DNA of 30,248 bases from a virus: positions 1 to 30,248 of IMG/VR virus record IMGVR_UViG_3300021964_000324, one strand, 5' to 3'. Position 1 is the stretch's first letter, and every line of letters begins with the position of its first letter. Positions 1-30,248 of this stretch are shown here, one piece after another. Both the position numbers and the translations under genes were made by a program. Below the pieces are notes generated by a model. The model saw nothing but the letters and a program-made list of their open reading frames with translations, was not told the origin of the DNA and ran no database searches.

Positions 1-624
1 CACAAATGGAACTTATTAGACCCACAAGATACGGACGGAGCATATAGAATAACTTGGTTAGGTGGTATGACCCACTCATCAACGGGTATTAGAGGTAATG
101 GGTCAAACTCTGTTGGAAAAACTAATTGGAACCCAGTAAGTGAGAGTGTTAGTAATATTTGTATGGGTCTATACATCAACGATGGTCTTACAGCAACACC
201 AAGTAGTGAATATGATATGGGTGGTCTGGCTCAACCTTTGGGTGTAAATACAGATATAATGATTACTCTTGGATTTAACAATAAGACTACCAAATATGTT
301 AACTTTTATAGAACGAACTATTTTACAACACAGGCAGGTGATTATAGTAGTTGTCTGTTAATGGGACAGAATAACGGAGGAACAACTCAATTATTCCAAG
401 ACGAAGTAATAATAGTAAATGGAAGCCAAACATTAGGAACGGCAGATGTATCGTTTGGTGTTGGTGCCAGTGTAAGAAATATTGGTGGTGTTGAGAGTGT
501 TGCGGGCTCATCTCAAAGAGGTTATGGAACGGCGTTTATCGGTGATACATTCCTAACAGAACCACAAGTAGCGTTGTTGAATACCGCAATAATTACATTT
601 AACACAGCATTAAGTAGAAACTAA
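1..624 (+). CDS. Tail adhesin / receptor-binding protein, C-terminal part (5' end outside window)
   Basis: The reading frame is open from base 1 (HKWNLLDPQDTDGAYRITW...), so the start lies outside the window; 207 residues are visible. The opening matches residues after HKFNAKDPRDLDAAFRITW in the protein at 851-1870, followed by related Gly/Ser/Asn-rich beta-strand sequence and a common ending (ALSRN versus ALGRNVV). This 'HKFN.KDPRDLDAAFR' domain recurs in tail proteins of Bacteroidota phages and is probably a lectin-like receptor-binding head; that role is inferred. The stop is 2 nt before the next start. The missing N-terminus is probably the partial gene at 29983-30248. An internal ATG at base 67 is unlikely to be the start because upstream homology continues to base 1. 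Confidence 0.7.
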   Translation, partial: HKWNLLDPQDTDGAYRITWLGGMTHSSTGIRGNGSNSVGKTNWNPVSESVSNICMGLYINDGLTATPSSEYDMGGLAQPLGVNTDIMITLGFNNKTTKYVNFYRTNYFTTQAGDYSSCLLMGQNNGGTTQLFQDEVIIVNGSQTLGTADVSFGVGASVRNIGGVESVAGSSQRGYGTAFIGDTFLTEPQVALLNTAIITFNTALSRN

Positions 625-625
625 T

Positions 626-841
626 ATGAAAGTAGGATTACTAACAGAAGCACAGAAAAATCAACTTGTAGGGCAACTATGGGAACCAGATAGTTATTTT
701 GAGCCTGTAGAAGATTGTAATAATAATTGGATTATTTCTTTAGAAGAAATGAATGGAAATACAAACCCGAACTTTACTTGGGTTGCTACATTACCACAGA
801 TTAACTTTTGTAGAAAACCATTCCCAAGTCCAGGTCAATAA
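626..841 (+). CDS. Small adhesin-associated protein (71 aa), copy 1
   Basis: A 71-residue protein with no signal peptide or membrane segment, beginning MKVGLLTEAQKNQL. It is a clear paralogue of the 67-aa protein at 1872-2075: both share MKVG.LTE.Q...L.G at the N-terminus, a central W.IS..EM, and a C-terminal W...LP.(I/V)(N/D)(F/Y) segment. Each copy directly follows an adhesin gene of the same family, so adhesin plus small protein behaves as a duplicated cassette. Short proteins of this form are common beside tail adhesins in Bacteroidota phages; a role as chaperone or accessory subunit of the adhesin is inferred from position only. Confidence 0.7.
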   Translation: MKVGLLTEAQKNQLVGQLWEPDSYFEPVEDCNNNWIISLEEMNGNTNPNFTWVATLPQINFCRKPFPSPGQ

Positions 842-850
842 ATAAATTAA

Positions 851-1870
851 ATGGCTAAACAATTTAGAAATACAGATTTCGTCAATTTGTTTGGCGACCC
901 TGACCGCCCCATATATGGGAACGAGGAGGTTGTGCCCGCACCACCTTCACCAACACCATCGGCAACTCTAACTCCTACTCCAACGATTACCCCAACACTC
1001 ACTCCAACACCTACACCATCTGCCACTCCACCACCTGCTGGTTATGCTGAAGCGAATGCTTACCTTGAGGCTGTTGTAGATGCTGGTGGAACGGGTATTA
1101 CGAGTTCAGTATCTGCGGCTACAAGGACATTCTTTAATGAGTTATTTACAAATAACTTATACGATAAGTTTGAGGCAATCTATCCGTTCATTGGTGGAAC
1201 AGCAAACTCTCATAAGTTCAACGCTAAAGACCCAAGAGATTTGGACGCAGCATTTAGAATAACTTGGTATGGTGGTATGGGACACGATAGTGATGGTATT
1301 ATCCCTAATGGGTCTAATTCCTTTGGTAATACTCACTTTACTCCTGCTGATTATGAGGAAATCACTGGTAATACATCGGGTAATGTTGGTGTATATTTAA
1401 GACAGACAGGAACATCAAGGACATTCGTATATGAGGTTGGTATTACTATTTATACTACAGAGTTTTCTATTAGAGCCGCAGGTATCCCTAACTATGGTGC
1501 TACGCATGTTATTGGTGGTTTGTTTGCTGCTTCAAGTGTATCAACGAGTGAAACATTCTTACCAGGTGTTGTTATGTTGAGTAGAACAGATAGTAGTAAT
1601 GCGTTTATGTATGCTAATGGTGGTAGTTTGGGTCAATTAGGAAACGGACAAGCACCTGAATTGCTTACCTCACCAATGGTTATCGGTGCTGTAAGATTAT
1701 TACAAGCAAGTGGAGCCCCTGATGGAGATGGTGGTGGAATTAGTGATTACACTGATAGACCGATGAGTATGGTATTCTTTGGTGTAGAAGGATTGAGTAG
1801 TGGTGAGGTATCCCAACTCACTAATATAATAGATGATTACCAAGTAGCCTTGGGTAGAAATGTAGTATAA
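851..1870 (+). CDS. Modular tail adhesin with PT-rich stalk (339 aa)
   Basis: Three parts are visible. Residues 1-26 (FRNTDFVN...DRPIYGNE) match the N-terminus of the protein at 2068-3243 and are probably the tail-anchoring module. Residues ~28-62 are a Pro/Thr/Ser stalk built on TPTP repeats. Residues ~65-339 are the head domain (EANAYLEAV... then IYPFIGGTANSHKFNAKDPRDLDAAFR), homologous to the genes at the two window ends. The head is Gly/Ser/Thr-rich with many short beta-like stretches and no membrane segment. It is likely a virion-exposed receptor-binding protein. The gene begins 9 nt after the previous stop in an AT-rich AAATAAATTAAATG context without a Shine-Dalgarno sequence. Confidence 0.75.
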   Translation: MAKQFRNTDFVNLFGDPDRPIYGNEEVVPAPPSPTPSATLTPTPTITPTLTPTPTPSATPPPAGYAEANAYLEAVVDAGGTGITSSVSAATRTFFNELFTNNLYDKFEAIYPFIGGTANSHKFNAKDPRDLDAAFRITWYGGMGHDSDGIIPNGSNSFGNTHFTPADYEEITGNTSGNVGVYLRQTGTSRTFVYEVGITIYTTEFSIRAAGIPNYGATHVIGGLFAASSVSTSETFLPGVVMLSRTDSSNAFMYANGGSLGQLGNGQAPELLTSPMVIGAVRLLQASGAPDGDGGGISDYTDRPMSMVFFGVEGLSSGEVSQLTNIIDDYQVALGRNVV

Positions 1871-1871
1871 T

Positions 1872-2075
1872 ATGAAAGTAGGACGACTAACAGAACAACA
1901 GAGAGACGATTTAAGAGGAGTTATGTATGATAACGACACTTACTATAATCCATCATTAGATGGTTTGGGAGAGTGGTTTATATCAACGCATGAAATGGAT
2001 AAATCCAATTTACAATGGGTGAAGGACTTACCCCTTGTAGATTATGTAGAGCCAATAGCACCGACCAATGAGTAA
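1872..2075 (+). CDS. Small adhesin-associated protein (67 aa), copy 2
   Basis: A 67-residue paralogue of the 71-aa protein at 626-841, sharing MKVG.LTE.Q, a central EWFISTHEMD and the closing WVKDLP.VDY. It starts immediately after the 339-aa adhesin (TAATATG junction) and its last 8 nt overlap the start of the 391-aa adhesin, which indicates translational coupling. Function is unknown; cassette behaviour suggests an adhesin accessory or assembly role. Confidence 0.7.
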   Translation: MKVGRLTEQQRDDLRGVMYDNDTYYNPSLDGLGEWFISTHEMDKSNLQWVKDLPLVDYVEPIAPTNE

Positions 2076-3243
2076 TGTTCCATTTAGAAATACAGATTAT
2101 GTAAATAACCCTATTGGTAATGACCGACCGATTTATGGTAATGAGTTGGTGCCTGAAGGTGGTTGTATGCCTGATGGTATTACTCGTGTTATGAGATTTA
2201 CAGATAATCAGACGAGTGATAGTGGTAATTTTTATCAGATGACTGATTATAGTGGTGGTCCATTGAACTCTGTTTATATTACCGCAGGGTCTGATGGTGC
2301 TGCTTTCAGATTACACGACAACTACATAAAGAACACCGAGTATAATGGTGTTAGTTATACGGCTTGGCAGGGTGATGGTCCTTATAGTGGTGGTAAAATG
2401 TTTTTTGTATTTGATACAGATGGAGGGGGCTATAGATATTATATTACAAGCCCATTAGGGACAAATACAAATCCAATATATGGTGGTGATTATTCTGGTG
2501 GTTTATCCTTATCTTACCCCAATGGTTTAGCCCAACCAATTATTAAGAATGGTGTGGGTTATCCACCATTAGACCTTTATAGTGGTAATAGTTTTGAGGG
2601 TAGGTTTATTATAGAATACATCGGACAAGAATGTGATACTATCACACCGACCCCAACGATATCACAGGGATACTTACCAACACCTACGCCAACACCGACA
2701 TCAAGTATGACCCCAACGCCAAGTATTACTCCAACACATAGTCAGACCCCAACACCGACTATTACACCAACGATTACTCCATCACCAACGAATTGTAGTT
2801 GTTTGGAGTATGAGGTAAATAACACCTCCGAGTTTACACAAGACACCATTGGGTGGCTGGATTGTAATCAACAATCCCAAGAACAAACTTTAGCACCAGG
2901 AACGATATTGAGGATATGTGCCTGTGCGGGTTCAGTGGAGAGTAGAGGAGGAGTTAGCACGATTACCTTAATAGGTTCGTGTGGTCTTACACCAACACCT
3001 ACACCAACTCAATCCATCACTCCTACACCATCCCAAGTTTATGCGTATAGATACGAGGTATCAAATTGTGATGACGCAACAGATGTAAGGACATTCTGGT
3101 CTGATGACTTTTATGCTGTCGGTAAGGTGGTAAAGGGGTATAATGATGTGGATAAATGTTTTGAGATTGTTGGTTCATCAACTTTAACCCCTACGGATGA
3201 GGTCGCAAACTCATATATCAGTTGCGGCAGTTGTCCTCGTTAA
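2068..3243 (+). CDS. Modular tail adhesin with two PT linkers and Cys-containing modules (391 aa)
   Basis: The N-terminal module (FRNTDYVN....DRPIYGNE, residues ~5-27) is shared with the 339-aa adhesin, but the following domain (~30-190, rich in G, Y, S and T) is unrelated to it. A long TPTP stalk spans ~191-242, then a Cys-containing module with CSCLEY and CACAG motifs (~245-305), a second short TPTP linker (~307-323) and a terminal module with paired cysteines (~325-391). Similar PT-linked Cys modules are widespread in marine and freshwater Bacteroidota phages. Same anchor with different head domains indicates domain shuffling. A virion tail fibre or adhesin is the best call; the ligand is unknown. 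Confidence 0.7.
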   Translation: MSNVPFRNTDYVNNPIGNDRPIYGNELVPEGGCMPDGITRVMRFTDNQTSDSGNFYQMTDYSGGPLNSVYITAGSDGAAFRLHDNYIKNTEYNGVSYTAWQGDGPYSGGKMFFVFDTDGGGYRYYITSPLGTNTNPIYGGDYSGGLSLSYPNGLAQPIIKNGVGYPPLDLYSGNSFEGRFIIEYIGQECDTITPTPTISQGYLPTPTPTPTSSMTPTPSITPTHSQTPTPTITPTITPSPTNCSCLEYEVNNTSEFTQDTIGWLDCNQQSQEQTLAPGTILRICACAGSVESRGGVSTITLIGSCGLTPTPTPTQSITPTPSQVYAYRYEVSNCDDATDVRTFWSDDFYAVGKVVKGYNDVDKCFEIVGSSTLTPTDEVANSYISCGSCPR

Positions 3244-3264
3244 AACTATTTATAGATTATGATT
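3244..3264 (+). repeat. 21-bp exact repeat over a start codon, copy 1
   Basis: A 21-base segment containing ACTATTTATAGATTATG, whose ATG starts the gene at 3259, is repeated exactly at 25254-25274 over the start of the protease gene. Related TAGTATTTAT(A/C) segments lie just before the starts at 22193 and 11184. It could be a translation enhancer or a phage-specific late promoter element. Confidence 0.6.
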
Positions 3265-3684
3265 GTATTAAACATAGGTCAAAATAACGAGGTTTACGAA
3301 CCTGCGAGTAGAAACAAGGAATTACAAAACCCTACATATTTGTTTTCCTTTTATCATAAGTTAAGCGGTCAGGTATGGAGAGCAATTCCCTATGTCGGGG
3401 ATTGGACTGCTGATTATACTTCAAGGTTTGATACATTTTATATCAATATTGATTATACTATACCTCAATCACTGACGGGTAATACAACGACAAGTTCAAC
3501 GAATATCCATCTGATTGAGGGTGATTATTGGATTTCAATATACGAACAATTCTCCACCACTAACCTTGACCCTTCTAAAAGTTTCAATAAGGTAATTGAG
3601 ACATTTGGTTATGTTGTCCCTGAAACTACAACAAATCCAACTTATGAAGGAGATAATTATGAATATAAGATATACGAACAATGA
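3259..3684 (+). CDS. Virion/tail-associated beta-rich protein (141 aa), unknown
   Basis: A 141-residue protein rich in aromatic and beta-branched residues (NPTYLFSFYHK, then YWISIYEQ and a closing YEYKIYEQ), with no membrane segment. Proteins with this NPTYLF...IYEQ...(N)LDP layout occur in Bacteroidota phages next to portal and fibre genes and are assumed structural; this is family recollection, not a search result. It follows the adhesin cassette and overlaps the portal start by 4 nt, so it is co-translated with the portal. The start is preceded by the 21-bp repeat also found before the protease gene. The exact virion role is unknown. Confidence 0.55.
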   Translation: MIVLNIGQNNEVYEPASRNKELQNPTYLFSFYHKLSGQVWRAIPYVGDWTADYTSRFDTFYINIDYTIPQSLTGNTTTSSTNIHLIEGDYWISIYEQFSTTNLDPSKSFNKVIETFGYVVPETTTNPTYEGDNYEYKIYEQ

Positions 3685-4745
3685 TAGAAAATGTAAGTTT
3701 TTCAAGTGAGGACATCTACAAGTTTGAGGAGAAGGTAATGACCTCAAAGGATTGGGTTATGGCAGGACCTAAAGATGACTTTTTTGATTTCCTTTATGAT
3801 ATGGTAGATTACTCACCAATTCATAATGTATGCCTCCGTAGTAAGACCGATAATGTCGTGGGACAGGGTTTTACCCGTGAATACCAAATGAATAAAACAG
3901 AGGACATCAATGACCTATTTAGAAAAATCAGTTTTGAGTTTCTAACAACGGGTAATGTATTCCTTGAGTGTGTTTGGGCTAATGATAGAACACAAGGTAT
4001 CAAATCCGTATATTTTATTCCATCAAAGTATATGAGGGTCGGTAAAACCGATTTCGTGTATGAGGAGCCAAATAAGTATTACTATTCAGAGGACTTTGGT
4101 AAGAAAGGTTCAGTTATTGAGTTTGCTGCTTTGGACCCAACAAACTTTACAGACAGACAAGTTTATCATATCAAGGCATATTCACCAGGATACAACTACT
4201 ATGGTCTACCATCGTATATGTCGGTTATCAACGATGTAAGGTTGAACCACGACATATCTATCCACCACTTATCAAATATTCAGAATGGTGCTACTCCGTC
4301 TTTGTGGGTCAACTTTAGAAACTCACAACCTGGTTCAGAGAAAGAACAAAGAGACATCAAAAGGAAACTACAGGAATTATACACGGGACCTGAAGCGGCT
4401 GGTAAAATCATTGTATCGTTCAGTGAGCCAGATAACGGACCTGAAATTACAACTCTGAACCCTACAACAAACGATAACTACTATAGTGGTATCTTTGATA
4501 GCGTCCAAAAACAAATCTTATCGGGCCACAAAATCACCTCACCGAGTTTGATTGGACTACCTGACCCAAGTGGTTTGGCATCACAAGCAGAACAGATACA
4601 GACATCGTTTGGTGTATTCTTAAACACGACCATCAAACCGATACAGAACGAACTAATTTCTAATCTTTATCCAATCATCAAATTGATGAACCCTGATGAG
4701 GAGGTTGATTTAGAGATAATCCAAAACAATATATTAGCACAATAA
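3681..4745 (+). CDS. Portal protein (354 aa)
   Basis: Portal of the PBSX/HK97-like family (PF04860 type): the dodecameric ring at the capsid vertex through which TerL pumps DNA. Seen in the protein: an N-terminal segment with SPIHNVCLRSKTDNVVGQGF, a central YYGLPSYMS motif (~173-180), then H..SNIQNGATPSLWVNF (~197-213), a stretch with a predicted helical E/K-rich clip region, and a C-terminal helical part (IKPIQNELISNLYPII). At 354 aa it is on the short side for a portal but complete. The start overlaps the previous gene by 4 nt (ATGA) and the connector follows after one base. It is far from TerL in either direction, which is unusual. Confidence 0.88.
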   Translation: MIENVSFSSEDIYKFEEKVMTSKDWVMAGPKDDFFDFLYDMVDYSPIHNVCLRSKTDNVVGQGFTREYQMNKTEDINDLFRKISFEFLTTGNVFLECVWANDRTQGIKSVYFIPSKYMRVGKTDFVYEEPNKYYYSEDFGKKGSVIEFAALDPTNFTDRQVYHIKAYSPGYNYYGLPSYMSVINDVRLNHDISIHHLSNIQNGATPSLWVNFRNSQPGSEKEQRDIKRKLQELYTGPEAAGKIIVSFSEPDNGPEITTLNPTTNDNYYSGIFDSVQKQILSGHKITSPSLIGLPDPSGLASQAEQIQTSFGVFLNTTIKPIQNELISNLYPIIKLMNPDEEVDLEIIQNNILAQ

Positions 4746-4746
4746 T

Positions 4747-5346
4747 ATGGCACAAGTATATTTCATTTCAGAAACCAAATTGAAGGACTACACCAGTATC
4801 AATGATAATGTTGATAGTGGGACATTAAGACAGGCAATCAGAACGGCACAACTAATCAACTTACAAGAGACATTGGGGACATCCCTATACAATGAGTTAG
4901 TGGATTTAGTAGATACGGGTGATATTACGGGAGCGACGAACTCAAATTACCGCACACTATTGGATGATTATGTTGTGGATGTTGTTATCCAATATTCGTT
5001 ATTCTACGCATTGGATGATTTCATTTACAAGTTTATGAATGTAGGATTGGTTCAAGGTTTTTCAGAACAAGGTTCGTCATTGGATATTTCAACATTTAAG
5101 ATGATTAAGAATAGTGCCCGTGATAGAGCAGAGTTTTTTGATAATAGGTTAAGAGAGCACTTATTCAACAATGAAAATCTATACCCTGCGTATAAGACCT
5201 CAACGACTGACGGGACTTTACCAGGAGCAAACACAGATGGTATCATATCATCTATTGTATTGGATACTCCGATGTATAGTAAGGACTACGACCCTACTTG
5301 TTGTAAAGATTACCCATATAAAGCAAAGTATCAAGTTGGAAAGTGA
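4747..5346 (+). CDS. Head-tail connector, DUF6712-like (199 aa)
   Basis: The N-terminal pattern YFISETKLKDYTSINDNVD followed by a helix with AQ.INLQETLG.SLYNEL and a YRTLLDDYV helix is typical of the DUF6712 family found in Bacteroidota phages just after the portal, regarded as a head-tail adaptor of the gp6/gp15 kind. The middle is helical and the C-terminus carries a CC pair (PTCCKDYPY). It sits one base downstream of the portal stop, consistent with assembly at the neck. Family assignment comes from motif recognition. Confidence 0.75.
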   Translation: MAQVYFISETKLKDYTSINDNVDSGTLRQAIRTAQLINLQETLGTSLYNELVDLVDTGDITGATNSNYRTLLDDYVVDVVIQYSLFYALDDFIYKFMNVGLVQGFSEQGSSLDISTFKMIKNSARDRAEFFDNRLREHLFNNENLYPAYKTSTTDGTLPGANTDGIISSIVLDTPMYSKDYDPTCCKDYPYKAKYQVGK

Positions 5347-5369
5347 GGACAGAGGTGAAAACATTTGTA

Positions 5370-5510
5370 ATGGATAGAGTTTTGATGATGAATATGGGAG
5401 CCATAGCGTTCTCATTTACCGATGTGGAGATGGTCCTACGAGTTATTGCCTTATTGGCATCCATAACTTATACCTTGATTAAGATTAAGGATAGGAACAA
5501 GAACAACTAA
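5370..5510 (+). CDS. Small single-span membrane protein (46 aa), holin-like candidate
   Basis: Translation from the ATG at 5370 gives MDRVLMMNMGAIAFSF..., one hydrophobic segment (VLRVIALLASITYTLI, ~22-37) and a charged C-terminus (KIKDRNKNN). An in-frame GTG at 5355, preceded by GAGG, would add five residues. One transmembrane helix with a basic tail fits small class III holins or pinholins and also many phage membrane peptides. It is the last gene before the strong terminator at 5523, at the end of the structural transcript. Function is inferred only from shape and position. Confidence 0.6.
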   Translation: MDRVLMMNMGAIAFSFTDVEMVLRVIALLASITYTLIKIKDRNKNN

Positions 5511-5522
5511 ATTAAAAATTAT

Positions 5523-5546
5523 TCCCCTTTATGGGGATTTTTTTTT
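5523..5546 (+). terminator. Intrinsic terminator after the portal-connector operon
   Basis: TCCCC-TTTAT-GGGGA hairpin (5-bp stem) followed immediately by nine T. It lies 13 nt after the stop at 5510 and 8 nt before the next promoter, marking the end of the rightward structural transcript. Confidence 0.8.
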
Positions 5547-5554
5547 GGGTATTG

Positions 5555-5585
5555 TTTGGCAGTTCAGAAAATTGGTGTATCTTTG
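5555..5585 (+). promoter_or_regulatory. Bacteroidota-type promoter P1
   Basis: The -33 element TTTG (5555-5558, context TTTGGCAG), a 19-nt spacer and the -7 element TATCTTTG (5578-5585) match TTTG-n19/20-TAnnTTTG. A 32-nt A/C-rich leader follows before the ATG at 5618. Confidence 0.8.
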
Positions 5586-5617
5586 TATAACAATTAAGGA
5601 ATTAAACAACAATAACA

Positions 5618-5929
5618 ATGAAAGAAACAAAAACACCAACACCACAAATCACATTCAACCAATATTCACTAAACACCTTTGACCTTATGTTAGATAAGTT
5701 TTTGGGATACAAATACGAAGGGACTTTGTTTGACGAACTTTGGGTCTACAGAAAATCACCAAAAGAAAGTATTACTCTACAAGTAGGTAATGGTGGTTTG
5801 ATGTTCGTATCCATAGACAGAAAAGATGATAATGGCAGAACAATTCCAAGTTTTATCAACATCACAGAAGCAAAAAATGTTGCTGAACTTTACAAACTAA
5901 TTGAAACAACACTAAAAAAAATGAAATAA
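5618..5929 (+). CDS. Hypothetical early protein (103 aa)
   Basis: A 103-residue soluble protein, not recognised. The N-terminus is polar (KETKTPTPQ), the middle has alternating beta-type sequence (ESITLQVGNGGLMFVSID) and the C-terminus is a Lys-rich helix (AELYKLIETTLKKMK). It has its own promoter (P1), a leader ending in the shared AACAAnnACAATG context, and a hairpin right after its stop that doubles as the spacer of the next promoter. It is therefore probably a monocistronic early gene. Confidence 0.6.
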   Translation: MKETKTPTPQITFNQYSLNTFDLMLDKFLGYKYEGTLFDELWVYRKSPKESITLQVGNGGLMFVSIDRKDDNGRTIPSFINITEAKNVAELYKLIETTLKKMK

Positions 5930-5931
5930 TA

Positions 5932-5963
5932 TTTGGAGGATAGAAATATCCTCCTTATATTTG
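5932..5963 (+). promoter_or_regulatory. Promoter P2 with a perfect inverted repeat filling its spacer
   Basis: TTTG (5932-5935), 20-nt spacer, TATATTTG (5956-5963). The interval 5935-5954 is a perfect 8-bp inverted repeat, GGAGGATA-GAAA-TATCCTCC. It could terminate the upstream transcript (stop at 5929) with the -7 box serving as U-rich tail, act as an operator, or both. It drives 5995 and probably 6186. Confidence 0.8.
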
Positions 5964-5994
5964 TCCTATCAATAACAAATTAAACAACAAGACA

Positions 5995-6171
5995 ATGACT
6001 GAAATTAAAATCAACGACAAAGTAGAGTTCATCGTAGGTAATAACATCAAAGGTATGACTGGTGTAATAGAGGAAATCAATGATGATGAGTATGTAGTTC
6101 ACTTGGATAACTCACCACTATTCATCAAGCATGTTTCCGCAAAATTAGAAGACATCAAAAAAATCAAATAA
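5995..6171 (+). CDS. Small KOW/SH3-like protein (58 aa)
   Basis: An unlisted short gene: ATG at 5995 to TAA at 6171, 58 residues beginning MTEIKINDKVEF. The pattern K.NDKV.F..G...KGMTGVIEEI..DEYVVHLD resembles a single KOW/SH3-barrel motif (hydrophobic-basic strand, KG..G.V, then alternating strands), a fold used in nucleic-acid or ribosome/RNA-polymerase binding such as NusG and L24. That similarity is by eye and the partner is unknown. It sits behind promoter P2 with a 31-nt A/C-rich leader and is followed 14 nt later by 6186. Confidence 0.6.
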   Translation: MTEIKINDKVEFIVGNNIKGMTGVIEEINDDEYVVHLDNSPLFIKHVSAKLEDIKKIK

Positions 6172-6185
6172 TAAAAACATAAGCA

Positions 6186-6488
6186 ATGAATAAGACAACA
6201 AAGAAAAGGTTATTAGAAATCTGTTTTGAGGAAAGTGAAAAATATACAGATTTAGTATGGTTCGCTCGTGTAAAAGAGGAAAACCTACAAATTGAAGCAG
6301 TAGTGAAATCCTATTTAAGAGTAATGGCTAATTATCCGTTTGAGGTTGACCTATTACAGGAGGAGAGTTTAGGTGATTTCCACCACGGCTTTAATTCAGG
6401 TTGTTTGGCAGCATTCAGATATATGATTACTTGTATGAGTGAAGGTGAGGTTGAAGCCATTGAGATGTTCCCTGAATTAGATACTTAA
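6186..6488 (+). CDS. Hypothetical protein (100 aa)
   Basis: A 100-residue acidic, probably helical protein (EICFEESEKY, EVDLLQEESLGDF, a His-rich DFHHGFNSG turn, then AAFRYMITCMSEGEVEAIEMF). No family was recognised and there are no membrane segments. No promoter is visible in the 14-nt gap from 5995-6171, so it is likely co-transcribed from P2. Confidence 0.55.
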   Translation: MNKTTKKRLLEICFEESEKYTDLVWFARVKEENLQIEAVVKSYLRVMANYPFEVDLLQEESLGDFHHGFNSGCLAAFRYMITCMSEGEVEAIEMFPELDT

Positions 6489-6491
6489 TAA

Positions 6492-6534
6492 TTTGACTAT
6501 ATCACTGGTGTTTCTTACCATTTATTTAATAAAT
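6492..6534 (+). promoter_or_regulatory. Weak promoter candidate and palindrome upstream of 6549
   Basis: TTTGACTA at 6492 is followed 20 nt later by TACCATTT, an imperfect -7 box. A 7-bp perfect inverted repeat, ATTTATT-T-AATAAAT, spans 6520-6534 over that position. The same TTTGACTA -33 context is used by the minus-strand promoter at 10741. Without a TTTG -7 this remains a weak candidate. Confidence 0.3.
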
Positions 6535-6548
6535 TAAAAATATACATT

Positions 6549-6857
6549 ATGCCGAAAAAGAATTGGAAAGCAGTTGTGAAAGCAACTTTAGAAAACTACC
6601 CTGAAACACGGGAGAACAACCAAGCCCTATGGGTTCGTATAACGGACCAAATCTGTAGAGATAAGGGTTGGACCACAAAAGATGAAATCTTTTATCACAC
6701 CTTATTGGAGGACCTACCAAGTCAACATTCACTGGTCGCAGATGCCAGTATTGTTAAAAGAGAAAACACTGAATTGATGCCGACATCAAAGTCGTATCAA
6801 AGAAAGATGGAGATACAAGGTGAGTATATCAACGAATGGAATAATAAAATAGGATAA
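6549..6857 (+). CDS. Hypothetical protein (102 aa), first gene of a three-gene operon
   Basis: A 102-residue basic protein (MPKKNWKAVVKATLENYPET...). The central part (ALWVRITDQICRDKGW, then LEDLPSQHSL and ASIVKRENTE, SYQRKMEIQ) resembles small phage proteins with a helical N-terminus and a '..S..R..R..Q' C-terminal helix, found in replication or accessory regions; no firm family. The stop is one base before the next ATG, so it is translationally coupled to 6859. Confidence 0.55.
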   Translation: MPKKNWKAVVKATLENYPETRENNQALWVRITDQICRDKGWTTKDEIFYHTLLEDLPSQHSLVADASIVKRENTELMPTSKSYQRKMEIQGEYINEWNNKIG

Positions 6858-6858
6858 G

Positions 6859-7071
6859 ATGAGTAGAACAAAAGAACAATCAATCGTATTTCAGAACCAA
6901 TCACACCTCGTTCAGAAACATTTTGAGAATTGTAATATATGTCCGAGCCTTTTGGATATATGTTTAGGAACAGACCTTATGGTTAGATTTGCCACAGAAG
7001 GTTATAGTAGTGAACTTAAAGAAAGATTTAATGCCTACGAAAAATATATTTCGGAGCAATACAAAGGGTAA
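6859..7071 (+). CDS. Hypothetical Cys-containing protein (70 aa)
   Basis: A 70-residue protein with a CNICPSLLDIC motif (C-x2-C-x6-C) and several histidines nearby, so metal binding is possible but unproven. The rest is polar and helical (SSELKERFNAYEKYISEQ). Its TAA overlaps the next start (TAATG), the signature of tight coupling with 7071. Confidence 0.55.
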   Translation: MSRTKEQSIVFQNQSHLVQKHFENCNICPSLLDICLGTDLMVRFATEGYSSELKERFNAYEKYISEQYKG

Positions 7072-7262
7072 TGGAGGAACAGATATTAGAAATGACTATC
7101 AGGTTATCCCGTGAGGAAGCCGAATTGAAATCAGGTAGACAGATACCCCTTGAGGAATGGCATTCCTTTTGGAAATGTTTTAAGGAGTATTACCTATTAG
7201 AACACGATGCCACCCTACAATGGATTGGTGAGGAGTGGGACGAACTGAAACACGACTATTAA
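7071..7262 (+). CDS. Hypothetical acidic helical protein (63 aa)
   Basis: A 63-residue, acidic and aromatic-rich protein (SREEAELKSG, EEWHSFWKCFKEYY, WIGEEWDELKHDY). No family recognised. It is the last gene of the 6549-7262 operon and is followed by a strong terminator at 7295. Confidence 0.55.
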   Translation: MEEQILEMTIRLSREEAELKSGRQIPLEEWHSFWKCFKEYYLLEHDATLQWIGEEWDELKHDY

Positions 7263-7294
7263 AACCATCATTACGAAAATTGTTGTTTAATTGA

Positions 7295-7329
7295 TAAATC
7301 CCAAGTTGATGGTCTTGGGATTTTTTTTT
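7295..7329 (+). terminator. Strong intrinsic terminator
   Basis: Perfect 9-bp stem AATCCCAAG / CTTGGGATT with an 8-nt loop, followed by a run of T to 7329. It closes the 6549-7262 operon and stands 9 nt before the -33 element of promoter P3. Confidence 0.9.
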
Positions 7330-7338
7330 GCTCTAATG

Positions 7339-7370
7339 TTTGGTAGTTAAATCTGAACGCCGTATATTTG
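7339..7370 (+). promoter_or_regulatory. Bacteroidota-type promoter P3
   Basis: TTTG (7339-7342, context TTTGGTAG), 20-nt spacer, TATATTTG (7363-7370). A 27-nt A/C-rich leader ending in ACAACAACAATT precedes the ATG at 7398. Confidence 0.85.
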
Positions 7371-7397
7371 TCTTATCAAATTAAAACAACAACAATT

Positions 7398-8054
7398 ATG
7401 TTTAAGCAAGAAGTAAAAAACCAAGACACTTACATCAAATACGACACATTATTAGATAGATTATCCGATACAAAAGGATACGATATTGATAATTGTTGTT
7501 CTCACCGCTCACTCAAAGTCCAAGACCTTACCAATTTTGATATCAACTTTGGTGTGGTATTCATCAAGTCAAGTTTGACTAACAACCCAATCCACAAAGC
7601 GAACTCTAAAATGTTCTTTGGTTATACACCAGTATGGTTGTGGCATGTTTGGAATGAGAATGATGATGTTATCTACGATAGTTTTGAGGCTCTTAAAAGT
7701 CGTTGTGATAATCCAAACTTGGATGTTGATAAACTCCACACCTCTTATGTAGATTGTCCTATCAATTTCCTACCTTGTTTAGAGAATAAAAATATTGAGG
7801 ACACGGGTTATACCAGAAATATGGATAACACGATAAAGAATAGTATTGTGGGTATGAATTGGTTGGAGGGTAAACTCAAGGGTTTCACTCGTAAGATGAA
7901 AAAACCTGACCTTATCTACTTTGGTGGTATCTGCCTTGATGATACAGAATTAGGTATGGCTACGATGGGTGAGGAATACTTGAACTTTGTTTGTGATAGC
8001 CACGACTACCGATACGGATGGACTGGTGATACCCAAACACATATTGTAAAATAA
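7398..8054 (+). CDS. Hypothetical protein (218 aa), largest early gene
   Basis: The ATG at 7398 is chosen because an upstream in-frame TTG at 7368 lies inside the -7 box of P3 and cannot be on the transcript. The product has 218 residues, is soluble, Asp/Asn- and aromatic-rich, with eight cysteines (an early CC pair, CDNP, YVDCPINFLPC, GGICLDD, CDSHD). Motifs such as YTPVWLWHVWNENDD and SHDYRYGW are not assignable to a known enzyme. It is monocistronic, bounded by terminator 7295 and promoter P4. A host-takeover role would fit position but is a guess. Confidence 0.6.
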   Translation: MFKQEVKNQDTYIKYDTLLDRLSDTKGYDIDNCCSHRSLKVQDLTNFDINFGVVFIKSSLTNNPIHKANSKMFFGYTPVWLWHVWNENDDVIYDSFEALKSRCDNPNLDVDKLHTSYVDCPINFLPCLENKNIEDTGYTRNMDNTIKNSIVGMNWLEGKLKGFTRKMKKPDLIYFGGICLDDTELGMATMGEEYLNFVCDSHDYRYGWTGDTQTHIVK

Positions 8055-8065
8055 TTGAAAATATA

Positions 8066-8097
8066 TTTGGCGGAGTAAAATCTCCGCCGTATATTTG
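8066..8097 (+). promoter_or_regulatory. Promoter P4 with an inverted repeat filling its spacer
   Basis: TTTG (8066-8069), 20-nt spacer, TATATTTG (8090-8097). Bases 8069-8088 form GGCGGAG-TAAAAT-CTCCGCC, a 7-bp perfect inverted repeat in exactly the position held by a different repeat in P2. It starts 11 nt after the stop at 8054 and drives 8135. Confidence 0.8.
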
Positions 8098-8134
8098 ATA
8101 TATCAAAGAAACAGAAATACTAAAAACAACAATT

Positions 8135-8374
8135 ATGAAATCACTTTATTCTACACTAACAAAACAAGAAACCACTGAACTACTAATGGATGTAATGGAA
8201 CAATATGTAGGTTCATTGGAGGACCAAGAGGTTCAATACGAGGTTATCGTAAAGTTTTACGACATCAACGATGAGAAATACACCTTTAGTGGTATGACCC
8301 GTATGGAGGCTTACCAGTTCAACTCTGACCTACAGGGTATCTACAACAACTTGGTAATCACTGAAATGGTATAA
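8135..8374 (+). CDS. Hypothetical protein (79 aa)
   Basis: A 79-residue acidic soluble protein: N-terminal helix (KQETTELLMDVMEQYVGSLED), then beta-type stretches (VQYEVIVKFYDIND, KYTFSGMTRMEAYQF). No family recognised. It is preceded by a 37-nt leader from P4 with the AAAACAACAATTATG ending also seen before 7398. No terminator hairpin is visible after it; promoter P5 begins 4 nt past its stop. Confidence 0.55.
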   Translation: MKSLYSTLTKQETTELLMDVMEQYVGSLEDQEVQYEVIVKFYDINDEKYTFSGMTRMEAYQFNSDLQGIYNNLVITEMV

Positions 8375-8378
8375 TAAG

Positions 8379-8410
8379 TTTGGCAGAATAAAAACTAATC
8401 CCTATATTTG
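8379..8410 (+). promoter_or_regulatory. Bacteroidota-type promoter P5
   Basis: TTTG (8379-8382, context TTTGGCAG as in P1), 20-nt spacer, TATATTTG (8403-8410), then a 23-nt leader ending ATAACAAGACAATG like that of P2. No hairpin is seen in this spacer. Confidence 0.85.
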
Positions 8411-8433
8411 TAGAACAATTAAATAACAAGACA

Positions 8434-8712
8434 ATGAGTAAAATAGCACAACGATTAAGCAAATACGAAAACACAACATTCAAGTTTTATGAAACCGCAC
8501 GACACGGATACCTACTTGTCCCAAATGAGATAATCTCTGATTTTGAGATTAGATTTACTATCACACCTTTTTCTTTTCAGACCAAAATAGATAAAAAAAC
8601 TTGGGTTTATTTAGAGGAGGATTGTGATGCTGGAACATTCATAGAAGCATACAAGGCTTACTATGGTAAAGAACCAAAGATGATACAGAACGATAGGGTT
8701 TTGTGTCTTTAA
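8434..8712 (+). CDS. Hypothetical protein (92 aa)
   Basis: A 92-residue soluble protein (MSKIAQRLSKYENTTFKFY...), with beta-like sequence in the middle (DFEIRFTITPFSFQTKID) and an acidic helix later (EEDCDAGTFIEAYKAYYGKEP). No family recognised. It is transcribed from P5; the 49-aa gene at 8743 follows in the same transcript. Confidence 0.55.
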   Translation: MSKIAQRLSKYENTTFKFYETARHGYLLVPNEIISDFEIRFTITPFSFQTKIDKKTWVYLEEDCDAGTFIEAYKAYYGKEPKMIQNDRVLCL

Positions 8713-8742
8713 TAGAACATTAACCTTTAACACCAAAGAGAA

Positions 8743-8892
8743 ATGAAGATTAAAGAATGGGCGAAAGCCTACAAAAAAGCGACTAACCCTAAAAAAATAC
8801 CTTTGTGGCTTGTTCTTTTTGGGAGTCAAGAAGATGTGTTTGCCTTTTTTGATAAAAGGCTAAAGGAAGAACTTAACACAAAAGAGAAATGA
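8743..8892 (+). CDS. Small basic hypothetical protein (49 aa)
   Basis: ATG at 8743 to TGA at 8892. The sequence starts MKIKEWAKAYKKATNPKK, then a short hydrophobic PLWLVLFGS and a C-terminal helix DVFAFFDKRLKEEL. The hydrophobic stretch is too short for a confident membrane span. Its start lies in a 20-nt segment (AACACCAAAGAGAAATG...) that recurs at 8875-8894 across its stop, where an overlapping ATG would read only 13 codons; the second copy looks like a decayed duplicate. Support is moderate: length, coupling and reading frame only. Confidence 0.4.
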   Translation: MKIKEWAKAYKKATNPKKIPLWLVLFGSQEDVFAFFDKRLKEELNTKEK

Positions 8893-8985
8893 AAAAATTA
8901 GGAGAAAAACATAGAAATGTTTTGGCATAATAAAAACAAACCCAGTGGTGGTGGGGTAAAGACAACCACGCATGTTTAATAAATT

Positions 8986-9016
8986 AGGGGGATGGTTTGG
9001 CTGTCTCCCTTTTTTT
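8986..9016 (+). terminator. Intrinsic terminator nested in promoter P6
   Basis: AGGGGGA / TCTCCCT stem (7 bp including one G-U) around an 11-nt loop, followed by T7 within TTTTTTTATTT. The loop contains the -33 TTTG of the next promoter and the T-run lies in its spacer. Confidence 0.7.
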
Positions 9017-9027
9017 ATTTATCTTTG
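8996..9027 (+). promoter_or_regulatory. Bacteroidota-type promoter P6 overlapping a terminator
   Basis: TTTG (8996-8999, context TTTGGCTG), 20-nt spacer, TATCTTTG (9020-9027). The ATG at 9032 begins 5 nt after the -7 box, about where transcription should start, so the mRNA should be leaderless. Confidence 0.75.
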
Positions 9028-9031
9028 GTGT

Positions 9032-9448
9032 ATGAAAACATTTAAGGACTTTTTCAATAACAAACAGAGATACACCGACATCGTTGATGGTGAGGGTAAT
9101 GTTATCCGTAAGGGTGATGTTATGTCTAACAATAACCCAACGACCAGAACAACCCTTGATACCTTATACAAAGGTGGTGAGTTGGAGTTGAATATTGAAA
9201 AGTTTGAGTATACAGAGTGTGGATACTCCAAGATAAAACAATACAGACGATTACAAGGGGGATATAGACCACAACAGGTGATAAGATATAGATATACCTA
9301 TACTGAAGGGAGAAAGCGTCTTACATCAAAGGATTTCAAGTCATTGAGAGATTTGATTATAGATATGAGACAAAAAACCTCTGAAGTGAAAATGGGAGTA
9401 AACACAACAGAGGTTATTGAAACTGATAATCAGTTATTGATAAGGTAA
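9032..9448 (+). CDS. Hypothetical basic protein (138 aa), probably translated from a leaderless mRNA
   Basis: An in-frame ATG at 8972 would add 20 residues but lies upstream of promoter P6 and across its terminator, so the start at 9032 (MKTFKDFFNNKQRY) is preferred. The 138-aa protein is basic: a DGEGNVIRKGDVM turn, then YSKIKQYRRLQGGYRP and RYRYTYTEGRKRLTSKDF, a pattern that would suit nucleic-acid binding but fits no family I recognise. It ends 11 nt from the end of the convergent minus-strand operon and no terminator is visible between them. Confidence 0.55.
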   Translation: MKTFKDFFNNKQRYTDIVDGEGNVIRKGDVMSNNNPTTRTTLDTLYKGGELELNIEKFEYTECGYSKIKQYRRLQGGYRPQQVIRYRYTYTEGRKRLTSKDFKSLRDLIIDMRQKTSEVKMGVNTTEVIETDNQLLIR

Positions 9449-9459
9449 TAATAAATATA

Positions 9460-9738
9460 TTACCTTTTGTTATATTTTGTAGCCATCCTTTCCTCAAATT
9501 GTTTGTGGACTGGGTTATCCTTATTGTATAGTTCATATCCCATAATGGTTAGTATTTCCTCGGCTACTACCCTAAACTTTTCATCAGCATCCTCCAAAGT
9601 ATTTATACGACCATCCAACCGATGCTTATTACGGCATATTTTACAAGTTGCGTCATGCCCGTCTGAACTGGCTGTCCTTTTATGGAAATCAGTATAGGGT
9701 TTTTCTTGTTCGCACTTATTACATTTTTTCTTTTCCAT
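9460..9738 (-). CDS. Small zinc-ribbon protein (92 aa), paralogue of the upstream gene
   Basis: C6-x2-C9 and C32-x2-C35 (CNKCEQEKPYTDFHKR... TCKICRNKHR) form a four-cysteine zinc ribbon of the type that often precedes HNH nuclease domains in phages ('C..C...K....F.....DG....C..C'), but no H-N-H catalytic part follows. The C-terminal helix (ILTIMGYELYN....VHKQFEERMATKY) is shared with the neighbouring 115-aa protein. Its start overlaps that gene's end by 20 nt, so the pair is one operon. Nucleic-acid binding is likely; function is otherwise unknown. Confidence 0.6.
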   Translation of the reverse strand: MEKKKCNKCEQEKPYTDFHKRTASSDGHDATCKICRNKHRLDGRINTLEDADEKFRVVAEEILTIMGYELYNKDNPVHKQFEERMATKYNKR

Positions 9739-10066
9739 ACTTCTTTTCCATTCGTTGGATAAATTGTTTATGTATATCCTTACTTAAATCATAACCCATT
9801 GCTTCCAAAAATCTATCCTTTGCTTCCTCATCACTTTCAGAAACAAATACCAATTTGATATGCTCCAGTCCATCGTTGGGGTCAATGTTGTTAGCCTCAT
9901 TATACTTCTGCTTCCTGTGCTCTTTACAGATGTAATATTTACCAAAGGGTCTATTCTTATCCTCGTTGAACTCATACTCTGGTTTATACCCATCGCACAT
10001 AGAGCAATAGTATAACCATCCTTCATCTGATATAATCCGTTTTTGTGGTTTGCGTTTCCTTCCCAT
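9719..10066 (-). CDS. Small zinc-finger protein (115 aa), paralogue of the downstream gene
   Basis: C21-x2-C24 and C47-x2-H50 (YYCSMCDGYKPEYEF ... YYICKEHRKQKY) give a CCCH version of the zinc ribbon in the next gene. The basic N-terminus (MGRKRKPQKR) suggests nucleic-acid contact. The C-terminus (FLEAMGYDLSKDIHKQFIQRMEKKYGK) matches the 92-aa protein's MGY.L....HKQF..RM..KY. The two appear to be a diverged tandem duplication. The ATG sits 5 nt after a hairpin arm plus U8 tract, so expression may be controlled by that leader. Confidence 0.6.
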   Translation of the reverse strand: MGRKRKPQKRIISDEGWLYYCSMCDGYKPEYEFNEDKNRPFGKYYICKEHRKQKYNEANNIDPNDGLEHIKLVFVSESDEEAKDRFLEAMGYDLSKDIHKQFIQRMEKKYGKEKM

Positions 10067-10071
10067 TTAGT

Positions 10072-10159
10072 AAAAAAAAGAGGGTGAGACAAAAGAATGA
10101 ATAACATTAGCGAAATCCTTGTATGTAAAAAAAAAACTTAAAATGACTGCCTCACCCTC
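10072..10159 (-). promoter_or_regulatory. Structured leader: long-range stem plus U8 before the zinc-finger operon
   Basis: On the minus strand, CTCACCCTC followed by T8 (10088-10072) pairs with GAGGGTGAG at 10159-10151. With two G-U pairs the stem extends to 13 bp (10159-10147 with 10092-10080), enclosing about 54 nt that include a T10 tract. The 5' arm begins where a transcript from the -7 box at 10173-10166 would start, and the U8 ends 5 nt before the ATG. It may be an attenuator-like terminator, an RNA regulator, or a DNA operator pair. Confidence 0.45.
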
Positions 10160-10165
10160 AATGTA

Positions 10166-10173
10166 TAAATATA
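10166..10173 (-). promoter_or_regulatory. Candidate -7 box upstream of the zinc-finger operon
   Basis: Minus-strand TATATTTA in the context CACTATATTTAT, the same 12 bases found at the -7 box of the replication gene (10720-10709). A proper TTTG is not found at 20 nt; the nearest TTG is at 10199-10197 (23-nt spacing). Plausible but weak. Confidence 0.35.
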
Positions 10174-10181
10174 GTGATTAT

Positions 10182-10697
10182 CTAAAAAATGCTTATCAAT
10201 TCCTCAATATCTTTTTTAGTTAGTTTATTTCCTTCAGTATCAAGGAATGTATATCCGTTGGATAAACCATACCTCAAAGTTTCCTCATCAGTATAGTTAT
10301 CCACTTGTATAGTAATATTATTATCTATCTTATTACTATTATTATTATCTATCTTATTATCTATCTTATTGTGGCTCATATTGACCTGGTTATCTGGCTC
10401 ACCTTGAGCCACTTGAGGTTCAGATTGAGCCAGTTGTGGCTCTATATGAGCCAGTTGACTATTCACTCTAATGTGCCTTGAACGACCATTAGGATTGGTG
10501 ATAATGATTTTATTATCGGTGTGTAATTCCTTCAACGACCTTTTCACTGATGATAAACTCATACCGAGTAAATCAGATATAAACCCATTTGATGCGTAGG
10601 TCCCTTCAGGTCCCCATCCAACGATGTAAGAGAATACAAGGTTAGTCATTGGACCAAATCCGTAATTGATGTATTTTGTAAAATTATCCATTCCCAT
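10182..10697 (-). CDS. Winged-helix replication initiator candidate (171 aa) with origin-like repeats inside the gene
   Basis: N-terminal ~70 residues (SYIVGW...YASNGFISDLLGMSLSSVKRSLKELHTDNKIIITNPNGRSRHIRVN) form a clear winged helix: recognition helix SLSSVKRSLKEL and a wing. Phage replication initiators (lambda O, DnaD/RepO-like) have this design. Residues ~80-130 are low-complexity repeats: three heptads of the (Q)(L/V)AQ.EP type, then NKIDN repeats. A short C-terminal domain (LRYGLSNGYTFLDTEGNKLTKKDIEELISIF) ends the protein. The repeats coincide with iteron-like DNA (10323-10453). It has its own promoter and a very short leader. A transcription regulator is the main alternative. Confidence 0.6.
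   Translation of the reverse strand: MGMDNFTKYINYGFGPMTNLVFSYIVGWGPEGTYASNGFISDLLGMSLSSVKRSLKELHTDNKIIITNPNGRSRHIRVNSQLAHIEPQLAQSEPQVAQGEPDNQVNMSHNKIDNKIDNNNSNKIDNNITIQVDNYTDEETLRYGLSNGYTFLDTEGNKLTKKDIEELISIF
10323..10453 (-). other. Candidate replication origin: iteron-like repeats and AT-rich 12-mers inside the initiator gene
   Basis: Plus-strand TGAGCCA occurs at 10405, 10426 and 10447 (exactly 21 bp apart), with inverted TGGCTCA at 10372 and 10395 and TGGCTCT at 10437. Immediately beside them, the AT-rich 12-mer ATCTATCTTATT occurs at 10323, 10347 and 10359. GC-containing iterons next to an AT-rich repeat block, both within the linker-coding part of a winged-helix initiator gene, is the layout of lambda ori in gene O. 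The repeats also encode peptide repeats, so a purely protein-level explanation is possible. Confidence 0.5.
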
Positions 10698-10709
10698 TTG
10701 TTTTTCTAA

Positions 10710-10741
10710 TAAATATAGTGTAAACCATAAAAGTAGTCAAA
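10710..10741 (-). promoter_or_regulatory. Minus-strand promoter of the replication-initiator gene
   Basis: Minus strand: TTTG (10741-10738, context TTTGACTA), 20-nt spacer, TATATTTA (10717-10710), one mismatch from TAnnTTTG. The ATG at 10697 is only 12 nt past the -7 box, implying a leader of about 6 nt. Confidence 0.65.
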
Positions 10742-10783
10742 TCAACATTTTTTTTTTACTATACAAACTTTTCGGAATATTGT

Positions 10784-10791
10784 TATATTTA
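10784..10791 (+). promoter_or_regulatory. Possible -7 box for the rightward late operon
   Basis: TATATTTA, identical to the divergent minus-strand -7 box, 18 nt before the ATG at 10810. No TTTG is present 19-21 nt upstream, where the sequence is T-rich and then ACTATACA, so an activator may be needed or this may not be a promoter. It would be the only candidate promoter ahead of the packaging genes. Confidence 0.3.
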
Positions 10792-10809
10792 TTAAAAAAA
10801 CAATTAGTT

Positions 10810-11172
10810 ATGATAGGAGCATGGAAACTCACGGAGGATGATGTAAAAATCATCAAAGATTTATTACAACAGGGTAAGACCCATCAATCAATCGCAGACC
10901 TATTTGGGGTATCAAGGGAACACATTACCAAGATAAATCAAGGTCAAAGATGGAATGAAGCGGAAAGGAGTTTTGAGATGAAAGAACAACGACAAGGACC
11001 AAAGAGGTCTAATGACTTTAGAGAGTTCACAGATAAACCACAAATCAGTTATCAAAAGATTGAATTGGTGAACGACAACGAAGCGTTGGATTTGGACCAA
11101 AAGTATTACCTAATCAAGTTCATTGAAAGTTTAACTGGTAAAAAAATCAAAAAGATGATTGTAGAGTTTTAG
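10810..11172 (+). CDS. Helix-turn-helix DNA-binding protein (120 aa)
   Basis: The frame is open from 10666, but that upstream stretch crosses the divergent initiator gene and its promoter, so the ATG at 10810 (MIGAWKLTEDDVKIIK) is preferred. Residues ~7-45 hold a Xre/Cro-type or resolvase-type HTH: LTEDDVKIIKDLLQQGKTHQ-SIADLFGVSREHITKINQGQRW. The remainder is polar with a basic C-terminus (GKKIKKMIVEF). It heads the rightward run of genes to the terminase and sits divergently from the replication gene, a classic place for a switch regulator of replication versus late transcription. That regulatory role is inferred. Confidence 0.65.
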   Translation: MIGAWKLTEDDVKIIKDLLQQGKTHQSIADLFGVSREHITKINQGQRWNEAERSFEMKEQRQGPKRSNDFREFTDKPQISYQKIELVNDNEALDLDQKYYLIKFIESLTGKKIKKMIVEF

Positions 11173-11183
11173 TATTTATCTAT

Positions 11184-11522
11184 ATGAGGATACTAAAGGA
11201 CATCATAGATAAGTTAGAAGGACTTGACCCTGACTTGGATTACTTCCAACATTCAGTAAAGGACAGAGACCGACTTGCGAGTGTATTGTGGGATGAAGTA
11301 TATGGTAAACCATATCTGAACGATATGAAAACATCAAGGAGGACCAAACCCCTTGAAGCCCACTATGATATCTTGGTATACCTGATAGGAATACTCTACG
11401 ATTTTGAGGGTGATGATGAATACGAATTATGTGATGTGGTCCACAGGCTCATCAACATAACGGAGGATAAAATAAAAACATTGAATAGATATTATGCCGA
11501 TACCGACAAAAAGACCAAATGA
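11184..11522 (+). CDS. Hypothetical protein (112 aa)
   Basis: A 112-residue acidic helical protein (LKDIIDKLEGLDPDLDYF, DILVYLIGILYDFEGDDEYELCDVVHRLI). No family recognised. Its ATG follows TAGTATTTATCTAT, related to the element in front of 3259, 22193 and 25269. Its 3' end overlaps the 50-aa gene at 11494 by 29 nt in another frame. Confidence 0.55.
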   Translation: MRILKDIIDKLEGLDPDLDYFQHSVKDRDRLASVLWDEVYGKPYLNDMKTSRRTKPLEAHYDILVYLIGILYDFEGDDEYELCDVVHRLINITEDKIKTLNRYYADTDKKTK

Positions 11523-11646
11523 GAATACAGAAGCATTCCTAACAAGATGTATGGGAAACTCAACGATGGTAAGTGAATACCCTGATACATCACAAAGATA
11601 TGCTGTATGTATTTCCAAGTCCCGTGAGGTGAACTTAAAGAAATGA
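11494..11646 (+). CDS. Conserved phage mini-protein with RCM...YPD..QR.AVC motif (50 aa)
   Basis: Too short for ordinary ORF lists but convincing. The 50 residues read MPIPTKRPNENTEAFLTRCM... followed by EYPDTSQRYAVC. The pattern 'P.P...E....F..RCM....M..E(F/Y)P(D/N)..QR.AVC' is a familiar short phage motif, often found as the N-terminus of proteins near the capsid or protease genes; here it stands alone. It overlaps the preceding gene by 29 nt and its TGA overlaps the next start (ATGA at 11643). The Cys pair and conserved motif suggest a small folded domain; biochemical role unknown. Confidence 0.7.
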   Translation: MPIPTKRPNENTEAFLTRCMGNSTMVSEYPDTSQRYAVCISKSREVNLKK

Positions 11647-11858
11647 TAAACAAACCAATAAACCTAACCCCTCAATTAAAAAACCTCGTGGACGAAACAA
11701 TCCGTATCGTCCTTGAGGATAGTTTGATTACGGAAAGAGAATTGCCCTACTTAAGAAGGTTATACAAAGCGATATACCAAGTAGAAGCATCAGACAACAC
11801 AATAGTCAAAGACCTCAAAGAGTTGGGTGGTTGGACGATAAAAGATGTAAGTAAGTAA
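11643..11858 (+). CDS. Hypothetical helical protein (71 aa)
   Basis: A 71-residue soluble protein (LTPQLKNLVDETIRIVLED, ERELPYLRRLYKAIYQVE). It is coupled on both sides: its ATG overlaps the previous TGA and its TAA overlaps the next ATG (TAATG). No family recognised; position just before the terminase suggests a packaging or capsid accessory role but nothing in the sequence proves it. Confidence 0.5.
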   Translation: MINKPINLTPQLKNLVDETIRIVLEDSLITERELPYLRRLYKAIYQVEASDNTIVKDLKELGGWTIKDVSK

Positions 11859-12106
11859 TGGGTTGTAATTGTAAAGGAACAACGAAAGGAATAGCGAACA
11901 GAGCACAAGAAAGGTGGTTGGTCCAAGACATCTATAATCAGTATGTAGATATCATTGGTGATAAGTCCATACAATACTTCACAACGGAGCAAAGACAACA
12001 AGTGAGGTATTGGTATTACCAAGCCTATCCAAACTCCGTAGAGGTAGATTACAAGAAGGCTGACTACGAATTGAATAAACTATTTGATTACCACAAACTA
12101 CGATGA
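11858..12106 (+). CDS. Small protein with N-terminal CxC motif (82 aa)
   Basis: An 82-residue protein beginning MGCNCKGTTKG, an N-terminal C-x-C pattern common in short proteins of Bacteroidota phages, followed by a helical region (RAQERWLVQDIYNQYVDIIG) and a Tyr-rich helix (RQQVRYWYYQAYPN). Metal binding by the CxC pair is possible. It overlaps TerS by 4 nt (ATGA), so it is translated with the packaging genes. Function unknown. Confidence 0.55.
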   Translation: MGCNCKGTTKGIANRAQERWLVQDIYNQYVDIIGDKSIQYFTTEQRQQVRYWYYQAYPNSVEVDYKKADYELNKLFDYHKLR

Positions 12107-12540
12107 AAACAGGAAGGAAACCATTTAGTGTAGAATTACTCGTGGAAAGAGGAACATTCCCTGAAAATTGGAAAGAGGTAATTTTAGATTTAGGAAGGGA
12201 AGGAAAGAACAAGTTGGACTTTGCCGTTGAGTTGGGTATCGGTCGTAAAACACTATACCGATTGATGGATAGGTCTGACGAGTTTAGACGCACTATAAAT
12301 GAAGCACTTGAACTATCAGAAAAATGGTTCATAGATGTGGCAAGAAAGAAATGGGGTGAGGAAGGAGCAAAAGGTCTTAACACTACCTTTATGAAATACT
12401 ACCTACAGAATGTCTACAGGGATAGTGATTGGAAAGACGAACAACACATAGATGTTAAGACAGACGGAAACCCCATAAACAACATCAACGAAATTAAAGT
12501 AGATATCATAAAACCAAAAGACGATGAAGGTAAAAAGTAA
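12103..12540 (+). CDS. terS: Terminase small subunit (145 aa)
   Basis: DNA-recognition subunit of the packaging motor. The N-terminal half holds a helix-turn-helix (KLDFAVELGIGRKTLYRLMDRSDEFRRTI, ~37-65) followed by a helical oligomerisation part (EALELSEKWFIDVARKKWG) and a C-terminal charged tail (VDIIKPKDDEGKK) like those that contact TerL. Length is normal for TerS (about 140-180 aa). It lies directly before TerL with only the 54-aa RHH-like gene overlapping both. The symbol is functional; assignment rests on the HTH layout and position. Confidence 0.75.
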   Translation: MKTGRKPFSVELLVERGTFPENWKEVILDLGREGKNKLDFAVELGIGRKTLYRLMDRSDEFRRTINEALELSEKWFIDVARKKWGEEGAKGLNTTFMKYYLQNVYRDSDWKDEQHIDVKTDGNPINNINEIKVDIIKPKDDEGKK

Positions 12541-12688
12541 GAATAAGACATACGAATACGACACCAAGATGATGGTGGTAAAAACCGATAGTAGAAATAA
12601 ATTAAAACAAATGGCTCAAAGAGAAGGATTTACGATGATTGAGTTTGTAGACAAACTGATTGAAACCTATGAGGATACAAGCAACTGA
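12524..12688 (+). CDS. Ribbon-helix-helix-like peptide overlapping TerS and TerL (54 aa)
   Basis: ATG at 12524 to TGA at 12688. The pattern MMVVKTDSRNKLKQMAQREG-FTMIEFVDKLIETYED matches a ribbon-helix-helix fold (beta strand, helix, turn, helix) as in Arc/MetJ-type or ParG/CopG proteins. It overlaps the end of TerS by 17 nt and the start of TerL by 20 nt, each in a different frame, filling an otherwise non-coding gap. RHH proteins bind DNA or mediate dimerisation; a repressor of late genes or packaging cofactor are both possible. The assignment is by eye. Confidence 0.6.
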   Translation: MKVKSKNKTYEYDTKMMVVKTDSRNKLKQMAQREGFTMIEFVDKLIETYEDTSN

Positions 12689-13838
12689 AGTATTCGCAGA
12701 TATTGATGAGGCAGTAAATCAGGGATACAGATACATTTTTTTAAGAGGGTCAACGAGGAGCGGAAAAACAATAGCATGCCTACAATATATTATCATAGAA
12801 TGTCTTAAGACCCCAAACCTATCAGCGACAATAGCCCGTGCTACACAAGTATCATTAAAGAATACCATACTCGTAGATTTCAAGGATATAATGAACTCTA
12901 TGGAAGTGTGGGATTGGGGAGTGTTTAACAAGGTAGATAATACCTACACATTCCCAAATAAAAGTGTGATTAGGTTTGTGGGGATGGATGATACCACCTC
13001 AAGGTTAAAGGGGATGAAATCAGATATCGCAATGGTAGATGAGGTCAACTCCGTAGACATTGACCCTTACGAGCAATTGAATATCCGTTTATCTAAATGG
13101 GTATTGTGTCCGTATAACCCTGAACTCACACCAGACCATTGGATACTCAAGTATGAGGAAAGGGAGGATGCGAAATTACTTATTTCTAATTGGAGACAAA
13201 ATAGTTTCTTGGATGAAAGGACAAGGAAAGCAATTAGAGACCTCAAACTCACCAACCCTGATTTGTATGAGATTTATTCAGAAGGAAGGATTGTTGAACC
13301 AAGAGAGAAAATCTTTACAGAGGTCCAAACTTACACACAAGCACCAGAAACTAAACAGGTATACTACGGGATTGACTATGGTTATAGTTCAGACCCTTCA
13401 GCCGTCATCAAGGTATCCGTAGATGGTAAGACCCTATATTGTGAGGAGGTCCTATACGAGAAGGGTTTAACCAACCAAGATTTAGCCCACCTAATCAAAA
13501 CAGAAGGTATCACAAGGGACGATGCGGTGGTGGCTGATAGTAGTGAACCAAAGAGTATCCAAGAGTTAAACAGGGAAGGTCTACGAGTGGTAGGAGTAAA
13601 AAAAGGTTCAGGGTCAATTCTTTATGGTATCCAAAAAATGAAAAGTTTTAATATCCTTATCAAGGAGGATAGTGAAAACCTAATCAGGGAATGGAACAAC
13701 TACAAGTTTAAGAAAGACAGAAGTGGGAACATTACCAACATTCCAATAGGGGACGACCACGCATTGGACGCATTAAGGTATGTCGTATTACAATTTTTAG
13801 ACAACCTGATAAACAGAGGAAAATACATAATAGTATGA
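12669..13838 (+). CDS. terL: Terminase large subunit (389 aa)
   Basis: ATPase-nuclease that packages DNA through the portal. Walker A GSTRSGKT is at residues 27-34; Walker B MVDE at 122-125 supplies the catalytic Asp-Glu. The RNase H-like nuclease has its metal-binding aspartates in YYGIDYGYSSD (D236), VVADSSEP (D290) and DDHALDALRY (D362/D363 and D367). An in-frame TTG at 12660 would add three residues; the ATG at 12669 is preferred. At 389 aa it is compact for the family (usually 400-500) but has all motifs. The stop overlaps the next start (ATGA). The portal is not adjacent, unlike most siphoviruses. Confidence 0.93.
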   Translation: MRIQATEVFADIDEAVNQGYRYIFLRGSTRSGKTIACLQYIIIECLKTPNLSATIARATQVSLKNTILVDFKDIMNSMEVWDWGVFNKVDNTYTFPNKSVIRFVGMDDTTSRLKGMKSDIAMVDEVNSVDIDPYEQLNIRLSKWVLCPYNPELTPDHWILKYEEREDAKLLISNWRQNSFLDERTRKAIRDLKLTNPDLYEIYSEGRIVEPREKIFTEVQTYTQAPETKQVYYGIDYGYSSDPSAVIKVSVDGKTLYCEEVLYEKGLTNQDLAHLIKTEGITRDDAVVADSSEPKSIQELNREGLRVVGVKKGSGSILYGIQKMKSFNILIKEDSENLIREWNNYKFKKDRSGNITNIPIGDDHALDALRYVVLQFLDNLINRGKYIIV

Positions 13839-14524
13839 TAGAATTAAAAGTAGGAAAAAAAGACATCACACTACCTGAACGACTGACGATTAGACAATAT
13901 CAAAAGTTGAGGGAAATAGATGCGGCATCAGACCCTGTAGGTTTTGTTAGAGCCATCACCGATTTGGAAGTGGATGAAATCAAATACGCTAATAAGAAGG
14001 ATATGGACTTTGTTTTTCACTTTTTGGTGGAGAAGTATTTGGGAGGTGGTGATAAACGATTACAGACCAAGATAGAGGTTGATGGAGTGGAGTATGGATT
14101 GATGAGCCAGATAACAACCCTGAACTTTGGTGGATGGGTGGACCTTGAGTTTCTAACCACCGATGGTGTTGAAAAGAATATGAATAAGATTATGGCACTT
14201 ATGTATAGACCCATCACCAAGAAAACAGATAAGGGATTTGAGATTGAGGAATACGAACACGATACAATGTTGGAAAGAGCAGAGTTATTTATGGACCTAC
14301 CCGTAGATTACTTTTGGGGTGTTTCCAATTTTTTTTTCAATCTCGTCAAAGCATATACAGAAAGTATGAAGGCTTCTTTGGAGTATCAGAGGACGAAGGA
14401 GAAGGCGTTGACGAGGTTGAGGATGATAAACCCTCTGACCCACCTATCCAAATTGTATCAAGGTTTTACTGGTCTTGCCTTATGTCGTTATGTAAAGAGG
14501 ACATTACAAAGGTGGAAAAAATAA
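13835..14524 (+). CDS. Tail assembly chaperone, short form (gpG-like, 229 aa)
   Basis: The zero-frame product of the chaperone gene. It starts MIELKVGKKDITLPERLTIRQYQKL, the 'LPE.LT..QY..L' opening typical of tail assembly chaperones, followed by acidic helical sequence and the MDLPVDYFWGVSNFFFNLVK segment. Past residue ~168 the frame reads a basic tail (TLQRWKK end) with lower apparent constraint. The protein is presumed to coat or recruit the tape measure during tail assembly. The gene overlaps TerL by 4 nt rather than lying beside the tape measure, which is 8 kb away. The short form would be the main product if frameshifting is inefficient. Confidence 0.65.
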   Translation: MIELKVGKKDITLPERLTIRQYQKLREIDAASDPVGFVRAITDLEVDEIKYANKKDMDFVFHFLVEKYLGGGDKRLQTKIEVDGVEYGLMSQITTLNFGGWVDLEFLTTDGVEKNMNKIMALMYRPITKKTDKGFEIEEYEHDTMLERAELFMDLPVDYFWGVSNFFFNLVKAYTESMKASLEYQRTKEKALTRLRMINPLTHLSKLYQGFTGLALCRYVKRTLQRWKK

Positions 14525-14631
14525 ACAAACAATCACTCGTCCTATGTCTAAACTATTTATCAATGATAAAAGATAGAAACGAGGCTGAAAGACGAGAGAT
14601 TGAAAAGATGAAAAACAAAACACGCAGGTAA
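13835..14631 (+). CDS. Tail assembly chaperone, frameshifted long form (gpGT-like, ~265 aa)
   Basis: A -1 shift on the T-run at 14329-14335 joins 167 zero-frame residues to 98 residues of the -1 frame. That frame continues FQSRQSIYRKY, an acidic linker (SEDEGEGVDEVEDDKP) and IVSRFYWSCLMSLCKEDITK...NYLSMIKDRNE. The last part resembles the T domain seen in Bacteroidota phages (RFY..L..L...DI.....I...P....LNYLS..KDR). In lambda, gpGT's T part binds the tail tube and recruits it to the tape measure. The long-form stop overlaps the next ATG (TAATG). Because the run is a homopolymer, a sequencing indel joining one gene is an alternative. Confidence 0.7.
14329..14335 (+). promoter_or_regulatory. Programmed -1 ribosomal frameshift site
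   Basis: T_TTT_TTT in the zero frame (codons at 14330 and 14333) within a nine-base T-run, a canonical X_XXY_YYZ slippery heptamer. It precedes the switch from the chaperone N-domain to the -1-frame T domain. Confidence 0.7.
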
Positions 14632-16154
14632 TGGAGCAAGATATAACATATAAAAAACTCATTGATAAATTAAGGGATTTCGCCAATAGACATCCTAATA
14701 TCAATTCATTTGGGTTTGGTAATTTAGTAGATTTTGGTAAGGATGTGGAAAACACAGCACCCCTTTATCCATTACTCTTTGTGGTGCCAGGTCCCATAAC
14801 TTACGAACAGAATAGTTCACTATTTTCATTTCAGATATTCTTTGCTGATAGATTGAACGATGACCTTGAAGGGGCAGTATCCATCATATCACAGATGTCT
14901 ATGATATCAAGGGACCTAATGTCTTTATTCAAGTTGAATGAGGACTTTATGTATTTCGCAGAGATTGATGATACCTTATCATCACAACCTTTCCAAGAAA
15001 GATTTAACGATGTCCTTGCGGGAGTGGCAACGACATTCAATTTTAGGGTAAGTGATTACCTTGAGGTATGTGAGTTAAACCCAATCATTGAGGGACTTAC
15101 TTTAGATATCCGATACAAAGCATTTAACGCATCATCATCTTTATACACTTGGGATGAATATTACCCTAAAGCGTATATCCAAAACTTGGAGACAGGTGAT
15201 ATTGAAACATTGGTAAATCAATTTGTATGGGACGGACAGAAAGACGAATGTGGTAATCCAATGAATGTGGAAAGTCAAGTTTACAAAATGCCTATACAAA
15301 CAGGTTCAACTTGGGCTGGATTTAAGACATATTTGGACCCACAAGAAGTGGAGGATTTGGGATATGGTTTTGGTTCACCAGTCAATACTGACCCAACAAT
15401 CACAGGTAGAACATATACAAACATCAGACAAGGGTTTATCCCACCATTCTATTCTGTTGATATTTTAGAACATTATTCAGATGGTAGTGAAATATCAACA
15501 ACAAGTAATCTACTGAAGGACAATGTAAATCAATTCTATATTTCTCTTACGGGTAATTCATCGTCTGAATATCAGAACGGAGAAACTTATGTTTCAGGGT
15601 CTACATTCCAAGAGGCATGTGATAACTACTACGCAGGTGCTACAGAATACATAAGATTATACTTCAAGGCTGATGGTAGAAATTGGTGGCAAAATACGGG
15701 AACAACTTATACTTATTCAACAGAGAAATGTTCTTTAATACCATCGGATACTGATTTCTTTATAGCAAAGAATACGGGTAGTGGAATTGCTGTTGCTTCG
15801 GCATCAACGGAAGGTAATATTGTTTACTACGATACTTGTATCCCACCAACTCCTACACCGACACCTACTTCGTCAATTACACCTACACCAACAATTACAC
15901 CTACACAAACGGCTACACCAACTCTTACACCTACACAAACGGCTACTCCAACATTAACACCTACATTGACCCCAACGGGAACACAGACACCTACACCGAC
16001 AATCACTCCGACAAATACAATCACTCCAACACCGAGTATAACTCCAACGATAACACCATCACCATCAGAGATAATCACATTTAGATTATTGGCAGAAAAT
16101 AGTGATACAATAATAACAGAGGGTAATGACCCAATTAGAACAGAACAAAATTAA
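14631..16154 (+). CDS. Tail terminator/completion-like domain fused to a PT-stalk adhesin (507 aa)
   Basis: Residues ~1-160 (HPNINSFGFGNLVDFG..., LYPLLFVVPGPITY, FSFQIFFADRLNDD, SIISQMSMISRDLM) match the short tail-completion proteins of Bacteroidota phages, normally stand-alone at about 150 aa. Here they continue into an Ala/Gly/Ser/Tyr-rich domain (~170-400), a TPTP stalk at ~403-478 and a short tail (FRLLAENSDTIITEG) of the kind that ends Bacteroidota phage fibres. A neck protein carrying a surface-type stalk is unusual. The gene overlaps the chaperone stop by one base. Either the N-domain gives tail-end attachment for a decoration fibre, or a gene fusion has occurred. Confidence 0.6.
   Translation: MEQDITYKKLIDKLRDFANRHPNINSFGFGNLVDFGKDVENTAPLYPLLFVVPGPITYEQNSSLFSFQIFFADRLNDDLEGAVSIISQMSMISRDLMSLFKLNEDFMYFAEIDDTLSSQPFQERFNDVLAGVATTFNFRVSDYLEVCELNPIIEGLTLDIRYKAFNASSSLYTWDEYYPKAYIQNLETGDIETLVNQFVWDGQKDECGNPMNVESQVYKMPIQTGSTWAGFKTYLDPQEVEDLGYGFGSPVNTDPTITGRTYTNIRQGFIPPFYSVDILEHYSDGSEISTTSNLLKDNVNQFYISLTGNSSSEYQNGETYVSGSTFQEACDNYYAGATEYIRLYFKADGRNWWQNTGTTYTYSTEKCSLIPSDTDFFIAKNTGSGIAVASASTEGNIVYYDTCIPPTPTPTPTSSITPTPTITPTQTATPTLTPTQTATPTLTPTLTPTGTQTPTPTITPTNTITPTPSITPTITPSPSEIITFRLLAENSDTIITEGNDPIRTEQN
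15841..16066 (+). repeat. Longest Pro-Thr codon repeat tract
   Basis: About 225 bp of degenerate 6-bp (CCn ACn) repeats encoding the TPTP stalk of the 507-aa protein. Shorter tracts of the same kind occur at ~931-1035, ~2640-2790 and ~2986-3036, and a trace near 30115. The tracts are similar enough at DNA level to permit recombination or slippage between tail genes. Confidence 0.7.
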
Positions 16155-16165
16155 AATATAATATT

Positions 16166-17296
16166 ATGGCAGACATAAAAATCTCACAATTAAATCAAGC
16201 GGTTGATTACACACTTAACGATGTAATTGCCATAGTTGATAGTGGTTTCGCAGAAACTAAAAAAATAAACTTAAACGATATATTACGAAACACTAATAAT
16301 ATTGTAGAAAGTGGCACATTTACAAATGCTATTTCAATAGCGGCAGATGGTTTTGGTGCTAATTTCCAATCTATTAGGGGGAGTTCAACCACATCGGCAG
16401 TTGTTGCGGGTATGGAATGTTATATTGATAACGGACAAAATGCGTTTATCGGTGGGGCACAAGGTTCAAGTATCCAAGCGGGAGCCGCAGGTCATAACGC
16501 AATAGCAGGTTGTGATGGTGTAAGTATTACGGGTGGATACAATCACTTTATCGGTGGTTCGTATAACGGACCTTCTATCGTAGGTGGTGAGGAATGTGTA
16601 ATTCTTGCTTCCGTTGGTGGAACACAAGTGAGCGGTAATAGAAATGCGGCAATTGCTACACAAGGTTTCGTCATCGGTGGTAATAGTGAAAAAGCCGCTG
16701 GTGTTGGAGCAGAAGCAGGTGGTTGGAATGGTCCAAGATATTCTTTCGCTGGTGGTGGTTATTCCTTAAATTGTAATAACGATGGTGGAAACGACCACGC
16801 AGCATTAGCATACAACGGACTTACTTTTGACGGAACCAACAAAGGTGGTTATTTATACAAGGTATTAGGTGGGGCAGTCCAAAACGGGACAATAGAAAAC
16901 GACATCTGTGCGTTGATTGCGGCATCGGGTAGAACGACAATATACGACCAAACATTACATACCGACAACTTATATTCTTGGGGTCGTATCCAAAGTGCTA
17001 CAAATGTATCAACAACAATATCAAACGAACAATTCTTAACGGGTGGTTTAGGTATGGTTCAATACACAGATGTATCTGCGGGAAACCTTAACCTTAAAAT
17101 CAACGATGTTAGAAATGGTGAGGTATACCATTGGGTAATAGATAACCAAACAGGTGGTAGTGTATCAATCAATTCAACGGCAACTAATACTGGATTTACA
17201 ATCACAGATAACTCGTCTAATTCATTAACGACTGGACCACACATCTTTACTATTGTAGTTGTAAATAATAAAATCATTATTGAAGGAACACACTAA
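16166..17296 (+). CDS. Tail fibre with Gly-rich repeat body (376 aa)
   Basis: The N-terminus (MADIKISQLNQAVDYTLNDV..IVDSG.....INLNDIL) is the common phage fibre anchor 'I.QLP......D..PI...G....I...'. Residues ~75-210 are short Gly/Ala/Asn/Ser repeats with alternating hydrophobics (GHNAIAGCDGVSITGGYN, GGSYNGPSIVGG, FVIGGNSEKAAG), like the left-handed beta-roll of YadA-type trimeric adhesin heads or a triple beta-helix. The C-terminus is a beta-rich domain ending VVVNNKIIIEGTH. No PT stalk. A trimeric host-binding fibre is the most likely role; the ligand is unknown. Confidence 0.65.
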   Translation: MADIKISQLNQAVDYTLNDVIAIVDSGFAETKKINLNDILRNTNNIVESGTFTNAISIAADGFGANFQSIRGSSTTSAVVAGMECYIDNGQNAFIGGAQGSSIQAGAAGHNAIAGCDGVSITGGYNHFIGGSYNGPSIVGGEECVILASVGGTQVSGNRNAAIATQGFVIGGNSEKAAGVGAEAGGWNGPRYSFAGGGYSLNCNNDGGNDHAALAYNGLTFDGTNKGGYLYKVLGGAVQNGTIENDICALIAASGRTTIYDQTLHTDNLYSWGRIQSATNVSTTISNEQFLTGGLGMVQYTDVSAGNLNLKINDVRNGEVYHWVIDNQTGGSVSINSTATNTGFTITDNSSNSLTTGPHIFTIVVVNNKIIIEGTH

Positions 17297-17302
17297 TAGA
17301 AT

Positions 17303-17827
17303 ATGTTTGACGAGATAGCAAATATGATGGTTGAAAATGTCCGCTACTACCTCAAGCAGGGGTGGCAGAGTAAAGGATATGGAGGGTCCCCAAATAAGAT
17401 AGGGATTGGACCAAAGATTGCTACATCGGACCTATACAACTACATTACTCCACAAGTAGAATACGACGCTAACGGGTTCCCTGAAAGTTTCGTAATCATA
17501 ATGGAGGACTACTGGTATTTCGTAGACGAGGGTAGGAAACCTGGTAAGTTTCCACCTGTTATGGCAATACGAAATTGGATATTGGATAAACCCGTATCCT
17601 TCAGACCAATAAACGGAAAGATACCTTCACTAAAACAACAGACCTATTTGATTGGTCGTAGTATCGCAAAGAAAGGAACGGCAGGGACTAACTTTACAGA
17701 GTTGGCACTTGAGAAAACTTTGGAGGATGCGATAGACAAGTTTGGTGAAGCATTCGCAGAACAGATAGAGGAGTTTTTAGACCTCCGTATCTTTACTGGT
17801 AGAGACCAAGCAGATTTAATACTATAA
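17303..17827 (+). CDS. HK97 gp10-like tail completion / neck protein (174 aa)
   Basis: The signature YWYFVDEGRKPGKFPPVMAIRNWI (~71-93) followed by helical LKQQTYLIGRSIAKKG...NFTELALEKTL is characteristic of the HK97 gp10-like family in Bacteroidota phages ('W..VE.GRKPGK.PP...I..WI'). These proteins act at the head-tail junction. The stop overlaps the next start (TAATG). Placement among tail genes rather than near the portal and connector is part of the scrambled gene order. Confidence 0.7.
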   Translation: MFDEIANMMVENVRYYLKQGWQSKGYGGSPNKIGIGPKIATSDLYNYITPQVEYDANGFPESFVIIMEDYWYFVDEGRKPGKFPPVMAIRNWILDKPVSFRPINGKIPSLKQQTYLIGRSIAKKGTAGTNFTELALEKTLEDAIDKFGEAFAEQIEEFLDLRIFTGRDQADLIL

Positions 17828-19482
17828 TGGCTATTACAATAGAAAGACAACCTGAAGCACTACAACCCTCAATGACGGACGGGTTGTTTTATACATTAAG
17901 TTCAACGAAATCAGACCAAATTAAATACAGATATGTATTTGAGGTTTATGTGAACGGAACAAGAGTATTCACTGGTAAATCAACACCTAACCCTGAAGGT
18001 TTGGGAGTGATAGACATTAGTGATATTATACAGACATACGCTAATTCATCCGTTGAAATCAACGATGCTATTAGTTCACAATACATTCATCAAACAGAAA
18101 GATTTTCAACCTTTGATAAGACAGAGGTTATCAACTATTATGTGATACTTGGTGAGGAATACGCAGCAGACACAAACTCTGCGGTAATAACATATCGTGG
18201 TATTGATGATGTGGCGGGTAATCCAGCATTACAATCACAAACTAAAAAATCATTCAACGGGACTTACCCAACAAACATCTATGGTAATAGACAAGATTTT
18301 GTGAATACCCCTTATGTGTTAAACACAACACCAACACAATACCAACAAGGATTATTCTTAACCAACTCACCTCGTATTGTTGATGTGGGTATCAACGACA
18401 GACACACTTTATCATTCTTTAACTACGAGTTGGGTGATGACCTTATATCTTATGGATATCAGGTTGAATACACCTTCTACGATGACGCTGGTGTCCTTAT
18501 TTCATCTGCGACATTAGATAACATTACCACGAATGGTGGAGGTCCTCTAACGGGACTTACGGGGTTAGGATATGATGAGTTAGGTATTATCCCTTCAGCA
18601 TATACTTACAATGTTGTGAATGTGGCATCGGGTCCATACAATGTGGAACAGAGTATTGGATTACCAACAGGGACAAAATATTATGAGGTTAAACTAAAAG
18701 GTAAAAACCAATCATCATCGGTAGGATGTCCTACAGGTTATTTGGCAGGTTATGCCGAGAGTTGTGGGTTTGGATATCAGATACCCGTTTGTTATCCAAC
18801 GGGTGAGACCTCAACAAGATACTATTGGCCCAGTGGTATTTCCCAATGGAGCCCTGATTGTTTCTTTTTAGCAGCATCGGGTGGACCTGGTGGTGAGGCA
18901 TTCACGGGAGGAACAAATTACGGAACGGATTGTGGTGCCTGTTATGATGTTGAGTTTGGTGGATTACCTGAAAGTCCACCTAATGTTATTGAGACGAGTG
19001 GTTCACCAATCACCTCATTGACGGCAATATCAGAGACCTTCCAATTTAACATTGAATACGATTGTGATTATTGGAACAACAAACAACTCGTATGGAAAAA
19101 CAGATACGGAGCGTTTGACTATTACAAGTTCACTCGTAGAAAAGGTGAGGGTCTAAATATTGAAAGACAGACCTACAAACAATCACCAGTATCGTGGGGT
19201 TCATCAAACCCTGAAAAGACAAGGATTAGTAGAGGTCTAACGGACTTTAATGTATCCATTGATGAAACGCATGTAATCAACACAGGGTTTGTAAATCAAG
19301 CCACGATGGTATGGTTAGAGGAATGTTATACATCACCAGAGGTTTACTTAATTGAAACTGATGGGACCTTATTTCCAATCAACATTACCTCAACGGATTA
19401 CATTAGAAAGAACAAAGGTAATAGAGAGATTGTAAACTTGGAATTGACTTACACATATTCTAACAACATTAAATTGATATGA
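17827..19482 (+). CDS. Distal tail structural protein (551 aa)
   Basis: A 551-residue beta-rich protein with no membrane segments. The N-terminal domain (ALQPSMTDGLFYTLSST..., YRYVFEVYVNGTRVF, NPEGLGVIDISDIIQTY) and the late LVWKNRYGAFDYYKFTRRKG segment are seen in large tail proteins of Bacteroidota siphoviruses encoded just before the baseplate gene. The middle (~290-360) carries several cysteines (VGCPTGYL, SCGFGYQ, CYPTGE, CGACYD) and could be an inserted adhesive module. Overlaps the next gene by 4 nt. Distal tail or tail-tip role is inferred from order and family resemblance. Confidence 0.6.
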   Translation: MAITIERQPEALQPSMTDGLFYTLSSTKSDQIKYRYVFEVYVNGTRVFTGKSTPNPEGLGVIDISDIIQTYANSSVEINDAISSQYIHQTERFSTFDKTEVINYYVILGEEYAADTNSAVITYRGIDDVAGNPALQSQTKKSFNGTYPTNIYGNRQDFVNTPYVLNTTPTQYQQGLFLTNSPRIVDVGINDRHTLSFFNYELGDDLISYGYQVEYTFYDDAGVLISSATLDNITTNGGGPLTGLTGLGYDELGIIPSAYTYNVVNVASGPYNVEQSIGLPTGTKYYEVKLKGKNQSSSVGCPTGYLAGYAESCGFGYQIPVCYPTGETSTRYYWPSGISQWSPDCFFLAASGGPGGEAFTGGTNYGTDCGACYDVEFGGLPESPPNVIETSGSPITSLTAISETFQFNIEYDCDYWNNKQLVWKNRYGAFDYYKFTRRKGEGLNIERQTYKQSPVSWGSSNPEKTRISRGLTDFNVSIDETHVINTGFVNQATMVWLEECYTSPEVYLIETDGTLFPINITSTDYIRKNKGNREIVNLELTYTYSNNIKLI

Positions 19483-22175
19483 TGAAAACAAGGTTGAAAA
19501 TAAAACCCGATAGTGAGTGGTTGGGTTTGGACTTATATGACGACCTACCTATTTCAGTTGTAATATCCCAAGAGGACATTACAGAGTTGGGTAGTTCATC
19601 TTACAAATACTCAAAGACATTTACCCTACCAGGGACTAAAAACAACAATCAGATATTCAGTGGTTTCTACTCTGTGGTGGGTATTGATTTTGATGCTCTT
19701 ACCAAGATTGAGTGTGTGGTAGAAAATGGTGGTGCTGTTATCTTTGAGGGTTTCCTTCGTCTGAATGCTGTTATCCATACGGGTGATTACCTTGAGTATG
19801 AGGTATACATCCTTACCGAGTTATCTGACTTTAGTTCAGAGATACAAGGGTTGAACCTTGACGACCTTGACTACCAAGATTTGGACCACGACAATGATTA
19901 CAGAAACATCACCACATCGTGGAGTTATACGGGTGGGACATCGGGTCTATTCAACGGACAGATACTTTATCCCCTATACAATTATGGTCTTATCTACGAT
20001 AGTAATGATAACCCATCGTTTACCTTTTCATTGAGTGGTGATAGTTCATTCAGTGGAGCATCCAACGCAGTGCCAGAGGAATACTTTAAGCCCTCAATCC
20101 AACTCAAGTCAGTATTGGATAGGGTATTTTCCGCAACATCATATACTTACGAAAGTGAGTTTTTCAATACTGACTATTTCAAGTCGTTGTATATGTCCTT
20201 ATCCAACACAGACAACATTGGTATTACAAGGGAGGACGAGGACACAGAGAACAGAAACAAGTTCAAGGTCTATGGTCCTAACACTGCCTATTTGTGGAAT
20301 GTGAATGATAAGAGAAAACCATTAGTATTTAATACCTTTGACCCTGATGGTTATGACCCATTGAATATGTTTACATTGGATAATGATTACCCATCTACGA
20401 GTAGCCCTGATGATTACCAAAATTATTACAATGTCCCAACATCGGGTGATTACTATTTCAACTTAAAGTTTTCGTATAAGCAGGTTTTATCATCATACGC
20501 ACCTACCTATTTCCGTATCAAGGCTTACAAATCTACGACCCCTAACAACATAGATGTAAACGGAACACTATTTTATCAAACACCTGGTTCAGGGTATGCG
20601 GCAATTCAAGGTGGATACCAAGATGCTAATGTATTCTTTTCAGGTGGTTCGTTAAATGCGAATGAGTATGTCGGATTATACCTTGAGATTATTGATAGTG
20701 CTGGTGCTCCAACAGGTGGTGTATATTTTATTGGTTATCAAACACAAGGGACCCCGATGTGGGATTTATACACCTCACCATCATTACAGGGAACGAGTAA
20801 TGTAAGTGTAAGATTACAGATGCCAGATATTTCAGTATCCGATTATTTCAATTCGTTGGTTAAGATGTTTAACCTTACCATTCAGAAGGACGAGGTGGAT
20901 AAGGTATTGAGAATTGAGCCTTGGAATACTTACTACAACGACACGGATAGGGTTAAAAAGGATTGGACCCAAAAGATAGATTTTGATAGTAGTTTCCGTG
21001 TTGAACCTTTGGATTTCAATTTATCTAAAGATGTAATATGGACCTATGAAAGTGCGGGTGATGAGGTATTGGGAAAATACTACGAGGATAATTTCAACAA
21101 CATCTTTGGAAACAAGGTATACACCGCATCCTCAAACATCCTAACGGGAGAACAGGAGTTGTCTATACCCTACAGACCATTCCCAACGAATACAATACCA
21201 GGAAGTGATTATGTGATTATGGGAAGGACTTGTAAGGTTGATGATAACGGGTTGGAGAAACCTGTAGCAGGAGACCCTCACATATTCTTTTGGGTAGGTA
21301 ATAGATTTATGTATAAGAACGACAATGGTTCAGGTCAAGGTAGTTGGTATATGGGTAGTGGTGGAACACAAGTAGAATGGAATACATACCCCGCAGTCAA
21401 TCACCTATCCACTCTAAACGATGTTGATAATACAGATTTTTCTGACCTCAACTTTAGAAACTATTGGGATTTCTTTATCAACAACAATGATGTGGTAAAC
21501 CCATATAGTTCATTCAACCTATATTCAGCATGGTGGCAGGAATACATTGAAAACTTATACTCCAATGAAGCCAGAAGGTTAGAAGGTAGATTTTACCTTG
21601 AACCTAAAGATATCGGTGAAATTAAGTTAAATGATAAGATATTCATTAAGGACAATTTTTGGAGGATTGAAAAGATTGAGGACGCAGACCTTGTAAATCC
21701 AAAGTTGACGGAGGTATCCTTACTCAAGGAGATTACGGGTTTCTACGATAAACAACCACCAGCACCCGATTACACCCTTAACCCTACACCTAACCAATCT
21801 TACCCTTCACCATCACCAAATGTGTTGTCTTGGTATTTTGAGAACCTATTGGGGTCATATAGTATCAACATCACTGAACCTAACTTACAAGTGAGACAAC
21901 TAAACCCACCAGCAACATTGGTGAATACCTCTGCTATGGGTAGTGGGTCTGTCGGTTTCTACAATAATAATTTGAGAATTATTGCGACATTCACTTATAG
22001 AAATTATGGTGGTTCAATAAACAATATACAACTAACATTTGGTTCAAGTAGTGGGGATGATAGTTATGGAGTATTACAGATACCACAACCAGGTGATAAT
22101 GTTTCTTACGAATTAGACATCACAAGGTATTTCCCTGCGAGTGGTAATCTATACGCAACAATATCCACCTACTAA
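19479..22175 (+). CDS. Baseplate / tail-tip protein (898 aa)
   Basis: The second largest structural protein. The N-terminal pattern Y.YSKTFTLPGTKNNNQIFSGF and the following LRLNAVIHTGDYLEYEVYILTE are typical of the tail-tip proteins of Bacteroidota phages (often compared with gp27/Tal-like hubs). A Ser-rich beta domain fills ~150-500, a VSDYFNSLVKMFNLTIQKD...LRIEPW segment lies near 450-485, and the C-terminus has a short Pro-rich linker (NPTPNQSYPSPSPN) before a final ~120-residue beta domain, perhaps a carbohydrate-binding head. No enzymatic peptidoglycan hydrolase motif was recognised. It immediately precedes the tape measure. Confidence 0.6.
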   Translation: MMKTRLKIKPDSEWLGLDLYDDLPISVVISQEDITELGSSSYKYSKTFTLPGTKNNNQIFSGFYSVVGIDFDALTKIECVVENGGAVIFEGFLRLNAVIHTGDYLEYEVYILTELSDFSSEIQGLNLDDLDYQDLDHDNDYRNITTSWSYTGGTSGLFNGQILYPLYNYGLIYDSNDNPSFTFSLSGDSSFSGASNAVPEEYFKPSIQLKSVLDRVFSATSYTYESEFFNTDYFKSLYMSLSNTDNIGITREDEDTENRNKFKVYGPNTAYLWNVNDKRKPLVFNTFDPDGYDPLNMFTLDNDYPSTSSPDDYQNYYNVPTSGDYYFNLKFSYKQVLSSYAPTYFRIKAYKSTTPNNIDVNGTLFYQTPGSGYAAIQGGYQDANVFFSGGSLNANEYVGLYLEIIDSAGAPTGGVYFIGYQTQGTPMWDLYTSPSLQGTSNVSVRLQMPDISVSDYFNSLVKMFNLTIQKDEVDKVLRIEPWNTYYNDTDRVKKDWTQKIDFDSSFRVEPLDFNLSKDVIWTYESAGDEVLGKYYEDNFNNIFGNKVYTASSNILTGEQELSIPYRPFPTNTIPGSDYVIMGRTCKVDDNGLEKPVAGDPHIFFWVGNRFMYKNDNGSGQGSWYMGSGGTQVEWNTYPAVNHLSTLNDVDNTDFSDLNFRNYWDFFINNNDVVNPYSSFNLYSAWWQEYIENLYSNEARRLEGRFYLEPKDIGEIKLNDKIFIKDNFWRIEKIEDADLVNPKLTEVSLLKEITGFYDKQPPAPDYTLNPTPNQSYPSPSPNVLSWYFENLLGSYSINITEPNLQVRQLNPPATLVNTSAMGSGSVGFYNNNLRIIATFTYRNYGGSINNIQLTFGSSSGDDSYGVLQIPQPGDNVSYELDITRYFPASGNLYATISTY

Positions 22176-22192
22176 TATTAGTATTTATAGTT

Positions 22193-25100
22193 ATGGCAAG
22201 AGAAGTAGCAATTAAGTTAAAAGTTGATGGAACGGACCAAGCGGTTAAGAGCATTGACGATTTAGAAGCAGCAGTAGAACAATTAAGAGGAAAACTCAAA
22301 GGGACTGAAATAGGTTCACAAGAGTTTAAGAAATTATCTGGTGAACTACAGAATGCTGAAAGTAAATTAAAGACCTTAAACAAGTCGTTTGAGGGATTAG
22401 AGCCACAAGCCAAAGCAGAAGCATTTGTAAAGTTAGGTGAGGGTATTGCTGGTTCGTTTGCCATTGCTACCGCAGCCCTCACCGCTTTTGGTGTGGATAG
22501 TGAGGAGGTTGCCGAAGCCCAACTGGCAGTCAGTCAAGCACTCACAGCGGCTATCGGGTTCAGACAGATTGCTGAAGCGGGACTACAAGCCCAAGTGGTT
22601 GCTACGACCATATCACAGAAAGCGTATAACCTTGCGGCTGCTGCGGGTAATGCGACTACCAAAGCATTCTATACAACTATTGCGGCTAACCCTATTGGGG
22701 CAGTTGTGGTAGCCGTTGCCGCACTCGCTGCTGGTATCTATGCGTTGATAAAATCACAAGAGGAACAGATTGACGCCCAAGAGGAGGTCAATAAGGCAAT
22801 AGAGAAAGCAGAAGTAGATGCCGCAGGATACGGAACAGAATTGTTAGCATTACAAAAGACCATCAATGATGGTAATGCCAGTTTGGATGATAGACAACTC
22901 GCTCTGAATAGGTTAAAAACAATACTCCCTGAAGTAGAGGATGCTGAATTGGATAATGAGGACGCATTGAAAAAGGTAAACAAGGCGATTGAAAGAAACA
23001 TTCAACTATCTATCGCTCAAGCAAAAACAGAAGGTCTAAAACAATTCATCGTCGCAAAGACCAAAGAATTGATAGAACAACAAAATACCTCATTAGACGA
23101 TAATTTAAGTTTTTGGGAGGAAGCGGGTAATTACTTACTATATGGATACAACCCCGTGAGTGTTGCTGTTGCCAATTCAACTACTGCGATAACTAACTCA
23201 TTAGAGAAACAAAATGATATACAAAAACAAATCACTGCTGCGACAAAGGAATATGAAAAGGCGTTAAGAGCAGAATTAGAGGTTCAACAAGATGTTGATG
23301 AAGGGCGTGAGGACGCTGCTAAACGATTGAAAACACAAACGGAAAATACCAAGAAAGCCGAAAAGGCACTACAAGATTTGTTAAGACAAAGGGAGGAGAA
23401 TGTTAAGAGGTTGATTACTAATATCCAAGAATTGGGACAAGCCCTAAACTTTAATTATGGTAGACCAAAGATTTTAACAGACCTTGAGGAGTTGAATAAT
23501 CGTCTTATCGCATTACAAAAGGGAGACCCTACATTTGCTGAAGCGGTCAAAGAAACTTTTGGTGTTATTGTTAAAGGTGCTGCCGATGTCTTTGGAACAC
23601 AATACGATGAGTTCAGGGAAAGATTATCAAAGTCAGCACTTCAAGGCACAAAGGAGTTAGGTAAGACCATTGGGGACATTACCCGTGAAGCGGCTAATTT
23701 AGTCCAAGATGATAAAATTACCATTGAGGCATTCGTAGCATTACAAACTCTAACCAAAGAATACTCTAATTTCCAACAATTATTACTTGATACTCCACCT
23801 ATTACCGATACATTGGGTGATGTAGGTTATTTCAACGCATTGAAATCACAACTAATCCAAACGGGTCAAGTCATATTTGATGAGGTGAATGGTAAAATTG
23901 TCTTATTAGACCAAACGACAAAAGGATACCAAGATGCGTTATTGAACGGGTCAGATGATTTGGCAGCAGTTGAAGCAAAAATACAGAAGGCGATATTTGA
24001 TGGATTGATTGCTGAAGGTAAGACGGCTGATGAAGCCTTAAGGATTGCCGAGGTAAGAACAAAAGCCATCACCGAATTAGCATCGGCTATCGTAGTCCAA
24101 GAGGAACAGATTAGAGGTGTATTGTTTGAGAGCCAGAAACTCCAAGACAATTTAGCAGAAGGACAACTACAAGTCCTCAATACTACGAACGATGCGTATA
24201 AAAACTTTGTATTACAGAATACCGCATTATTGACGGATTACTACTCGGATATCTTACAAAAAGATGACGACTTGTTTGATAACCAATTCTACAATAGAAC
24301 GGAGTTAGCAGAATTGGACGACACCCTTACTAAACTTGGTTTAGAAAACAGAAGGGGATACTTCATCCAAAGAAAGATTGACGCAGAGGATATATTTGAC
24401 CTTGAGGTCTATTTGGCTCAACAGGGTGTATTCCTTGAGGATTTAACAGCGGAGGAAAAGATTGCTGTTATTGAAGCATTCTACGCAAAGAAAAAGGAAT
24501 TAAGAGACAAAGACGCACAAGAGGATAAGGAAGCATCAGAGGGTCTTATTGAAGGTATTTCTGATGGTCTACAACAGGTGGCTCAAGTAGCACAGACGGG
24601 GGTTCAAGTATTCCGTGAGTATGTATCCACCCAACTTACTTTACTACAAGAGGAGGAGGAAAGAATATTAGACCAAATCGTTGGTGATAGTGAGGAAGCG
24701 AACCAAAAGAGACTTGAGGTCCAAGAGGAATATGAGGCACAAAGAAAAGAAATCACCAAACAGGGTCAGTTAGCACAATTACAACTTACCCGTATACAAG
24801 CGGTAGCCAATGTTGCCGAAGCGATAACCAAAGCGTTGGCTGAAGGACCTGTTATCGGTCAGATATTAGCAGGTATTACCGCAGCACTTGGTGTGGCTCA
24901 AGTGGGTATCGTATCCAGTCAAATCAATCAAGTTAGGTCGTTAGCACGAGGTGGTCTATTACAAGGTCCAACACACGAAAATAATGGTATCCCATTAGCG
25001 GGTGGTGGTGTCGTTGCTGAAGGTGGTGAGGCTGTTATCAACAGACGAGGTAGTATTGACTATCGTGGATTACTCAACGAGGTTTCTATTAGTAGTGGTG

Positions 25101-25255
25101 GTGCTCCGATGGTGGCTTCATCGTTTGATGACGAGAGATTGATTGAGGCAATCAACAAGACCAATAGAACACCAATCAAGGCGTATGTATTGGAACAAGA
25201 TATAACCCGTAGTCAGAGTATAAACAAGAGGCTACAACAACTATCAAAAGTTTAA
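22193..25255 (+). CDS. Tail tape measure protein (1020 aa)
   Basis: A length-determining rod inside the tail that is injected with the DNA. It has heptad-rich coiled coil at the N-terminus (SIDDLEAAVEQLRGKLKGTE), hydrophobic segments at ~84-100, ~160-187 (NPIGAVVVAVAALAAGIYA) and ~885-911, long alternating Glu/Lys/Ala/Gln helices between them, and a Gly-rich C-terminal cap (GGLLQGPTHENNGIPLAGGG, EGGEAVINRRG) typical of tape measures. At about 0.15 nm per residue the tail would be near 150 nm. The start follows the TAGTATTTATAG element. The capsid block, not tail genes, follows it, an unusual arrangement. Confidence 0.92.
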   Translation: MAREVAIKLKVDGTDQAVKSIDDLEAAVEQLRGKLKGTEIGSQEFKKLSGELQNAESKLKTLNKSFEGLEPQAKAEAFVKLGEGIAGSFAIATAALTAFGVDSEEVAEAQLAVSQALTAAIGFRQIAEAGLQAQVVATTISQKAYNLAAAAGNATTKAFYTTIAANPIGAVVVAVAALAAGIYALIKSQEEQIDAQEEVNKAIEKAEVDAAGYGTELLALQKTINDGNASLDDRQLALNRLKTILPEVEDAELDNEDALKKVNKAIERNIQLSIAQAKTEGLKQFIVAKTKELIEQQNTSLDDNLSFWEEAGNYLLYGYNPVSVAVANSTTAITNSLEKQNDIQKQITAATKEYEKALRAELEVQQDVDEGREDAAKRLKTQTENTKKAEKALQDLLRQREENVKRLITNIQELGQALNFNYGRPKILTDLEELNNRLIALQKGDPTFAEAVKETFGVIVKGAADVFGTQYDEFRERLSKSALQGTKELGKTIGDITREAANLVQDDKITIEAFVALQTLTKEYSNFQQLLLDTPPITDTLGDVGYFNALKSQLIQTGQVIFDEVNGKIVLLDQTTKGYQDALLNGSDDLAAVEAKIQKAIFDGLIAEGKTADEALRIAEVRTKAITELASAIVVQEEQIRGVLFESQKLQDNLAEGQLQVLNTTNDAYKNFVLQNTALLTDYYSDILQKDDDLFDNQFYNRTELAELDDTLTKLGLENRRGYFIQRKIDAEDIFDLEVYLAQQGVFLEDLTAEEKIAVIEAFYAKKKELRDKDAQEDKEASEGLIEGISDGLQQVAQVAQTGVQVFREYVSTQLTLLQEEEERILDQIVGDSEEANQKRLEVQEEYEAQRKEITKQGQLAQLQLTRIQAVANVAEAITKALAEGPVIGQILAGITAALGVAQVGIVSSQINQVRSLARGGLLQGPTHENNGIPLAGGGVVAEGGEAVINRRGSIDYRGLLNEVSISSGGAPMVASSFDDERLIEAINKTNRTPIKAYVLEQDITRSQSINKRLQQLSKV

Positions 25256-25274
25256 CTATTTATAGATTATGATT
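25254..25274 (+). repeat. 21-bp exact repeat over a start codon, copy 2
   Basis: Identical to 3244-3264; the ATG within it starts the protease gene at 25269. The flanking bases differ, so the identity ends sharply at 21 bp. Confidence 0.6.
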
Positions 25275-27635
25275 AAGATTATTGATTTAGATATTGACGC
25301 ATTCCTTTCAGGGGAAACTCGTATTGATGAAGTAGGATTTGTCTTTTCACCAGCGACGGAGGTTGATTGGGTTTACTTCAATTCAACAGAACAACAATTT
25401 GAGAGTTATGATGACTACCCAAAGGCGGCATCAGAAAACGCATGTAAGGTCTTAAGATGGATTGACGAACACGGAAGGGATGAGGTTGATGGAATGACCC
25501 CAACAGGGTTAGCCAGAGCAAATCAATTATGTAATAGAGAAAAAATCAGTGAGGAAACAATCGCCAGAATGTCTGCGTTTGAGAGACACAGACAAAATGC
25601 TGAAATCAACCCTGAATACGAAGGGACGCCTTGGAAGGACAAGGGTTATGTCGCTTGGTTAGGATGGGGTGGTGATGAAGGTATAGCCTATGCTAAAAGA
25701 AAGTTAGAACAAATCAGAAACGAAAGGATGTCGTCCCAATGTGGTTGTCCTATCACCCACGACTTTGTGGATAGTGCTATGGGAATATCTGTTGGTGATT
25801 ATGTATCGTGGACTTATGCTGGTAGAGGTGATGATGCCGATAGAGGTAGAGGTCAAGTGAAGGACATACGAGTTGAAGGAGAGGTTAAAATCCCTGATAC
25901 GGACCTTACCCTTACCGCAACGGAGGAAAGACCCGTGGCGTTGATTGAAACGAAGGATGGAAAGGTTGTAGGTCAATACATTGATGGTGATATGAGAAAG
26001 ACACAGAAACCTGATGACTTTTCACACGATGAAACACACGCACTTATTGAAGCCGAGAGATTGGGTTGTAAAGGAGCCCACAAGATGGGTGATGTATGGC
26101 ACCCTTGTGAAACACACGAGGATTACGAACAAGCATTGGAAAACGAAAGAAGGTCTGATGAGGCAATGATTGAAGGGGTTATTGAAATCTTATTACAGAT
26201 TGAGGACCTTGAGAACAGAGCCAAAGTTGCCATTGATGTATTAAGAGATTTTGAGGTTGAAGGTGTCGTATATGACTTTGATGTATTCCTTGAAAGAATA
26301 GGGTTAGGTGGACCCGATTTGGAGTATCTGTGGGACGATACAATGGAGTTAGAAGACCTTTTAGATATGGGTTATGTAATTACAGAAGCAAGAGAAATAG
26401 ACCCCTCTATAATCGTTTCTGAATACAAGGATAGTTTCAGTGAAAAGAAAATCACGGAGGAACAATTCTATACTCTAACATCAAAACCAAACGAACCATC
26501 ATTATTGGATACACCATTTAGGTTAAGAAGGTATGTATACGCTATCGGTCCTCAAGGGGGACCAGACCTTATCCCAACATCAAGGGAGTTTTGTAGACGA
26601 ATGATGGGTAAGAGACAATTAGTATGGAGGTTTGAGGACCTACAACTATTATCGGCACAATTAAACTCACAAGATAGTGATAGAAAGATTATCCCAAGAC
26701 CCAAAGGTGCGTCAGTTGATGTCTTTATTTATCAAGGTGGCGCAAATTGTCGCCATCGCTTCCTTGAGTTATCATTAGACCCTGGTGAAAGAGTTAGTAA
26801 TAACAAACAAAGAGCAACCAAAAAGGCGGGTAGTGTATTAGACGCACCAGGTCAAGCAGGTAAAACAAACGAACCAGCACAGGTTGGAAGGGAAAGAAAC
26901 CCTCAAGTCGTTAGAGAGGAAAGTATGTCTTATGATACTGAAAATCTACAACCATACACCAAAGAGGATGATGAGGATATCTTGTTGAAAGATTTACCTA
27001 TTGGTTTCCTTCAGGGTGTCCCTGTTTATACTTCAGAGGTAGAGGCTAAATCCAAATCAACGGCTATGGGTTGTGAAGGTATCTACGAAAAAGTTGACTA
27101 TATGGGTGATGAAGCATTCAGACCTTGTAGAGCAAGAAACTCCAACGAGTTTAAGACGGAACACAAGTTTAAGTTGGATGATGAAAAGAGAATGATTTAC
27201 GCACCTGCGATGATACCTAATAAATTGATTAGAAGGTATGAGGAAGGGGAAGGTGAATACTTCGTTCGTTTTAGTAAAGAGGCTATTGAACGAGGAGCCC
27301 ACAAGTTTTTGGCAGAAGGTAGAACGAAGCCAGAGTTTGTGAACTACGAACATACGGACACAAAGTTTGACGACATCTGGCTTGTAGAGAGTTGGATAGT
27401 CGGAGACGAGGAGGATAAGATTTATGACTATGGTTATAGCCGTGAGGATGTCCCTTCAGGTTCGTGGGTTGTAGGATATAAAGTGGAGAATGATGACCTA
27501 TGGGAAAATTATGTAAAGAAAGGTCTAATCAAAGCAGTAAGTGTTGAGGGACTATTTGATATGAGTTTCAATTCACAAAAGGCTGATGAGTATTTATTGA
27601 ATAAGGTAATAAACATATTAAATCAAGTAGATTAG
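25269..27635 (+). CDS. XkdF-type capsid maturation protease with four inserted domains (788 aa)
   Basis: The C-terminal part (~580-770) fits phage serine protease XkdF (PF14550): MIYAPAMIPNKLI, GEYFVRFSKEAIERG, NYEHTD (candidate catalytic H695), VESWIVGDEEDK, WVVGYKVEND and GLIKAVSVEGLF (candidate S758). The N-terminal RIDEVGFVFSPATEVDWVYF (~18-37) resembles the first strand pair of the same fold. Between them lie a 'GLARANQL...ISEETIARMSAFERHRQ' domain (~51-151), an SH3/tudor-like VGDYVSWTYAGRG...GQVKDI domain (~173-237), a GC.GAH....PC..HE motif (~267-290) and a 'SREFCRRMM...YQGGANCRHRF' domain (~417-505). XkdF itself is about 270 aa. Scaffold and capsid genes follow. Confidence 0.75.
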   Translation: MIKIIDLDIDAFLSGETRIDEVGFVFSPATEVDWVYFNSTEQQFESYDDYPKAASENACKVLRWIDEHGRDEVDGMTPTGLARANQLCNREKISEETIARMSAFERHRQNAEINPEYEGTPWKDKGYVAWLGWGGDEGIAYAKRKLEQIRNERMSSQCGCPITHDFVDSAMGISVGDYVSWTYAGRGDDADRGRGQVKDIRVEGEVKIPDTDLTLTATEERPVALIETKDGKVVGQYIDGDMRKTQKPDDFSHDETHALIEAERLGCKGAHKMGDVWHPCETHEDYEQALENERRSDEAMIEGVIEILLQIEDLENRAKVAIDVLRDFEVEGVVYDFDVFLERIGLGGPDLEYLWDDTMELEDLLDMGYVITEAREIDPSIIVSEYKDSFSEKKITEEQFYTLTSKPNEPSLLDTPFRLRRYVYAIGPQGGPDLIPTSREFCRRMMGKRQLVWRFEDLQLLSAQLNSQDSDRKIIPRPKGASVDVFIYQGGANCRHRFLELSLDPGERVSNNKQRATKKAGSVLDAPGQAGKTNEPAQVGRERNPQVVREESMSYDTENLQPYTKEDDEDILLKDLPIGFLQGVPVYTSEVEAKSKSTAMGCEGIYEKVDYMGDEAFRPCRARNSNEFKTEHKFKLDDEKRMIYAPAMIPNKLIRRYEEGEGEYFVRFSKEAIERGAHKFLAEGRTKPEFVNYEHTDTKFDDIWLVESWIVGDEEDKIYDYGYSREDVPSGSWVVGYKVENDDLWENYVKKGLIKAVSVEGLFDMSFNSQKADEYLLNKVINILNQVD

Positions 27636-27639
27636 AATT

Positions 27640-28224
27640 ATGAACGCATCAGAAGCAATCAACAAGATTAAGACGATGTTAGGTTTGGAGTTTTCATCTG
27701 AAACTACCGAGACAACTACACAAGAGTTCGCAACTACAGAATTGACTGACGGCACAAAAATCACCAACGATAAAGAAGGTGAGTTTGAGTTGGGAGACAA
27801 AATCTATGTAGTCGCTGACGACGCAACACTTTCACCAGCACCTGCTGGCGAGCACACATTGAGAGATGGTTATGTTGTTGTTGTAGACGAGGAAGGAACA
27901 CTTATTGAAATCCGTGTCCCTGATAGTGAGGATGTAGCAGATGTAGTAGACGAAAGTGCTACTGCTGACGAGGAAATGGCAGAGGAAACAACTGAACTTA
28001 ATTTTGAGGAGGAATTAAATAACATCAAGTCCTCTATTGAAACGATGTTAAAAATTATGGAAGCACAATCGGCTGATTTTGCCGCTCACATTGAGGAGGT
28101 AAAGAACGAGGTTGAGGCATTCAAGTCCGCCCCACAACACAAGGGCATAACTGAAAAGAAAGATATTAAAGAAAACTTTTCAGATTACAGATTGACTATG
28201 TTGAAAAAACATATTCAGAAATAA
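27640..28224 (+). CDS. Capsid scaffolding protein (194 aa)
   Basis: An acidic protein placed between the protease and the capsid gene. The N-terminus (NASEAINKIKTMLGLEF) is followed by a Thr/Glu-rich stretch, a small beta module (ELGDKIYVVADD..LSPAPAGEHTL-RDGYVVVVDEEGTLIEI, ~47-98) and a coiled-coil region (EEELNNIKSSIETMLKIMEA...FAAHIEEVKNEVEAF, ~123-163) with a basic C-terminus (LTMLKKHIQK) like those that dock to the capsid protein. Short acidic coiled-coil proteins in this slot are scaffolds removed by the maturation protease. The assignment rests on composition and order. Confidence 0.72.
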   Translation: MNASEAINKIKTMLGLEFSSETTETTTQEFATTELTDGTKITNDKEGEFELGDKIYVVADDATLSPAPAGEHTLRDGYVVVVDEEGTLIEIRVPDSEDVADVVDESATADEEMAEETTELNFEEELNNIKSSIETMLKIMEAQSADFAAHIEEVKNEVEAFKSAPQHKGITEKKDIKENFSDYRLTMLKKHIQK

Positions 28225-28252
28225 TAAATTAAAATAGAAAATAATTATCAAA

Positions 28253-29173
28253 ATGAAAAAAAATTTCAACTTTGACTATGACCTAACAGGTTTAGCAGCA
28301 TGGACGCGCGAGAGTGCTGACGAAATGTTGTTGAAAGAAGTATTAGGTCTTACTCTACCACGCTATGCGTCGGTAAGAGCAAACATTAGAGGGACTGAAA
28401 AAGTGCCTTTTATGACTAACTCATTGGTATTCCAAGACGGAAAATCTTGTGGGTTTAACTCAACTGGTTCAACTACAATAGACCAAGTTTTGATTGAGAC
28501 GGCAACAGAAAAGGTAAATCTTCAACTTTGTCCTTACGAATTATACGATGTATTCTTAACACAGAGATTAAGAGCAACTAATTTCCAAGAGGAAGTGCCA
28601 TTTGAGGCACAATTAGTCCAAGATGTTGCTAACAGAATGGCTAACAGAATGGAAATCCAATTATTCCAAGCAACTAAAGCAGGTGGTGATGATTTCAATG
28701 GTGTTGACGCTTTAATCGTTACTGGTAATGGTGCTACTCAAATCACTTACTCTGCTGCTTCAGTAGACAGCGTTGCTAAATTGATTGAGAATATCCCATC
28801 AAATGTAATTCACAGAAACGATTTAGCAGTAATGTTAAATTACTCTGACTATCGTGCTTATGTAAACTCATTAAGAGAAAACAGCACACTTAATTTATTT
28901 GCGTTTGACGACGCAGGTGCTATGGAAGGACAAGAGTTCGTTGTATACGCACCTGGAACTCGTATTCCTGTAATCCCAAGTGAAGGTGTCCCTGCTTCTA
29001 CAATGTATGCTGGTCCTGCTTCATATATCCAAGTTGGTATGAACTCAACTGATAGCAATGGTATGTCTATCAAAGCGTTCTACGATGAAGGTGAGGATGT
29101 AGTTAAGGTAATCGGTCGTATGACTTACGGAGTTGGTATTTTTGATATCGCTTCTTTCGTGGTAGCACGATAA
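28253..29173 (+). CDS. Major capsid protein, HK97-fold candidate (306 aa)
   Basis: Follows protease and scaffold in the usual order. An N-terminal helical arm (LAAWTRESADEMLLKEVLG) is followed by the E-loop-like KVPFMTNSLVFQDGKSC, a spine-helix region (QLVQDVANRMANRMEIQLFQAT), the P-domain (VIHRNDLAVMLNYSDYRAYVNSL) and a C-terminal MYAGPASYIQVGMNSTDSN with beta strands. Length is normal for an HK97-fold capsid protein. The AT-rich leader and high-expression codon pattern (common preferred codons such as GGT, GAA) fit an abundant protein. No decoration protein was identified next to it. Confidence 0.82.
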   Translation: MKKNFNFDYDLTGLAAWTRESADEMLLKEVLGLTLPRYASVRANIRGTEKVPFMTNSLVFQDGKSCGFNSTGSTTIDQVLIETATEKVNLQLCPYELYDVFLTQRLRATNFQEEVPFEAQLVQDVANRMANRMEIQLFQATKAGGDDFNGVDALIVTGNGATQITYSAASVDSVAKLIENIPSNVIHRNDLAVMLNYSDYRAYVNSLRENSTLNLFAFDDAGAMEGQEFVVYAPGTRIPVIPSEGVPASTMYAGPASYIQVGMNSTDSNGMSIKAFYDEGEDVVKVIGRMTYGVGIFDIASFVVAR

Positions 29174-29202
29174 CAAATAAATTAAATTAAAAAATAAATA
29201 AT

Positions 29203-29739
29203 ATGTCTTGTTTTATTACAGAAGGTTATAGTTTAGATTGTCGTAATGCGTCGTTAGGTGGATTGAAGGCAATTTGGATTTTGGGTAATAGTGGTAATAC
29301 TATTTCATCTACAACACAAGACGCTGATGGTAAATATACATCAATTAGCGGGACAGGGACTTTCTACAAGTTTCAACTTGCTAAAGCATCATCGTCTTTT
29401 GAGGAAGCGATTAGTGTAAACACAACGGCACAATCTGTGGCGTTTACTCCAACACTAACTTTGAGTTTCCCTAAATTAGACCAATCATTGAGAAACACTT
29501 TCTTTGAGTTGGTTAAACAAAATGAAATCTACGCAGTAGTTTTAGATAACAATGGTCGTTATTGGTTAGTAGCACCAGAGAACGGATTATCAGCAGATAG
29601 TGGTTCAATGGTTTCAGGTCTTGGCTTGACTGACCTTAATGGTGTGAATGCGTTAGTTTTAGCAGGTGGTGAACCTTCACCATCAGCAGAGATTGACGAT
29701 ATCACAACAGCGTTTGCTGGTATCACATTCAATGCGTAA
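29203..29739 (+). CDS. Tail tube-like / major structural protein (178 aa)
   Basis: The layout (CFITEGYSLDCRNASLGGLKAIWI, then GTGTFYKFQLAKASSSFEEAISV, LRNTFFELVKQNEIYAVVLDNNGRYWLV, and GLGLTDLNGVNALVLAGGEP) recurs downstream of the capsid gene in Bacteroidota siphoviruses. The beta-rich sequence and length suit a tail tube or major tail protein; there is no other tube candidate in the window. The gene is closed by the terminator at 29758. Role inferred from family resemblance and elimination. Confidence 0.6.
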   Translation: MSCFITEGYSLDCRNASLGGLKAIWILGNSGNTISSTTQDADGKYTSISGTGTFYKFQLAKASSSFEEAISVNTTAQSVAFTPTLTLSFPKLDQSLRNTFFELVKQNEIYAVVLDNNGRYWLVAPENGLSADSGSMVSGLGLTDLNGVNALVLAGGEPSPSAEIDDITTAFAGITFNA

Positions 29740-29757
29740 TTGATATTCAATAATAAT

Positions 29758-29784
29758 GGGGAGGGTTTAGGTCCTCCCCTTTTT
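29758..29784 (+). terminator. Strong intrinsic terminator after the capsid/tail-tube block
   Basis: GGGGAGG-GTTTAGGT-CCTCCCC (7-bp perfect stem, 8-nt loop) followed by TTTTT. It ends the long rightward operon that begins near 10810. Confidence 0.9.
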
Positions 29785-29800
29785 AGCCAAAAAAAATAAT

Positions 29801-29977
29801 ATGGGAAAGATAGATAACTTTTTAGGTAAATGGGCGAGTAGAAAATTACTTGTCTTTTTCATCGCTACGATATTATCATTTTCAGGTGATATAAACTCTG
29901 CTGATTGGACTTACATTGCTGTGGCATATATTGGTTCACAAGCGTTGGTAGATTTGATGGGTAAATACAAAAGATAA
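29801..29977 (+). CDS. Small two-span membrane protein, holin candidate (58 aa)
   Basis: ATG at 29801 to TAA at 29977. MGKIDNFLGKWASRKL is a charged N-terminus, followed by a hydrophobic helix (LLVFFIATILSFSG), a short polar loop (DINSADW), a second hydrophobic helix (TYIAVAYIGSQALVDLM) and a basic end (GKYKR). Small phage proteins with 'SRK(L/F)...TW..I...Y(I/L)G...' are common in lysis-like positions and generally called holin-like. No endolysin is adjacent. It sits between the capsid-block terminator and the adhesin genes. Confidence 0.6.
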   Translation: MGKIDNFLGKWASRKLLVFFIATILSFSGDINSADWTYIAVAYIGSQALVDLMGKYKR

Positions 29978-29982
29978 GAGTT

Positions 29983-30248
29983 ATGAGATGGAATGGTAGA
30001 AACTTTAGACCCGTATTAGGAACAGGTAGAAGGTCAGCACAACCTCAAACTCAACAGGTTGGAGCAAGGAAAATGAAATTGGTAGGTTCAATATTTATGG
30101 GTGCTGGTGAGACGACACCTACACCTCCATCACCTTATGACCCTGACGCACAAGCATTCTTTACCGCAGTTGAGGGTGGTGGTGATACACTAACAACAAC
30201 AGAAAAAGAGGCAACTAATCAACTTGTATTAGACTTAAAATCAGCATC
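29983..30248 (+). CDS. Tail adhesin, N-terminal part (3' end outside window)
   Basis: ATG at 29983; 88 complete residues plus two bases before the window ends. The N-terminus is basic (MRWNGRNFRPVLGTGRRSAQ), then a minimal PT linker (ETTPTPPSPYDPDAQ) and the start of the same head domain as the 339-aa adhesin (AQAFFTAVEGGGDTLTTTEK...VLDLKSA). Aligned to that paralogue, about 18 residues are needed before the HKWN at window base 1, so this is very likely the same gene as 1-624 across the window join. Its N-terminal anchor is unlike the FRNTD module of the other adhesins. Confidence 0.7.
   Translation, partial: MRWNGRNFRPVLGTGRRSAQPQTQQVGARKMKLVGSIFMGAGETTPTPPSPYDPDAQAFFTAVEGGGDTLTTTEKEATNQLVLDLKSA

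Follow-up and report, generated by a model that had tools for sequence, protein, structure and literature searches.

The window analysed here, a 30,248-nucleotide stretch covering positions 1 to 30,248 of virus record IMGVR_UViG_3300021964_000324, contains promoters whose spacers are filled by inverted repeats, and raises the question of whether the same bases could end one transcript and start the next. Promoters of the sigma-ABfr type of Bacteroidota have the consensus TTTG/TAnnTTTG (PMC6847099). Six sites on the plus strand match TTTG-n19/20-TAnnTTTG (at 5555, 5932, 7339, 8066, 8379, and 8996), compared with a mean of 1.1 in shuffled versions of the window; none of 100 shuffles contained six. 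All of them, P1–P6, have a -33 TTTG and a -7 TAnnTTTG at a spacing of ∼19–21 nt. In the list below, D is the d'Aubenton-Carafa score, which follows E. coli rules.

5523..5537, plus strand: stand-alone terminator 5′ of P1, D +47
5555..5585, plus strand: P1, promoter with no nested hairpin, preceded by the ordinary terminator above
5932..5963, plus strand: P2, candidate fused element of class A, TTTG-GAGGATAGAAATATCCTCCT-TATATTTG, an exact match to TTTG-n20-TAnnTTTG with a hairpin-filled spacer
5935..5954, plus strand: P2 hairpin, 8 bp perfect stem, GAAA (GNRA) loop
7296..7323, plus strand: stand-alone terminator 5′ of P3, D +34
7339..7370, plus strand: P3, promoter with no nested hairpin, preceded by the ordinary terminator above
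8066..8097, plus strand: P4, candidate fused element of class A, TTTG-GCGGAGTAAAATCTCCGCCG-TATATTTG, a match to TTTG-n20-TAnnTTTG
8069..8088, plus strand: P4 hairpin, 7 bp perfect stem, loop TAAAAT
8379..8410, plus strand: P5, promoter with neither a nested nor an upstream terminator
8986..9027, plus strand: P6, candidate fused element of class B, strong terminator, D +42

A nested hairpin of the P2/P4 type is present in only two of the six promoters. The first-pass annotation had placed such hairpins in successive promoters, which does not hold for P1, P3, and P5. At P1 and P3, a gap of ∼15–17 nt separates the ordinary terminator from the promoter, and P5 forms no hairpin (RNA folding z-score +1.3). 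As first described, the hairpins of P2 and P4 run from the final G of TTTG to a point one base short of the -7 box. The identical geometry claimed for the pair is retained in the outer length of 20 nt but not in the loops (4 versus 6 nt); what they have in common is therefore outer length, not loop. Their stems, GGAGGATA and GGCGGAGT, had been called completely different. Both contain GGnGGA, and the two elements by themselves do not serve as evidence of a geometry independent of sequence. The P2 RNA folds with a predicted energy of −15.6 kcal/mol (z −4.8), including a lower stem past a UU/UU internal loop, and the P4 RNA with −18.4 kcal/mol (z −4.9). The D score of P2 is modest on the sense strand (+9.9) and −30 on the antisense strand; that of P4 is −6.5 because G is the first tail base.

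The genes flanking the three candidate elements are as follows.

5618..5929, plus strand: gene, 103 aa, ending 2 nt 5′ of P2; no family match
5995..6171, plus strand: gene, 58 aa, with predicted start from P2; sub-threshold KOW-like match
7398..8054, plus strand: gene, 218 aa, ending 11 nt 5′ of P4; no family match
8135..8374, plus strand: gene, 79 aa, with predicted start from P4; no family match
9032..9448, plus strand: gene, 138 aa, with predicted start from P6

The upstream stop codon is separated from TTTG by 2 nt at P2, 11 nt at P4, and 103 nt at P6, rather than the ∼15–100 nt given previously. Predicted leaders measure 27, 33, and 0 nt, respectively; the ATG of 9032..9448 coincides with the predicted transcription start, and this mRNA is therefore possibly leaderless. 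Comparison of the flanking genes with Pfam and PHROGs gave no function beyond the weak KOW-like match. L002, a near relative with ∼75% nucleotide identity, contains a stretch matching the 58-aa gene. No Rfam family matched in the window at the gathering threshold.

The promoter architecture is also present in L002. The stem-loop of P6 (8986–9010) holds the -33 TTTGG (8996–9000) in its loop, and its -7 box lies at 9020–9027; P6 was confirmed as a terminator whose loop contains TTTGG and whose T-run falls within the promoter spacer, as first described (folding z-score −3.6). In L002, the P6-type element keeps the TTTGG loop, the T-run, and TATCTTTG, while the stem is changed to CCCGAG/CTCGGG. 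Hairpins of the P2/P4 type are absent from this relative. Relatives found through the terminase and two local genes were few and for the most part fragments, and blastn of the whole region (5.4–9.6 kb) against phage isolates returned 0 matches.

Viral contigs were scanned for the pattern TTTGG-n6-GAAA-n6-CC-n-TAnnTTTG, and sites were counted after redundancy filtering. They came mostly from viral contigs of the same promoter type, not from close relatives, and most were retrieved by patterns fixing the promoter boxes and the outer GG/CC. The first-pass annotation had made its proposal depend on spacer-filling inverted repeats being more frequent in related phages than in shuffled controls, and such an excess was indeed found: at least five of the six free pairs were complementary in 33 of 72 filtered sites, against an arm-shuffled expectation of 3.6 and a maximum of 11 in 5,000 runs. 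Complementary arms of differing sequence were ∼9 times commoner than in arm-shuffled controls, and offsetting the pairing partners by one base reduced the complementary sites to 3 and 0. A scan fixing only GG...CC and the boxes gave 16 stems of at least 5 bp versus 3.4. In many related elements, bases 5′ of TTTG pair with the -7 box past a UU/UU internal loop, and the pairs of this lower extension covary as well (64% versus 32% shuffled). A TTVGG scan, the control for the -33 box, yielded only three matches of any kind and is given no weight. By the fold filter used, the isolates phi14:2 (first half), FCL-2, and 6H contained no such element. A related element is present in the cultured Elizabethkingia phage TCUEAP1, at 11316–11347 between the tape-measure gene and the CDS that follows it, and a direct test is therefore possible.

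Single non-Watson-Crick pairs in the filtered hairpin sites comprised 11 G.U, 0 A.C, and 4 others. That A.C never occurs indicates RNA in the sense direction; with the covariation, this is the selection for a sense-strand RNA hairpin expected of an intrinsic terminator. Scans in which the loop was left unspecified still yielded GAAA, GTGA, and GAGA loops. T was the first tail base in 28 of 33 hairpin sites versus 14 of 30 non-hairpin sites, and is preferred even though A would extend the stem. Perfect hairpins lay within 60 nt past a same-strand stop codon in 73 of 80 cases (median 16 nt), the location at 3′ ends of genes that characterizes intrinsic terminators, compared with 146 of 245 TTTGG promoters lacking a hairpin and 13.6% of random positions. 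Of the seven exceptions, one lay behind a tmRNA gene and none was divergent. In these contigs, most GNRA hairpins that lack promoter boxes are ordinary terminators carrying a T-run. The mismatch spectrum, tail base, and post-gene position thus point to a sense-strand terminator.

By E. coli rules, class A hairpins score poorly: 10 of 27 filtered ones passed the D score, P4 fails, and the class mean is −5.6. The run of U in most tails is no longer than three, and reaches five in TTATTTTTG. The weakness of these tails, especially at P4, suggests that termination may be partial. An antisense hairpin with a T-rich tail also occurs at 23 sites in virus record G003 and 13 in G004, which means that the strand signal has exceptions; none of the antisense D scores passed. 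Folding energy alone cannot separate the two strands because the hairpins are near-symmetric.

Among unique full hairpins, the -7 box ended in TTTG in 20 and in TTTA, TTTC, or TTTT in 11 combined, as expected if selection keeps the near-invariant last G of a sigma-ABfr box. This G is useless to a terminator, and its preservation indicates a promoter in the same DNA. Promoter-like sites number in the dozens in G003 and G004, and many of them enclose a hairpin; each record has ∼15–25 putative fused elements in three geometries, with real T-runs in classes B and C. The stems of G003 are diverse (GGAAAAGT, GGAAAGTA, GGAATTGT, and GGAGAATT).

The dyad between -33 and -7 has the position of MerR-type operators, and GGnGGA...TCCnCC is common to P2 and P4, as might suit binding by a phage repressor or a MerR-like activator. 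The operator role, which had been suggested initially, is not supported, given that the G003 genome has several different stems in place of one recognizable half-site. A DNA dyad also predicts G.T and A.C mismatches in equal numbers (11 versus 0 were seen) and leaves the GNRA loops, the T that opens the tail, and the post-gene location unexplained; an operator is quite improbable. Nor is it likely, if somewhat conceivable, that the hairpin merely marks or stabilizes the upstream mRNA 3′ end by RNase III-like processing or an exonuclease block, with no termination. The long RNA stem, whose lower extension covaries with the -7 box, and the weak class A U-tract agree with such a role, but class B and class C elements of the same genomes have real T-runs, the tail prefers T over an extra pair, and the same hairpin type with T-runs is found as ordinary terminators.

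Hairpins without function, formed by chance in AT-rich spacers or by template switching that perfects quasi-palindromes, would fit their absence from L002. Template switching alters both arms at once and can mimic covariation, and mixed-arm copies do exist in G003 (14950 and 21473). However, mutation alone does not predict the G.U excess, GNRA loops, and T tail, or hairpins placed in exact register with both boxes and with the preceding stop codons, which makes this explanation very unlikely. Finally, a hairpin inside a promoter, recurring through the genome, resembles the extruded single-stranded DNA promoter of the phage N4 virion RNA polymerase. Here, the wobble pairs favor a hairpin in the non-template and not the template strand, ordinary host boxes flank it, and many promoter-like sites of the same genomes lack it; an N4-type promoter is hardly credible.

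Arm covariation, the sense-strand signs, and the G of the -7 box support the original reading of P2, P4, and P6 as compact terminator-promoter fusions, which we consider likely. Probably, a ∼40-base piece of DNA is stop and start signal in one, here and in many viruses with the same promoters. Comparison of sites establishes selection for a hairpin with varying stems, its sense-strand RNA character, its post-gene position, and preservation of promoter bases; transcription would end and start at these elements. A Bacteroidota-type sigma-ABfr promoter (-33 TTTG, ∼20 nt spacing, -7 TAnnTTTG) would direct transcription of the downstream gene from a predicted start 4–5 nt beyond the -7 box, and the same bases, once transcribed at the 3′ end of the gene before, would fold into a hairpin. 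Where the hairpin occupies the spacer, as in class A (P2 and P4), the U-rich -7 box (UUAUAUUUG) would act as the terminator tail; class B, represented by P6, has its -33 box inside the hairpin loop and a T-run within the spacer. The purpose may be to give each small tandem gene a transcription unit of its own while taking up as little room as possible.

Terminators are often found near promoters, and the gene VIII terminator/gene III promoter of filamentous phages is a natural terminator beside or overlapping a promoter; that case is a single locus with a sigma-70 promoter, whereas the module here is repeated. Like intrinsic (Rho-independent) terminators, the elements have a GC-led stem, a GNRA loop, and a U-rich tail, weak in class A, and lie 3′ of genes on the sense strand. 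They differ in that the promoter -7 box replaces the U-tail in class A and the -33 box lies in the loop or arm in classes B and C. They share both boxes, the spacing, and an ATG 20–35 nt downstream with sigma-ABfr promoters (PMC6847099), and differ from them in a spacer constrained to self-complementarity and a -7 nn that often pairs with the two bases 5′ of TTTG. In systems where terminators adjoin the next promoter, RNA polymerase is recycled after termination (PMC6978380, PMC11347151); polymerase could plausibly reinitiate at the closest promoter here too, but at zero distance, with the same bases doing both jobs. The bifunctional terminator-promoter elements designed for yeast are likewise meant to close one unit and open another, and are synthetic and eukaryotic, unlike the phage elements (PMC10298055). 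In the literature searched, no promoter was found whose spacer and -7 box encode the preceding terminator, many times per genome and with differing stems. We judge the fused element to be a new variant arrangement of known parts.

Speculatively, viruses of Bacteroidota might use a reusable 40-base module between small genes in which polymerase released at the hairpin passes to the overlapping promoter, a gene-by-gene relay replacing operons in which pairing of the -7 box sets the balance of termination and initiation; this extension is doubtful at present. If the fusion reading is true, the elements would be a natural source of parts for building compact expression cassettes for Bacteroidota, would make terminator-to-promoter polymerase recycling testable at zero distance, and would explain how dozens of small, separately transcribed phage genes are packed with gaps of ∼60 nt.

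The 30,248-bp window, the whole of an IMG/VR virus record, has a G+C content of 38%. Across a module of small plus-strand genes at ~5.5–9.5 kb, the Bacteroidota promoter form TTTG-n19/20-TAnnTTTG occurs six times, where shuffled sequences average 1.1.

3681–4745, portal gene
5555, plus strand, promoter P1, ordinary terminator directly upstream
5932, plus strand, promoter P2, 8-bp spacer hairpin
7339, plus strand, promoter P3, ordinary terminator directly upstream
8066, plus strand, promoter P4, 7-bp spacer hairpin
8379, plus strand, promoter P5, no terminator
8996, plus strand, promoter P6, terminator hairpin
12660–13838, terminase gene

In P2 and P4, the hairpin opens with the final G of TTTG and leaves a single base before the −7 box. 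The terminator nested in P6, proposed by the first-pass annotation, was borne out, with TTTGG inside the loop and the T-run inside the spacer. Together with the terminators preceding P1 and P3, a sense-strand terminator-like hairpin therefore lies within or directly before five of the six promoters, compared with 0.2 predicted from random segments and none on the antisense strand. Other parts of the same description needed correction. P2 and P4 are not successive promoters, and their stems, described as completely different, have GGnGGA in common. An upstream stop is present at each element, but the distances to TTTG (2, 11, and 103 nt for P2, P4, and P6) fall outside the proposed ~15–100 nt. 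Elsewhere in the window, the C terminus of a 788-aa ORF (25269–27635) matches protease profiles, including head maturation, and the ORF has a weak portal profile match despite the separate portal gene. Window positions 79–8813 recur at 100% identity over 8.7 kb in IMGVR_UViG_3300021958_006882 (L007, 1–8735).

A near relative (L002, ~75% nucleotide identity) has the same gene module and a P6-type element. Its stem, CCCGAG/CTCGGG, is completely different, while the TTTGG loop, the T-run, and TATCTTTG are unchanged. No P2/P4-type hairpin was found in this relative, so that local covariation supports P6, and P2 and P4 draw their support solely from the wider comparison.

For this comparison, viral contigs were scanned with TTTGG-n16-CC-n-TATATTTG and no further constraint. 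At least 116 unique sites were obtained; among the matches listed, 16 had an outer stem of ≥5 bp, compared with 3.4 after swapping of arms among the sites. With GGnGG/CCnCC fixed, all four free pairs were complementary in 11 of 36 unique sites (1.8 expected). Fixing only a GAAA loop and outer GG/CC gave at least 107 unique sites, with five to six of the six free pairs formed in 55 versus 5.9 among the matches listed. When one site was kept per locus and near-identical sites were removed, 33 of 72 among the matches listed remained hairpin forming versus 3.6 in shuffles (maximum 11 in 5,000), the excess of spacer-filling inverted repeats that the first-pass annotation had anticipated. Shifting the partner by one base left 3 and 0 of these filtered sites.

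The hairpins appear to be selected as RNA rather than DNA. Where a near-perfect filtered hairpin has a lone non-Watson-Crick pair, it is G·U in 11 cases, another pair in four, and never A·C, whereas a DNA palindrome or cruciform would give G·T and A·C equally. GNRA loops are frequent even in scans that leave the loop unspecified. Immediately 3′ of the stem, T is present in 28 of 33 hairpin sites versus 14 of 30 non-hairpin sites; an A here would pair with TTTG and extend the stem, yet T is favored, as would be expected of a terminator tail. The two bases 5′ of TTTG are also complementary to the nn positions of the −7 box (GA-TC, AA-TT, TA-TA, GG-CC) in 64% of hairpin sites, related sites included, versus 32% (maximum 41%) with upstream parts shuffled; in non-hairpin promoters the values are 13.6% and 11.8%. 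P2 and P4 fold with this lower stem too, which may reflect an A-tract/U-tract arrangement.

The position of the elements points to terminators. A same-strand stop lies ≤60 nt upstream of 73 of the 80 perfect hairpins, at a median of 16 nt; the same holds for 146 of 245 TTTGG promoters that lack a hairpin and for 13.6% of random positions. No divergent upstream gene was seen at any of the seven exceptions. One, in a viral-collection contig (L303, 13120–13554), begins 8 nt downstream of a tmRNA gene, where the ending of the transcript matters and that of translation does not.

The promoter half is also preserved. The final G of TAnnTTTG is dispensable for a terminator. Nevertheless, the last base of the box in unique full hairpins from matched scans is G in 20 and A, C, or T in 11 combined; were G irrelevant, AT-rich DNA should show the opposite ratio. 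In Flavobacterium johnsoniae, transcription is expected to start 4–5 nt past the −7 box (PMC6847099), which predicts leaders of 27–33 nt for P2 and P4 and a leaderless P6 gene. At P6 (8996–9034), the ATG of the 138-aa gene lies 4 nt after the box, a spacing kept in L002 (from 5160).

Two further virus records, G003 (25.9 kb, endolysin encoding) and G004 (39.9 kb, with phage-type NAD-salvage enzymes), contain 57 and 67 promoter-like sites. A simple finder gave 14 and 15 hairpins filling the spacer (class A), four and four with the −33 element in the loop (class B), and, in G003, five with it in an arm (class C), compared with 3.9 and 2.8 of all classes expected from random segments. They typically lie 11–18 nt past one stop and 20–30 nt ahead of the next ATG. 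The antisense strand likewise yields high counts (23 and 13), in part owing to upstream A-tracts; within the filtered set, none of the hairpins on that strand passed the terminator D score. Mixed-arm copies (L330 at 14950; L331, G003 21473) join left arm GGAATTGT to right arm ACTTTTCC, which suggests exchange of half-elements between copies within one genome. The cultured Elizabethkingia phage TCUEAP1 has one related element, located between its tape-measure gene and the following CDS. In bacterial genomes, the GGnGG pattern yielded chiefly one recurrent Bacteroidales locus. Here, in rumen Bacteroidales genomes (L194, L211, L237, L217, L188, L214, L231), a spacer-filling hairpin promoter such as GGCGGATTGAAAAATCCGCC precedes an ABC transporter ATPase gene and is followed by the dyad-like TGTAATAGnATACTAATACA, resembling a GntR-type operator; upstream genes differ. 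Hairpins that resemble ordinary terminators occur in other viral contigs (L348, L351, L357, L380, L383), for example GGAGGAGC-GAAA-GCTCCTCC, preceded by TTT and followed by a T-rich tail that lacks the promoter G.

The tail is the main weakness of reading these elements as fused terminators. On the E. coli-based D score, P6 is strong (+42) and P2 modest (+9.9), while P4 (−6.5) and class A (mean −5.6) score poorly. Termination may be partial or dependent on host factors, or the chief role of the hairpin may be to shield the 3′ end or direct its processing. On the terminator-promoter reading, the most likely one, transcription from upstream would stop, at least partly, through folding of the spacer hairpin and transcription of the U-rich −7 box; at the DNA level, holoenzyme would bind these very boxes and initiate the downstream gene. 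A search of the open literature turned up no such elements described for Bacteroidota phages; the component parts are known, and their repeated fusion appears to be new. Since bacterial RNA polymerase can stay on the template once intrinsic termination has occurred and then re-initiate from whichever promoter is closest (PMC6978380; PMC11347151), the overlap could, speculatively, speed the re-use of polymerase.
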